DNA of 64,000 bases from positions 62,001 through 126,000 of the forward strand of contig JAFDIV010000002.1 in NCBI GenBank assembly GCA_019307815.1. Reading direction: 5' to 3'. Shown here one piece after another: positions 1 to 64,000 of the stretch (position 1 is its first letter; the number at the start of each line of letters is the position of its first letter). Position numbers and translations under genes: made by a program. The stretch comes from Deltaproteobacteria bacterium (lineage in GTDB: Bacteria > Desulfobacterota > DSM-4660 > Desulfatiglandales > Desulfatiglandaceae). The notes beneath the pieces are model-generated. The model searched no databases. It was not told the DNA's origin and saw only the letters and a program-made list of their open reading frames with translations.

Positions 1-241
1 TTTGACGCCATCTCCATGCCTTAGTCTCATTGACAAATATCTGGCTCCATACAGGTGATGCCAAAAATAGGGGGGCTTCTTTGGGATGGATCCTGTGAAC
101 CCTAAGAGGATCTGAGCCCGTATGTCTGAGAAGGGATTTGATAGTAACTTACACAATGGTGCAACTTTTATGAATGGACGTATGGCATTGATATTGCAAG
201 AACAATGCTAGAACTTCAGAACAACACGATGGAGGGGCCAA

Positions 242-2134
242 ATGAGAGTAAAGTTAAGGACCAAGATTATTGGTGGGGGGCTTTCCATTGTCTTTTTCAG
301 CCTTCTTTTGTGCACTGTGGTCATCTCAATTATTGTGGGACACCAAAACCGGATTCAGGCGACTCGTTCACTGGCCCGGGCATTTACGCTTATAGATGAC
401 AGATTAACAAATTTGAGAAATAGAATGATTCACCAGGTGAATCAGATTGCATTGCGTAGTGAGCTAGGCGAGCTTGTCAAATTTTACAGTGGTTCCAATG
501 CCAGCCAGGATGCGAGTACAGCGATGGAGGGCCAGCTCATGGACTTGGTGAAGACCCTTTATGAGGATCTCAAGCTCGGCGGATTAAGGAAGGTTAGTAT
601 CTACGATCAGAATGGGACCCTTATCGCATTTGCTAAGGAGGACAAGGGGGTAGCGACTCTGGGATTCTCATTCATTTCAAGTGAAGGTGCTGGCTATAAG
701 GTTGTAACCTTTAAGAAGAAAAAAGAGGGCAACATTGGCCTTCGGGATTTCAAATTCACCCGGGTCTTAACCAATATTAGGACCAAGTATAGAGGTTCGA
801 TTCCCAATGGCCCTATTACTGAATTTATTGTGCTCAATAAGGTATTAGGATTTGCGGCCAGGGCCCCCATATGGGCTACTGACTATGAGACCGTAAGTGA
901 TGACGTTAAAGAGGTAAAGCGGAAAGTGGGGGTGGTTGTCTCTGGTAAACCGATCGATAGCACCATATTGGAGCGGCTGTCTACCCTCACGGGTATGAAA
1001 ATCAATGTGTTTTGGAAAGATAGGATCAGTCAGGGAGTTGTCGCGGATTATAAAAGACTTAAAAAGGAGGCGGTCGAGGCACTAAAGACAAATAAGCAAT
1101 ATGTTCTTAGGGCTAAATTTCAGCCTTTGGTCCAAGATAAACAATTGGGAGATGAGCAATATATAGAAGGGTTGTGTTCCCTGGCGAACCGGGACAAATG
1201 GATGGGCGCTGTTTCTGTGCTTTATTCAAAGGATATATTCAAGAAAAATGCATCCCAGATGATAAAGGCCCTTTGTCTTGTGGCACTGGGTTGCATGTTG
1301 TTGGTCTTACCCCTCACTTTTGTTTTTAGTAAATCCGTTGCCGATCCCATCATAAAGGTCACAGGAGCGCTTGAAAATAGCTCCCAGGAGGTTTCTTCAG
1401 CTTCCTCTCAGGTTTCCGTGGCAAGCCAATCCCTTGCAGAAGGAACGTCCAAGCAGGCTGCCTCTTTGGAACAGACCTTCTCCTCTTTGGAACAGATCTC
1501 CGCCATGACTAAGCAAAATGCCGACAATTCAAAACAGACCTATCAGGTTACTGAGGCACTCAAAACAGGTCTTGAAAAGGCCAATATTTCGATGAAGGCA
1601 CTCATAAAAGCCCTGAACGAGGTCTCGCAGGCCAGCGAGAGTGTCAGCACAGTAGCTGACACAATAAGCGATATTGCATTCCAAACTAATCTTTTGGCCT
1701 TAAATGCCTCAGTGGAGGCGGCGCGGGCAGGAGAGGCGGGCTCTGGGTTCGCGGTGGTGGCTGATGAGGTTAGAAGCCTTGCGCTGCGTGCAGGGGAGGC
1801 GTCTCAGGAGACCCAGCGTCTCCTTGAAAATATCAGAGAAAAGATCGACAAGGGCGTAGGCCTTGTCAACGAGACGGATGATCGGTATCGAGAAGTGGCT
1901 CTTGGGGTTCAAAAGGCCCGTGGGCTAGCGGAAGAGATCTCACATGCAAGCGAGGAACAAGCCGAGGCCATCAGGCAGGTGACGGATGAAGTTCAGACAA
2001 TGAATGAGATCGTCCAGCAAGGGGCGGCCCATGCAGAAGAAACTGCCAGCGCCTCTGAGCATATGAGGGCTCAGGCAATGCGCCTGAAGGAAATTACCAA
2101 AGAAATCATCCTCTCTGTGGGGGAAGTAAAATAA
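242..2134 (+). CDS. Methyl-accepting chemotaxis protein
   Basis: N-terminal TM, periplasmic sensor region, second TM near LCLVALGCMLLVLPLTFVF, conserved MCP hairpin tip motif (DIAFQTNLLALNASVEAARAGEAGSGFAVVADEVRSLA). Confidence 0.95.
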   Translation: MRVKLRTKIIGGGLSIVFFSLLLCTVVISIIVGHQNRIQATRSLARAFTLIDDRLTNLRNRMIHQVNQIALRSELGELVKFYSGSNASQDASTAMEGQLMDLVKTLYEDLKLGGLRKVSIYDQNGTLIAFAKEDKGVATLGFSFISSEGAGYKVVTFKKKKEGNIGLRDFKFTRVLTNIRTKYRGSIPNGPITEFIVLNKVLGFAARAPIWATDYETVSDDVKEVKRKVGVVVSGKPIDSTILERLSTLTGMKINVFWKDRISQGVVADYKRLKKEAVEALKTNKQYVLRAKFQPLVQDKQLGDEQYIEGLCSLANRDKWMGAVSVLYSKDIFKKNASQMIKALCLVALGCMLLVLPLTFVFSKSVADPIIKVTGALENSSQEVSSASSQVSVASQSLAEGTSKQAASLEQTFSSLEQISAMTKQNADNSKQTYQVTEALKTGLEKANISMKALIKALNEVSQASESVSTVADTISDIAFQTNLLALNASVEAARAGEAGSGFAVVADEVRSLALRAGEASQETQRLLENIREKIDKGVGLVNETDDRYREVALGVQKARGLAEEISHASEEQAEAIRQVTDEVQTMNEIVQQGAAHAEETASASEHMRAQAMRLKEITKEIILSVGEVK

Positions 2135-2383
2135 TATGCTAGGCCTGAATGGCCTGTTGCATCACATAACCTTGAGTCTGCGAGAGTGATCATACCTATT
2201 TGCTCCCGCCCATTTATCCCTTTGCCGGGAAATAGCAACTTAGAGTAAGCTGGCTGCTCCCACGAGACGTACCATCAACCTACCCGGCCGTCTCAGGGCC
2301 CAAATTGTACCCATATTATTGCACTTGTCTTGTACAGAGAAAGAGAGACGCCTGTAGCTTGAAAATGCACAGCGAGCGCATTC

Positions 2384-2403
2384 CCCGTAGCTTGCTACGG
2401 GGT
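2384..2403. repeat. Perfect palindrome CCCCGTAGCTTGCTACGGGG (REP-like)
   Basis: 9-bp perfect arms CCCCGTAGC/GCTACGGGG in an intergenic region; a related palindrome lies about 70 bp downstream. Confidence 0.6.
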
Positions 2404-2453
2404 TAGCGAGCGAATCAGAATGGATAAAAAAGAACTCCTTGACATCTGGACGA

Positions 2454-2475
2454 TTCCCTGCAGCTTACTGCAGGG
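2454..2475. repeat. Palindrome TCCCTGCAGCTTACTGCAGGGA (REP-like, related to 2384-2403)
   Basis: 9-bp arms TCCCTGCAG/CTGCAGGGA, both elements preceded by ATTCCC. Confidence 0.6.
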
Positions 2476-2596
2476 AGAGTCAATGCCGAGGAAAAAGTTT
2501 GGGACAGGGGCAGACTTGGGCGATGCATTTTTTGTTGACTATCAGTTTGCATTATGGTAATACCATTTGCAAACAAGACAATAACTGAGTTAACCA

Positions 2597-3355
2597 ATGT
2601 CCAAAAAACTCCCATTTAAACCAGTTAAACGTGCTCGTCTCTATGAGGAAGTGGCCGAGCAGATCAAGGCGGCCATCTTCGACGGACTGCTTGAGCCAGG
2701 AGACAGCCTGCCTTCCGAGAGGGAACTGGCGGAGATGTTTGGCGTGGGCCGCCCCACTATCCGTGAGGCCCTACGTATATTGCACGTTATGGGTCTTATC
2801 GATATTAATGCCGGGATTCGAGGCTCCACGGTAAAGAAAATCGATCTTACCCAGTATCTCGAAACTATCCGCCAGCACCTTGCCTGTCTAATTCAGATGG
2901 ATAAGCAAGCTATTAAGAATATCTGGGAGGTCCGAAAATACGTGGAGCTGGGAATCGCACGTTGTGCGGCCCAAAACGCGACCCCGGAGGAGCTGGATGA
3001 GCTAGAGCAGTTACTTCAGAAAATGGAGGCCTGTGGGGATGACATATATGCCTATTTTCCCCTTGCAGTAGAATTTCACCAAAAATTGGCGCTTGCCTCG
3101 GGCAACAGCGTCTTCTACATCATCTGGAATATGTTTCAGGACATTCTGCTTAAGGGCTATATGCCAATGCTGGAAGAACTCTTCCCTGAAGGGCCCCACG
3201 GACTTTTAAAGGCAAACAAAGTGCTTTTCTCGGCCATCAAGTCTGGTGACCCATCTGAAATCGAGCGGGCAATGCAGATTCATGCTGAAGAAGAATTCCT
3301 GTTTTCCACGAATAGGCTATCCAAAAACAGCAAAAACCCACGGACAAAACAGTGA
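2597..3355 (+). CDS. FadR/GntR-family transcriptional regulator
   Basis: N-terminal wHTH (LYEEVAEQIKAAIFDGLLEPGDSLPSERELAEMFGVGRPTIREALRILHVMGLI) and FCD-like C-terminal domain. Confidence 0.92.
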   Translation: MSKKLPFKPVKRARLYEEVAEQIKAAIFDGLLEPGDSLPSERELAEMFGVGRPTIREALRILHVMGLIDINAGIRGSTVKKIDLTQYLETIRQHLACLIQMDKQAIKNIWEVRKYVELGIARCAAQNATPEELDELEQLLQKMEACGDDIYAYFPLAVEFHQKLALASGNSVFYIIWNMFQDILLKGYMPMLEELFPEGPHGLLKANKVLFSAIKSGDPSEIERAMQIHAEEEFLFSTNRLSKNSKNPRTKQ

Positions 3356-3422
3356 GTCCCTTGGGCCTCTCTGTTTCATTGTTTTTATGTAATGTTTTAT
3401 GACATAGAAGGGGGAAATACCA

Positions 3423-4529
3423 ATGAATATAGGGGTGCCAAAAGAAATCAAATCGGCTGAAAACAGGGTGGCTGCAACGCCCGCGGGTGTTAAGGCCTTT
3501 ATAGATCATGGGCATCGGGTATTTGTGGAGAAAGGAGCCGGTATTGGCTCAGGGTTCAGGGATGAGGAATATGTAAAGGCAGGGGCAAGAATCCTTGAAA
3601 ATCCCGAAGATATCTGGGGTGAAGCAGATATGATCATCAAGGTTAAGGAACCCATCGGCCCCGAGTTTGATAGGATGCGACCTGGCCAGATCCTTTTCAC
3701 CTATCTCCATTTGGCCGCAGACCGGGAACTAACCCAAAAGCTTCTGGAGTGCAAGATAGTGGGGGTGGCTTATGAAACCGTCCAACTTGACGACGGGTCC
3801 CTTCCACTTCTCTCTCCCATGAGTGAGGTGGCCGGTCGGCTTTCTATCCAGATGGGTGCATTCAGTTTAGAGGCCAAGAATGGGGGCATGGGGATACTTT
3901 TGTCCGGTGTCTCAGGAGTGCGTCCGGCTCGGGTAACGATCATTGGCGGTGGCGTTGCAGGTCTTTCCGCAGCCACCGTGGCAGTTGGCATGGGCGCTCA
4001 GGTTTCCATATTGGACAACAATCCCTTGCGACTCCGTTACCTGGAAGATATTACAGACTCCCGCCTGATAACTATTATGTCAAATCCCGCCAATATTGAG
4101 GAAGAATGTGTTAATAGCCATCTTGTCATATGCTCAGTCCTGATTCCTGGGGCAAAGGCCCCAAAGCTTATCACCAGGGACATTGTCCGGCGCATGATGC
4201 CGGGGGCCGCAATTGTAGATATTTCCATTGACCAAGGCGGGTGCTGTGAGACTTCGCGGCCCACCACACATGAAGATCCAACATTTATTGAAGAAGGTGT
4301 GGTTCATTACTGTGTGGCAAATATGCCGGGGGCGGTGCCGCGAACCTCGACCATCGCTCTCACTAATGTTACGTTGGCCTATGGCCTTGCCATTGCCGAC
4401 AAGGGACTTGAAAAGGCCATGGCAGATGATCCCGCCCTGAGGAAGGGTCTTAATATAATGAATGGCGAGGTGTGCCATCCTGCGGTGGCAGATACCTTTG
4501 GGATGACCTGTGCGTCAGTGGATTTTTGA
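3423..4529 (+). CDS. ald: Alanine dehydrogenase
   Basis: [26 protein letters not shown], Rossmann motif [41 protein letters not shown]. Confidence 0.95.
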
Positions 4530-4636
4530 CCAGCCAGTCCTGTTCTAGTTCATTGTTTTTAGGGCTAATTAGCCGCTTTGATAGGGTGGGGAGCAAACGC
4601 CCCATAGGGGCAAAAATCACTAATGGAGGTATTGCC

Positions 4637-5632
4637 ATGAAGACAAAAAGATTCCTAAAAATTGTTGTTTTGGCCTTGGCGCTGTCCCTGATTGCGTCTT
4701 TGCCCAGTACGGCCATGGCCAGAAAATGGAAGGCTGGAGGAGTCGCACCTGCCAATACCCTTGACGATGATGCATTAAAGAAATGGTGTGCACTTGTGAA
4801 GGAAAAGACAGGTGGGAAGATTGTATTAGACGAATTTCCCGGTGAACAATTGGGTCCTTACCGTGACATGTTTGACAATGTTGTGAGGGGAGTCCAAGAA
4901 GCCGGTCTTCTGCCGCTTAGCCCGGAATTTGATAAGCGCCTCCAAGCAGGCTACACCATTTATTTGGCCCGTACCTGGGAGGAGGGACGGAAGGTCTATG
5001 CGCCGGGAGGTTGGATGTTCAAACTCCTGGAACCCATATTCCTTGAACTTGGGATCAAGCCACTCGGATTCTATTTCATGGGGATGGATGGCTTCGGTAG
5101 TACCAAGGGTCCTGTTGTACTGCCTCAAGACGTCAAAAGGTTGGGAATAAAGGTACGCACCTGGAATCCGGCTGATAGGCTGTTTTTCCAGGAAATGGGT
5201 GCGCAGACCGTTGATATTTCCTTTTCAGAGCTTTTTACCTCTTTACAGACCGGTGTAGCGCATGCCCAGGACAACGCCCCTCTAATTACCTACACCTATT
5301 TAAGAGATGTCACAAAATACTATACTGACACCAACCATCTTTTTGAGCCCCTTGTCCTTATGGTAAATTTAAAGCTTTGGAATAAGCAGCCACCTGCAAT
5401 CCAGAAGGCCATTCAAGAGGCAGCGGACGAGGCCCTGGCCTGGGCAAACAGCAAGGCCGAACAGACCGCCGAGGAGTACCTGAAGAAAATGGAAGCATAC
5501 GGCATAAAGGTTACCAGGCTTACCCCTGAGCAGAGGGCAGAGTGGTATAAGTATGGGGTTAAGAGCTGGGACAAGTTTGAGAAGATCATTGGCAAAAAAA
5601 CAATGGACATTATTCGTAGTCACGCCAAGTAG
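4637..5632 (+). CDS. TRAP transporter substrate-binding protein, DctP family
   Basis: Signal peptide, DctP-like domain; followed by DctQ and DctM. Start taken at internal ATG 4637. Confidence 0.88.
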   Translation: MKTKRFLKIVVLALALSLIASLPSTAMARKWKAGGVAPANTLDDDALKKWCALVKEKTGGKIVLDEFPGEQLGPYRDMFDNVVRGVQEAGLLPLSPEFDKRLQAGYTIYLARTWEEGRKVYAPGGWMFKLLEPIFLELGIKPLGFYFMGMDGFGSTKGPVVLPQDVKRLGIKVRTWNPADRLFFQEMGAQTVDISFSELFTSLQTGVAHAQDNAPLITYTYLRDVTKYYTDTNHLFEPLVLMVNLKLWNKQPPAIQKAIQEAADEALAWANSKAEQTAEEYLKKMEAYGIKVTRLTPEQRAEWYKYGVKSWDKFEKIIGKKTMDIIRSHAK

Positions 5633-5680
5633 ATGAAATAACAACAGCTTGGCCAAGGGGCGACCCAATGGGGCCGCCTC

Positions 5681-6202
5681 TTGGTTGTGAGGGTTACATT
5701 GGAAGGCCGAATCGATAAGATTTTGAGATTCCTCCACATTGCAGAAGACGCTGGGCGTATAGCGACCATTGTGGCCATGACCATACTTGTCTTCATTCAG
5801 GTAATGGCCAGGATATTTTTCAAATGGTCTTCCCCTGCCATGGAAGAGGCCGCACGGTTCATAATGGTCTGGTCCATTTTCATAGGAGCAGTGGTCACCA
5901 CTAGGGAAGACAGCCATATCAGGATGGGCGGTATTTTCCATGGTCAAAAAGGACAGCTCTGGTTTGAGCTCTTTGTAAAGGCGGTAGCCCTTTTTTTCCT
6001 GTGTGTGTTCGTGTCCTGGTCCTATGATTTCGTGCTGCATTCCATAAGAAGGGGTATGAATTCAATTGTCTTACGTGTTCCCATGGTGGTTGTGCACAGT
6101 TGCTTTTTGGTAACGGGCATTCTCATGGTTTTCCATACCCTTGTCCATTTCATCAGGCAGATGGAAAAAGTCATTGGGTTCTATCGGGGGAGCAAGAAAT
6201 GA
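5681..6202 (+). CDS. TRAP transporter small permease, DctQ family
   Basis: 4-TM protein with EEAARFIMVWSIFIGAVVTTREDSHIRM motif, between DctP and DctM. Confidence 0.9.
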   Translation: MVVRVTLEGRIDKILRFLHIAEDAGRIATIVAMTILVFIQVMARIFFKWSSPAMEEAARFIMVWSIFIGAVVTTREDSHIRMGGIFHGQKGQLWFELFVKAVALFFLCVFVSWSYDFVLHSIRRGMNSIVLRVPMVVVHSCFLVTGILMVFHTLVHFIRQMEKVIGFYRGSKK

Positions 6203-7497
6203 CCTTGTTGTTGCTCATGATAGCCCTCACTGTTGTCTTGATCATTATAGGGCTTCCTCTCTATGTCTCCTTTGGCATTGGCGGATTGGCCATGATCGTT
6301 GGCCTAGGGATGAATCCTGGCTTTGCGGTTCCCGCCATCTTTACCAATCTTAATTCATTTGTACTAATGGCTATCCCGTTTTTCATATTTGCTGGAGGCA
6401 TTATGACGGCCTCTGGCATATCCACCCGAATAGTCGATTTTGCGCACTCTATAGTTGGCCGTTTTAGGGGTGGACTTGGACTTGTTACGGTTGTCTCCTG
6501 CGCCTTGTTTGGTGCCATTTCAGGCTCATCAGCTTCCTCAGTGGCCACTATTGGCATGACCATTCTTCCCCAAATGGAGAAATATGGGTACAAGAAAGAG
6601 TATTCCACTGCCTTGGTTGCCTGCTCTGGCCTTTTAGGACAACTTATCCCACCCAGTATCCCCATGATTCTCTTTGGTATGCTGACCAATACTTCTGTGG
6701 CCGGGTGCTTTCTGGCCGCAGCTGGCCCAGGTATCCTGATAATCTTTGCATATGGTGTAATAAACTATGTATATTGCCGTCGAAGGCCGGAGATCAAGGT
6801 GGAGGAACGCCTGCCTTTGGTTCAGACCGCCATCCACATTGGGAACTCGGCCAAGCGTTCGGCAACGGCTCTTATAATGCCAATCTTGGTCCTTGGAGGC
6901 ATTTATGGGGGTGTTTTTACACCTACTGAGGCGGGCTGTGTAGCGGCTGTGTATGCTATTCTGGTGGGGGTGATTTCTCGCAAACTGGATATGAAAGGAT
7001 TTGTTAGGGCAGCAGAGGAAACTGCGAGCATTGAAGGGGCCATCGTGTTCATTATGGCCTTCATAATGGTTATGAGCCGTATCTTTACTTATGAGCGCCT
7101 ACCGGATGCCATTGCAGCGGCCATGCTTAGCCTCACCAATAACAAGATAATCTTGTTGTTGCTTATCAATCTATTCATGATATTGATGGGAATGATCATG
7201 GATGACATAAGTAGCATGCTCATTGTGGCCCCCCTTCTGTTTCCGTTGTTTATGAAAATGGGAATAAGCCCATATCAAATGGCCGCTATCCTGGCCGTAA
7301 ACCAAGGAAGCGGGCAGATGACTCCACCAGTAGCCACAAACTTGTTCACCGCTGCCAGGGTCTCAGGGGTTCCTGTATCAGCATTTGTAAAAGACTGCAT
7401 CCCTTTTCTTTTGTTTGGTAGCTTGCCCGTTTTGCTCTTGGTTACCTTTTTGCCAGGGGTCTCTCTCTGGTTACCCCAACTGATTCTAGGGCATTAG
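6199..7497 (+). CDS. TRAP transporter large permease, DctM family
   Basis: Polytopic protein with SGSSASSVATIGMTILPQMEKYGY and LIPPSIPMILFG motifs; start at ATG 6199 overlapping dctQ. Confidence 0.93.
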   Translation: MTLLLLMIALTVVLIIIGLPLYVSFGIGGLAMIVGLGMNPGFAVPAIFTNLNSFVLMAIPFFIFAGGIMTASGISTRIVDFAHSIVGRFRGGLGLVTVVSCALFGAISGSSASSVATIGMTILPQMEKYGYKKEYSTALVACSGLLGQLIPPSIPMILFGMLTNTSVAGCFLAAAGPGILIIFAYGVINYVYCRRRPEIKVEERLPLVQTAIHIGNSAKRSATALIMPILVLGGIYGGVFTPTEAGCVAAVYAILVGVISRKLDMKGFVRAAEETASIEGAIVFIMAFIMVMSRIFTYERLPDAIAAAMLSLTNNKIILLLLINLFMILMGMIMDDISSMLIVAPLLFPLFMKMGISPYQMAAILAVNQGSGQMTPPVATNLFTAARVSGVPVSAFVKDCIPFLLFGSLPVLLLVTFLPGVSLWLPQLILGH

Positions 7498-7567
7498 CAC
7501 TCAAAGAAGTGTAATTATGATATTATTTTGGCATCTTGAAACGTACAATGCATCAAGGAGGTAGTAA

Positions 7568-8473
7568 ATGTTTGAACACCTGCAAGTTTGGATGAATGGG
7601 AAAATGGTGCCATGGGGGCAGGCCAATGTCCATATCATGTCCCACGGCTTTAGTCGGGGATCGGCGATTTTCGATGTTTTTGGAATCCATCCCAGCCCTA
7701 AGGGTCCAGTAGCCTTCAGGATGGATAAACACCTGGATCGTCTATTCAGGAGCGCAGAGCTGTTAGGAATGGAAATGGCCTATAACAAAGATGAGGTGAG
7801 AATAGCCGTAGGGGAGTGCGTGAAGGCAAACAATATCAGCCGCGGCCTTATAAAGATTTTGGCCTATTACGGAGAAGAAGCGATTATATCCCTTGTCTTG
7901 GATTCCAAGCTCGATCTTGCCATTTGCGCTATTCCTGAAACAGATGATTTGAAGCTTGACCGGGCAGACCCCATTGATATCTGTTTTGCCAGATGGCGAA
8001 AAATCCACCCAGCCACTGTACCGGTTGAGGCAAAGGCGTGCTCTAACTATCTCAATGGAATGCTGGCACGAAAGGATGCAGTAAGCCGAGGCTATGACAT
8101 TGGTATAACCCTTACAGTGGGCGGGTACGTGGCAGAGGGTTCTATTGAGTCCATTTTCATGGTCAAGGACGGTGTGGTCAAGACCCCTCCGCTAGGCAAT
8201 ATCCTGCAGAGTGTGACCAGAATGTCCATCCTTGAGGCGGTGCCGGCCATTGGCATTAAAGTGAAGGAAGAGCAAATAATGCCCCAAGACCTTTTGGCAG
8301 CAGATGAAATCTTCGTGTGTCACACTGGCATAAAGGTGCTCCCTGTAAGAAGGATCGAAGACCGGACACTAGCCCACGCGCCTGGGCCTGTGAGTTCAAA
8401 GATTGCCAAGCTGATGGATGACATCTGCAATGGCCGGGATGAGCGCTTTAAGGATTGGCTCCAGCCTGTATGA
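7568..8473 (+). CDS. Class-IV PLP aminotransferase (branched-chain or D-amino-acid aminotransferase-like)
   Basis: Fold-type IV motifs (VEAKACSNYLNGMLARKDAVSRGYDIGITLTVGGYVAEGSIESIFMVKDGVVKTPPLGNILQSVTR). Confidence 0.88.
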   Translation: MFEHLQVWMNGKMVPWGQANVHIMSHGFSRGSAIFDVFGIHPSPKGPVAFRMDKHLDRLFRSAELLGMEMAYNKDEVRIAVGECVKANNISRGLIKILAYYGEEAIISLVLDSKLDLAICAIPETDDLKLDRADPIDICFARWRKIHPATVPVEAKACSNYLNGMLARKDAVSRGYDIGITLTVGGYVAEGSIESIFMVKDGVVKTPPLGNILQSVTRMSILEAVPAIGIKVKEEQIMPQDLLAADEIFVCHTGIKVLPVRRIEDRTLAHAPGPVSSKIAKLMDDICNGRDERFKDWLQPV

Positions 8474-8474
8474 C

Positions 8475-8617
8475 TAATGCCCATCCACAAATAGTGGTTT
8501 GCAGATGGGAGCTTTCAGCATGCGGCCCTGCCTAACGGCTGGCAGGGCTGAGAGCTTATGACTCCATTCAGCGTGCTTACAGCAAGCAGAAGATCTTTGA
8601 TTTATGGATGGGCACTA
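8475..8617. other. Structured intergenic element with nested inverted repeats
   Basis: TGCCCATCCA (8478-8487) pairs with TGGATGGGCA (8605-8614); AGCTTTCA (8510-8517) with TGAGAGCT (8549-8556); GCCCTGCC (8525-8532) with GGCAGGGC (8541-8548); competing hairpin CCATCCACAAA...TTTGCAGATGG (8481-8508). Confidence 0.5.
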
Positions 8618-8655
8618 ACTAAGACTATTGCTTTTTTCTAAAGAGGGATGAGAAG

Positions 8656-9774
8656 TTGCGAGCAGCGTGGATTGAGGTCAGTTTGTCTGCTATAAAGGAG
8701 AACATCCGGGCCTTTAAGAGTATCCTTTCCCAGGACTCTGAGATAATGGGGATTGTCAAGGCCGAAGCATACGGACATGGGGCTGCCGAGGTGGCGGGGG
8801 CCTTGAGGGAAGAAGGCATCAAGCGCTTTGGTGTGGCCCTTGTTCAAGAAGGTGTAGAACTCAGAGAGAGGGGTTTTGATGAGCCTATCCTGATACTTGG
8901 CTATACCCCGGAGGAAGATTTTCCTCTGGCCCTACGCTATGGGCTGACCCTTACCTTGTACAACTTATCACAGGCCAGGGCCCTGGATAGATACGCGGCA
9001 GAAGCAGGAAAACCCGCAAAGGCCCACATAAAGGTGGACACTGGTATGGGCAGGATTGGATTCCAGCCCGAAAAGACTGCTGTAGAGACTATTGTACAGA
9101 TTGCTGGCTTGCCCAACGTGGCTTTAGAGGGCATCTTTAGCCACTTGGCATGGGCCGACAATCAGGAAAGTGATTTTACAGACCTCCAGTTTGGCCGGTT
9201 CCAGCGATTCATCGCTGATTTGGCCCAAGCCGGGGTCCGGTTCCCCTTTAAGCACATCGCCAACAGCGCTGCAACCATCAATTTCCCGCATATGCATTTG
9301 GACCTGGTGCGAATAGGAATCTCTTTATATGGTTTGTATCCTGACACACAGATGGCGATCAATCCAAAAATAGAACTTCACCCTGCCATGCAGGTCAAGG
9401 CGACACTGGTGCATGTGAAGGAAGTCCCTCCAGGCACCCCACTGAGCTATGGATGTACATTTACCACTCAGCGAAGGTCTCTTATCGGTACTGTACCAAT
9501 GGGCTATGCAGACGGTGTTCCTCGGGTGCTTTCCAACAAGGGGGGAGTCCTCATCAGGGGCAGGCGTTGCCCTATTGTAGGCAGGGTATGTATGGATCAG
9601 TTCATGGTTGACCTCACTGATCTGCGAACCGCAGCCGTGGGGGATGAGGTGGTCTTTTTGGGCTCTCAGGGCAAAGAAAATATCACTGCTGATGAGATTG
9701 CCGAGAAAGCGGGAACCATATCCTATGAGATCGTGACTCGAATGTCAGACAGATTACCAAGAAGATATTATTGA
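8656..9774 (+). CDS. alr: Alanine racemase
   Basis: WIEVSLSAIKENIRAFK, VKAEAYGHGA (PLP lysine), VDTGMGRIGF, GRVCMDQFMVDLTD. Confidence 0.95.
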   Translation: MRAAWIEVSLSAIKENIRAFKSILSQDSEIMGIVKAEAYGHGAAEVAGALREEGIKRFGVALVQEGVELRERGFDEPILILGYTPEEDFPLALRYGLTLTLYNLSQARALDRYAAEAGKPAKAHIKVDTGMGRIGFQPEKTAVETIVQIAGLPNVALEGIFSHLAWADNQESDFTDLQFGRFQRFIADLAQAGVRFPFKHIANSAATINFPHMHLDLVRIGISLYGLYPDTQMAINPKIELHPAMQVKATLVHVKEVPPGTPLSYGCTFTTQRRSLIGTVPMGYADGVPRVLSNKGGVLIRGRRCPIVGRVCMDQFMVDLTDLRTAAVGDEVVFLGSQGKENITADEIAEKAGTISYEIVTRMSDRLPRRYY

Positions 9775-9928
9775 TATCTCAGGGTTCTCTCTCCTATCTT
9801 CTCTCTTGCTTGTATCGGAGAGCAGTGAACGGTGAGCAAGGATCTTTTTTTGCCCACCACCTCAAGCGAACCACTCCTTACCTCCTAACACAGCTTCACC
9901 TTTCTCTTTATAACTGACAGTCCATTAT

Positions 9929-9972
9929 GTCATTCCCGCGAAAGCCCGCCTGCTACTGCAGGCGGGAGTCCG
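9929..9972. repeat. Intergenic palindromic repeat (CATTCCCGCGAAAGCCCGCCTGCTACTGCAGGCGGGAGTCC)
   Basis: CCCGCCTGC/GCAGGCGGG arms; resembles the CATTCCCGCGAAAGCGGGAATCC-type intergenic palindromes common in bacterial genomes. Confidence 0.55.
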
Positions 9973-10022
9973 AGAAAACCCTCCTTAGGTTTCAATATTA
10001 ATATCAATCACTTGAATAATTT

Positions 10023-10745
10023 TTACCCATTTCTGCTCAAAGCAGAAATGGGTAAATACTTTAGTTCAGCTTCAGCAGTCTTGTTTGATACCACCATGAG
10101 GTGAAGAGGTGTCCAGCCATTATCTTTCTCTCTAACGTTTGGATCAGCGCCTTCCTGCAGCAACAATTGCATCAATTCCAATGAATTTGGGCCATGTACA
10201 AGAAAGAGAGGAGTCTTGCCGGAGTAAGTGACATCATTTACAGAGGCTCCTGAAGAAAGCAAAAAAGCTGCCATTTCTTTGTACCCGCGACGGACAGCTA
10301 TGTGGATAGGTGCGGTCCCGAATTCATCATCTCTTTGGGATATGTCGGCCCCAGCTTTGAGCAACATGCGGCAAGAACGGATATCTCCATTCTCAACGGC
10401 CCAACTTAAGGGGATGGTTTCGTCGGAGTCCCTCACACTGGGATCAGCCCCTTTTTCAAGGAGAAGGGCAATAATTTCATGCTGTGAATACTTAGTTGCA
10501 AAATGAAGGGGTGTTTCTTTCTCATCGTTCCTGGCATTGAGCTTGGCACCTCTGTCGATCAAGAGCTTTGTTATTTCTAAGGAGTCCTGTTTGATGGCGA
10601 AATGGAGTGGGGTATTTCCATCCTCCATCTTCAAGTTTACAGAGGTGCCAAAATCCAGTTGGGTCCTGACATGATCTAACTCCTCCCCTGATATGGCAAA
10701 CTCCATTTCCTCTGTTTTTTTTCTGACGGGGTAAAGAATGCCCAT
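10023..10745 (-). CDS. Ankyrin-repeat protein (C-terminal portion of a frameshifted gene)
   Basis: Tandem ankyrin repeats (DGNTPLHFAIKQDSLEITKLLIDRGAKLNARNDEKETPLHFATKY...). Confidence 0.85.
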   Translation of the reverse strand: MGILYPVRKKTEEMEFAISGEELDHVRTQLDFGTSVNLKMEDGNTPLHFAIKQDSLEITKLLIDRGAKLNARNDEKETPLHFATKYSQHEIIALLLEKGADPSVRDSDETIPLSWAVENGDIRSCRMLLKAGADISQRDDEFGTAPIHIAVRRGYKEMAAFLLSSGASVNDVTYSGKTPLFLVHGPNSLELMQLLLQEGADPNVREKDNGWTPLHLMVVSNKTAEAELKYLPISALSRNG

Positions 10746-10993
10746 TTGATTTTTTTCATCACTCTGAATTCGTTGTGGTAATCATAGATTAAGAATCCGG
10801 CAATTACAGCAATTGCCAACATCAAGGATATAATCATCTGGCGTCCCCTTCCCTTTGGCTCGATTGGCGATCCAGTGGGTCCAACTTCAATTCGATCTAC
10901 TTTTTCAGGAGGGTCGGTGATACTCAAGTGGGCGGGCATATGAATTTTCCTCAGGTTTGTGGCGATTAACTCGCTATTAAGGGTGGAAAGCAA
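10676..10993 (-). CDS. N-terminal membrane-anchor portion of the same ankyrin protein, offset by -1 at an A8 run
   Basis: One TM helix (MIISLMLAIAVIAGFLIYDY); overlaps 10023-10745 with an 8-nt homopolymer (10715-10722) in the overlap; -1 shift gives ...FFTPSEKK-TEEMEFAISGEELDHV... Confidence 0.6.
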   Translation of the reverse strand: MLSTLNSELIATNLRKIHMPAHLSITDPPEKVDRIEVGPTGSPIEPKGRGRQMIISLMLAIAVIAGFLIYDYHNEFRVMKKIKWAFFTPSEKKQRKWSLPYQGRS

Positions 10994-11225
10994 CTGAGAA
11001 GCATAAAACGTGATTGGCGGATTTTAGATTTGTGTATCATGAAGGAGTTGAAGATTCAAGTTGAATGATGGTGTTCTACTTGAATTTTATTTTCCTTCAT
11101 GTGCATTTATGGTCTGAATGCTGGGAAAAGGACTGAGAGAGTTGCGCATGAGACTGGCAGGTGATATCTTGCCTTGAAGCCCGTGAATTATTGAGTAATT
11201 CAGGTTTTGTATAAAGTAAAAAGTT

Positions 11226-12242
11226 TTGTCGAAGACAACAGATATGCATGTGAATCATCATGAATTCGTTATAAAACGGCTGGCATCAGGTGGCTTGATC
11301 ACCAATTATTACTGCACATCCAGGTGCAGACACTGTTTATATGCATGCAGTCCAAACTGGGAGAAGAAATATATAGACCTTGAAACCACAGAGAAGAACC
11401 TGCGAAAGATCAAGAGCCTGGGATGCCGTTCCATTCATATAGGTGGTGGGGAGCCTTTTTTGAATCCCGATGGTCTGAAAATGGTTCTTGAGACTGCGGA
11501 GTCGGTGGGTGTCAGGATCGAGTATGTAGAGACAAATTCTTCCTGGTTCAAGGATAGGGGTTCGGCTTGCCGGATTCTTTTATCCCTCAAGGAAAAAGGG
11601 CTTTCCACCCTGCTGGTATCAATGAGCCCTTTTCACAATGAACATATCCCTTTCTGGAAAGTCAAGGGAGTCATGGAAGCCTGCCATGTCGCTGGAATTG
11701 GTGTGTTCCCGTGGATCAGGGAGTTTTATGATGAGATTACCGGCCTTGGCGATGAGACTACCCACACCTTGCCTGAATACGAGGATAGATACGGCCCCGA
11801 CTATATGCGGCGACTCCCGTCCCGGTATTGGATACATTTTGGAGGAAGGGCAGTGAAGACATTCGTAAATGTCTTTGGAACCAGGCCCCTTGAAGAGATC
11901 CTTTCTGATGGACGACGGGGGTGCACTGAACTCCTGGATGTGAGTCACTTTCACTTTGACCTTTTCGGTAACTATATACCAGGGTTGTGTGCCGGCCTTG
12001 CCATTGATGGCAACGACCTGGGACAACCACTTTCTCGGCAAGAATACCCCATTCTATACACCCTGTTTGAAAGAGGGGTTGCGGGGCTCTACGAGCTCGC
12101 CACAGAGCAGTATGGGTTCAAGGCGGCTTCAGGCTACATGTCAAAGTGCCACCTTTGCCTTGAAATAAGACGTTACCTCGCCCTGAGCGTAAAAATTGAT
12201 TCAATGGAATTGCGCCCTCTGCCCTTTTATGAAAATATTTGA
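11226..12242 (+). CDS. Radical SAM protein, orphan
   Basis: CTSRCRHCLYAC (CxxxCxxC), IHIGGGEPFLNPDGL; C-terminal cysteines (CTELL, GLCAG, CHLC) suggest extra cluster(s). Confidence 0.88.
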   Translation: MSKTTDMHVNHHEFVIKRLASGGLITNYYCTSRCRHCLYACSPNWEKKYIDLETTEKNLRKIKSLGCRSIHIGGGEPFLNPDGLKMVLETAESVGVRIEYVETNSSWFKDRGSACRILLSLKEKGLSTLLVSMSPFHNEHIPFWKVKGVMEACHVAGIGVFPWIREFYDEITGLGDETTHTLPEYEDRYGPDYMRRLPSRYWIHFGGRAVKTFVNVFGTRPLEEILSDGRRGCTELLDVSHFHFDLFGNYIPGLCAGLAIDGNDLGQPLSRQEYPILYTLFERGVAGLYELATEQYGFKAASGYMSKCHLCLEIRRYLALSVKIDSMELRPLPFYENI

Positions 12243-12375
12243 TTCATTTTATTAAAACAAAGCAGTGAATCCGAAGGCCATTTGTTTTGTATTTGTTTTG
12301 GTCAGGTTGCCTTGCCCTGTCCCACCAACTCTGGCTCGGGTTTGGCTGAAAGGAAGTGAGTTTTGCCACAATACG

Positions 12376-13185
12376 TCATAAGTCATGCCCTTCCGATACA
12401 AATTCCATCACCTTGCGCCACCAGGTCTCGTTGGGGGCGGTGGGCCAGTCATTGTGGCCGGAATGCTCAAATACCCAGAGTTTTTTTGGGCCTGGCAAGG
12501 CCTCATATAATCTGAGACCCAGCTTCTTTGGTATAATTTCATCCTGACCTGCCACCAGTACTGCCACTGGACCGTGGAATGATTTCAAGTTAGCAACATT
12601 GTCATATTTATCCCGGATCAACCAGCGTACAGGCAGATACCAGTAAATGCTCTGTGCCAGATGAGGCAGTGAATCCCATGGCGTCAACATAATAATACCT
12701 GATATGGGAGCAGGAGGGCCGGCTGCTACCGCTGCCACCACCCCGCAGCCCAGTGACTCACCCCAAAGATACACAGGTCCTCTAAACTCCGAGTAAGCCG
12801 CTTTTACCGTTTCTCTTGCATCTTTTACAAAGCTCTTCTCGCCCAGCTTTCCTTTTCGCCCCCCGTAGCCAGGGTACTCTGCCAGCAATACTCGGTATCC
12901 CAGTCTCCCTAATGCCTCCACATAATATATACGGTTCCAAGCTGCCCCTGCATTGCCATGAAAAACTATTACCAGCCCTTTTGCAGTACTTGAAGTTGTT
13001 TTACTTATAAAACCTTTATATTCATTGTTTGGGGACGGCCAATACCGGAGTCCCATGGCACGGATACGGGCCTCACTCATTTTTTCCTGATCTGGATAAT
13101 ATAATAGCTGCCTCTGGAAGAAATAGGCCAGGGCCACCACAGCGGCGTATCCCACCAATAAGTATAAGGCCAGACGAAGTGCCAA
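12376..13185 (-). CDS. Alpha/beta hydrolase with N-terminal membrane anchor
   Basis: GLVIVFHGNAGAAWNRIYY, LWGESLGCGVVAAVA (nucleophile elbow), VFEHSGHNDW catalytic His. Confidence 0.9.
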   Translation of the reverse strand: MALRLALYLLVGYAAVVALAYFFQRQLLYYPDQEKMSEARIRAMGLRYWPSPNNEYKGFISKTTSSTAKGLVIVFHGNAGAAWNRIYYVEALGRLGYRVLLAEYPGYGGRKGKLGEKSFVKDARETVKAAYSEFRGPVYLWGESLGCGVVAAVAAGPPAPISGIIMLTPWDSLPHLAQSIYWYLPVRWLIRDKYDNVANLKSFHGPVAVLVAGQDEIIPKKLGLRLYEALPGPKKLWVFEHSGHNDWPTAPNETWWRKVMEFVSEGHDL

Positions 13186-13432
13186 GCTTTTTCCTCTCTT
13201 GATAAAGGGCGTGGCTTCGAATGGAAATGTTAATCGTTAAAAGTTCATGTAACTTGTTTTGTCTGTAAAAATTTCTTGGCGATTAATTCCCCGGCCAATA
13301 ATATCATGGAAAGTGACTGACGCGTCCAGCTGTAATTTTCTTAGCGAGGTTGCGTAGCACGGGCCTTTTTAAAATTCAATTAAGACCCAGGGTTAAGATG
13401 AAAAATGAGCAGGTGCGAATTATGAGGTTCGC

Positions 13433-14329
13433 CTATTTTCGAAATTTGTTATAGGTCTTGCATCCCAGCTTGAAACCAAGGTCGCAGGCCTTTTTGGCAT
13501 CTCCCAATGCCTTATCCATGTTACCCTTTTTATAATAGCATCTCCCCCTGTTGTAATAGGCCCACCCGTTTTTTGGGTTTAGTTTAATGGCCTGGGTAAG
13601 GTATCTGATGGCTTCATCCCATTGTTTGGCACTGCTGTAGAGCCACCCCAGGCTGTCGTAGGCGCTCACATATTTTGGATTCATGCGGATCACTATTTTC
13701 AAGTCCCGTATGGCCTCTTTTTTCTGGCCTTTTCTTGCCAGTGCCTGTGCACGCCAGTAAAGCGCTTCAAACCTGTTAGGCAGAACCTTGATTGCCATGG
13801 TGTATTGTTTGATGGCGCTATCATACTTTTTTTGACGAAAATACCGATGGCCTGCGTTGATAAACCTCCAATATTTTTCCTCATCAGGCCTGCGGCGGCG
13901 CTTGGTCCTGATTCCAGTCCCTTTGGGCTTTGCGCCAAGTCTTTCGGTTATCTTTTCTGACAGGTATTTGAAGGGCCTCTGGTAATCTCTTTTGCTGAAG
14001 CTGTTGATTGCCATATAACCGAAAAAGACAAGGGCAATGATACCTGCCACAAAAAATGAAATGGAAAGATAATCCTTTCCTGATTCTTGGGGTCTTCGTT
14101 GCAAAACAGGGGATTCTTTATATTTTGGTTGGAGTGGCTGGGCTTCATCATGTGATGGATGGCCTACAGGCCCTGGGGGAGGGGTTGCAATGGGCTGACT
14201 ATTGGCTTTAATTAGGATGATGGCTCCGCACTTTTTACATTTCGCTCTGATAGAGTCCTTCTTGAGCTTTTCATCAGGGATCTCATAGGCTGTATGGCAG
14301 CCTGGACAGAATACCTTTTTCATGTCCAC
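13433..14329 (-). CDS. MJ0042-type zinc-ribbon + TM + TPR-repeat protein
   Basis: N-terminal FCPGCHTAYEIPDEKL...CKKCGA zinc ribbon; TPRs (SAYDSLGWLYSSAKQWDEAIRYLTQAIKLNPKNGWAYYNRGRCYYKKGNMDKAL). Confidence 0.9.
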   Translation of the reverse strand: MDMKKVFCPGCHTAYEIPDEKLKKDSIRAKCKKCGAIILIKANSQPIATPPPGPVGHPSHDEAQPLQPKYKESPVLQRRPQESGKDYLSISFFVAGIIALVFFGYMAINSFSKRDYQRPFKYLSEKITERLGAKPKGTGIRTKRRRRPDEEKYWRFINAGHRYFRQKKYDSAIKQYTMAIKVLPNRFEALYWRAQALARKGQKKEAIRDLKIVIRMNPKYVSAYDSLGWLYSSAKQWDEAIRYLTQAIKLNPKNGWAYYNRGRCYYKKGNMDKALGDAKKACDLGFKLGCKTYNKFRK

Positions 14330-14616
14330 CCTCTTTTTTTATTTCCTGTTGGGGCCTTTCTCAGTCAAATCGGCTAATTGTGCCGGAATGGTGAGAGAAA
14401 AATACCGACGTTTGTGAGACGGGCGGGCAGGCGGGGAGGAGCGTCGGCTCCGAGAAATCTTTTTGAACACAATCATGCAAAGATTTCTCCCCCGCTTGCG
14501 CAGGAGTTGAAATGACATTATTGGGCTTCGGACTCAAAGTGAGTATGTGATACGCCGCTTCCGCCAACACCCATTGCCCTAGATCGATTCAATCGGCCTT
14601 CGCGCATGATCTGGGA

Positions 14617-15882
14617 TTAATTGTAAGGCTCATTAGACCTTATGAGCATTCCGTGTCTTACCACGTGGCGACAGGGGTTTAGTCCTATATGATATACCAG
14701 CTCTGCTGGCTCAGATACATTCCAGACCACGAAGTCTGCGTCCTTGCCTCTTTCCAAGGTTCCTATTTGCTCCTGCATGCCCAGTGCCATGGCAGCATTA
14801 ATGGTTACACCCCTGAGGGCTTCCTCCGGGGTAAGGCCAAAGAGTATGCAGGCCATGTTCATCACGAGGAGAATGGAAACCACCGGGCTGCTTCCAGGGT
14901 TGCAGTCTGTGGACACTGCAATGGGGATTTTGAACTGTCTCAATAAGTCAATGGGAGGGATCTTTTTTTCACGGAGAAAGTAGGCGGCTCCTGGCAATAG
15001 GACCGCCACGGTCCCGCTTTTGGCCAATGACTTTACACCCTCTTTTGATAAATATTCAAGGTGATCAACAGACAAGGCGCCATAACTTGCGGCCAATTGG
15101 GTTCCGCCCTGGTCTGAGAGTTGCTCCGCATGCAGCTTGATTTGGAGGCCGTGGTCCTTTGCGGCCTTAAATACCCGTTCAGTCTGTTCTTTAGTGAATG
15201 CTATGGTCTCACAGAATACATCCACAAACCTTGCCAGACCCTCTTTGGCTATATGGGGTAGTACTTTTTTGCAGACAAAATCAATGTATTCATCGCTTTT
15301 TCCAGCATATTCAGGTGGCAGTGCATGGGCGCCTAGAAAGGTGGGAATCACCGATACCTGATATTCATTGCCAAGCCTTTGGGCCACACGCAGGATCCTG
15401 GCCTCTGTGTCCAGGTCAAGGCCGTAGCCTGACTTGATTTCAACCGTGGTAACTCCCTCTGCCATCATTGAAGCCAGCCTGGGAACACTCTCCCGAAACA
15501 GGGTCTCTTCATCTGCGCTCCTGGTTGCCGATACTGTAGACAGTATTCCTCCCCCTTGGCGAGCTATCTCTTGATAACTAATGCCCTGAAGGCGCATTTC
15601 AAATTCTCGTGCCCGGCAACCAGCATAGACAAGATGTGTATGGCAATCAATCAGTCCGGGGGTAATTAGGCCTCCCTCTGCGTCAAATACCTCTTTTACT
15701 TTTGACTTGAAATCCTGCGGCAGATCCCTCCTTTCCCCTACCCATACGATCTTTCCCTTTGACGAGCCAATGGCTCCGTCTCGGAGAAGCCCATAGGGAT
15801 GCCCCGGCTTCATTGTAGCCAAATCGGCATTGATCCATAATGTTTCAATATTGTCAGGGAATTCTTGTTCTAAGCTTTTCAA
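14617..15882 (-). CDS. hutI: Imidazolonepropionase
   Basis: ITPGLIDCHTHLVYAGCRAREFEMRLQG, EIKSGYGLD, GAHALPPEY; in a hut cluster. Confidence 0.95.
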   Translation of the reverse strand: MKSLEQEFPDNIETLWINADLATMKPGHPYGLLRDGAIGSSKGKIVWVGERRDLPQDFKSKVKEVFDAEGGLITPGLIDCHTHLVYAGCRAREFEMRLQGISYQEIARQGGGILSTVSATRSADEETLFRESVPRLASMMAEGVTTVEIKSGYGLDLDTEARILRVAQRLGNEYQVSVIPTFLGAHALPPEYAGKSDEYIDFVCKKVLPHIAKEGLARFVDVFCETIAFTKEQTERVFKAAKDHGLQIKLHAEQLSDQGGTQLAASYGALSVDHLEYLSKEGVKSLAKSGTVAVLLPGAAYFLREKKIPPIDLLRQFKIPIAVSTDCNPGSSPVVSILLVMNMACILFGLTPEEALRGVTINAAMALGMQEQIGTLERGKDADFVVWNVSEPAELVYHIGLNPCRHVVRHGMLIRSNEPYN

Positions 15883-15901
15883 TTCCTTACACCTAATTTC
15901 C

Positions 15902-16540
15902 TTAGTTGTTATTACCCAGTCTTTCCTCCACTGTCTTCTCTAACCGTTCAACCTCGTTATTGATTTGTGTGAGGAGGTTGTCAGCCTCTTCGGCCATCCG
16001 GGCTGAAAAGGCCTTATCGGAGATGCCCGGCAAATTAATCCGCACGTTGTAAGCTGCGCCTTTGGCTGCGCTATTGATCAAAAGGGCAGCGACTCCCGCA
16101 TCTGTTAAACAGTTGGGGTTGCCCCTTTCAAGAAGGGCCTTTACCAGCCCAGTCATTTCCGAAACCGCTTTCAGGGTCTCCATGGGGACACTAGCCGCCT
16201 GCTTCAGCGCCCCTTGAATGGCCTTATGCCGGAGATCCTTTTGGCCCTCGTCTTCTTTAGGGAGTCTATATGCTGACATTACCTGATTGTAGGCATCCCT
16301 GTCTTTATCTGCTAGGGTTGTGAGGCGCAAGGTAAGTTCATGTGCCTTTTTGTGGACCGATTCCATTTCTTTCCATGAATGTTGATACTTGTTATTGCCA
16401 AGGGTCAATCCCGCAACCATTGAACACAGTGAAGCCCCTAATGCGCCTGCCAGGGCAGCTACGCTGCCGCCTCCGGGTGTAGGGGAGGCGCTGGCAAGCT
16501 CCTCTAGGAATTTTTTTAGTGAAAGTTCAGCCAGATCCAT
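15902..16540 (-). CDS. fchA: Formimidoyltetrahydrofolate cyclodeaminase family protein
   Basis: FLEELASASPTPGGGSVAALAGALGASLCSMVAGLT. Confidence 0.93.
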   Translation of the reverse strand: MDLAELSLKKFLEELASASPTPGGGSVAALAGALGASLCSMVAGLTLGNNKYQHSWKEMESVHKKAHELTLRLTTLADKDRDAYNQVMSAYRLPKEDEGQKDLRHKAIQGALKQAASVPMETLKAVSEMTGLVKALLERGNPNCLTDAGVAALLINSAAKGAAYNVRINLPGISDKAFSARMAEEADNLLTQINNEVERLEKTVEERLGNNN

Positions 16541-16560
16541 AACCTCTCCGCATAAATAAC

Positions 16561-17478
16561 TTAGTTTTCTTCACCAAACTTATCCAACAATGCCAGTTCA
16601 ATAACCTGCTTTGGATCAAAATCTGCAATTTGCATGTAATATGAAATGCTATCAATAAGTGCTTGAGCAGGGACCATTCCATAAATCTCGGTTTCTAGGA
16701 CAGGCACTCCCCATCTCTTTGCTTCCAATCGAATAAGTTCCACAACCCGGTAAAGGGCATTCTTTTCGTAGTCCGTGATATTCATACTCACCTGGGTTAT
16801 ACCCCGGGTCTCTAAGGCCAGACCTATGCCCTTGACATGGCATAGTCCACCGCTTGATGCACGGACCGCTGTGGCGATCTTTTTTGCCACCTGGACATCG
16901 GAAGTGCCCAGATTCACATTAAAGGCAATCAGAAATTTACGGGCCCCGATCACTGTGGCCCCTGCGCTGGGATGAAGTTTGGGCTCTCCAACATCCGGGT
17001 GCCTTTCAGGGTCGGTAATTTCCCGTTTAAGGGTTTCATATTGACCCCTTCTAATCACTTCAAGGCGCCTTCTTTCCGGCCTCAGGGCAGCCTCTTCGTA
17101 AAAATAGACAGGTATATCTGTCTTCTCATAGAAACGACGGCCGAATTGATGGGCCATCTGTACACATTCTTCCATGGTGATATTACGCAAGGGTATAAAG
17201 GGGATCACATCAATGGCCCCGATCCTAGGGTGCCCGCCGCGGTGCTTTTCCATGTCTATATTCTCGATTGCCACTAAAGATGCCTCTATCAAGGCATCCT
17301 GGATAGATCCTGGTTCTCCTGCCAAACTTACCACAAGCCTGTTGTGGTCCTTATCCGCCCTATAATCCAGAAGGAAACACCCTTTTTTCCCCCTGAACGG
17401 ACCGATAATGGCCTCTATAACTTCATTGTTACGACCTTCGCTGAAGTTAGGAACACATTCTATGAGAGGTTTTCCCAT
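16561..17478 (-). CDS. ftcD: Glutamate formimidoyltransferase
   Basis: LIECVPNFSEGRNNEVIEAI, HRGGHPRIGAIDVIPFIPL. Confidence 0.95.
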   Translation of the reverse strand: MGKPLIECVPNFSEGRNNEVIEAIIGPFRGKKGCFLLDYRADKDHNRLVVSLAGEPGSIQDALIEASLVAIENIDMEKHRGGHPRIGAIDVIPFIPLRNITMEECVQMAHQFGRRFYEKTDIPVYFYEEAALRPERRRLEVIRRGQYETLKREITDPERHPDVGEPKLHPSAGATVIGARKFLIAFNVNLGTSDVQVAKKIATAVRASSGGLCHVKGIGLALETRGITQVSMNITDYEKNALYRVVELIRLEAKRWGVPVLETEIYGMVPAQALIDSISYYMQIADFDPKQVIELALLDKFGEEN

Positions 17479-17498
17479 GTTCTTTTACCCCTTTTTAC

Positions 17499-19208
17499 CT
17501 AATACATGTTGATCATCGGGATTTTGACATTGCGATCTCTGGCCACCTGTATTGCCCTCTCATAACCTGCATCAGCGTGGCGAAAGATACCGGTGCAGGG
17601 GTCATTTCTTAAGACTGTTGTGACCCTTTGCTCCCCTTCTCTGGTACCATCTGCCACGGTCACCTGGCCGGCATGCAGGGCATAACCAATGCCTACTCCC
17701 CCTCCATCGTGAAAAGAGACCCAACTGGCTCCTGAGGCCACATTGACCATGCAATTGAGCAGGGCCCAGTCTGCCACCACATCAGAACCATCCTTCATGG
17801 CCTCGGTTTCTCTGTAGGGGGATGCAACAGATCCACAGTCAAGGTGGTCTCTACCTATAACTATTGGTGCCGATACCTGGCCCGAGGCCACCAGGTCATT
17901 AAAGATTTTCCCAGCCTTATCCCTCTCACCATAGCCCAGCCAGCATATGCGGGCTGGAAGTCCCATGTGAGCAACCTTTTCACCGGCCAACTGCAGCCAG
18001 CGTACCATCCTCTTCTTATAAGGGAATGCCTCAATGAGGGCCTGGTCAGTGACAGAGATGTCATTGGGATCCCCTGAAAGGGCGGCCCACCGGAAAGGTC
18101 CCTCCCCTTCACAAAAGAGCCCTCGTATATAGGCAGGGACAAACCCGGGATAGTCCATGGCGTTTTTTACACCACCCCTAAGGGCCTGGGCCCGAAGGTT
18201 GTTTCCGTAATCAAAGGCAACGGCTCCCCTGTCCTTCATTTCCAAAATGGCCCGGCAATGAATGGCCATGGATTGAATGGCCATGCTCATATATTTTTTG
18301 GGATCTTGTTTTCTCAGCCTTAATGCCTCTTCATAGGGGATTCCTGATGGCACGTAACCGTTCAATTCGTCATGAGCGCTTGTCTGGTCTGTGACCACAT
18401 CAGGGATGAAGCCCTTTTTGACCATCTCTGGTAATACTTCTGCGGCATTGCCTAGGATACCTATTGACAGGGGCCTCTTTTCTTGGGCCGCTTCTCTGGC
18501 CAACGCAATCGCCGTATCAAGGTCTTCTTCCATCCTGTCAAGGTAACGGGTATCGAGCCTTCGTTGAATCCTTTCCCTGTCAACCTCAACACAAAGGATG
18601 ACGCCTCCGTTCATGGTAACGGCCAGTGGTTGGGCCCCTCCCATACCTCCCAAACCTCCGGTAACCACGATGCGGCCTCTTAAATCGCCGTCAAAGTGTT
18701 TCTCTGCAAGGGCAGCAAAGGTCTCGTAGGTCCCCTGTAGAATCCCTTGGGTGCCTATATAGATCCATGAACCCGCTGTCATCTGCCCGTACATTATAAG
18801 GCCCTTTTTATCCAGCTCGTGAAAGGTTTCCCAGTTGGCCCAGTGAGGGACTATGTTGGAATTGGCAATAAGAACCCTAGGGGCAGTAGAGGATGTCTTA
18901 AGGATGCCCACAGGCTTGCCTGACTGGATAAGCAATGTCTCGTCGTTTTCCAGGTCCAACAGGGACCTTATGATTGCATCAAAGCAGTTCCAGTTGCGGG
19001 CTGCCTTTCCTGCACCCCCATAGACGATCAACTCGTCAGGTTTCTCACCGGTATCTGGATCAAGATTATTACAAAGCATCCTTAGGGCAGCCTCTTGATG
19101 CCATCCCTTGCAATGCAATTCTGTACCCCGAGGGGCTCGCACCAGCCGGGGTTTGCCACATCCTATCTTGAGATCTTTGATCAATTTTTCTCTAGCCAAT
19201 TCGCCCAT
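17499..19208 (-). CDS. hutU: Urocanate hydratase
   Basis: [45 protein letters not shown]. Confidence 0.96.
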
Positions 19209-19500
19209 TGTTTGGCCTCCTTTGAAATTGGTTTGTTATGCTCCTAATTAAAGTCAGGTGTATTGGAATTCCGCAATAATGGCTCCTGAAAAAATGGAAA
19301 TTTGACATAATATAGATTCTTTTTTGATCCAGTTCAATGCTGTTAAGAAAGATCCCCTTTAATTACTCCCGCAAAGGAAGGGGCTTCATCGTGCGTGTAA
19401 AGCAGATGTTTGCCCCCACAAATGCCCATAATATCAATGGATTGTAGAGTCTTTCAGGATTTGGTTAAAGAAGGAAAGGGCCTTGCCATCTGCACATTTT

Positions 19501-21030
19501 TCAGTTTAGTTTCCCTACCACACTTTCCACCCTTTCCAAGAGCCTCCCGCTTTTTATTATTTGTACCATCTTCTGGATATCCGTGGACAAAATCCTGTCC
19601 CTTTCCAAACGGGGGACCTCCTCCCTTATGAACCTGTAGGCGGCGAGGGTTCCTTCTCCTGGTTTCATGTTTGTAAAAAGGTCCATGGCCTGTGCAGCGC
19701 ACAGGAGCTCTATTGCAATGACCTGTTCTGCATTTTTCACCACATCTCTGCATTTCCTTGCGGAGGTGGTACCAAAAGAGACATGATCCTCCTTGTTGGC
19801 AGATGTGGGGATGGAGTCCACGCAGGCAGGATGGCAGAGGACCTTGTTTTCGGATACAAGGGAGGCGGCGGTGTATTGTGCTATCATGAAGCCGGAGTTT
19901 AGACCGCCATCATCGACCAGGAATGCGGGAAGACCGCTTAAGTGGGGGTTTACGAGCCTCTCAATGCGGCGTTCCGAGATATTGGCCAGTTCAGCCACAG
20001 CCATGCACATGCTATCCATGGTCAGTGCTATGGGCTGGCCATGGAAGTTTCCGCCAAGTAGGAATTTTTCCATGTCAGAGAAGACCAGGGGATTGTTTGT
20101 GGAGGAATTCATCTCTGTCTCCACAACCCCCTTTGCAAATTTTATAACATCTTTACTTGCCCCATGTACCTGGGGAGAGCACCGAAGGGTATAGGCATCC
20201 TGAATTCTCTTGCAGTCCTTGTGGGAGCTAATAATTTCACTATTTTTAGTGATCCTTTGCATATTGTCCGCAGATGCGGCCTGCCCAGGGTGGGGACGCA
20301 CATTATGAATCAAGGGGTCAAATTCGGTCCTGCTCCCCATTAACACCTCAAGGCTCAGTGCAGCAGCAATATCGGTTGTTTTTGCCAATCGTTCGGCATC
20401 ATAGGTGGCAAGGCCTGCTATGGCAGTCATGACTTGGGTGCCGTTTACAAGGGCCAGCCCTTCACCGGGGCCGAGGGTCAAGGGGGCCAAGCCTGCTTTT
20501 TTGAGGGCCTCTTCGCCGGGAATCCTTTGGCCATCTACAAATGCCTCTCCCAGGCCTATCAATACAAGAGAAAGATGCGCCAATGGGGCCAGATCGCCGC
20601 TCGCACCCACAGAGCCCTTCTCAGGGATTACAGGGCATATATTACTATTTAGTAATGATACGAGGTGCTGAACGGTCTCAGGTCTTATCCCCGAGTTGCC
20701 TCTTGCAAAGTCCTTAATGCGCAATGCCATTGTGGCCCGGACCGTTTCTTCGTCCATAGGCTGGCCAACACCTGCGGAATGACTCATCAGAACATTTTTC
20801 TGAAGCTGTTTCGTGTCTTCCTTGGATATGACCACATCACTAAGGGCCCCGAACCCTGTGGTTATGCCGTAGATGACCCTCCCTTCTTCCACCCATCTTT
20901 CTATGAGCCTTCTTGATTCCTTGATCCTGTGTATTGAATCATCAGACACCCTGACCCTGGCATGTTCCCTTGCTATTGAGACAAGGTCACCCAATGTCAT
21001 TCCATCAAACCCTAGCACTACTTCTTTCAT
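19501..21030 (-). CDS. hutH: Histidine ammonia-lyase
   Basis: GASGDLAPLAHLSLVLIGLGEA (MIO Ala-Ser-Gly), YGITTGFGALSDV. Confidence 0.96.
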   Translation of the reverse strand: MKEVVLGFDGMTLGDLVSIAREHARVRVSDDSIHRIKESRRLIERWVEEGRVIYGITTGFGALSDVVISKEDTKQLQKNVLMSHSAGVGQPMDEETVRATMALRIKDFARGNSGIRPETVQHLVSLLNSNICPVIPEKGSVGASGDLAPLAHLSLVLIGLGEAFVDGQRIPGEEALKKAGLAPLTLGPGEGLALVNGTQVMTAIAGLATYDAERLAKTTDIAAALSLEVLMGSRTEFDPLIHNVRPHPGQAASADNMQRITKNSEIISSHKDCKRIQDAYTLRCSPQVHGASKDVIKFAKGVVETEMNSSTNNPLVFSDMEKFLLGGNFHGQPIALTMDSMCMAVAELANISERRIERLVNPHLSGLPAFLVDDGGLNSGFMIAQYTAASLVSENKVLCHPACVDSIPTSANKEDHVSFGTTSARKCRDVVKNAEQVIAIELLCAAQAMDLFTNMKPGEGTLAAYRFIREEVPRLERDRILSTDIQKMVQIIKSGRLLERVESVVGKLN

Positions 21031-21310
21031 CTTGTGCCTCCCTTGGAATCGCCTCCTTGGAGCTTCCTGCTATATTTCGCAATATATACACGATGCACAC
21101 TGCAAAATCGCTCGACTCTTATAGCTTAATGCCAATAAATAAGCAAATGTCTTACGAGCAATTTTTGGCATAATCCTGGGATAAAAATCGTTTGATATTC
21201 ATCGGGACATGTGGTATGAGCACCTACTGGGTATGGAGTGTTTTTCTTTAAAAAATTACGCACTTTAGCCTTAGCTGGGGGCGAAATCTCAAGGAAAGGA
21301 GAGAGGTGAT

Positions 21311-22219
21311 ATGGCAGCAAAATTGATTAAAGGTACTGAGATTCGTGAAGAAATCCTTGCAGAGATCAAGGAAGAGGTGGAAAAAATCAAGGCCGAACAT
21401 GGAGTAGTCCCGGGATTGGTTACCATTTTGGTGGGGGAAAATCCTGCCTCCGTATCCTATGTGACAGCCAAGATTCGCACTGCAAAGAGCCTAGGATTCA
21501 AGGAGGTTCAGGATAATCAGTCAGAGGATATCTCCGAAGAGGATTTGCTGGCCTTGATCGACAAGTATAACAAGGACGATACGATCCACGGGATACTGGT
21601 TCAGCTTCCTCTTCCCAAGCATATCAATGAGAAGAAGGTATTGAATGCTATTGACCCAGACAAAGACGTGGATGGATTTCATCCGGTCAATGTGGGGAGA
21701 CTCATGATCGGTGGGTCAGAGGTCAAATTTCCGCCTTGTACGCCTGCAGGAATCCAAGAGATGATCGTAAGGGCTGGTGTTCAGACCGAGGGGGCTGAGG
21801 TGGTGGTAGTAGGCCGTTCTAACATCGTGGGAAAGCCCATTGCAGTAATGATGATGCAAAAGGGCCCCGGTGCTAATGCCACTGTAACGGTGGTTCATAC
21901 TAGGACAAAAGATCTGGCGGCCCACTGTAAAAGGGCTGACATCCTGATTGTGGCAGCCGGCGTCCCTGGCCTGGTAAAGCCTGAATGGATCAAACCAGGG
22001 GCGTGTGTCATTGATGTGGGCGTAAACCGGGTAGGAGAGAAGATCAGCGAGAAGACGGGCAAGAAGGTGGCCATTCTCAAAGGTGACGTGGACTTTGACG
22101 CGGCCAAGGAGATTGCCGGCTGGATTACGCCAGTGCCGGGCGGCGTTGGTCCCATGACCATCACCATGCTCATGAAAAATACCCTTAACTCCCTGAAATT
22201 TCGCCTGGGAATTGCCTAG
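21311..22219 (+). CDS. folD: Bifunctional methylene-THF dehydrogenase / methenyl-THF cyclohydrolase
   Basis: GLVTILVGENPASVSYVTAKIRTAKSLG, HGILVQLPLPKHI, TPVPGGVGPMTITMLMKNT. Confidence 0.96.
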   Translation: MAAKLIKGTEIREEILAEIKEEVEKIKAEHGVVPGLVTILVGENPASVSYVTAKIRTAKSLGFKEVQDNQSEDISEEDLLALIDKYNKDDTIHGILVQLPLPKHINEKKVLNAIDPDKDVDGFHPVNVGRLMIGGSEVKFPPCTPAGIQEMIVRAGVQTEGAEVVVVGRSNIVGKPIAVMMMQKGPGANATVTVVHTRTKDLAAHCKRADILIVAAGVPGLVKPEWIKPGACVIDVGVNRVGEKISEKTGKKVAILKGDVDFDAAKEIAGWITPVPGGVGPMTITMLMKNTLNSLKFRLGIA

Positions 22220-22244
22220 GAAATCCACATAATTAAAGTAAAAT

Positions 22245-22294
22245 AGCCCCGGCCAGGCAATAAGGTATGTGTACGTGACTGCCGGGGCTTTTTT
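22245..22294 (+). terminator. Rho-independent terminator after folD
   Basis: AGCCCCGGC ... GCCGGGGCT followed by T6. Confidence 0.85.
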
Positions 22295-22426
22295 ATGGGG
22301 CCATGGAGTGGGCCAGATACGGGTACATTGACAGGAGGAAAGGTTTTGGATAACAAAGGTAAAGGGGGTATAATAATCATTTACTGTTCACCGTTTGCCG
22401 TTTACTGTTGGCCGTTGACGGGTTAG

Positions 22427-23761
<1,335 letters not shown>

Positions 23762-23863
23762 AGGAGGCTTAGGGTAGGAGGGAGGACGCTAAATTTGGAA
23801 TATCTTGTTCCCCTGCCCTATCAAAGACATTATTAAGTGCTTTTGAGGGATTATTGAGCAGCA

Positions 23864-25747
23864 ATGGCCACTGTTTACGAAAAACAATATGATGTGATTG
23901 TGGTGGGAGGTGGGCATGCAGGCTGTGAGGCGGCCCTTGCAGCGGCCAGGATGGGTCACCCTACACTGCTCCTGACCATCAATCTCGACCACATCGCAGC
24001 AATGAGCTGCAATCCGGCCATCGGAGGGCTTGCAAAAGGTCATCTGGTCAAGGAGATTGATGCCCTAGGCGGTGAGATGGCCAAAAACGCTGATGCCACT
24101 GGGATTCAATTCCGCCGTCTAAACACCCGCAAGGGCCTGGCTGTTCAGGGCTCACGGTCCCAGAACGATATGGACCTCTACCGAAAACGGATGAAGTCCA
24201 TCCTGGAAAAACAGGATAACCTGGATATCCGCCAGGCCATGGTGGAGCGCCTCCTCATACGGGACGGCAAGGTCTATGGTGTTGAGACCCAGATCCATGA
24301 ACAATTCCTTTCCAAGACCGTGATCCTTACCACAGGCACCTTTATGCGGGGCCTTATACATGTTGGGCTTGATCACTTTCCGGCGGGAAGGATGGGGGAT
24401 CCCCCTTCAAATCAGTTGTCCAAGCAGTGGACTGAACTCGGTTTTGACGTGGGACGCCTCAAGACCGGTACTACGCCTAGAGTCAACGGACGGACCATTG
24501 ATTTCAGTTCCTTGGAAGTGCAGCATGGCGATGAGAAACCGAGGCCCTTTTCATTTTCCACAACAGAGATCCCTTTGCCGCAGGTTCCTTGCTATATTAC
24601 TTACACTAATGATAGGACCCATGACATTATCAAGGGTGGCCTTGACCGATCGCCTCTTTACAGCGGCGTTATAAAGGGTACCGGTGCAAGATACTGTCCC
24701 TCTATAGAGGACAAGGTTGTGCGGTTTGCAGAGAAGCCCAGGCACCAAATCTTTTTGGAACCGCAGGGGCTTGACACAGTGGAAATTTATCCCAATGGGC
24801 TTGCCACGAGCTTGCCCATTGATATCCAGATCAAGATGGTTCGCTCAATACCAGGACTTGAGCGGGCTGAGATATTGAGGCCAGGCTACGCCATAGAATA
24901 CGACTATGTAAATCCCATTGAGCTCAAGCCTTCCTTGGAGACCAAGCGGGTTGAAGGCCTTTTCCATGCGGGCCAGATAAATGGTACATCGGGGTACGAG
25001 GAAGCAGCTGCCCAGGGTCTTATTGCCGGAATCAATGCGGTGATGAAGGTGAGAGGGGAAGATCCTCTTATCCTCGGTCGCGCCCAGGCATACATAGGCG
25101 TATTGATAGATGACCTAGTTACCAAGGGGACCAATGAGCCATACCGGATGTTTACCTCCAGAGCGGAGTATCGACTCCTATTGAGAGAAGACAATGCGGA
25201 TTTCAGGCTGAGGGATATAGGCTATGAGCTTGGCCTTGTTTCTAATGAAGAGTATCTCAGATTTTGCCGCAAGCGCAATCTAGTGGAAGAACTGATGGCT
25301 AGGCTAAAGGAAATTAAGGTAAGGCCTACGCCAGGCGTTCAGGATAGGCTCCATTCATTGGGCTCTTCACCTATCAAGAATGTGACAACATTGGAACAGT
25401 TGCTTAGGAGAAACGAGATATTCTATGAGCACCTTCAGCTTTTTGATCCTGATCTGCCGCATGTGGAGGAACAGGTTGCAGAAGAAGTGGAAACCCGGAT
25501 AAAGTACGAGGGATATATTAAGCGCCAAGAGAGGCATGTGGAGAAGATGAGGCACATGGAGTCTGTACATATCCCTAGTAGTGTTGATTATTACAAGGTT
25601 CATGGGCTTTCAACAGAGGTGAGGCAGAAGCTGGATCAGATAAGGCCAGTATCCCTTGGGCAGGCATCTCGTATCTCTGGAGTGACACCGGCAGCTATTA
25701 TGGCCCTCCAGGTTCACTTGAAGAAGATGGAGACAATGGCGGCATAG
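23864..25747 (+). CDS. mnmG: tRNA uridine-5-carboxymethylaminomethyl modification enzyme MnmG (GidA)
   Basis: [49 protein letters not shown]. Confidence 0.97.
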
Positions 25748-25917
25748 AAGGCGGAGGAATACTGGAATAATCCGATGCTGGAATGTTGGGGCGGTGTAGC
25801 GGTGGACTATAAAACCATCTTAGGACCCATAAGTTGACAACACTACTTTAAAGGTATATGTATTTAAGATTTGGACGGAAATCAAGATATCAGTAGCGTA
25901 AAAATACGGGGGAAAAG

Positions 25918-26559
25918 ATGAATTGGTTTTTGAGGACCTTTACGACTTCGATAGGGAAGAAGCTAGTGATGGCAGCAACGGGTCTTATTTTCTGTCTTTT
26001 TCTTTTTACACACCTTATTGGTAACCTGATGGTTTATAGGGGAGGGGACAGGCTTGTGGCCTACTCTGAGGGTTTGCATAGGCTGGGTTTGATAATCAAC
26101 GTAGCAGAATGGGGTTTGGTGATTTTTGCGCTTTTTCATATATGCTTTGCGGGGGTACTTTTTTACGAAAATTGGCGTGCTAGGCCAGTAGGATATGTCA
26201 TGAAAAGGCGAGCTGGAGGCAGGACCTGGAGTTCAGCCACCATGCCTTACACAGGGCTTTATCTTCTTATCTTTGTGATCATCCATCTGATCAACTTCCA
26301 TTTTGCAAAGAGATCAGACCAGAGCATTTATCAAATAGTGGTACATACATTTTCCCATCCAGGATATGTGGCCTTTTATGTATTTTCCATGGTTGTAGCT
26401 GGGTTTCATGTGCGCCACGGTCTGTGGAGCGCATTTCAGACCTTAGGGCTAAACCATCCCAAGTATATGCCCTTTATCCGTAAGGCGAGCGTGGTCTTTG
26501 GCGTGATCGTAGGGGTGGGGTTTGGATCAATCCCTGTATACTTGCTCTCGTTGGTATAA
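25918..26559 (+). CDS. sdhC: Succinate dehydrogenase/fumarate reductase cytochrome b subunit
   Basis: 5-TM protein with conserved histidines; directly upstream of SdhA and SdhB. Confidence 0.92.
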
Positions 26560-26573
26560 GGAGGGAGGCACTG

Positions 26574-28487
26574 ATGAAACTGGATCCCAAGGTACCTGCA
26601 GGCCCTATTGAGCAGAAGTGGGACAGGCATCGGTTTGAGCTTAAGCTGGTGAGCCCTGCTAATAAGAGGAAATTTCAGATTATTGTGGTGGGAACGGGCC
26701 TTGCCGGGGCCTCTGCCTCTGCTACCTTGGCCGAACTTGGCTACAATGTAAAGACCTTCTGTATCCAGGATACCCCGCGGCGTGCCCACAGCATAGCGGC
26801 CCAGGGAGGCATTAATGCGGCCAAGAACTATCCTGGGGACGGTGACAGCATCTGGCGTCTTTTTTACGATACCATCAAAGGCGGAGACTTTCGCTCCAGG
26901 GAGGCCAATGTATATCGGCTTGCCCAGATCAGCAACAATATTATTGATCAGTGTGTGGCCCAAGGGGTCCCATTTGCCAGGGAGTATGGGGGGTTGCTCG
27001 CAAATCGGTCCTTTGGTGGCGCCCAGGTATCTCGCACATTTTATGCGAGGGGGCAAACAGGGCAGCAATTATTGCTAGGCGCCTATTCAGCCATGATGAG
27101 GCAAGTGGCGGCTGGGAAGGTAACCATGTTCCCCCGAAGGGAAATGATGGATTTGGTAGTGGTGAATGGTTGTGCGAGGGGAATAATCGCCCGTAATCTG
27201 ATAACCGGTGAAATTGAGGCCCATGCGGCCCACGCCGTAGTGCTAGCTACCGGAGGTTATGGCAATGTGTATTTTCTATCAACGAATGGGATGAGCTCCA
27301 ATGTGAGCGCCATATGGAGGGCACATAAGCGGGGAGCTTTTTTTGCGAACCCCTCTTTTGTACAGATACATCCTACCTGTATACCAGTTCACGGGACCTA
27401 TCAGTCAAAGCTCACATTGATGAGTGAGAGTCTTCGAAATGATGGCCGTGTTTGGGTTCCCAAGAAACCTGGCGACAAGCGCCCGCCCAATGAGATCCCA
27501 GAAGATGAGCGTGACTATTATTTGGAGAGAAAATATCCAAGTTTTGGGAACCTGGTGCCAAGGGATGTGGCCTCCCGTGCTGCAAAGGAGCAATGTGATG
27601 CGGGGAAGGGTGTTGGGCCTACCGGCTATGCAGTATACCTGGATTTCAAGGATGCTATTGAAAGAGATGGTAAGGAGGTAATAGAGAAGAAATACGGAAA
27701 CTTATTTGAGATGTATGAACGAATCACGGGTGAAAACGCCTATGAAAGGCCCATGATGATTTATCCTGCTGTGCACTATGTAATGGGGGGCCTCTGGGTG
27801 GACTACAATCTCATGAGTACTATCCCGGGGCTGTTTGTACTTGGTGAGGCCAATTTTTCTGACCATGGGGCCAATCGTTTAGGGGCCAGCGCCCTGATGC
27901 AGGGATTGGCCGATGGGTATTTCATTATCCCTTATACCATTGGAGGTTATCTGGCTGGCTCCAGCTTGGATGATATTAATGAGAGCCATAAGGCCTTTGA
28001 AGAGGCTCAAAAAGAAGCGCATGAGCGAATCCAGAAACTCCTTTCCCTCAAAGGAAGGCGTACTGTGGATGACATTCACAGGGAGCTTGGTCACATTATG
28101 TGGGAATATTGTGGCATGGCAAGGAGTTATGAGGGGCTGGAGAAGGCAAAGCAACTGATTCCCGAGCTTCGGGAGACATTTTGGAAGGAGGCTATAGTCC
28201 CTGGGAATGGGAGACAGTTGAACCAGACTTTAGAAAGGGCAGGTCGGGTGGCGGACTTTCTAGAGTTTGCTGAACTTATGGTAGATGATGCCTATTCCAG
28301 GGAGGAGTCCTGTGGATGCCATTTCAATGTAAAGTATCAGACTGAAGATCATGAGGCCAAGAGGAATGATGAGACCTGTTGCTATGTCGGGGCCTGGGAG
28401 TACAGGGGTCCAGGCCAGCCTGAGACCCTACACAAAGAACCCCTTGAGTTTGAATACGTTGAGCTGATCCAGAGGAGCTACAAATGA
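26574..28487 (+). CDS. sdhA: Succinate dehydrogenase/fumarate reductase flavoprotein subunit
   Basis: [54 protein letters not shown]. Confidence 0.95.
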
Positions 28488-29248
28488 GCAAGACCATCAA
28501 CCTTACATTAAAGATCTGGCGCCAGGAGGGACCTGAGGCAAAAGGGCGACTGGAGACCTATGAGATGAAGGATGTCTCTACGGACATGTCTTTTTTGGAG
28601 ATGTTGGATGTGCTCAATGAGAGGCTTACACTGGGGGGCAAGGAACCTGTTGCCTTTGATCACGATTGCCGCGAGGGTATATGTGGGGCCTGTGGAGCGG
28701 TTGTAAACGGTATTGCCCATGGGCCCATGAAGGCCACCACCTTGTGCCAACTTCATATGAGGCATTTTAAGGACGGTGATACGGTGGTGGTGGAGCCGTT
28801 CCGTGCGCGGCCCTTTAAGGTGATAAAAGATCTGGTGGTGGACCGAAGTGCCTTTGATAAGATAATACAAGCGGGCGGGTATATTTCGGTAAATACGGGC
28901 CAGGCGCCCGAGGCCAATACGATCCCCGTGCCCCCGCACAAGGTGGAGATGGCCATGGATGCGGCTGCCTGCATTGGCTGTGGCGCATGTGTGGCAGCGT
29001 GCCCCAATGCCTCTGCCATGCTGTTTGTGGGTGCCAAGATCTCACACTTGGCCCTGCTGCCCCAGGGGAGGCCCGAAGCGGCCAAAAGGGCCTTAAATAT
29101 GCTCAGAACCATGGATGAACTGGGCTTTGGGAATTGCAGCAACGAGACAGAATGTGAGGCAGTTTGCCCCAAAGAGATTTCCATTACCAACATTGCAAGG
29201 TTTAACCGCGAATTTATTAAGGCAAGCTTTGGGTCACAGGAGGAGTAA
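28484..29248 (+). CDS. sdhB: Succinate dehydrogenase/fumarate reductase iron-sulfur subunit
   Basis: [16 protein letters not shown] ([2Fe-2S]), [13 protein letters not shown] ([4Fe-4S]). Confidence 0.95.
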
Positions 29249-29420
29249 CCCCTTCCTATATCTGCCTGAGAGCTTTTCCTTCATTTTTTGCTTGACAGGC
29301 ATCCTCAATTTTTTTATACAGCCACTTCAACAGCTTTTAGCCATTATTCAAGGAATTTGATTAGTTAAGGGCCCTTTCTAAAAGGAATACGGGGCTCAAT
29401 TTTACGGTGGGCATAACAAC

Positions 29421-29948
29421 ATGAGTCTCGAACAGTTCCTTATAGAACAGAAGGGCTCCATTTTGGGCCGATGGTTGGATACGCTCTTTGATGTATACCC
29501 AGAAGGGTCGCACGGCTTCTTGAGAAAGGCAAAAGAGCGTTTCTCAAACCCAGTGGGCTATACCCTGACCAAAGAGCTGGAAGTGCTCTATACAGAGATC
29601 CCAAAAGAAGGGATAAGCGAGAAGGCCCTCACATGTCTGAACAATATTTTGAGAATTCGTGCGGTTCAAGATCTTAAGCCATCGGAGGCATTAAGCTTTA
29701 TATTCGACTTAAAGACCATTGTTCGAGACGAGCTTAGGAAGAAAAAACCTGGCAATGGTGCGCAACTGGAACTGGTAGGGCTTGAGAAGAAGATCGATGA
29801 GATAGGCCTGGAGGCCTTTGATATCTATAGCAATTGTAAGAAGAAGATCTATGATCTTAGGGTCAATGAAATCAAAAGGCAGGTATCCAGGTTGATGGAA
29901 CGGGCAAACCTTGTTTGTGAGATCCCTGATGTGAGTGAGGATCTTTAG
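29421..29948 (+). CDS. RsbRD N-terminal-domain-like protein upstream of dsrM
   Basis: LIEQKGSILGRWLDTLFDVYP start resembles RsbRD_N; 44 bp upstream of DsrM. Confidence 0.65.
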   Translation: MSLEQFLIEQKGSILGRWLDTLFDVYPEGSHGFLRKAKERFSNPVGYTLTKELEVLYTEIPKEGISEKALTCLNNILRIRAVQDLKPSEALSFIFDLKTIVRDELRKKKPGNGAQLELVGLEKKIDEIGLEAFDIYSNCKKKIYDLRVNEIKRQVSRLMERANLVCEIPDVSEDL

Positions 29949-29991
29949 AGACGAAAACGGGAACAGGTTCTTTAAAGTGAGGTAAGGATTT

Positions 29992-31065
29992 ATGGGCTTT
30001 ATCGTCAGTATCCTCTTTTCCTTTTTCGCAGTGGTTGTGGTGGTGGCGGTTCCATGGATTGGCGTTGGGGCGCTGGATCTACGGTTTTTATTTGGTATCG
30101 TAGTACCTTATGCTGCAATGGCTATCTTTTTTATTGGGGTTGTAATTCGCGTGATTGACTGGGCGCGTTCCCCTGTGCCGTTCAGGATCCCCACTACAGG
30201 AGGCCAGCAGTGGTCCTTCCCTTGGATCAAGCACAACCGTATTGACAATCCCAAGAGCACTTGGGGGGTAATCCTTAGGATGTTTTTTGAAGTGGTTACC
30301 TTCCGTTCTCTGTTCAGAAACACAAGATTGGAATACAGGAGAGTGGAAGGAGCACCGAAGATAGACTATGAATGGGAGAAATGGCTTTGGCTGGCGGCCT
30401 TACTTTTTCATTACTCATTTTTTGTGATATTTCTTCGGCACTTCCGCTTTTTTATGGAGCCTATTCCCTATTTCGTGCAGATTTTGGATAAACTTGACGG
30501 GTTCTTGGAGCTGGGTATTTTGCCCTTTATCAATGGGCTTGGTGTACCTACTGTATATATAACTGATATGTTGCTGATGCTGGCCTTGACCTATCTATTT
30601 GTAAGGCGATTGTATATCCATCAGGTTCGGTACGTATCCCTTCCAGCTGATTATTTCCCTCTTTTCCTTATTCTGGCACTTGGGTTCACCGGCATTCTGA
30701 TGAGGTATTTCATCAGGGTGGATATCACAGCAGTCAAAACTCTTGCTGTAGGATTATTTAAATTTCACCCCAAGACGCCCGAAGGAATCGGGGTCATATT
30801 CTATATCCATCTATTTTGTATTTCCACGCTTATAGCGTATTTTCCTTTCAGCAAGCTCATGCATTTTGCAGGGATATTCCTGAGTCCCACCAGAAACCTA
30901 TCAAATAATAGCCGAATAAAGCGACATATAAATCCATGGAACTATCCTGTCAAGGTGCATACCTATGAGGAATATGAGGACGAGTTTAGGGAGCTGATGG
31001 TGGAAGCCGGGCTCCCGGTGGAAAAACAGCCTGAGACAACTGCCGAGACGGGAGAAAAGGAGTAA
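29992..31065 (+). CDS. dsrM: DsrM, sulfite reduction-associated complex cytochrome b subunit
   Basis: Polytopic NarI-like protein; first gene of a DsrMKJOP gene order. Confidence 0.92.
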   Translation: MGFIVSILFSFFAVVVVVAVPWIGVGALDLRFLFGIVVPYAAMAIFFIGVVIRVIDWARSPVPFRIPTTGGQQWSFPWIKHNRIDNPKSTWGVILRMFFEVVTFRSLFRNTRLEYRRVEGAPKIDYEWEKWLWLAALLFHYSFFVIFLRHFRFFMEPIPYFVQILDKLDGFLELGILPFINGLGVPTVYITDMLLMLALTYLFVRRLYIHQVRYVSLPADYFPLFLILALGFTGILMRYFIRVDITAVKTLAVGLFKFHPKTPEGIGVIFYIHLFCISTLIAYFPFSKLMHFAGIFLSPTRNLSNNSRIKRHINPWNYPVKVHTYEEYEDEFRELMVEAGLPVEKQPETTAETGEKE

Positions 31066-31069
31066 CTCT

Positions 31070-32698
31070 ATGGCGGACGTTCCAAAACCAGAAGAATTAG
31101 CCCAGATAGACCACCGACCCCCTGTTTTTAGGCCCTGGATTGATAGCCCTGTTGAGATGCGAAAAGGCATCTATTGTTATGGGGCAAAGGGCAAGAATTT
31201 GGCTGTAGTAGATATGCCAAATGCCAGGGACTGGAACCCAGCGGATGAAGACTGGAAGTTGCCCGAGAACTGGGAGGATATTATTAAGGAAGGAATGAGC
31301 GATAGGCTGGATAGATTCCGGTCTTTCAAGCTCTTTATGGACATTTGCGTGCGGTGTGGAGCATGTGCTGACAAATGCCATTTCTTCATCGGCTCGGGTG
31401 ATCCCAAGAATATGCCTGTCTTGAGGGCAGAACTATTAAGGTCGGTGTATAGACGTTACCATACTTTGGGAGGGAAGATCTTCGGCAAACTGGCCGGTGC
31501 TCGTGATCTTACCGAAGACGTGCTCAAGGAATGGTGGTATTACCTGTATCAGTGCACAGAGTGCAGGAGATGTTCACTTTTCTGTCCCTATGGTATTGAT
31601 ACGGCCGAAGTGACCATCATCGGCAGAGAGCTTACAAACCTCCTGGGACTGAATACCGATTGGATCCAGGCCCCAGTTGCAAATTGCTATCGTACAGGTA
31701 ACCACTTGGGCATTCAACCGCACGCTTATAAGGACATGATTGACTTCTTTGTGGATGAGATTGAGGAAGTAACCGGTGTGCGTGTGAATCCTAGCTTCAA
31801 CCGTAAGGGAGCAGAGATCCTTTTCATCACTCCCTCTGGTGACGTGTTTGCAGATCCTGGAACTTACACCTGTATGGGCTACTTGATGCTGTTCCATTAC
31901 TTAGAGAGTATGGGGTTGGACATCACTTGGAGTACCTATGCATCTGAGGGCGGAAATTTTGGCTACTTCACGTCCCATGAGATGGCAAAGCGGTTGAACG
32001 CAAAGATGTATGCCGAGGCCAAGCGTCTTGGCGTGAAATGGATCCTTGGCGGGGAATGTGGACATATGTGGCGCGTTATCAATCAGTATATGGACACGTT
32101 TAACGGACCGGCCGATTTTCTTGAAGAACCGGTTTCTCCCATCACCGGGACCAAATTTGAGAACGGCAAGTCCACCAAGATGGTCCATATCACCGAGTTT
32201 ACCGCAGATCTGATCAGACACAACAAGTTGAACCTTGACCCAAGCCGCAACGATAATCTCGTGGTCACCTTCCATGATTCCTGTAACCCGGCAAGAGGGA
32301 TGGGCCTTTTTGAAGAACCCAGATACGTGATTAAGAGCGTGTGTAACAACTTCTATGAAATGCCTCCCGAGACCATCAGGGAACAGACATTCTGCTGTGG
32401 AAGTGGTGCCGGACTAAATGCCGGTGAAAATATGGAGCTTAGGATGCGAGGGGGGTTGCCGCGTGCCAATGCGGTCAAGTATGTGCATGAAAAGTATGGA
32501 GTGAATATGATGGCCTGCATTTGCGCTATAGACCGCGCTGTGCTGCCTACATTGATGGAATATTGGGTGCCTGAGGTCCAAATTACGGGCGTTCACGAGC
32601 TTGTGGCTAATGCGCTGATTCTTGAAGGAGAGAAGGAAAGAACAACCAATTTGCGCGGCGAACCGCTTCCGGGAATGGAGGAAGAAGAGGATGTATGA
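31070..32698 (+). CDS. dsrK: DsrK, HdrD-like iron-sulfur subunit
   Basis: CVRCGACADKCHFF, CTECRRCSLFCPYG, CCG-type motif FCCGSGAGLNAGENMELRMR. Confidence 0.94.
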   Translation: MADVPKPEELAQIDHRPPVFRPWIDSPVEMRKGIYCYGAKGKNLAVVDMPNARDWNPADEDWKLPENWEDIIKEGMSDRLDRFRSFKLFMDICVRCGACADKCHFFIGSGDPKNMPVLRAELLRSVYRRYHTLGGKIFGKLAGARDLTEDVLKEWWYYLYQCTECRRCSLFCPYGIDTAEVTIIGRELTNLLGLNTDWIQAPVANCYRTGNHLGIQPHAYKDMIDFFVDEIEEVTGVRVNPSFNRKGAEILFITPSGDVFADPGTYTCMGYLMLFHYLESMGLDITWSTYASEGGNFGYFTSHEMAKRLNAKMYAEAKRLGVKWILGGECGHMWRVINQYMDTFNGPADFLEEPVSPITGTKFENGKSTKMVHITEFTADLIRHNKLNLDPSRNDNLVVTFHDSCNPARGMGLFEEPRYVIKSVCNNFYEMPPETIREQTFCCGSGAGLNAGENMELRMRGGLPRANAVKYVHEKYGVNMMACICAIDRAVLPTLMEYWVPEVQITGVHELVANALILEGEKERTTNLRGEPLPGMEEEEDV

Positions 32699-33077
32699 TG
32701 GAGGTAAGATCATTGTTGGCCTTATCATAGGCATCGGGCTGTTGCTTTCCCCGTTTTTCTATAATGCCGGCAAGGCAGTCAAGGCACCAGAGCCCGAGCT
32801 AACTCCCAAGGCAAAAGAGGCGAAGGTTTGTGTGGCTCCTACGCCTTACATGAGAAACAATCATATGCATCTTTTGGATGATTGGCGCCAGACAGTGGTC
32901 CGGAATGGGGAGAGGTATTACAAGGCCTCAACTGGGAAGATGTATTACAAAAGCTTGCAGGTTACTTGCCTGGATTGCCACTCCAATAAATCAAAATTTT
33001 GTGACCAGTGCCATAACTATATTGGCATGGACCCCTATTGCTGGGACTGCCATATTGTGCCGAAGGAGAATAAGTAA
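32691..33077 (+). CDS. dsrJ: DsrJ, multiheme cytochrome c
   Basis: N-terminal signal/anchor; three CxxCH motifs CLDCH, CDQCH, CWDCH; start ATG 32691 overlaps dsrK. Confidence 0.92.
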   Translation: MYDGGKIIVGLIIGIGLLLSPFFYNAGKAVKAPEPELTPKAKEAKVCVAPTPYMRNNHMHLLDDWRQTVVRNGERYYKASTGKMYYKSLQVTCLDCHSNKSKFCDQCHNYIGMDPYCWDCHIVPKENK

Positions 33078-33871
33078 TGGGTATTAGCAGAAGAAGGTTC
33101 CTAAAAGTGGCCGGCCTTTCCGCGATTATGGCGGTAGGGGGAAAGGCAGGTTTTGAGCTGTTGCGTCCTGGGCAGGTAGAAGCATCCCTTCCCCTGACAA
33201 AGGGAAAAAGGTGGGCCATGGTCATTGACATGCGTAAAGTCACGGACGAAATTATCCAGAAATGTAAAGAGGCATGCCACAAGGCACATAACGTACCTGA
33301 ATTCGGGAATCCGAAGGTGGAGCTTAAATGGATCTGGGAGGAGGAATTTGAGCATGCCTTTCCAGACCAAGAGCATGAATACGTTGCTGATGGGATAAAG
33401 GATAAAGGTTTCCCGTTGCTTTGCAACCACTGTTCAAATCCGCCCTGCTGTCGTGTGTGTCCGACAGGGGCCACTTGGCAGAGGGAAGACGGAATTGTGA
33501 TGATGGACTGGCACCGGTGTATAGGTTGCCGGTTCTGTATGGCAGGTTGCCCATATGGGTCCAGGAGTTTTAATTGGGGTGATCCCGGAAAGGCACCAAA
33601 GGAATTGAATCCGGATTTCCCAACAAATCCCGATTTTCCCACAAGGACCCTTGGGGTGGTGGAAAAGTGTACCTTTTGCAATGAGAGGTTAGCAAAGGGG
33701 CAGTTGCCGATCTGCGTGGAGGAGGCAAATAAAATAGAGAAGGATTCATTTATCTTTGGTGACTTGGCTGATCCGGACTCCAATGTAAGAAAGGCTCTCC
33801 GGAAACACTTTGCTATTCGTCGGAAACCTGAGTTGGGGACGAGTCCTAATGTTTATTACATTATAGGGTGA
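33077..33871 (+). CDS. dsrO: DsrO, periplasmic ferredoxin-like subunit
   Basis: Tat-like signal SRRRFLKVAGLSAI; CNHCSNPPCCRVCPTGAT, CIGCRFCMAGCPYG. Confidence 0.94.
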   Translation: MGISRRRFLKVAGLSAIMAVGGKAGFELLRPGQVEASLPLTKGKRWAMVIDMRKVTDEIIQKCKEACHKAHNVPEFGNPKVELKWIWEEEFEHAFPDQEHEYVADGIKDKGFPLLCNHCSNPPCCRVCPTGATWQREDGIVMMDWHRCIGCRFCMAGCPYGSRSFNWGDPGKAPKELNPDFPTNPDFPTRTLGVVEKCTFCNERLAKGQLPICVEEANKIEKDSFIFGDLADPDSNVRKALRKHFAIRRKPELGTSPNVYYIIG

Positions 33872-33878
33872 GGTTGTT

Positions 33879-35036
33879 ATGCTTGATAGAGCATTGAAAG
33901 GAAGTAGTAGGTATTGGGGGTGGTTGATATTTCTTTTGGTCTTAATGGGTATAGGCTTTGCCTGCTACCTTTACCAGTTCAAGGTAGGTTTGAAGATTAC
34001 AGGTATGAGCCGCGATGTTTCCTGGGGTCTATATATATCCCAACTTACCTACCTAGTCGGAGTGGCAGCCTCAGGGGTAATGGTGGTGCTTCCTTATTAC
34101 CTACATGATTACAAGGCCTTTGGCAGGATTACCATATTGGGAGAGTTCATGGCCATTGCCGCAGTTCTCATGTGCCTGCTTTTTGTTATGGTGGATCTAG
34201 GGAAGCTGCCCCGCCTCATGAACATCATTATGTATCCCCATCCCAAGTCCATTCTCTTTTGGGATATGATCGTTTTGAACGGATACTTGATATTGAATAT
34301 CTTGATCGGATGGAATGTACTGGCCGCTGAACGCAAGGGTGTGCATTATTCCACATGGGTCAAGGTGTTAATATACATTTCCATACCCTGGGCCTTCAGT
34401 ATCCATACAGTTACTGCGTTCCTTTACGCAGGCCTGCCCGGAAGGCATTTTTGGCTGACCGCGATCATGGCACCACGCTTTTTAGCCTCCGCCTTTTGTT
34501 CAGGTCCAGCAATTCTCCTTCTCATAGCCCTGGTCGTAAGAAAATTCACCAATTTTGATCCAGGCAAGGAGCAGATAAGGACACTTGGAGGCATTATTGC
34601 CTATGCATTCATTATAAACATATTCTTCTTCCTAATGGAGATATTCACCTCATTTTACAGCCAAATCCCAGGCCACATGCATTCCTTTGTATATTTATTC
34701 CTGGGGCTTGATGGATACGGAAAACTGGCTCCCTGGATGTGGACTTTCGTCTTTTTTGCAATTGTGGCCTTGATACTATTGATTATTCCCTCAACCCGCA
34801 GGAAAGAGGATACCCTAGCGATTGCGTGCGCTGCAGTTGTGATATCCACCTGGATTGACAAGGGCCTTGGGTTGATCATTGGAGGATTTGTGCCTAACCC
34901 GTTTGAGAGAGTCTTTGAATACTGGCCCACGACTCCTGAGGTCTTGATTACCATTGGTGTGTGGGCCATGGGATTTTTCGTGTTGACCGTGCTTTTCAAG
35001 ATTGCCGTATCCATCAAGGAAGAAGTGGCTGCATAG
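33879..35036 (+). CDS. dsrP: DsrP, NrfD-like integral membrane subunit
   Basis: Polytopic NrfD/PsrC-like protein at the end of dsrMKJOP. Confidence 0.93.
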   Translation: MLDRALKGSSRYWGWLIFLLVLMGIGFACYLYQFKVGLKITGMSRDVSWGLYISQLTYLVGVAASGVMVVLPYYLHDYKAFGRITILGEFMAIAAVLMCLLFVMVDLGKLPRLMNIIMYPHPKSILFWDMIVLNGYLILNILIGWNVLAAERKGVHYSTWVKVLIYISIPWAFSIHTVTAFLYAGLPGRHFWLTAIMAPRFLASAFCSGPAILLLIALVVRKFTNFDPGKEQIRTLGGIIAYAFIINIFFFLMEIFTSFYSQIPGHMHSFVYLFLGLDGYGKLAPWMWTFVFFAIVALILLIIPSTRRKEDTLAIACAAVVISTWIDKGLGLIIGGFVPNPFERVFEYWPTTPEVLITIGVWAMGFFVLTVLFKIAVSIKEEVAA

Positions 35037-35105
35037 CACGGTAAGCAAACCCTGTAATTGCAATAATAGGAGACTGGATGAAATAGTTTTTGCTGAATCC
35101 GAAGG

Positions 35106-35139
35106 GGCCCCTCAGAGCCATCTGGAGGGGCCTTTCTTG
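35106..35139 (+). terminator. Probable terminator after dsrP
   Basis: GGCCCCTC...GAGGGGCC followed by TTTCTT. Confidence 0.6.
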
Positions 35140-35396
35140 GTTTGACCTTGGAGCCATTAAATTAAAAGAAGAGGGGGGCTTTTTTAGTTAGATCAAAGAG
35201 ATAGCAAAGGTCATAAGCCCCAAATAAAAAACTTGACACCCAAAATTGACTTTGCTAATAAACCCGCTGTTTATTAAGGTAGGAGGGCAGTACATAAAGT
35301 AAAAAAACCAGTGGGACGGCTCTCGTACCTAAACTTTGGAGAGGAATCAGGGATTAGGATTCCGCTGAAATTTTAATATGAGGAGGATGTTAAACT

Positions 35397-35585
35397 ATGG
35401 CTTACGAAGTAGTGGTTGATCCCGATAAATGTGAGGGCTGCGAAGAGTGTGTAGAGGTTTGTCCTGTGGACGTGTATGAAATCCAGGATGGAAAGTCCGT
35501 GCCGGTCAATGCTGAAGAATGCCTGGGTTGTGAATCCTGCGTGGAAGTTTGTGACCAGGAGGCCATTACGGTTACCGAGGTATAG
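35397..35585 (+). CDS. 2[4Fe-4S] ferredoxin
   Basis: CEGCEECVEVCPVDVYE and CLGCESCVEVCDQEAI. Confidence 0.95.
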   Translation: MAYEVVVDPDKCEGCEECVEVCPVDVYEIQDGKSVPVNAEECLGCESCVEVCDQEAITVTEV

Positions 35586-35621
35586 GTAGCTTTGGCGCAT
35601 TGACCACAAAAACAAAGTTAT

Positions 35622-35658
35622 CCCCATCGACCCGAAGCCGAGGTCGGTGGGGTTTTTT
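35622..35658 (+). terminator. Rho-independent terminator after ferredoxin
   Basis: CCCCATCGACC...GGTCGGTGGGG followed by T6. Confidence 0.85.
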
Positions 35659-35675
35659 GTTGCGATTTTGTGGCG

Positions 35676-35707
35676 AAAAAGAGCCACTCTTGTGAGTGGC
35701 TCTTTTT
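35676..35707. terminator. Bidirectional terminator between ferredoxin and cytochrome c3
   Basis: AAAAAGAGCCACTC-TTGT-GAGTGGCTCTTTTT, A and T tracts on both sides. Confidence 0.85.
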
Positions 35708-35738
35708 ATTAGTCTATTAAAAGGTTAAGGGTTATTTA

Positions 35739-36164
35739 TTATTTCTTTGCATGACACTGGCTGCACTTCTTATATGGGCCGGTTTTCTTACCCGCTTTGG
35801 CTAATTTCTTATGGCAGGTTTTGCAATTCTTGTGATAGGCATTCTGCAGCTTGGGAACCTTGCCCTGTTTCTTTAGGGGATTATGGCACTTGCTGCAATG
35901 CTGCACAGGGTCTCCCTCTTTCCACACGTTTTTGCCGTTTTGATAATCATGATGGCATTCTGTGCAGGCAACCTTGTAGTCTGCATGATGCTTTTTGTGT
36001 GAAAAGTGGACAGGGCCTTTTTTGTCCGCCTTATACCCGGTATTATTAATGACGATCTGATCGGGAACATCAGCCGCAACAAGTACCCCTACCACGAGGA
36101 AGACAAGACCTACAAGAAGAACAACAAGCAGCCCAAGACCTTTTCTCTTCATCCGCTCTTTCAC
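35739..36164 (-). CDS. Tetraheme cytochrome c3 family protein
   Basis: Signal peptide; CTECH, CSKCH, CKTCH, CSQCH heme motifs with extra histidines (FSHKKHH). Confidence 0.93.
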   Translation of the reverse strand: MKERMKRKGLGLLVVLLVGLVFLVVGVLVAADVPDQIVINNTGYKADKKGPVHFSHKKHHADYKVACTECHHDYQNGKNVWKEGDPVQHCSKCHNPLKKQGKVPKLQNAYHKNCKTCHKKLAKAGKKTGPYKKCSQCHAKK

Positions 36165-36263
36165 CTCCTTTCACTGGAAATGAATCTACTGTCCCTTTAG
36201 ACACAGAATATGTCATATTACAAGATGACTATATAAAAAGAACTATACCCTGTCAAGCACTAT

Positions 36264-36503
36264 CTATGTCTTAGGGGGCTCATCATCAAGTAATTGGGCC
36301 ATTTCCTTTAGGACCTTTAGTGACTCCATGGCCTCGGCCTCGTCGATTTTGTGAATAGCAAAACCGGCATGTACGATAACATAGTCACCTACCTTTGCAT
36401 CATTTAAGAGAAGTAGGCTTACCTCCCTTTGGGTTCCATCCATGTCGATGGTACCCATTCCGTCGTTTATCTCTATGATTTTAGCAGGGATTGCAAGACA
36501 CAT
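36264..36503 (-). CDS. hypC: Hydrogenase assembly chaperone HypC/HupF family
   Basis: N-terminal MCLAIPAKII, VGDYVIVHAGFAIHKID. Confidence 0.94.
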   Translation of the reverse strand: MCLAIPAKIIEINDGMGTIDMDGTQREVSLLLLNDAKVGDYVIVHAGFAIHKIDEAEAMESLKVLKEMAQLLDDEPPKT

Positions 36504-37020
36504 AATTCAATTGCTCCTCAGTGTTTTTCTCAATAGGATTAACTCCCAGGGCTTTTAACTCCTCCAAAACCATTTCTAGAAGAGAGTCCATTTTTTTCTT
36601 TACAGCGGGCGTCAATTCTAGACTGACAGAAATGATATCCTGGGGCTCTAGTCCCAATATAACTGTTTGTGGCACCTTATCAAGAGCTTGGCATAGTGTT
36701 AGGGCCTCTAAGAGGTCGATTTCATGGAGGGAGTTTTTTGCAAATATACGGCGAGGAATATCATTACCGGTTAGCTTGTAAAGCGTGCCAGGGGGGCCTC
36801 CATTCTTTATGGCATCAACTACTATGAGGTGGTCCGCTTTTGTTATAGTACCTAAAAGGTGAATTCCAAGAACGCCACCATCTATAATTGATACATGATC
36901 AGGAAACCGATACCGCTGTTGGAGGGCCTCCACTGCCCGAATTCCAAGACCTTCATCGGACAAAAGAAGATTGCCTACGCCCAATACTATAATATGAGGT
37001 CTTTTTTGTTCCATGGCCAT
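36481..37020 (-). CDS. Hydrogenase maturation protease (HyaD/HybD/HysD family)
   Basis: ILGVGNLLLSDEGLGIRAVEAL, IDGGVLGIHLL; between hydrogenase structural genes and hypC. Confidence 0.93.
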   Translation of the reverse strand: MAMEQKRPHIIVLGVGNLLLSDEGLGIRAVEALQQRYRFPDHVSIIDGGVLGIHLLGTITKADHLIVVDAIKNGGPPGTLYKLTGNDIPRRIFAKNSLHEIDLLEALTLCQALDKVPQTVILGLEPQDIISVSLELTPAVKKKMDSLLEMVLEELKALGVNPIEKNTEEQLNYVSCNPC

Positions 37021-37110
37021 TGAGCTCTTGCATTATTCAAAAATATGCACAAGCCATTTCTGACTCGGTGAAAAACCTAATTCCTATGCCTGAAAGATCT
37101 AATAAGCATG

Positions 37111-38178
37111 CTAGAGCTTAAGCTTAGTATAGCGGAAAATGGCTACCAATATCAATCTGTTTATTTGATATTCTTGTTCTATTTCCGTTTTTTTTGGAAG
37201 TGCTAAGTTGATCTCTTTAAAGGCCTTTGTTATCAGATCCTCTGTGCTGTCGTACAATGAAGGGCTCTTGTAAGAGGCTATGCCAAAGTTCATATGGATA
37301 TGAACAGGTTTGTCGCTTTTACTCAGTGCAAGGTCATATTCCGGAAATATGTACATGCAGTAGGCTGTCCCTACTGCGATAAGAAAGACCGGGACAATCA
37401 TGGTGAGCATGGAAAGTGGTGTGCCTGTCCAGGCCATAAGCCCAAAGGTCCAAATTAGCCCCATGATCACAGAGCCAGCCGGTATAATAACGCCCATTGG
37501 AGTACGCATGAAAAGGAAGAGGACAAGAGCAATAATGAGAAATGTGATGGGGGGCAGATGGAAAAAGTCCTTTTTTGTAAACCTAGCGAGGGCATTCGCT
37601 ACGATGGGCATGCCGATTTGATAGAGGTAAAGTGGTTCCTCTTTAATGATTTCTTTGACCTTTTCAATAATCGTTTTCTTGCTTTTGATATCTTTGAGGA
37701 CTAGGCAGATTGCCGTGGTTCTTTCGCCCCAGGAAATAAGATTATTCTTGAATGATTCTATAGGAGAAATGATGGCCCTGAACTCGCCCAAGGACATTTG
37801 CCCGGATAGATCTATAGCCCTTCTTGCCTCTGGAAGGCTGATGATCCTTTTCACGCCTTTTACCTTGGACAACTTTTTCCCGAGGTTGTCCAACTGAGCA
37901 AACGCCTTAGGATCGAAGATGTGTTGGGCCTTGGCTACTACAAGAATAATCTCTTCTGAGCCAAAAGTTTGCTTGAAGGTCTGGTATTGTTTGGTTTGAG
38001 GAAGATCTTCAATGGCCAGGTCATATATGCTGGTTCTAAAGCGTAGGTTCGGAAGTTGAACGGCGAAGATGAGCGTGATTACAAGGTTGATGATAATTAC
38101 ATGCCATGGATGTTGGATGATAGTTCGAAGTAGGGACTTAGGACCCAAGTGGGCCGCGACTGAAGAGGCAGGCTTCAT
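37111..38178 (-). pseudogene. Truncated RND/MMPL-family exporter N-terminal half joined to a GGDEF-like C-terminal fragment
   Basis: Residues 1 to about 270 look like an MMPL/RND N-terminus (ending VPVFLIAVGTAYCMYIFPEY); the tail (KPVHIHMNFGIASYKSPSLYDSTEDLITKAFKEINLAL) resembles the end of a GGDEF domain. No second RND half present. Confidence 0.5.
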
Positions 38179-38212
38179 GGCATGGTGTAGCCTTTTTAGA
38201 GGAAAGGCAAAG

Positions 38213-38241
38213 GCCCCCCTCCTTCATTGAAGGAGGGGGGC
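38213..38241. terminator. Strong GC-rich inverted repeat downstream of the hydrogenase large subunit
   Basis: GCCCCCCTCCTTCA / TGAAGGAGGGGGGC perfect arms; only a weak T tract on the minus side (CTTTGCCTTT), so it may be a processing or stability hairpin. Confidence 0.6.
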
Positions 38242-38254
38242 TGTATATCGAGTA

Positions 38255-39895
38255 TTAGAGCACCTTGATCTTGTATACCTGGTTCGAGTCTGGATCGATT
38301 ACGTGTACACCACAGGCGATACAAGGATCAAATGAGTGAACAGTCCGTAGTATTTCCAGCGGGCGTTTGGGATCTGCAACAGGGGTTCCAATGAGGGACT
38401 CTTCCACTGGTCCGAGTTTGCCATTTTTGCATCGTGGGCAAAGGTTCCAAGTGGAAGGTACAACGAGCTGATAATTCTTTATCTTCTTGTTTTCAATTTG
38501 GATCCAATGGCCCAAGGAGCCTCTGGCCACGTCATTCAGGCCGCAGCCCATACCGCTATTAGGCATTTCCCAAGGCTCGTAAGTTTTGGTATTTCCCTTT
38601 TTGAGGTTGCTTACAAGCTCCATGGTCCATTTTTCCATAGCATTGCCTATGGCCACTGTCTCAATGCAGCGTGCTGCAGTCCTGCCAAGGGTGGAGAATA
38701 GGGCTGTAACAGGAATGCTCAACTTGCTCACGACGCTGTCCACGATTTCCTTAATCTCTTTCTTACCCCAGGCATATGCAACCAGTACCCTAGCCAGTGG
38801 CCCTACTTCGCATGGCTCGCCTTCATAGCGAGGTGCCTTGAACCAACTATATCTGCCAGTTGTGTCATAGTCTCCATGCTGTGGTTCTGTTTCACCCTGA
38901 TATGGATGCCTTGCCTCATCTCCTTTATACCAGGAATGGGCTACATGTTCTGTTACCTTACCAGGATCAGCCATTCGGACGCCCTTCAGGTTTCGTTTCA
39001 TGATTACGCCACGAGGCATAAAAAGGCTTTCGGGCTCCTTATCTGACTCTGGGAGGTCACCCCATGCCAAGAAGTTGGTTGTGCCACCAATCTTGCCCCA
39101 TTCTTTATAAAAGGAAGCTACTGCAAGGACATCTGGGAGGTAGACATTTTTGACAAAATCCTGGGTTTCTTTCCACAGATAAAGGAATTCTGCAATCCGG
39201 TCAGGATTCAGGTCGCCTACACAGGTAACTCCTCCCACTACAAAGCTCTGGAGATGGGGATTTTTGCCTCCAAAGATGGCATGCATTCTTGCAGCTTTAG
39301 CCTGTAGTCTAAGGGCTTCCAGGTAATGGGATACTGCCATCAGGTTGGCTTCAGGTGGCAACTGGTAAGCAGGGTGTCCCCAGTAGGCGTTGTTAAATGG
39401 ACCTAGCTGTCCGCTTTCCACAAAGGTTTTTATCCTTTGTTGAACGCTCTTAAAATAGGCTGTACCACCCCATGGAGCATTACTTACATTATCGGCTAAG
39501 GCCGCTGTCTTTTTGGGATCTGCCTTTAGGGCGCTGACCACATCCACCCAGTCCAAGGCATGAAGATGATAGAAGTGGACAATATGGTCATGCTGGAACT
39601 GGGCACCGTGAAGCATGTTTCTTATAATTCGTGCGTTATCAGGAATCTGAACTCCTACCGCGTTTTCCACTGCCCTCACCGAGGCCAGGTAATGCGTCAT
39701 CGTTCAGACGCCTCAGACCCGTTGGGTAATCAGTGGCGCGTCTCTTGGGTCACGCCCCCTGAGTATGATTTCAATCCCCCTGAACATCTGGCCGGAGCTC
39801 CAGGCATTGACTACCTTTCCTCCGGAGATTTCCACCTCTATTCTCAAATGACCCTCGATTCTGGTAATCGGATCTATGGTAATCTTTTTGGCCAT
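38255..39895 (-). CDS. hysA: [NiFe]-hydrogenase large subunit, predicted selenoprotein with two in-frame UGA (Sec) codons at the L1 motif
   Basis: ORFs 39713-39895 (MAKKITIDPITRIEGHLRIEVEISGGKVVNAWSSGQMFRGIEIILRGRDPRDAPLITQRV) and 38255-39700 (MTHYLASVRAVENAV...DPCIACGVHVIDPDSNQVYKIKVL) share one frame and are separated by TGA-GGC-GTC-TGA-ACG. Readthrough gives RV-U-GV-U-TMTHYLAS, matching canonical RVCGVCTxxHYLAS with both Cys as TGA. Gene symbol by analogy. Confidence 0.9.
39670..39688 (-). promoter_or_regulatory. Candidate bacterial SECIS hairpin for hysA
   Basis: Minus strand CTG-g-CCTC-GGT-GAGG-g-CAG: 7 bp with one G.G mismatch and a GGU loop at 24-26 nt after the second TGA (33-35 nt after the first). 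Confidence 0.6.
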
Positions 39896-39953
39896 TGCTC
39901 TCCTCTCCTTTCTACAAGATCAATTAGATTCAAGACCAGGTTATATGGTTGCT

Positions 39954-40901
39954 TTACTCACTTTGGACGAAAAACGGGCTCATCTTATCCCAAAAGTCGG
40001 GTTCACTACAGCCGATACAGGGATGTCCCGCTTCAATTGGGAAGCTGGTTCCATCATTAAACTTGGCGATGGGGCAATTATTATAAGTATCCGGCCCCTT
40101 GCATCCCATTTTATATAGACAATAACCCTGAGCGGCTTCTTCGGAGCCAAACTCTTCCACGAATTCATCATTTTCAAAGTGAGACCTTCTGGGACACTGA
40201 TCATGAATCGTTTTGCCATAGGCAAACAAGGGTCTGCCGAGCTCATCCAGCTCGGGCAACTTGCCCAAGAGGAGATAATTGACCACAGTCCCTACGAAAT
40301 TGATAGGATTTGGCGGGCAGCCGGGAATATTGACCGTTTTGATGCCCAAGGCCTCACCTACTCCCTTATACCCTCCAGGATTAGGCGCAGCCGCCTGTAC
40401 ACCACCATAGGAAGCACAGGTCCCTACACAGATCACAGCCGCGGCCTTAGGACACACTTCTTTGGCAATTTCCAAAAAGGTCTTGCCACCGATTTTCCCA
40501 TAGGCTCCGTTGTATTTGGTGGCAATAGCACCCTCAACCACGCAAATAAATTTGCCTTTATATTTCTTTACTGCCGACTGAAGAATTTCTTCTGCCTGGT
40601 GACCTGCTGCCGCCATAATGGTTTCGTGATATTCGGCTGAAATGATCTCTAAAAGCAGTTCGTCAATCCATGGGTACATAGTGCGCAAAAGGGCCTCAGA
40701 ACACCCTGTGCACTCGGCGAACTGCAGCCAAACTACGGGCGGCCGTTGTTTAGGTGCGGCAAAGACCTCAGCCACTTTGGGGATAAAGGAAGACGAAAGT
40801 CCCAAGGTGGCTGTAAGCATGCCGCAGTACTTCATAAAGTCCCTTCGTGAGACGCCCTTTTCCGATAACCTCTGGTAAAACTCCTTCTCCTCATAGCTCA
40901 T
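39954..40901 (-). CDS. hysB: [NiFe]/[NiFeSe]-hydrogenase small subunit, periplasmic (Tat signal)
   Basis: SRRDFMKYCGMLTATLGLSSSFIP Tat signal; WLQFAECTGCSEALLRTMYPW; CVGTCASYGG; CPRRSHFE; C-terminal Fe-S cysteines. Confidence 0.95.
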   Translation of the reverse strand: MSYEEKEFYQRLSEKGVSRRDFMKYCGMLTATLGLSSSFIPKVAEVFAAPKQRPPVVWLQFAECTGCSEALLRTMYPWIDELLLEIISAEYHETIMAAAGHQAEEILQSAVKKYKGKFICVVEGAIATKYNGAYGKIGGKTFLEIAKEVCPKAAAVICVGTCASYGGVQAAAPNPGGYKGVGEALGIKTVNIPGCPPNPINFVGTVVNYLLLGKLPELDELGRPLFAYGKTIHDQCPRRSHFENDEFVEEFGSEEAAQGYCLYKMGCKGPDTYNNCPIAKFNDGTSFPIEAGHPCIGCSEPDFWDKMSPFFVQSE

Positions 40902-41009
40902 GCGGCACCTCCCTGATGCAGTTAGTTAGAACCTAGATAAACGCCTAAATTCGCTGATAGATAAAAAAGTAAGGCCTTTTTGTCAATATTTTTTTAAAAA
41001 AATTTTACC

Positions 41010-41036
41010 TTTACATTTAATGGGTATGGCTATAAT
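41010..41036 (+). promoter_or_regulatory. Possible promoter upstream of hdrC (TTTACA - 15 bp - TATAAT)
   Basis: Perfect TATAAT -10 in an AT-rich divergent intergenic region; spacer is short. Confidence 0.35.
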
Positions 41037-41067
41037 ATAGCCACAATATGACTACCAGGGGGCGGCT

Positions 41068-41634
41068 GTGGGTCCTCCAGACAAAGGCATGAAGGGAAAA
41101 TTCCATCCTGAACAAGAAGAACTGATAAAAATTCTAAAGGTTCCTGCCTGTTACCAATGCAAACGCTGCACCAACGGCTGTCCTGTGACCTTTGCTATGG
41201 ACCTCTATCCCGACCAGGTAATTAGACGTGTTGGGATGGGGCAGTTGGACAAGGTGCTTACTTGCAGAACCATCTGGATTTGTTCTTCGTGTGAGACATG
41301 CACTACTCGATGCCCAAATGAAGTGGACATAGCTGGAGTAATGGACTTTCTGAAGGAGCTTGCCATTGAGGCAGGCATTGAGCCCCCTGAGCCCAGGACC
41401 CTTGCCTTTCATGAAAGTTTCCTTAAGGAAATCCAGAAAAGAGGACGGGTTTTTGAAGGTGGCCTAATGCAGCGCTATATGCTCAAGAGCGGTGATCTGT
41501 TTGCCAAGCTTCGGGATGGCTCCATCTGGGATGACGTGAGCATGGGGATAAGACTTATGAAAAAGGGACGATTGCCATTGCTGCCTGAAAGGATAAAGGA
41601 TAGGAAGGAGATTCGGGAATTGATGCAGAAGTAG
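41068..41634 (+). CDS. hdrC: Heterodisulfide reductase subunit C-like protein
   Basis: CYQCKRCTNGCPVTF and CSSCETCTTRCPNEVDI; followed by hdrB and hdrA. Confidence 0.92.
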   Translation: MGPPDKGMKGKFHPEQEELIKILKVPACYQCKRCTNGCPVTFAMDLYPDQVIRRVGMGQLDKVLTCRTIWICSSCETCTTRCPNEVDIAGVMDFLKELAIEAGIEPPEPRTLAFHESFLKEIQKRGRVFEGGLMQRYMLKSGDLFAKLRDGSIWDDVSMGIRLMKKGRLPLLPERIKDRKEIRELMQK

Positions 41635-41716
41635 ATCCTAATATGTCTCTTTGAAGGCTGTTTTTGAGAGAGGCCTTTTATCCTGTGCGTTAAATGTGCC
41701 CTGTTTTTATTTAAAT

Positions 41717-42595
41717 ATGAACGAATTAATCAGAAAAGTCAGTTACTATCCAGGATGTTCACTTAGGGGGACAGCGAGGGACTATGCGGAATCAGTGGAG
41801 GCCGTTTGTCCCATGTTGGGTGTGGAGTTGGAGGAACTGGAAGATTGGAATTGTTGCGGTGCTACAGCAGCCCATAGCTTGAACAAACGAATTGCCATAA
41901 ACTTGGCGGGTAGGAATGTAAGGATTGCGGAAGAGATCGGGAAGGATATGGTGGTCCCTTGCCCCCTCTGTTTCAATAGGCTTAAGACAGCACAAAAGGA
42001 GCTGACCAGCGAGAGGAAAGGACTCTATGATGTGAAAATACAGGGAGGGAAAATTACCATATGGGATCTGGCCAGCTTCTTGGCCCAGGAAGAAATCCTG
42101 AAATTCATGGCCGAAAAGGTGATTCATCCTTTGAGCGGTTTAAGGGCTGTTTGTTACTATGGGTGCATGGCGAGCCGACCCCCTGCCATCACAGGAGAAA
42201 AACACTACGAAGATCCCACCAGTATGGATCGTATCCTTGAAAAATTGGGTGTGACAGTACTTCCCTGGTCACACAAGACAGACTGCTGTGGTGCAAGTCA
42301 TGTGGTGGCACGCCCCGATGTGGTTTCCATTTTGGTGGGGAGGCTTTTTAAGAAGTCCTTTGCCGCAGGGGCCAACTGTATTGTGGTGTCGTGTCAGATG
42401 TGCCATGCAAACCTGGATCTATATCAGGAAAGGATTATGGCTGAGCAAGGGCTTACAGGTAAGCTCCCTGTGCTCTATTTTACGGAGTTGATTGGTCTGG
42501 CCTTAGGACATAAGGATGCCAAAAAATGGCTAAAGATGCATTTTGTGGATCCCATTGGACTCATGGAGGAGTTTTGTAATCTTTCCTTGGCGTAA
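41717..42595 (+). CDS. hdrB: Heterodisulfide reductase subunit B-like protein
   Basis: YYPGCSLRGTARDYAES, WNCCGA, second CCG motif YYGCMAS...DCCGASH...CQMCH. Confidence 0.93.
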   Translation: MNELIRKVSYYPGCSLRGTARDYAESVEAVCPMLGVELEELEDWNCCGATAAHSLNKRIAINLAGRNVRIAEEIGKDMVVPCPLCFNRLKTAQKELTSERKGLYDVKIQGGKITIWDLASFLAQEEILKFMAEKVIHPLSGLRAVCYYGCMASRPPAITGEKHYEDPTSMDRILEKLGVTVLPWSHKTDCCGASHVVARPDVVSILVGRLFKKSFAAGANCIVVSCQMCHANLDLYQERIMAEQGLTGKLPVLYFTELIGLALGHKDAKKWLKMHFVDPIGLMEEFCNLSLA

Positions 42596-42629
42596 GTAAC
42601 TTGAGACAACTGGGGCAATAAGGAAACTT

Positions 42630-45600
42630 ATGGCTGATCAAGTCCTAGAAAAAGTCGGGTCGGTCATGGTAATAGGTGGAGGCATTGCTGGGATGCAGGC
42701 CTCTTTGGATCTAGCCAATGCTGGCTTCAAGGTTTATTTGGTTGAACGAAGGCCGAGCATTGGGGGAATTATGCCCCAGTTGGACAAGACGTTTCCCACA
42801 AACGATTGCTCCACCTGCATTATCTCGCCCAAACTTATTGAGGTGGCCAAACATCCCAACATTGACATTATGGCCTATTCTGAACTGGTCAATGCAGATG
42901 GTAAGCCAGGTCGGTTTAAGGTGACGGTGAGGAAGAAGGCCAGGTATGTGAATGAAGAAAAATGCGTGGCATGCGGCGTTTGTGCATCAAAATGCCCCAA
43001 AAAGGTCCCAAATGAGTTTAATGAAGGGCTGAATCAGAGGAAGGCCATTTACTTGAGCTTTACCCAGGCCATCCCTTCTGTTTACACCATTGATACAGAG
43101 CATTGCATCTACTTTCAAAAGGGTAAGTGTAAGGCCTGTGAGAAGTTTTGTGAGAATTGGGCTATTGACTTTGGACAAAAAGATGAACTCCTTGAGTTGG
43201 AAACAGGGGCCATTATCTTGGCCACGGGTTTTGAGACCACAGACCCAACCATTCGACCAGAATACGGCTATGGGCGCTATCCCAATGTGATCACAAGTAT
43301 AGAATTTGAGCGCTTTCTATCAGCAGCGGGTCCCTTTGAGGGCCATATTCAGCGGCCCTCAGATGGGAAGGAGCCCGTAAAGATCGGGTGGATCCAATGT
43401 GTGGGATCCCGGGATGCCTCCAAGGGCAAGGACTACTGCTCCTATGCATGTTGCATGTATGCCACAAAGGAGGCAATCATTGCAAGGGAGCATGATTCCC
43501 GGATTCAGCCAACCATCTTCTATATCGATATACGGGCCCAGGGAAAGGGATTTGACCGCTATTACGAACGAGCAAGGACTGAGCATGGGGTCCGGTATAT
43601 AAGGAGCATGATATCCCGGATTACGGAAGATCCCTTAACCCATGACCTGGAGGTCCATTATCTGGATGAGGACGGCCAGTTCAAGGATGAAGTGTTTGAT
43701 CTCATGGTCCTGTCTGTGGGGTTTTCGCCCAGTGCGTATTCTCAAGAGGTTGCCAAGATACTTGGTATTTCTGTGGATGGATTTGGTTTCTGTGTAAACC
43801 GCCCATTAAACCTTGTCTCTACCAACCGCGAGGGGATCTATGTCTGTGGCGTGGCCCAGGCCCCCAAGGATATCCCTGATTCCGTAACTCAGGCCAGCGG
43901 TGCCTCGGCCGAGGCAATGGCCCTTTTGGGAGAGGTGCGTAACACCTTGATCTCCGAAGAGACATATCCTGATGAATTGCCTGTTTTGGGTGAAGAGCCA
44001 AGGATAGGTGTCTTTGTGTGTCACTGTGGGAACAACATTGCGGGTGTGGTAGATGTAGAGGCCGTAAGCCAGTATGCCCGGACTTTACCCCAGGTGGTGT
44101 TTGCCGATCATTTCCTCTTTACCTGCTCAAGCGACACGCAAAAGAGGATACAGGAGATTGTCCGTGAGCAGAAGCTGAATCGAGTGGTGATCGCCTCCTG
44201 TTCCCCGCGGACCCATGAACCCCTCTTTCAGGATACGGCCCGAAAGGCTGGATTAAACAAATACCTGGTCGAGATGGCCAACATCAGGGACCAGTGCTCC
44301 TGGGTGCACGCCGAGGACCCCATAAAGGCCACGGAAAAGGCCAAAGACCTCGTGCGAATGTCTGTGGCCCGAAGCGCATTACTTGAGCCCCTTTATGAAT
44401 TTCCATTCAAGGTCTCCCAAAGGGCCCTTGTCATTGGCGGGGGCATGGCAGGCATGACAGCTGCCCTGAATCTCTCAGCCCAAGGCTTTGAGGTGGTGCT
44501 GGTTGAAAAAGAGGCTGTCTTGGGCGGAAATGCCTTGAAACTCCATTATGGCCCCCGGGATGAGGATATCATGGCCTTGGTTCAGGAGGCTATCCGTTCT
44601 GTGGAGCAGGATTGTCGTATCACGGTATATACCAATGCCCAGGTGATGGAGACCTCCGGGCATGTGGGAAAATTTCAAACAAGGGTGATGACACCTGAGG
44701 GTGAAGAAGTAATATCCCATGGGGCCACGATCGTGGCCACAGGAGGGGCAGAATACCAGCCTGACCAATACCTTTATGGCCAGCATCCCCGTGTAATGAC
44801 CCAAAGGGATTTCCAGGCGAAGCTTGCGGAAGATCCTGGTTTTCCGGGGATGGGCAACATCGTCATGATGCAGTGTGTGGGTTCGCGGGACGAGGCCCAT
44901 CCCTATTGTAGCAGGATCTGCTGCACCCAGGCTGTCACAAATGCCCTCAGGGTCAAAAGGAGGTATCCAGAGGCGGAGGTGACCATCCTTTTCCGGGATA
45001 TGAGGACATTTGGACTCTATGAATTGCTTTACAAGGAGGCCAGGGAGGCTGGGGTTCAGTTTGTAAGATATGAACTGGGCCAGGGGCCCGAGGTTCGAGA
45101 AAAAGACGGGGGGCTGGAGGTGGAGGTATTTGACCAGAACCTCAAGGAGCAGATGAGCCTAAAAGCGGATTATATGGTCCTCAGCGTTGCCATCCGGCCC
45201 GAGGAGTCCAGCAAGGAACTTGCCACGTCCCTGAAGCTTCCTTTGGATCCTGATGGCTTCTTTTTGGAGGCCCATGTCAAGCTAAGGCCATTGGACTTTG
45301 CCAATGCCGGATATTTTCTGTGCGGCCTGGCCCATGGGCCCAAGTTTTTGGATGAGAGTATTGCCCAGGCCAAAGGTGCCGCATCCAGGGCCGCTGAGGT
45401 GCTTTCCAAGGAACAAATGATGGTGGAGGCCCAGGTGGCGGTGGTGGACAGGGAGAAATGTGTACTTTGTCTGACCTGTGTGCGTTCCTGTCCCTTTGGT
45501 GTGCCCAAGGTGGCCGAGGATGGCTTTATCCAGATAGACCCTGCTGAATGCCACGGATGTGGCATCTGTGCGAGCGCTTGCCCCCGCAAGCTCATCCAGG

Positions 45601-45650
45601 TACAGCATATGAAGGATGAACAGATCCTTGCCAAGGAGATGGCGTTGTGA
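42630..45650 (+). CDS. hdrA: Heterodisulfide reductase subunit A-like protein, double-flavin form (1006 aa)
   Basis: Two Rossmann FAD motifs (VMVIGGGIAGMQASLDLANAGFKV; ALVIGGGMAGMTAALNLSAQGFEV), CVACGVCASKCPK and C-terminal CVLCLTCVRSCPFG / CHGCGICASACPRK ferredoxin motifs. Confidence 0.93.
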   Translation: MADQVLEKVGSVMVIGGGIAGMQASLDLANAGFKVYLVERRPSIGGIMPQLDKTFPTNDCSTCIISPKLIEVAKHPNIDIMAYSELVNADGKPGRFKVTVRKKARYVNEEKCVACGVCASKCPKKVPNEFNEGLNQRKAIYLSFTQAIPSVYTIDTEHCIYFQKGKCKACEKFCENWAIDFGQKDELLELETGAIILATGFETTDPTIRPEYGYGRYPNVITSIEFERFLSAAGPFEGHIQRPSDGKEPVKIGWIQCVGSRDASKGKDYCSYACCMYATKEAIIAREHDSRIQPTIFYIDIRAQGKGFDRYYERARTEHGVRYIRSMISRITEDPLTHDLEVHYLDEDGQFKDEVFDLMVLSVGFSPSAYSQEVAKILGISVDGFGFCVNRPLNLVSTNREGIYVCGVAQAPKDIPDSVTQASGASAEAMALLGEVRNTLISEETYPDELPVLGEEPRIGVFVCHCGNNIAGVVDVEAVSQYARTLPQVVFADHFLFTCSSDTQKRIQEIVREQKLNRVVIASCSPRTHEPLFQDTARKAGLNKYLVEMANIRDQCSWVHAEDPIKATEKAKDLVRMSVARSALLEPLYEFPFKVSQRALVIGGGMAGMTAALNLSAQGFEVVLVEKEAVLGGNALKLHYGPRDEDIMALVQEAIRSVEQDCRITVYTNAQVMETSGHVGKFQTRVMTPEGEEVISHGATIVATGGAEYQPDQYLYGQHPRVMTQRDFQAKLAEDPGFPGMGNIVMMQCVGSRDEAHPYCSRICCTQAVTNALRVKRRYPEAEVTILFRDMRTFGLYELLYKEAREAGVQFVRYELGQGPEVREKDGGLEVEVFDQNLKEQMSLKADYMVLSVAIRPEESSKELATSLKLPLDPDGFFLEAHVKLRPLDFANAGYFLCGLAHGPKFLDESIAQAKGAASRAAEVLSKEQMMVEAQVAVVDREKCVLCLTCVRSCPFGVPKVAEDGFIQIDPAECHGCGICASACPRKLIQVQHMKDEQILAKEMAL

Positions 45651-46129
45651 TGGGAGAGTTTGAGCCAAAAATTATCGCCATGGTTTGCACCTATTGTACC
45701 TATACGGCGGCTGATATGGCCGGGTCCATGCGGCTGCAATACCCGTCCAATGTTCGGATCGTCAAGTTGCCCTGCACAGGGAGAATCGATGTGATCCATA
45801 TTTTGAAGACCTTCCAGGCCGGAGCAGACGGCATCCTTGTGGGTGGATGAGAGGTTGGTGATTGTCATTTCCTGGAAGGAAATCTAAGGGCAAAAGAACG
45901 GGTAGAGCACGCCAAGGATCTTTTAGATGAGATTGGCATCGGTGGTGATAGGCTTGAGATGTACCATATTGGGGCCTCTGATGCCCCCCTTTGGGCAGAG
46001 AAAGTCAGGGAGATGACAGAGCGAATCAAGGCCCTGGGGCCCAATCCATTGAACGTGGTGAGACAGAATCGTTCAATATCGGAACCTGGAGATAAAGATG
46101 ATAGTAGCCAAGCGGAAACCCTTTCCTGA
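45650..46129 (+). CDS. mvhD: MvhD-family iron-sulfur protein, predicted selenoprotein (one in-frame UGA)
   Basis: ORF to ...QAGADGILVGG, then TGA at 45848-45850, then in-frame EVGDCHFLEGNLRAKERVEHAKDLLDEIGIGGDRLEMYHIGASDAPLWAEKVREMTERIKALGPNPLN to TGA 46127-46129. Canonical MvhD reads GGCHPGDCHYxEGN; TGA replaces the first Cys. Confidence 0.92.
45867..45883 (+). promoter_or_regulatory. Candidate bacterial SECIS hairpin for mvhD
   Basis: ATTTCC-TGGAA-GGAAAT, loop at 23-27 nt after the TGA. Confidence 0.6.
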
Positions 46130-46778
46130 GATCATGGAGAGTTTGGAAGGCTATGACAAGGTTTTGATCCTCGGTTGCGGCACATGTGTGGCCGTGTGCC
46201 TTGCCGGAGGGGAAAAGGAGGTGGGGCTTCTTTCCTCTCAACTTGCCATTGCCTATGAGTTGAAGGAGAAATCCTTGGAGATTGGTGAGGCAACGGTTGA
46301 GAGACAATGTGATCGGGAGTTTTTGCAAGAGATTCGTCATCAGATAAAGGAATATCCTGTAATCCTGTCACTGGCATGTGGAGTAGGAGTTCAGTTCTTG
46401 GCCGAAGCATACCCTGACAAGATTGTGTTGCCGGGAGTGGATACTGCCTTTATCGGGTCTAATGATGATGTGGGGCTTTGGACCGAGCGGTGCAGGATGT
46501 GCAACCAGTGTTATTTGGCGTTAACAGGAGGAGTGTGTCCCGTTACCATGTGTCCAAAAGGTCTGCTCAACGGCCCATGCTCGGGGATGCGAAATGGTCG
46601 ATGCGAGGTGGGCCCGGACAGAACCTGTGCCTGGGTGTTGATTTACGAGCGGATGAAAGAAACAGGTCGTTTGGAGCGTGTCCAAACAGTGCTGCCTCCT
46701 CGCGACTATTCAAGGAGCACAACACCTGCTGTACTCACTCACAAGGCGTATAGAAGGAGATATTCGGCCAATGAGTAA
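46098..46778 (+). CDS. metV: MetV, methylenetetrahydrofolate reductase-associated zinc/Fe-S protein
   Basis: CGTCVAVCLAGGEKE, CRMCNQCYLALTGGVCPVTMCPKGLLNGPCSGMRNGRCEV. Confidence 0.92.
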   Translation: MIVAKRKPFPEIMESLEGYDKVLILGCGTCVAVCLAGGEKEVGLLSSQLAIAYELKEKSLEIGEATVERQCDREFLQEIRHQIKEYPVILSLACGVGVQFLAEAYPDKIVLPGVDTAFIGSNDDVGLWTERCRMCNQCYLALTGGVCPVTMCPKGLLNGPCSGMRNGRCEVGPDRTCAWVLIYERMKETGRLERVQTVLPPRDYSRSTTPAVLTHKAYRRRYSANE

Positions 46779-47661
46779 ATTCCGTGAGAGATTGGAATCG
46801 GGCGAATTTCTGGTTACCGTGGAAGCCTCGCCTCCCAAAGGTACTGAAACGGCGGACTTCCTGGCAATGCTCGGTAAATTGGCAGGCAGAGTTGACGCTA
46901 TAAACCTGCCAGATTCCCGTGCAGCAAATATCCATTTAGGTCCTTTGGCCGCGTCAATACTTGCGAAGGAAAAGGGCCTTGAGCCCATTTTGACCATATC
47001 ATGCAGGGACAGGAATAGGATTGCGATTAGTGCAGACCTTTTGGGAGCATACGTCCTGGGTATTGACACCATTCTATGTGTGAGCGGTGATTATGTTAGC
47101 TTTGGGGATGCCCCTCAGGCAAAGCCCGTATATGATTTGGATTCAGTTCAGGCCATTAAGATGATTCGTGGTATGGAAGCGGGCGAGGATATAGGTGGAA
47201 ATGTCTTAAAGGGCACGCCCCGGTTTTGTGTGGGTTGTGTGGCCAATCCGGTGGCCGATCCTTTTGAGCCGCATCTATTGAAGCTGGAAAAAAAATTGGC
47301 AGTGGGCGTGGATTTTATCCAGACCCTCGACATCTATGACCTAAATGCAGCGGCCCCGTTTTTGGACTATGTCAGGGATAAAGGGATAAAGGCATTGGCC
47401 GGGCTAAGGCTTGTTACAAAACGGGACGTTGACCTGTGGGAGAATCGCAGGCTCCCTGGTAACGATATACCCCGTGAGATCATATCAGAGGTGAAAGAAG
47501 CCCCTACCGAGGAGGAGGCATTGCAAAAGTCAAGGGCTAGGCTAGTGACTATGCTCAAGGAAATAAGGGCCTCAAACATGTGGGCGGGGGCCCATATCAC
47601 AATGGAAGGTCACGAGGATTTGATTCCCCAGATACTCACGGAAGCGGGATTAGGCAGATAG
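46771..47661 (+). CDS. metF: Methylenetetrahydrofolate reductase, MetF family
   Basis: MSKFRERLESGEFLVTVEASPPKGTETADFL; start at ATG 46771 overlapping metV. Confidence 0.9.
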   Translation: MSKFRERLESGEFLVTVEASPPKGTETADFLAMLGKLAGRVDAINLPDSRAANIHLGPLAASILAKEKGLEPILTISCRDRNRIAISADLLGAYVLGIDTILCVSGDYVSFGDAPQAKPVYDLDSVQAIKMIRGMEAGEDIGGNVLKGTPRFCVGCVANPVADPFEPHLLKLEKKLAVGVDFIQTLDIYDLNAAAPFLDYVRDKGIKALAGLRLVTKRDVDLWENRRLPGNDIPREIISEVKEAPTEEEALQKSRARLVTMLKEIRASNMWAGAHITMEGHEDLIPQILTEAGLGR

Positions 47662-47697
47662 TAGAGGGAGCAGAAAGGGGGAAACAGCAGATTGGTG

Positions 47698-48942
47698 ATG
47701 AAGGAAGAATCGGTAGTTGTAGTAGGAGGCGGAATAACAGGCCTAACAGCAGCTCTTGAACTTAGGCACTTAGGCAAACGGGTGCTGGTGATAGAGAGAG
47801 GTCCCTTCGTAGGCGGACATGCTGCTGTGTTGCCGTGCAAGGCAACGGATCGTTGCCTCAAGTGTAATGACTGCCTAGTGGAAGAAGTGCTAAGAGAATT
47901 GAAGGAAGATAGCCCTTTACGGTTTGAGACCTATGCCAAGGTTGTAGATATTAGAAAAAACGGAGGCCCGTATATAGTAACAATAGAGACGGGTCCGTGT
48001 TCGGTCGATTGGGAAAGGTGCACGGATTGTGGTGCATGCCTGAAGGCATGTGTGGACTCAGGTCATAAGGCAATTGAGCGGGCTCCTTCCATTAACATCC
48101 ACCCTTTTTATGGTGTCAGGACAGAGATGTGTACATGCCTGAGGGAGGGGAGGGCACCTTCATGTATAGAGGCTTGTCCGGAGGGGGCCATAAAGATTTT
48201 GGACAAAACAGACTCTTTTGATGTGGAGGCAAAGGGTATTATATTGGCATCCGGCTTTCGGCCTTATGAGCCTGAACGACCAAACCGATATGGCTATGGA
48301 CACCTGCCTAATGTAATAACCACTCAACAGGCGGATAAGATGCTTCGTGAGGAGGGTAAGGTTGTCCGCCCTTCAGACCGCAACATTCCAAAGAAAGTGG
48401 CCTTTGTCCAATGTGTAGGCAGTAGGGATAGACGGCTTGGCAGGGAGTATTGTTCCCGGGTGTGCTGTGGGTACTCTTTGCGCATGGCCCTCCATATGGT
48501 TCACATTTGGCCGGATATGGATATCACCGTTTTCTACATGGATGTTCAGAATTTTGGTAAAGATTTTGAGCGTTATTACAAAGAGGCAATGAGGAAGCTT
48601 AGGATGATCAGGGGACTTCCAGGGGACTTTTATGGTACTCAAAACGGCGAAGTTTTGGTGAGCTATTTTTCAGAGCAGCAAGGCAGAACCATTTCGGAGT
48701 CTTTTGAATTGGTCCTGCTCACGGTGGGACTGTCTCCTGACCAAGAGGCCAGAGCCTTAGGAGAGAGGCTTGGATTGCAGGTTAATGAAGATGGCTTTTT
48801 TATAGCCGAGGAGCATGCGGCAAAAGAGGGAGTGATTGTGGCCGGGACAGCGCGTGGGCCCATGGATGTGGCCGAGTGTATTTGTGATGCTAAAAGGGCG
48901 GCCTTGGAGATGAAAAGATATCTTGACGGTATTTACGAATAA
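47698..48942 (+). CDS. HdrA/QmoA-like FAD-iron-sulfur protein
   Basis: VVVVGGGITGLTAALELRHLGKRVLVIERGPFVGGHAA, CTDCGACLKAC; 400+ aa with no C-terminal ferredoxin tail, resembling QmoA. Confidence 0.85.
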   Translation: MKEESVVVVGGGITGLTAALELRHLGKRVLVIERGPFVGGHAAVLPCKATDRCLKCNDCLVEEVLRELKEDSPLRFETYAKVVDIRKNGGPYIVTIETGPCSVDWERCTDCGACLKACVDSGHKAIERAPSINIHPFYGVRTEMCTCLREGRAPSCIEACPEGAIKILDKTDSFDVEAKGIILASGFRPYEPERPNRYGYGHLPNVITTQQADKMLREEGKVVRPSDRNIPKKVAFVQCVGSRDRRLGREYCSRVCCGYSLRMALHMVHIWPDMDITVFYMDVQNFGKDFERYYKEAMRKLRMIRGLPGDFYGTQNGEVLVSYFSEQQGRTISESFELVLLTVGLSPDQEARALGERLGLQVNEDGFFIAEEHAAKEGVIVAGTARGPMDVAECICDAKRAALEMKRYLDGIYE

Positions 48943-49076
48943 ACAACGATACGCAGTACATCCATATGGCACGATCCATTATTGGCTGCCCCAGGATACA
49001 ATATTAAGAGGACCATGAGGGGGCTTAGGAAAAAGCAGGGTCCCCATTGGATGGGGACTGTCATTTTGGTTTGTAA

Positions 49077-50690
49077 ATGACCGGAAGAGAGCAAGACATT
49101 ACCAAATCAATACTAATTCTAGGTAATGGGCCCTATAGTCTTAAAGTTGCCCATGAAGTCGCAGCGCTTGGATACTCCGTGACCCTTGCCGTACAAAACA
49201 CCATTGAATTCACCCCAACAGGGAACCAGAAACCGGTATTCGAGTTGTTGATGCCTGCCATTCTGCTCGATTTTGGAGGTGAACCAGGGGGATTCAGAAC
49301 AGTTTTCGGCCTTGGGGATGGTCGTTCTCAGGTCCAAAAGCCCTTTGGCTGTATTGTAATAGCCATGGAGTGTTTATGGCACTCGGCTATTCAGGCTTGG
49401 GGTGTAACAGAAGAGGGGAGTATCCTTAATTTTTCCCAGGTGTCAAGCGATCCCACAAGGTTTACGGACCAACTTGGACCTGAAGATAAGGTGGTTTTCC
49501 TATGTGGATTCGTACACAACTCCCATCCTTTTGTGCAGGAGCGGATAGTAAAGACCGCCAAAGCCATAAAAGAGCAGGCAGGCTCCAGTGTTTATGTGCT
49601 TACGGAGCATTTCAAGGTGGCCTATGAGGGCCTTGAGAGGATTATCAGACAGGCCCGGGAAGCGGGGGTGATATTTGTAAAATTTTCAAGCAGTAGACCT
49701 GAACTCGAGGCTCGGGATGAGAGTATCTTGATTGCCTATTATGATGAGGCCTTGGGGGCAAAGGTGCATATGTCTGCAAATCTGGTTATTGTGGAAGAGG
49801 GAGCATACCCGGCCGAAGAGTCAGGCGAGATATCGCGTGTTCTGGGAGTCTCTCTGGACAAGCAAGGATTTTTCCAAGGGGATTTTATACATAATCTTCC
49901 TATTTTTACTAACCGCACGGGCATCTTCGTGGTGGGATCAGGTAAGGGGCCTATTTCAGATGCCCAAGCTGATGTAGAGGCAAAGGCAGTGGCCCTAGAG
50001 ATTGCCAAGCTTTTTGATGGCTATCAAAAGGCCACTTGCCAGCCCACGATCAGCCTGGACAAGAAGAAATGCACTATCTGTTTGACATGTTACAGGCTTT
50101 GTCCCCATAGGGCCATATCTTATAAAAATAGAAGGCCTGAATTTTCCTCCCTTGCTTGTAGACAATGCGGAATTTGTGTTGCGGTCTGTCCCATGAATGC
50201 AATAGAGCTTGGAGAGTACAACAGGGAGGCCATATTAGCGAATGTGAAAGAAGCGGCGGCCAGGCATGGAGATGGAGGCGAAAGGGGGCTGCCGCGGTTT
50301 TTGATTCTTGCCTGCCAGAATTCCGCATATGATGCCTATATTCTGGCCAAGAAGCGTGACTTGCCTCTTCAGGCTGAGGTATCAGTAGTGAAAATACCCT
50401 GTGGTGGAAGGGTAGAGCTGGAAATGGTAATCAAGGCCTTTGCCTATGGAGCCGATTGTGTGATGGTATTGACGTGCCATCATGACAGTTGCAAGTCTTT
50501 TGATGGAAGTATGGAGTGTGAGCAAAAGGTTAAGGCCCTGCAAGAGATGTTAAAAGAGATGGGCATTGATGAAGCCAGGCTTGTTTTTGGTACGCTGGCG
50601 CCTGGTTCTGCAATGGAGTTTGCACAACTGATTAATGATGTGGCAAAGAGGTTTATGAAGCAGGATCCGCGAGTCAATCTGGCTGTATGA
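49077..50690 (+). CDS. HdrA-MvhD fusion (QmoB-like) protein, copy 1
   Basis: N-terminal degenerate flavoprotein fold (ILILGNGPYSLKVAHEV), two ferredoxin motifs (CTICLTCYRLCPHRA, CRQCGICVAVCPMNA), C-terminal MvhD-like domain (LACQNSAYDAY...IPCGGRVE...LTCHHDSCKSFDG). Confidence 0.85.
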   Translation: MTGREQDITKSILILGNGPYSLKVAHEVAALGYSVTLAVQNTIEFTPTGNQKPVFELLMPAILLDFGGEPGGFRTVFGLGDGRSQVQKPFGCIVIAMECLWHSAIQAWGVTEEGSILNFSQVSSDPTRFTDQLGPEDKVVFLCGFVHNSHPFVQERIVKTAKAIKEQAGSSVYVLTEHFKVAYEGLERIIRQAREAGVIFVKFSSSRPELEARDESILIAYYDEALGAKVHMSANLVIVEEGAYPAEESGEISRVLGVSLDKQGFFQGDFIHNLPIFTNRTGIFVVGSGKGPISDAQADVEAKAVALEIAKLFDGYQKATCQPTISLDKKKCTICLTCYRLCPHRAISYKNRRPEFSSLACRQCGICVAVCPMNAIELGEYNREAILANVKEAAARHGDGGERGLPRFLILACQNSAYDAYILAKKRDLPLQAEVSVVKIPCGGRVELEMVIKAFAYGADCVMVLTCHHDSCKSFDGSMECEQKVKALQEMLKEMGIDEARLVFGTLAPGSAMEFAQLINDVAKRFMKQDPRVNLAV

Positions 50691-50713
50691 GAAAAACAAA
50701 CGGGTGAAGGATA

Positions 50714-51193
50714 ATGAATACAGAATCAGCAGAAATCATAGACCTTGAGAGCTATGACAGAGAGAAAACAAAAGAACTCCTGGGGCAGTTGGGTGGGGAT
50801 GTATCATCATGCTTCATGTGTCGCACCTGTACAGCAAGCTGTCCCATAAGCGTGGTAGATTCGCGTTTTAATCCCTTGCGTATCATTCGCATGATCCTTT
50901 ATGGGCTTATTGATGAGGTCTTAAGCAGCGATTTTGTGTGGCTTTGCAGTAGCTGTTATTCATGCCAGGAGAGATGCCCTCAGGGCATTCGTATCACTGA
51001 TTTTATGACAAACCTCAAGAATATGGCTGTTCAACAGGGCTATGCGCCTGCTGGGGTGAAGGCTCAAATGGACATAATAAGGGATGCGGGCAGGATTTAT
51101 CCTTTGGATGATTTTGATAACAAGAAGAGGGCAAAGGCAGGTCTGCCCTCACTTCCCACATCCTGTGATGTGGTAAAGAAATTGCTCGAATAG
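50714..51193 (+). CDS. HdrC-like protein
   Basis: CFMCRTCTASCPISV and CSSCYSCQERCPQGIRI. Confidence 0.9.
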   Translation: MNTESAEIIDLESYDREKTKELLGQLGGDVSSCFMCRTCTASCPISVVDSRFNPLRIIRMILYGLIDEVLSSDFVWLCSSCYSCQERCPQGIRITDFMTNLKNMAVQQGYAPAGVKAQMDIIRDAGRIYPLDDFDNKKRAKAGLPSLPTSCDVVKKLLE

Positions 51194-51260
51194 GGCTATA
51201 GGGAGTTGTTTGCAAGGCATGTAATGTCCGTTTTGCTGTAGCACAAGACCAGTTTAGGGG

Positions 51261-52865
51261 ATGAGGGCATTAGCCCAGATATATTCGGAGACAGGAGAAA
51301 AAGGTTTGTTGTCAAAAAGGGTACTTATTGTTGGCAATAGTGAATATTGTGTCAAAGTGGCATCTGAGGCTGCATCAATTGGGGCTCCCATAACATTGAT
51401 AAGCTCGCGTGCCTTAGTCACCCAAGGCATGGAAACAGAAGGGCGGATAGAGTTTTTTTCACCGGCTGCCTTACTAGAGTTCCAGGGTACTCCTGGCAGA
51501 TTTAGGGCAATCTTGGGTTTTGATGACGGAACGAGGCTCTACAGGGATATTGGTTGCGTTATAGTCGCCCTGGAATTTGAGTGGAGGGCTGATTTTGCCT
51601 ACTGGGGCATAGAATCTAATGATAATATTATTTCTTTGGTAGACTTAGAGCAACGCTTGCAAGGTGGCAGTATAGACCTGCAGGCGGGAAGTAGGGTATG
51701 CTTCATCTCTGGCTTTAACCATTGTTCTCATCCCGTTTCTCAGAGAAGGGTGGTTAGGGCCGCAAAGTATCTAAGAGAGAAAGTTGGCCTAGATGTTTTT
51801 GTAATAATGGAGCACTTCAAGGTAGCAGAAGACAACTTAGAGAGGCTCATGCGGGAGGCCAGAGACTCAGGCGTGGTATTTGTCAAGTTGACAAATCAAA
51901 GCCCCCAATTAGCCATAAAAAATGGAAGGGTATTTCTTTCATACTATGATGAGGGCCTTGGTGCAGGGGTGGAAATGGGTGCTGATATGATTGTTCTTGA
52001 AGAAGGTATCTACCCTCCAGATATTGCTCCTTACATATCAAGGACACTTGGCATCCATCTAGATAATGCGGGCTTTCTACAAGGTGATTTTATACATAAT
52101 CCTCCAATTTACACGAATCGTAACGGCATCTTTGTGGTCGGGTCCTGCAAGGGGCCTATGGGAAAGGACAGGGCCCTTTGCGAGGCAAAGGCTGTGGCCC
52201 TTGAAGTGGAGAGGCTTTTCAAACAATTTGATGGTGGAGATGAAAAAGCCACAATAAACTGGGATAGCGACAGATGTGCAGCATGCTTGACCTGCTACAG
52301 AGTGTGTCCCCATAAGGCAATTAATTTTTCAGACGGTAAGACAGTATTTTACCCATTGGCCTGTAGGTCATGTGGCATCTGTATGGCCGTCTGTCCCATG
52401 AATGCCATTGAGCTCATAGAGAACTACGAGCAAGGAACAGTAATAGAATCGGACTTTGGGCTAGACTTAGAATATCCGCTGCCTCAACTCGTTATATTCG
52501 CATGCCAGAATTCTGCCTATGAGACATATGAACTTGCCGAGCGAAAAGGTCTTTTTCTCCACTCTGATTTCAAGGTCATCAAGGTGCCATGTGCAGGAAG
52601 CATAGACAGAGAGGCCCTTACCTGGGCATTTGCGTATGGCGCAAAGGTGGTAGTGGTCGCGGCATGCCATCATGACAGTTGTAAATCAATAGAAGGCAGC
52701 CATTTCGGCGAGGTCAGGTCACGCATGGTTAATGAAATGTTGGAGGACATGGGGACTGGCCAGGAATATCTGATCTTTGGTACAGTGGCACCGGGTATGG
52801 TCAGTGAATTTACAGAGATGATTAGAAGTGCAGAAGAAAAAATAAGAATGGACAGTCCCATCTGA
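51261..52865 (+). CDS. HdrA-MvhD fusion (QmoB-like) protein, copy 2
   Basis: Paralog of 49077-50690; CAACLTCYRVCPHKA, CRSCGICMAVCPMNA, FACQNSAYETY...VPCAGSID...AACHHDSCKSIEG; N-terminal GxGxxG motif lost (VLIVGNSEYCVKVA). Confidence 0.85.
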   Translation: MRALAQIYSETGEKGLLSKRVLIVGNSEYCVKVASEAASIGAPITLISSRALVTQGMETEGRIEFFSPAALLEFQGTPGRFRAILGFDDGTRLYRDIGCVIVALEFEWRADFAYWGIESNDNIISLVDLEQRLQGGSIDLQAGSRVCFISGFNHCSHPVSQRRVVRAAKYLREKVGLDVFVIMEHFKVAEDNLERLMREARDSGVVFVKLTNQSPQLAIKNGRVFLSYYDEGLGAGVEMGADMIVLEEGIYPPDIAPYISRTLGIHLDNAGFLQGDFIHNPPIYTNRNGIFVVGSCKGPMGKDRALCEAKAVALEVERLFKQFDGGDEKATINWDSDRCAACLTCYRVCPHKAINFSDGKTVFYPLACRSCGICMAVCPMNAIELIENYEQGTVIESDFGLDLEYPLPQLVIFACQNSAYETYELAERKGLFLHSDFKVIKVPCAGSIDREALTWAFAYGAKVVVVAACHHDSCKSIEGSHFGEVRSRMVNEMLEDMGTGQEYLIFGTVAPGMVSEFTEMIRSAEEKIRMDSPI

Positions 52866-52872
52866 GGCCATC

Positions 52873-52947
52873 TTGGAGAGAAAGGCAAATGAGGGGACCT
52901 GCCTTGCCAGAGCATATGACGTGGTAAAGAAGCCACTTAATCAGGGC
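52873..52947 (+). pseudogene. Relic of a second HdrC C-terminus
   Basis: Reads LERKANEGTCLARAYDVVKKPLNQGLW, aligning with the intact HdrC tail KKRAKAGLPSLPTSCDVVKKLLE; no upstream HdrC body. Confidence 0.6.
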
Positions 52948-52963
52948 TTATGGAGATTTGCCT

Positions 52964-53842
52964 ATGAGGTATTTGTTATTCCTTGGTTGCACTATACCTG
53001 CCAGGGCCAGAAATTATGAGCTTTCCGCTAGGCGGGTGGCCGAGGCCCTTGGGATCGAGTTGGTGGATGAAAAGCAGTTCGTGTGTTGTGGTTTTCCCAT
53101 AAAAGGGAATGACCATTTTTCGTCAGAGCTTCTTGGGGCATATAATTTGGCTCTTGCTTCTCAGATGGGTCTTGACGTGTGCACTCTTTGTAGTTCTTGT
53201 ACCTCTGCTCTTGCTGAGGTAGCTCATGAATTGGACAAAGACGAGGCATCTCAACGGGAGTCCATAAATGCCCACTTGAGACGCTTAGGCGTGCAATATG
53301 ACGGCAGGGTCAAGGTAAAACACTTTGCCAGGATTCTTTATGAGGATATTGGATCAGATGCAATAAAGCCGATTCTCAAAAAGGACTTGTCAGGTTTAAA
53401 GATCGCTGTTCACTATGGCTGCCACTACCTCAAGCCATCGGAAATATACGAGGGATTTGATCAGGTGGAAGAACCTAAGTCCCTTGAGTCCCTTGTGGCC
53501 TTAACAGGGGCTGAAGTTGTTGACTATCCGGGGAAGAAGCGGTGTTGTGGAGGGCCTGTGCTCCCGGTGGATGAAAAGGTTGCCCTTTCTGTAGCGAAAG
53601 AAAAGCTGGATGAGATCCAGAGGGCAGAGGCCGATGCCCTGTGTCTTGTATGTCCGTTTTGCTCGGTGATGTATGACGGTAATCAAAAGAGCATAGAGAG
53701 CGAGTTCGAGGTAAGCTATAATCTGCCAGTTTTATACTTGACCCAACTTCTTGGCCTTGCAATGGGGTTTGATCGTAAGTCCCTTGGGCTCAATATGAAT
53801 GTTGTCAAGACCAAGGAACTTATGAAAAAGATTCCTGAATAG
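52964..53842 (+). CDS. HdrB-like protein
   Basis: FLGCTIPARARNYELS, FVCCGFP, CTLCSSC, HYGCHYLKP, KRCCGGP, CPFC. Confidence 0.92.
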   Translation: MRYLLFLGCTIPARARNYELSARRVAEALGIELVDEKQFVCCGFPIKGNDHFSSELLGAYNLALASQMGLDVCTLCSSCTSALAEVAHELDKDEASQRESINAHLRRLGVQYDGRVKVKHFARILYEDIGSDAIKPILKKDLSGLKIAVHYGCHYLKPSEIYEGFDQVEEPKSLESLVALTGAEVVDYPGKKRCCGGPVLPVDEKVALSVAKEKLDEIQRAEADALCLVCPFCSVMYDGNQKSIESEFEVSYNLPVLYLTQLLGLAMGFDRKSLGLNMNVVKTKELMKKIPE

Positions 53843-53856
53843 TGAATGCCTATCAT

Positions 53857-56800
53857 CTACAATTGTGATTCTAGCTCCTGGATTTTTCTGTCAAACTGCC
53901 TCGCTATTAGGCTTTCGAACTCCTTGCCAACAATAGGGCGGTTTTCATGAAGGTACCATTTGATGCTGTTCCAATAGTCTTCCAACTCCTGGCGTTCATG
54001 TATGGAAGCAAGTACCCCTTGTATATCGCGCAATTTTTCTCTCCGTAATTTTTCCTTTTGGAGTTCATACAAATCCAGAATGCGTTGCCTTTGCTCGGTG
54101 GAAAAGCCTATTTCATAAGAGCGGGAAAGTAAATTTTGTACAAGATCGTGAAGTTCCACAAACTCACTAGCCACTTCCATTTGTTCCTGAAATTTTTTGA
54201 CCATGGCCTCTGTAATGACTTTCATTCGTTTTTCATAAGCCATTTCCAGGCGTTTCTCGTAATCGTCTGTTTGAAAAGGATATTTTCGGAGTGAGCGTAG
54301 GCTGTAATAGTAGTAGTTTTTCAATTGATCCAGATTAGTAATGGCCTCCATATAGCTGATCTTTTGGTCAATATCCACACGATCGCGGAAATCAACGCTA
54401 AGGGCATTATGGGCTGTATCTTTCGTCAAGATTAGCCCCCTTTTCGCCTTAAAGAGCTGAATGATTTGGGAGTTGCTGTTCCATATCCTCTCCACAGGTA
54501 AGGAGTTGAGAAAATGGTTTAGTGCTTCATAGCGTTTCTCTATCTTGTTACATAGGGGGAGGAAATTTAGCAGAGAGGGCTTGCCTGGTTGTCGGAGTCG
54601 TTTGCAGGCTAGAAGGGTGAGGAGTAAGATTTTGATTTGATTTTCGTAACTTAGGAAACCACTGATCTTTTCATAGCCATATACTCGCACCTTGTCTCCT
54701 GAGAGGTATTCAAAAATGGCATGCCTAACCGGTTCAGCCAGGTTTTGCAAGGTATTATAAAGACGGAAGGCCTCAAAGATCTCTCTTTCAAATGTGGGGT
54801 AGCCAATACTGGAAAAGGCCCTTTTTTTATAAATATATTGTAGAGGGACCTTTAGCATAAAGTTTGCAATGTCCTTGAATTCCACATATCGGATCCCGCG
54901 CAGTCGGAAGAGCCTTTCCATGGCAAAGACCATCCTTCCTGATCGGATGCATTCCTGTTGGTCAACGTCCAATGGTACTGATTCGAGGCCTTCGTGAGGT
55001 TGTATTTCTGCTTCTGGACCCAGGCGCTGAAAGCGTGCCACAGCATGAAACAGGAGCCCCCGTTGGCGGTGAATATTTTCCAACTCTGTGGCAAAACTGC
55101 TTTTGCCCTCCAGGATCTGTAGGCATATATCTCGTACACGAAACAGCCGCTGGGCCAGGTCTTCCACAATGAGGTCTTCCCTGATGGCCGAAAGCATGAT
55201 GAGGGAGAAAAGAAAAAGGGCATCAAGCAGCTCCTTGTCCTGAGGCTCCAAGATCTCCCTCAATGCATCAAAATGGATTTCACCTCGGATAATGTGATGT
55301 ATCAGGTCATGGTAATGGACGATGAAAAGAAGATAGTGAAGGGTCTGATCGTCCATATGATATCGTTCAGCAAAATTTTCCCTTTTCAGAAACAGAACCC
55401 CTGCTTCAGAGAGGTCTGCCGGGTTTATTTGGTTAGCGTATTTTTCCCTCAGCTCCGGGACCCTGCCAATATCTTGGAAGATGAAGGCCTTTATCAAGGC
55501 ATTGAACAGCTTTTCATTAGCTCTAAGCGCTGCCACGATCTTTTCAAGTTCCTCGATCTGATGTTCATTTACCCCGATGATTCCCGCGGCCATGGGGCCG
55601 AATTCGCGCTGAGCAAGTTGATGCAGGTAGATCTGATCTTGAAAGCTGTCCCTGTCTCTCTGTATCAAGGCCTGCATCTTTTTTGCGCTTTTGAGGATAT
55701 ATTGGGTCACAGGGGACTTGATATAAAGGGATCCGGAAAGGTCCAATTCCTCCAATGCGGTGAATTCGGGCAAGATGAACTTGAGGAGGCTTCTAGCATG
55801 GTGGTATAGGAGATCCAAGTGGGTGAAGAAGTGGCTTGGATCAAACAATATTTCCAACATCTCAGATCGAAGGGCCTCTCGGAGCTTTGCAATGGCCTGG
55901 TACCATTTGGTTTGTCTTAATGGGAGTTGTATTTTAGGATCCTCGTAGGACAGGAGGGTTTGGTGGCTTTGGTAGAAGCTTTCCAGGTCAAAAAATAAGG
56001 TCTCCAGAGTGCTTAGTTTTTCTTTGGGAAATTGGGTCAATGGCTTGCGTGCCAATAAATCAGTAAGGTCTTTTAGCCTTTGGATACCTTTATCAATATC
56101 CACATAGCCAACCTCCAGCGATTGGGATGAGGCATCTATTTTGAGCTGAAAACCTGTTCCCACAATAAAGGTGGTCTTGTTTTCATAAAGCTGATCTGCC
56201 AGGATTTTCAGGAAGGGAAGGCCTAGGTATTCGCGTTTAATTAGGCTTCCTTCTTTTTCAATACGGTTTATTTGTTGGTCGATTTCCTCATTGGTAAGAT
56301 TGGCCAGCAAGGGATTGAAATTGATTACTGTCTCTTCTCGGATGACATTTACTGTTATCCAGATGAGCGTAAAGACAAGGCGGCTGCTCAGTCGAGAAAA
56401 GATTCTTCCTGTGCCATGGAACTCCACATTTAGGAGTTTCCTATAAAAAGAGGCCAATTCCAAGGGGTCGCCCTTTAGAAAACGGCGTTCAAAGTCATTC
56501 ACCGTGTTAATTAGGTCGATAACATTTTCAAGCCTAGATAGTTTTTTTTGATCATAATCTGCTAGTGTTTCCTTTTCCATGGGGCCCTTTTGTTTCAGCT
56601 CAAGCCAGTTACCCAAGAAGTCATAATAGTTCATCATTTTGAGGCACTTGGCCATTATCTCATTGTGAATTCCCCCACTGGCTGTGATTCTCTCGTCAAG
56701 AAGCTTGTCCCAATCAAGGTCTCTGTTCATCACCACTCTAACAGCAGACTCATACAAATCGAATAGCTCTTTGAGCTGGGCAGACGAGAGCTCCATGCCC

Positions 56801-58563
56801 CTAGAGGCCTCTAGTTCAGCCATGGTCATAAGGCGGCAATAGCGAAGTAGGTTAAGAGCGCGTTGAGGGTCAAAGGTTCGTGCCAAATCTGAGACTGGCT
56901 TTAGAGATTTTTCATTCACCTTGCCCGAAAGCACGCGACCCATGGACGTATGGCCCGCGATTATGTAAACAATTTCTTCCAGCTCACCCTGTGTGAAACC
57001 GAAAAATGAAAGGGCTTCCAGGTTTTCCAATATCTTGGTTTCTGGGCCCTCAATTCGGCCTGGATTCAGGTAACTTTCCATCCTTTTCAAAAGCGGAATT
57101 TTCCCCACAAGCCTGAGCACGTCATTCAAGGCAGGAAATCTTCTCCGCTTATTTTCCAAGGGCTGCTTCAGGCGATCCATGACCAGTTCTGGGTAGTCCT
57201 TTCTTGTATCTCTTTTCAAGCCCTCGACCACCTTCAATGTGTCAATGACAAAACGAAAAGAGTCCCGATAATCCGCCACTAGATGAAACGGGCAGCCAAG
57301 GAGATGAGATGAACGCGCACGCTCCTTAACCTGTTCAGCATCGGTTTCCGGTGGCTTCTTTTGGCCCAGGAATATGAGCATATAACTGGGCTGGTAGTTC
57401 TTGAAAATGAACCGGGTATTCCAGTCTTCCTTTACCGTCTTAGGAACTAGGGGTTTTAAAAAGATTTGATCAAAGAAGGTGGTAAGCAGCTTGGCCCAGG
57501 CCTTTTCCTGTCCACCAGCAAAAGGCCAATGCCTTAGGGGGTAGTCAAGATAGGGAAGTTTGCTGACCTCTTCCATTGTCAGTTCATCAAGATTTTTTCC
57601 TTGAAGCAGCCGGTCTAGTACCTCTTGTTCCACATAGAAGTCTCTTAGATAACTTTGAAGATCGAACACATTGACTTCCATGCTTCGGTTTTCCATTTGA
57701 TATCTCTGTTGTGTTTTGAAGATATGACTGAAGAGGGCAAAATTTTTTCCTTCCTCTTCTGTTTTAAAGGTGATGTGGGTTGTCTCGTTTATCTTGGGGA
57801 CGTGGCGGTAGGCAATAACAAAGAGTTCCCCTCCTGGTTTTAATACCCTATGGAGTTTCCACAGGATATAGTGAGCATATTCATCAAGGCGCTTTTTTGA
57901 TGGTTTTCTCGTAGGGATAGGAGCGAAGTTTTCCAATAACAGGAGTTCATAGATGTCCCTCGTGAGGACGACAAGATCTAGCTCCTGCGGAAGGGAACTC
58001 AATGTGGTTAAGGAGTCCATGAGCACGAAGCGGTGTTCTTTGAATCTATAGGACAACTCATTAAAGATGAGATCATCTTTGTGGGTGAGCACTCCTATGA
58101 CATATTGTTCTTTTAGGTATTTCTTGCGGTGGAATTGGATGATCTTGCTGATTTCTTCCAGCCTGATTCGGATATGGTGCAAGGTATTTGAGACCAGGTG
58201 AGCAGGAATAAGGTAGTAGGGCTTGCCAAGACGACTGACCCGTATGAGCAGACCCATCTTTTTATAGATGCGATTGATTACTTTATAGTGCTTTTTAAGC
58301 TCTTCAGGATTTTCAAAGGAAACCCGCTGCAGAAGCCGGATATCATCGGCTTTTAGCCGGTCATATATTTCAAAAATGCCTGAGCCGTATGCATTTCCAC
58401 CAAACCGGCTGGGCAAATGCGCTGGGTGCTTAAGGGCAGGAAATGTCCCGATAGGAATATCTTCGGCATCTATTCCGAGAGAGGTGTATTCGTCCGGCTT
58501 GATAAAACGGAAGGTGTCCTTCTTGGGAAAACCATTGCCCGGTACGTATGTGTCGGGATTCAT
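53857..58563 (-). CDS. Very large (1568 aa) uncharacterised protein with possible degenerate methyltransferase-like and HD/GlnD-like segments
   Basis: Uninterrupted ORF; YILWKLHRVLKPGGELFVIAYRHVP resembles class-I methyltransferase motifs; AFIFQDIGRVPEL...LHYLLFIVHYHDLIHH...DKELLDALFLFSLIMLSAIRED resembles a degenerate HD domain. Confidence 0.75.
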   Translation of the reverse strand: MNPDTYVPGNGFPKKDTFRFIKPDEYTSLGIDAEDIPIGTFPALKHPAHLPSRFGGNAYGSGIFEIYDRLKADDIRLLQRVSFENPEELKKHYKVINRIYKKMGLLIRVSRLGKPYYLIPAHLVSNTLHHIRIRLEEISKIIQFHRKKYLKEQYVIGVLTHKDDLIFNELSYRFKEHRFVLMDSLTTLSSLPQELDLVVLTRDIYELLLLENFAPIPTRKPSKKRLDEYAHYILWKLHRVLKPGGELFVIAYRHVPKINETTHITFKTEEEGKNFALFSHIFKTQQRYQMENRSMEVNVFDLQSYLRDFYVEQEVLDRLLQGKNLDELTMEEVSKLPYLDYPLRHWPFAGGQEKAWAKLLTTFFDQIFLKPLVPKTVKEDWNTRFIFKNYQPSYMLIFLGQKKPPETDAEQVKERARSSHLLGCPFHLVADYRDSFRFVIDTLKVVEGLKRDTRKDYPELVMDRLKQPLENKRRRFPALNDVLRLVGKIPLLKRMESYLNPGRIEGPETKILENLEALSFFGFTQGELEEIVYIIAGHTSMGRVLSGKVNEKSLKPVSDLARTFDPQRALNLLRYCRLMTMAELEASRGMELSSAQLKELFDLYESAVRVVMNRDLDWDKLLDERITASGGIHNEIMAKCLKMMNYYDFLGNWLELKQKGPMEKETLADYDQKKLSRLENVIDLINTVNDFERRFLKGDPLELASFYRKLLNVEFHGTGRIFSRLSSRLVFTLIWITVNVIREETVINFNPLLANLTNEEIDQQINRIEKEGSLIKREYLGLPFLKILADQLYENKTTFIVGTGFQLKIDASSQSLEVGYVDIDKGIQRLKDLTDLLARKPLTQFPKEKLSTLETLFFDLESFYQSHQTLLSYEDPKIQLPLRQTKWYQAIAKLREALRSEMLEILFDPSHFFTHLDLLYHHARSLLKFILPEFTALEELDLSGSLYIKSPVTQYILKSAKKMQALIQRDRDSFQDQIYLHQLAQREFGPMAAGIIGVNEHQIEELEKIVAALRANEKLFNALIKAFIFQDIGRVPELREKYANQINPADLSEAGVLFLKRENFAERYHMDDQTLHYLLFIVHYHDLIHHIIRGEIHFDALREILEPQDKELLDALFLFSLIMLSAIREDLIVEDLAQRLFRVRDICLQILEGKSSFATELENIHRQRGLLFHAVARFQRLGPEAEIQPHEGLESVPLDVDQQECIRSGRMVFAMERLFRLRGIRYVEFKDIANFMLKVPLQYIYKKRAFSSIGYPTFEREIFEAFRLYNTLQNLAEPVRHAIFEYLSGDKVRVYGYEKISGFLSYENQIKILLLTLLACKRLRQPGKPSLLNFLPLCNKIEKRYEALNHFLNSLPVERIWNSNSQIIQLFKAKRGLILTKDTAHNALSVDFRDRVDIDQKISYMEAITNLDQLKNYYYYSLRSLRKYPFQTDDYEKRLEMAYEKRMKVITEAMVKKFQEQMEVASEFVELHDLVQNLLSRSYEIGFSTEQRQRILDLYELQKEKLRREKLRDIQGVLASIHERQELEDYWNSIKWYLHENRPIVGKEFESLIARQFDRKIQELESQL

Positions 58564-58607
58564 TGTATGCAGGGATTGAGATTAAGGTAAGATCGCCATT
58601 AACGGCA

Positions 58608-59414
58608 TTAGAGCCATCTCTTTCGTCTTTTGTAGGCCTTCACATCTTTGTAGGATTTAAGGGCACCAGATGCTGCGGTGCCAAGATAGAACTCTTTTAC
58701 GTCAGGATTTTCACGCAAATCCTCGGCCTCGCTTTCCATCACGATTTTGCCGTTTTCCATCACATACCCATAATGGGCGATTTGAAGGGCCATGTTCGCG
58801 TTTTGTTCCACTACCATTAAGGTAGTACCCTGTTCTTGGTTAATCCTACGAATAATTTGAAATATTTCCTTGACAAGCAAGGGTGCCAATCCCAGGGAAG
58901 GTTCATCCAGCAAAAGGAGTTTGGGATGGGCCATCAATGCCCTGCCAATGACCAGCATCTGAAGCTCTCCACCACTGCAATATCCAGCGAGGGATTTTTT
59001 CCTGGCAAGCAATGCTGGAAAGTAATGATAGACCATTTCCAGGTCTTTTTGATAGGGTTTGCCCCATCTGGTTGCAGTGCCTACCCTTAGGTTTTCCTCC
59101 ACGGTCAAGTATTTAAACTCCTGTCTGCCTTCCAGAACCTGGATAATACCCTTTCGCGTGATGTCTTCTGGGGCCGAGTTATGGATAGGCTCCCCATCGT
59201 ATTCAATGGCTCCCTCAGTGACCTTCCCGTTCTCGGGTTTGAGCAATCCGGATATGGCCTTCAAGGTAGTGGTTTTTCCCGCGCCGTTACTCCCCAAAAG
59301 GGACACGATTTGACCCTTTTTGATCTTGAGTGAGACACCTTTCAAGACCTGGATCACGTCGGAATAGACCACACTGATATTGTTGATGAGAAGCCTTAAG
59401 TTATTTTCTGCCAT
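58608..59414 (-). CDS. livF: Branched-chain amino acid-type ABC transporter ATP-binding protein
   Basis: SLLGSNGAGKTTTLKAISGLLKPENG Walker A, YCSGGELQM signature, LLLDEPSLGLAPLLVKEIF. Confidence 0.94.
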   Translation of the reverse strand: MAENNLRLLINNISVVYSDVIQVLKGVSLKIKKGQIVSLLGSNGAGKTTTLKAISGLLKPENGKVTEGAIEYDGEPIHNSAPEDITRKGIIQVLEGRQEFKYLTVEENLRVGTATRWGKPYQKDLEMVYHYFPALLARKKSLAGYCSGGELQMLVIGRALMAHPKLLLLDEPSLGLAPLLVKEIFQIIRRINQEQGTTLMVVEQNANMALQIAHYGYVMENGKIVMESEAEDLRENPDVKEFYLGTAASGALKSYKDVKAYKRRKRWL

Positions 59415-59467
59415 ATTCGCCGCCCATTATGAAGAATGTTTTTTTATCACTTTATTATTATACCAAA

Positions 59468-60538
59468 TCAATACGAAAAAGGCCATAGCCTAAAGCTTGA
59501 TCGCACGATCCGCCAGACTTCCGCCAATCCCTTGGGCTCAAATATGATGAAAAGGATGATGGCCAGGCCAAAGACAAATTCCCTTAATGGTGCAATGGTG
59601 ATGGCAATATTAGAGGCCACCCCCACATTCATTAAATATTGGGTGGTGGCGCTCAAGGTCTCATTCAATGCCACAATAAAGATAGTTCCAAACACGGATC
59701 CGGGAATATTACCAAGGCCTCCAATAATGATCATTGCGATAAATTCAATGGACAGCCAGAGGTTAAAGGGTTCGGGCGTAATGCTCATGGTATAGTAGGC
59801 GAATAGTGCCCCGGCAAAGCCTGCGTAAAACGAACTGATGGCAAAAGACAAGAGCTTGTAAGAAAATAGGGGAATCCCCATGCCTTCGGCGGCCCGATCG
59901 TTGTCCCTGATTGCGATGAAGGCCCTACCATAGCGTGTGCGCATGAGATTGACGGCAAACCAGGTCATCAAGACAAAACACACAAAAATCACAAAGTAGA
60001 AGTTACGATCGTTTCCCAAGTCCATACCGAACAGGGTTGCCCCTGTTACCACTATACCGTCGGCTCCTCCTGTTAGGGTGTCCCAGTGTACAAATACATA
60101 TTCCATGATGAATTGGCCAGCCAAGGTGGCAATCGTGAGATAGAGATGCTTGAGCCTGCCCGAGGGTATCCCGAATATCATGCCAACGCCGGCTGTCATG
60201 GCCCCTGCTAAAGGAGCCGTGGCCCAAAATGGAAAGTGGGCCTTGGTTGCCAAAATGGCGGCCGTGTAAGCTCCAACCCCAAAAAAGGCTCCATGGCCTA
60301 AAGAGATCTGCCCCGTATATCCAATCAGGATGTTCAAGCCAATAGCGCCAATAGAATAGATGCCTACCAGATTTAGCACATAGAGGAGGTAGGGCGTTGA
60401 GACAAAAGGTATTACCCCAAATAACAGGATAAGCCCTATGATCAGCCAGAGCCTGCCGAAATCTGTTTCAAAAATCGTCAGTTCCTGATGATAGGATTCT
60501 CTGAAATTACCGCATGGATGGAACTGTAATCTACGCAT
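59468..60538 (-). CDS. livM: Branched-chain amino acid-type ABC transporter permease
   Basis: IGAIGLNILIGYTGQISLGHGAFFGVGAY, GRAFIAIRDNDRAAEGMGI. Confidence 0.94.
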   Translation of the reverse strand: MRRLQFHPCGNFRESYHQELTIFETDFGRLWLIIGLILLFGVIPFVSTPYLLYVLNLVGIYSIGAIGLNILIGYTGQISLGHGAFFGVGAYTAAILATKAHFPFWATAPLAGAMTAGVGMIFGIPSGRLKHLYLTIATLAGQFIMEYVFVHWDTLTGGADGIVVTGATLFGMDLGNDRNFYFVIFVCFVLMTWFAVNLMRTRYGRAFIAIRDNDRAAEGMGIPLFSYKLLSFAISSFYAGFAGALFAYYTMSITPEPFNLWLSIEFIAMIIIGGLGNIPGSVFGTIFIVALNETLSATTQYLMNVGVASNIAITIAPLREFVFGLAIILFIIFEPKGLAEVWRIVRSSFRLWPFSY

Positions 60539-60561
60539 TTGGTTTGAAAACCTCTTTTGAA

Positions 60562-61440
60562 TTACACCCTTTCGATCTCAACGAGACCAAATAATCCATA
60601 GGGTTTGACCATTAGAATAAAGACGAGTGTAATGTATGGGATAACTTCCCTGAGGGAGGTGGAAACATACCCCCCTGTAAATGTCTCCAGCAAGCCGATG
60701 ATAATACCCCCGATAATTGCTCCCGCGATACTGTCAAGCCCTCCCAAAATAACCACGGGAAAGACCTTGAGTCCAATGGAGCTCAATTCATGAACGTTTA
60801 CCCCGTTGATGATACCCAGGACAATTCCACTCATGGCGCAGACTAAAGCTGCAATGGCCCATGACATGGCAAATACCCGTCGGACATGTACGCCAAGGGA
60901 CAGGGCGGCTGGCTGGTTGTCTGCCACGGATCTCATGTAGATACCTTGAGAAGAGTATTTAAAGAAGAATCCAAAGAGCGCCAAAAAGATGAGGCCGATG
61001 ATAAACGTAGCCACATAGACAGAAGGGATTTCAATGTTTCCCCAGTGAATGGCAAGGGCCTTGGGAAGAAAGTGGGGATAACTTTGGGTATCACCTCCAA
61101 AGACGAACAAAAGCAGTCCCTTGAACATGGCTGAAAGCCCTACCGTGAGCATTATCACTTCAATCAGGGCTTCACCAATGAGTGGTCTTAAAAAGAGCCT
61201 CTCCACGATGAACCCAAGGGCGAAACTGCCCACAAGTGTGACTCCAAAGGCCACAATAATGGGCAGCCTTGCCCATACTGACAGGGCAAGGAATATAAAC
61301 GCTCCAATGGCCAGTAGCTCGCCGTGGGCAAAGTTGAGCACACTACTGGACTTAAATATCATCACGAATCCCAAGGCTGAAAGGGCATAAAGAAAGCCGA
61401 TGGATAGACCGTTGACCAAAAGCTGAAAAAAGAATTCCAT
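60562..61440 (-). CDS. livH: Branched-chain amino acid-type ABC transporter permease
   Basis: NGLSIGFLYALSALGFVMIFKSSSVLNFAHGELLAIGAF, MRSVADNQPAALSLGV. Confidence 0.94.
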   Translation of the reverse strand: MEFFFQLLVNGLSIGFLYALSALGFVMIFKSSSVLNFAHGELLAIGAFIFLALSVWARLPIIVAFGVTLVGSFALGFIVERLFLRPLIGEALIEVIMLTVGLSAMFKGLLLFVFGGDTQSYPHFLPKALAIHWGNIEIPSVYVATFIIGLIFLALFGFFFKYSSQGIYMRSVADNQPAALSLGVHVRRVFAMSWAIAALVCAMSGIVLGIINGVNVHELSSIGLKVFPVVILGGLDSIAGAIIGGIIIGLLETFTGGYVSTSLREVIPYITLVFILMVKPYGLFGLVEIERV

Positions 61441-61508
61441 AGAAAACAGGCCCCCTTCTTGTCCGCAATGGATGTGGCGGGACTTATCCGCCGTAGTATG
61501 GGCGGATC

Positions 61509-63455
61509 TTAGACCTCTAAGATTCTTACGGTTGTTTCAATGGTTCCCACTGTGCCGTCTCTGTAACGGACTTGCCCCTTGACGGGCAGTTCCTTCTTGT
61601 CCGAGTACATGGCATCAATCAAGTCTTTATATTGTTTGAATACAAACCCCCGTCGCACCTTACCGGTACGAGTCAGTTCTTCATCATCTGGGTCCAGGAG
61701 TTTATAGAGGAGGATGAATTTTACGATTTGCATGGGCCCTGGAAGTTGGGTATTGACTTCCTTGATTTCTTCCCTGATTAGTTCTTCAACTGCGGGCTGC
61801 TGGGATAGATCCGTATAGGTAGTATAAGGGATTCGGCGCTCCTCAGCCCAGTTTCCCACATTCCCGAAATCAATATTGATGAAGGCGGTGATATAAGGCT
61901 GGCCTTCGCCCCATATGACTGCTTCTTTGATATATGGGCTGAATTTCAATCTGGTTTCAATAAAATCCGGAGAAAATGCCTCTCCCTCCCTGGTGCGCAT
62001 GATATCTTGCTTGCGTCCGATTATAAGCAAGTGTCCATCATCATCCAAGTATCCTGCATCACCCGTATGAAACCAGCCGTCTTTTAATGTCTCTGCAGTG
62101 GCCTCGGGATTTTCATAATAGCCTACAAAGACGGATTTGCTCTTGACGATAACTTCTTGGTCCTCTGCAATCCGGACTTCTGTTCGGGGTAAAGGCTTTC
62201 CAACGGTTTCTGGCTTGACTTCTTCGTCAGGCTGCACTTGGAAGATCCCGCCTGCCTCAGTGAGCCCATAGCACTGTTTGAGGTTTAGGCCGTTTGCGCG
62301 GAAAAATCGAATCACATCTGGACTGATGGGGTGTCCACCAGTATAAGCCGCACGAAACCCCAAACACCCAACCCTATCCATGAGGGGTAGAGAGACGATT
62401 CGATACGACAGCCATTTGAGAAATTTAAGGTATATGGGCACGGATTTCCCTTCTGACTCCAGATCCACTACTGCTGCTCCGATCTTCTGGGAAAAGTTAT
62501 ACAGGGCCCTTTTGATGAAGCCCGCGTCACTGATCTTCACGCGGATTTTAGAGGCCAAATCCTCCCAAAAGCGCGAAGCAGTTATTATGACCGTGGGGCC
62601 GATTTCCCGAAAGTCTTCGACGGCGGTCTCTAGGGTCTCTGGAAAATTCATGATCATACCGCCAGGCAACGTGATGCCAAAACCCCACATTTGATCAACG
62701 ATCCATGCAGTAGGTGTGATTGAGATCCAATTGTCTCCTATGCCTACAGGCGCGGTTTCGAGCCATTTTCGTCCCATTTCAATAATGTTTTCATGGGACA
62801 GCATAACCATTTTGGGTAGGCCGGTTGTACCTGATGTCATGAGCATGAGGGCAATATCCTGGGGTTTGCCTTCCCATAGCTCCTTTATGAATAGCTCAGG
62901 TTGTTCGTTATCCAGTTCTTCTCCCAGCTCAAGTAGCTGGGCAAAACTGATGAGCCACGGGTTATCCCTGTAGTTTCTCATGCCCGTGGGATCGATATAA
63001 ATAACCATTTGTACATCAGGAAGCCCATCGCGTTCTGCCAGCAGTTTGTCCACCTGCTCTTGATCTTGGGCAAAGACATACTTGGCCTTTACCCGATTGA
63101 GCCCGTATACCAATTCCTTTGCTACTGCAGATGTGAAGAGAGGTACAGTGATAGCTCCCATGGCTTGGGCACCCAGTTCACTGAACAGCCACTCTGCATG
63201 GTTGTCCAGAATTAGACCCACATTATCGCCCCGCTCCAGCCCCAGGGATTTGAGCCCAAGACCTGTCAGCTTGGCGTATCGTAAGTAGTCCTTCCAGGTA
63301 AATGTTTCCCATATACCATAGGCCTTTTCCCGGACCGCGGTCTGCGAGTCGCCAAAGCGTTCAGCCTGCTTAGACAAAATTTGGGGAAGTGTATACTGCT
63401 CCAAGGAGGCCAGGATTTGTGGATCAATTCTTTGAATATTCTTGTTTTTGCTCAT
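61509..63455 (-). CDS. AMP-dependent synthetase/long-chain acyl-CoA synthetase
   Basis: LMLTSGTTGLPKMVMLSHEN, CYGLTEAGGIFQ, GWFHTGDAGYLDDDGHLLIIGRKQDIMRT. Confidence 0.95.
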   Translation of the reverse strand: MSKNKNIQRIDPQILASLEQYTLPQILSKQAERFGDSQTAVREKAYGIWETFTWKDYLRYAKLTGLGLKSLGLERGDNVGLILDNHAEWLFSELGAQAMGAITVPLFTSAVAKELVYGLNRVKAKYVFAQDQEQVDKLLAERDGLPDVQMVIYIDPTGMRNYRDNPWLISFAQLLELGEELDNEQPELFIKELWEGKPQDIALMLMTSGTTGLPKMVMLSHENIIEMGRKWLETAPVGIGDNWISITPTAWIVDQMWGFGITLPGGMIMNFPETLETAVEDFREIGPTVIITASRFWEDLASKIRVKISDAGFIKRALYNFSQKIGAAVVDLESEGKSVPIYLKFLKWLSYRIVSLPLMDRVGCLGFRAAYTGGHPISPDVIRFFRANGLNLKQCYGLTEAGGIFQVQPDEEVKPETVGKPLPRTEVRIAEDQEVIVKSKSVFVGYYENPEATAETLKDGWFHTGDAGYLDDDGHLLIIGRKQDIMRTREGEAFSPDFIETRLKFSPYIKEAVIWGEGQPYITAFINIDFGNVGNWAEERRIPYTTYTDLSQQPAVEELIREEIKEVNTQLPGPMQIVKFILLYKLLDPDDEELTRTGKVRRGFVFKQYKDLIDAMYSDKKELPVKGQVRYRDGTVGTIETTVRILEV

Positions 63456-63478
63456 CTGAAAGTTTTAGAAATTATGTG

Positions 63479-64000
63479 CTAGAGTTTGTGGGTGTCACCC
63501 AGGTAGGCCTTGATCACCTGGGGATGATTTTGGATAAAATCAGGAGTTCCTTCGGCGATCTTTACACCAAAGTCCAGTACCACCACCCGCTGTGATATAC
63601 TCATCACAATGGACATGTCATGTTCCACCAGGATCATGGTCTGGTTCCAGGCCTCATTGAGCTCCATGAGGAAACGGACCATATCCTCTTTCTCTTCCAA
63701 CGTCATGCCTGCAAAGGGTTCGTCCAGAATAAGGAGCTTGGGCTCAAGGGCCAAGGCCCGGCCCAGTTCTACCCGTTTCCGTAAGCCGTAAGGAAGAGCA
63801 CCCACCAACTGTTTACGGATGGACTGCATTTCAAGAAAGTCTATCAGCTCTTCGAGCACCCTTCGGTGACGAACTTCATCTTCTCGTACACCCTTTGTAA
63901 AAAAGGCAGCCTTGGGCACGCCATAGTTGGAATGGACATGGCGAGCCAAAAGCATATTGGCCAACACCGTCATGCCGGGAAACAGCTCGATATTTTGATA
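63479..64000 (-). CDS. livG: Branched-chain amino acid-type ABC transporter ATP-binding protein, truncated by window edge
   Basis: LPYGLRKRVELGRALALEPKLLILDEPFAGMTLEEKEDM, HDMSIVMSISQRVVVLDFG; frame stays open to the edge (YQNIELFPGM...). Confidence 0.9.
   Translation of the reverse strand, partial: YQNIELFPGMTVLANMLLARHVHSNYGVPKAAFFTKGVREDEVRHRRVLEELIDFLEMQSIRKQLVGALPYGLRKRVELGRALALEPKLLILDEPFAGMTLEEKEDMVRFLMELNEAWNQTMILVEHDMSIVMSISQRVVVLDFGVKIAEGTPDFIQNHPQVIKAYLGDTHKL

Follow-up and report, generated by a model that had tools for sequence, protein, structure and literature searches.

The gene at positions 38255..39895 on the minus strand of the DNA stretch analysed here (the window, 64 kb) very likely encodes the large subunit of a periplasmic [NiFe] hydrogenase of the Desulfovibrio vulgaris Miyazaki type, with selenocysteine (Sec) inserted at both UGA codons of the N-terminal nickel motif (L1). 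No protein or selenium data are available for it. The first-pass annotation had claimed a UGVU motif in L1, Cys in the C-terminal motif and a 546-aa read-through product on the minus strand. This claim held, both in the reading frame and in a whole-genome search, which recovered the same gene with two TGA codons inside and gave no second match.

The frame runs from an ATG at 39895 to a TAA ending at 38255, and contains no stop besides TGA 61 (39713..39715) and TGA 64 (39704..39706), by which the canonical RVCGVC becomes RV-UGA-GV-UGA in the context ITQRV-U-GV-U-TMTHYLASVRAV. Both ligands of the C-terminal nickel motif in DPCIACGVH (38312..38323, minus strand) are Cys codons, namely TGT at 38321-38323 and TGT at 38312-38314. 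Of the four Cys ligands that define group 1 [NiFe] large subunits (RxCxxC ... DPCxxC), those of the second motif are present while L1 fails with UGA/UGA. The read-through protein matched Pfam PF00374 over the full-length domain (E 1.7e-227), and its nearest solved relative was the D. vulgaris Miyazaki enzyme 1h2a (phmmer E 3e-220; ~60% identity). An AlphaFold2 model built with 30 homologs reached a mean pLDDT of 79.5 and a pTM of 0.85, with the last 20 residues poor, and it resembled 4u9h with a TM of 0.92 at 60% identity. The reading frame and its conservation thus show a complete, conserved and recoded large subunit, the function of which is only inferred in its details.

In the alignment to 1h2a, residues 61, 64, 525 and 528 correspond to Cys81, Cys84, Cys546 and Cys549. 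Cys84 and Cys549 of 1h2a bridge Ni and Fe, Cys81 and Cys546 serve as terminal Ni ligands, and the Sec of classical [NiFeSe] enzymes is found at the Cys546 equivalent. From this alignment it is inferred that Sec64 bridges Ni and Fe and that Sec61 binds Ni terminally. The earlier idea of a distinct active site with two selenolates, one of them bridging, is supported, yet it remains an inference from the alignment.

To assess conservation, 215 homologous large-subunit loci, including some partial genes, were read at the four ligand sites. The states were CUCC in 78, CCCC in 66 and UUCC in 52 loci, and among the partial genes UU-- in 10, CU-- in 7, and CUC- and --CC in one each. In total, 148 of the 215 large subunits had an in-frame TGA, either only at codon 64 or at both codons 61 and 64, which far exceeds chance, and the C-terminal ligands were Cys in all TGA-bearing homologs complete at that end. 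At precisely codons 61/64, orthologs from the same order (77-92% identity) have UGVU, CGVU or CGVC, and such alternation of in-frame UGA and Cys is what is expected of a selenoprotein gene. On both sides of the TGAs, close relatives are under purifying selection (pN 0.03-0.14, pS 0.65-0.94). The UGVC form was found in none of 395 genomes of the phylum; therefore, Sec61 seems to arise only where Sec64 is present. As far as the titles show, all UGVU genes come from uncultivated genomes. The 148 TGA-bearing genes contain only one TGA outside L1, at residue 31 of L115, which could be a sequencing error or an additional recoded site.

When 84,980 species were scanned for exact matches to QRx[U/C]G[V/I]U, at least 119 loci were returned, and 118 of the 119 were true hydrogenase large subunits. 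By nearest-reference assignment, lineage A, which holds the present gene (Desulfobacterota), accounted for 37 CGVU and 8 UGVU loci, CGVU being its most frequent form; lineage B (Nitrospirota, Chloroflexota and others) for 43 UGVU; the Hyd-2-like lineage C (Nitrospirota, Desulfobacterota, Spirochaetota and others) for 21 CGVU and 1 UGVU; and lineage D (Syntrophomonadaceae, Bacillota) for 7 CGVU, including one from the isolate Syntrophomonas zehnderi. One outlier fell outside A-D, and the label "Myxococcota" among the loci reflects the NCBI filing of unnamed Deltaproteobacteria. TGA-bearing hydrogenases thus span at least five phyla and at least four hydrogenase lineages, three of which include the UGVU form (52 of the 118 loci). 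The first-pass annotation had missed this spread and the Cys61/Sec64 form, which is also common, as well as the hairpin and the second UGA-reading tRNA described below.

On a 178-row tree, parsimony put the minimum number of changes at 18 for site 64 and 8 for site 61, gain and loss not being distinguished, and a single clade of all UGVU rows was rejected on a 72-row tree (p-AU 1e-49). Within lineage A, the residues M66 and F218 occur together in 7 of 7 double-Sec sequences vs 2 of 64 others. These two exceptions, L019 and L121, are CGVU sequences that cluster with UGVU rows in the trees, which together with the shared residues suggests that they reverted from Sec61 to Cys61. The Bacillota CGVU group-1 hydrogenases, mostly of Syntrophomonadaceae, are L113, L124, L144, L150, L157, L161 and L165, and L113, from the S. 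zehnderi isolate, offers a culturable test case. A very divergent large subunit from Thermodesulfovibrionales (L077), with CGVU and the C-terminal motif YDFCIACAVH, is likely a further separate occurrence of the L1 Sec form.

Downstream of L1 lies a SECIS-type hairpin, CUGGCCUC-GGU-GAGGGCAG (39670..39688, minus strand), the loop of which starts 23 nt past UGA64 and 32 nt past UGA61. Bacterial SECIS elements have a spacing of ~16-37 nt and a G early in the loop, and both distances fit that range. A hairpin is present in all lineages, and those of the other lineages differ in sequence while occupying a similar place (ACCGCCUC-GGU-GAG(A)GCGGU; ACGCACUG-GCUU-CAGUGCGU; GCCAGCG-CGGGAU-CGCUGGC). The synonymous sites are frozen in the TGA forms only. 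Among the TGA-bearing members of the present lineage, no part of the gene is more frozen at synonymous sites than codons 69-75, where the excess identity is 0.63, which is 7 s.d. above the gene-wide mean of 0.11 (s.d. 0.07), whereas in the Cys forms the excess at these codons is an unremarkable 0.12. Relative to synonymous shuffles, the hairpin energies of the TGA forms also differ from those of the Cys forms (p 1e-14), although this value is only a guide because related sequences are not independent. In the lineage labels of these tests, B was merged with C and the outgroup Cys forms were placed under A, which does not affect the U-versus-C comparison. Folding energies computed over a longer stretch of 42 nt set the two groups apart only weakly; it was the tests of the local hairpin and of codon freezing that decided the matter. 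A constrained downstream hairpin with a G in the loop, as required of bacterial selenoprotein genes, is thereby shown. One CGVC gene (L030, from genome G036) retains a perfect hairpin in codons 61-75 (z -3.6) and is for this reason read as a likely recent Sec-to-Cys reversion. The loss of selA from the same genome was only apparent, as it reflects a contig end.

The genome encodes selA, selB, selD and a canonical tRNA-Sec, and so possesses the machinery needed for selenoproteins. The tRNA-Sec has the discriminator G73 and an encoded CCA, and selD has an in-frame TGA of its own followed by a hairpin. In the order, selA scored above the cut-off in 19 of 21 TGA-form genomes, the exceptions (G006 and G074) being fragmented drafts. 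Elsewhere in the genome (G000), contig C13 carries a second UCA-anticodon tRNA, selC*-like with a U73 discriminator (L048:6633-6722, minus strand), and a diverged, frame-broken selB (L048:617-2627, minus strand), with a frame-broken HdrA gene and yqeB nearby. These could belong to a UGA-to-Cys system or to a contaminating contig.

Several other explanations of the two TGAs were weighed. A pseudogene or sequencing artefact might be suspected when a draft-genome gene has two stops no more than 12 bases apart, but both TGAs are common to independent genomes, strong purifying selection flanks them and there are no further stops, so that this explanation is all but excluded. The outcomes named in advance as refuting the double-Sec claim point the same way: instead of random stops, relatives show Sec/Cys interchange at just codons 61 and 64; rather than TGC or TGT, as resequencing might have revealed, the independent assemblies of relatives retain the TGAs; and selA, selB, selD and tRNA-Sec are all present. 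A global reassignment of UGA was ruled out, since TGA is the ordinary stop of several neighbouring genes. It could also be that only Sec64 is used and that UGA61 is leaky or mis-assembled, the protein being mostly truncated or heterogeneous there. In favour of this, CGVU is the commonest form in lineage A, the decoding of two UGAs should lower the yield, and UGVC is missing from the 395 genomes. However, UGVU recurs in three lineages, with 43 of its 52 scan loci coming from lineage B, codon 61 is exactly TGA in every UGVU gene, and M66 and F218 are correlated with the double form; we regard the Sec64-only reading as very unlikely.

The remaining rival holds that a selC*-type tRNA-Cys(UCA) and a second SelB read both UGAs as Cys, which would yield an ordinary CxxC [NiFe] hydrogenase. 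Pairs of selC* tRNA-Cys and selB* are known from Desulfobacterales and Syntrophobacterales (PMC7609411), and the U73 UCA tRNA beside a diverged selB on contig C13 resembles them. On the other hand, that selB copy is frame-broken, no selB* homolog was found in 15 of the 21 TGA-form genomes of the order (drafts, so absence is uncertain), among them the double-TGA genomes G002, G023, G027, G028 and G041, and selB* does occur in the Cys-form genomes G011 and G040. Moreover, the hairpin and the canonical selABCD set are enough to explain the decoding. Recoding by selC*/selB* was set aside, as selB* did not follow the trait across these draft genomes. We consider reading as Cys unlikely, and it is kept at low probability because the genomes are drafts.

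The neighbouring genes agree with a group 1 periplasmic enzyme. Directly upstream on the minus strand is the small subunit with a twin-arginine signal (39954..40901; TIGR00391 E 1e-127, TIGR01409 TAT signal, PF14720, PF01058), and the large subunit is followed by a short MMPL/RND-type frame of 355 aa (37111-38178), a maturation endopeptidase of the HyaD/HybD family (36481..37020; TIGR00140 E 8e-50, PF01750) and a TmcA-like tetraheme cytochrome c3 (35739..36164; NF045722 E 8e-23, under the curated cut-off; PF02085), all on the same strand. A TAT-bearing small subunit and a maturation protease thus adjoin the large subunit, as expected for this group. The endopeptidase would cut the C-terminal tail after His531, and the cytochrome is likely the electron acceptor of the hydrogenase. 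The MMPL/RND-type frame, at about half the usual length, appears truncated. Judged mostly by gene order and size, a plus-strand run at 29992-35036 resembles a DsrMKJOP-type complex and another at 41068-50690 an HdrCBA/MetFV/HdrA-MvhD cluster; flanking the hydrogenase genes, they are consistent with a sulfate reducer. Among the long read-through frames examined in the window, no further Sec gene was convincing.

We therefore return to the double-Sec hydrogenase as the preferred reading, the working of which is inferred. After TAT export the enzyme would act in the periplasm. The Sec machinery would insert Sec at UGA 61 and UGA 64, with one SECIS hairpin, 23 and 32 nt downstream, presumably serving both codons. 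In the folded enzyme, Sec64 would take the place of the bridging L1 Cys and Sec61 that of the terminal L1 Ni ligand, while both C-terminal ligands would remain Cys, even at the terminal position where classical [NiFeSe] enzymes have Sec. Most probably the enzyme oxidises H2 and passes the electrons via the small subunit to the c3-type cytochrome encoded alongside. The actual selenium content, the sharing of one hairpin and the H2 oxidation are all predictions. The advantage may well lie in repairable oxidation at the L1 selenium, an inference resting on reports that certain inactive states of standard enzymes have the L1 bridging sulfur S-oxygenated (D. fructosovorans Cys75), and on the easy reduction of selenium oxides. 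It is not obvious, given that in E. coli Hyd-2 engineered with a single Sec at 61, 64, 546 or 549 each variant was active but had lowered H2-oxidation activity (PMC11212049).

With the Desulfovibrio periplasmic [NiFe] hydrogenases (D. vulgaris Miyazaki 1h2a/4u9h; D. fructosovorans) the present enzyme shares the fold, ~60% identity, the small subunit, the C-terminal ligands and tail and the periplasmic export signal, but their L1 holds Cys81/Cys84 where Sec-Sec is encoded here. Like HysAB of D. vulgaris Hildenborough and Desulfomicrobium baculatum and the archaeal VhuU/FruA, it would bind Ni in the active site through naturally occurring Sec, whereas those have one Sec as the C-terminal terminal ligand; here the Sec residues would be N-terminal, one of the two bridging, and the C-terminal ligands are all Cys. 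The large subunit is less similar to HysA than to [NiFe] enzymes, and membership in HysA was rejected (NF045518 433 bits vs a cut-off of 780; DPCIAC instead of DPUxxC). It lies just at the cut-off of NCBIfam NF033181, "NiFeSe_hydrog" (600/600), and the S. zehnderi CGVU protein scores 694. NF033181 is a broad group-1 model; given its name, database curators may already know part of this finding. Sec at positions 61 and 64 of the engineered E. coli Hyd-1/Hyd-2 variants corresponds to the same ligands, the shared numbers being coincidental, but those variants are artificial with one Sec each, and no double L1 Sec was reported there (PMC11212049). Since the single-Sec Hyd-2 variants were active, a natural L1 Sec form is chemically plausible.

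Among the 119 prokaryotic selenoprotein families of an inventory from 2026, hydrogenase Sec appears solely as UxxC in alpha subunits (FrhA, MvhA/VhuU) and as CxxU in delta subunits, and [NiFeSe] enzymes are stated to be limited to sulfate reducers and methanogens (PMC13188914); a 2022 inventory likewise contains no L1 Sec hydrogenase (PMC9312934). To our knowledge, the selenium so far described in natural hydrogenases is confined to the C-terminal terminal ligand. The first-pass annotation had left open whether UxxU enzymes were already described, and no report of a natural L1 Sec hydrogenase was found in the literature searched, most subscription papers lying outside it.

A gene caller that treats UGA as a stop would begin the gene past L1 (here at Met66, giving 481 aa), and UGA-L1 hydrogenases are probably widely mis-annotated in this way. 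The bolder reading, which we hold to be likely, is that they represent a class of natural hydrogenases with selenium as the Ni-Fe bridging ligand which is widespread and has arisen repeatedly, and that the UGVU enzymes have two nearby Sec residues, one SECIS serving two UGAs, a ligand set undescribed for natural hydrogenases in the literature searched. The special role of the C-terminal Sec is central to arguments on the oxygen resistance and H2-production bias of [NiFeSe] enzymes. Enzymes with natural Sec as the bridging ligand, and those with Sec as both L1 ligands, would provide natural counterparts to the engineered variants, so that the question of why selenium is used at this ligand becomes directly testable, and the double-Sec genes would be a model for the decoding of two close UGAs with one hairpin.
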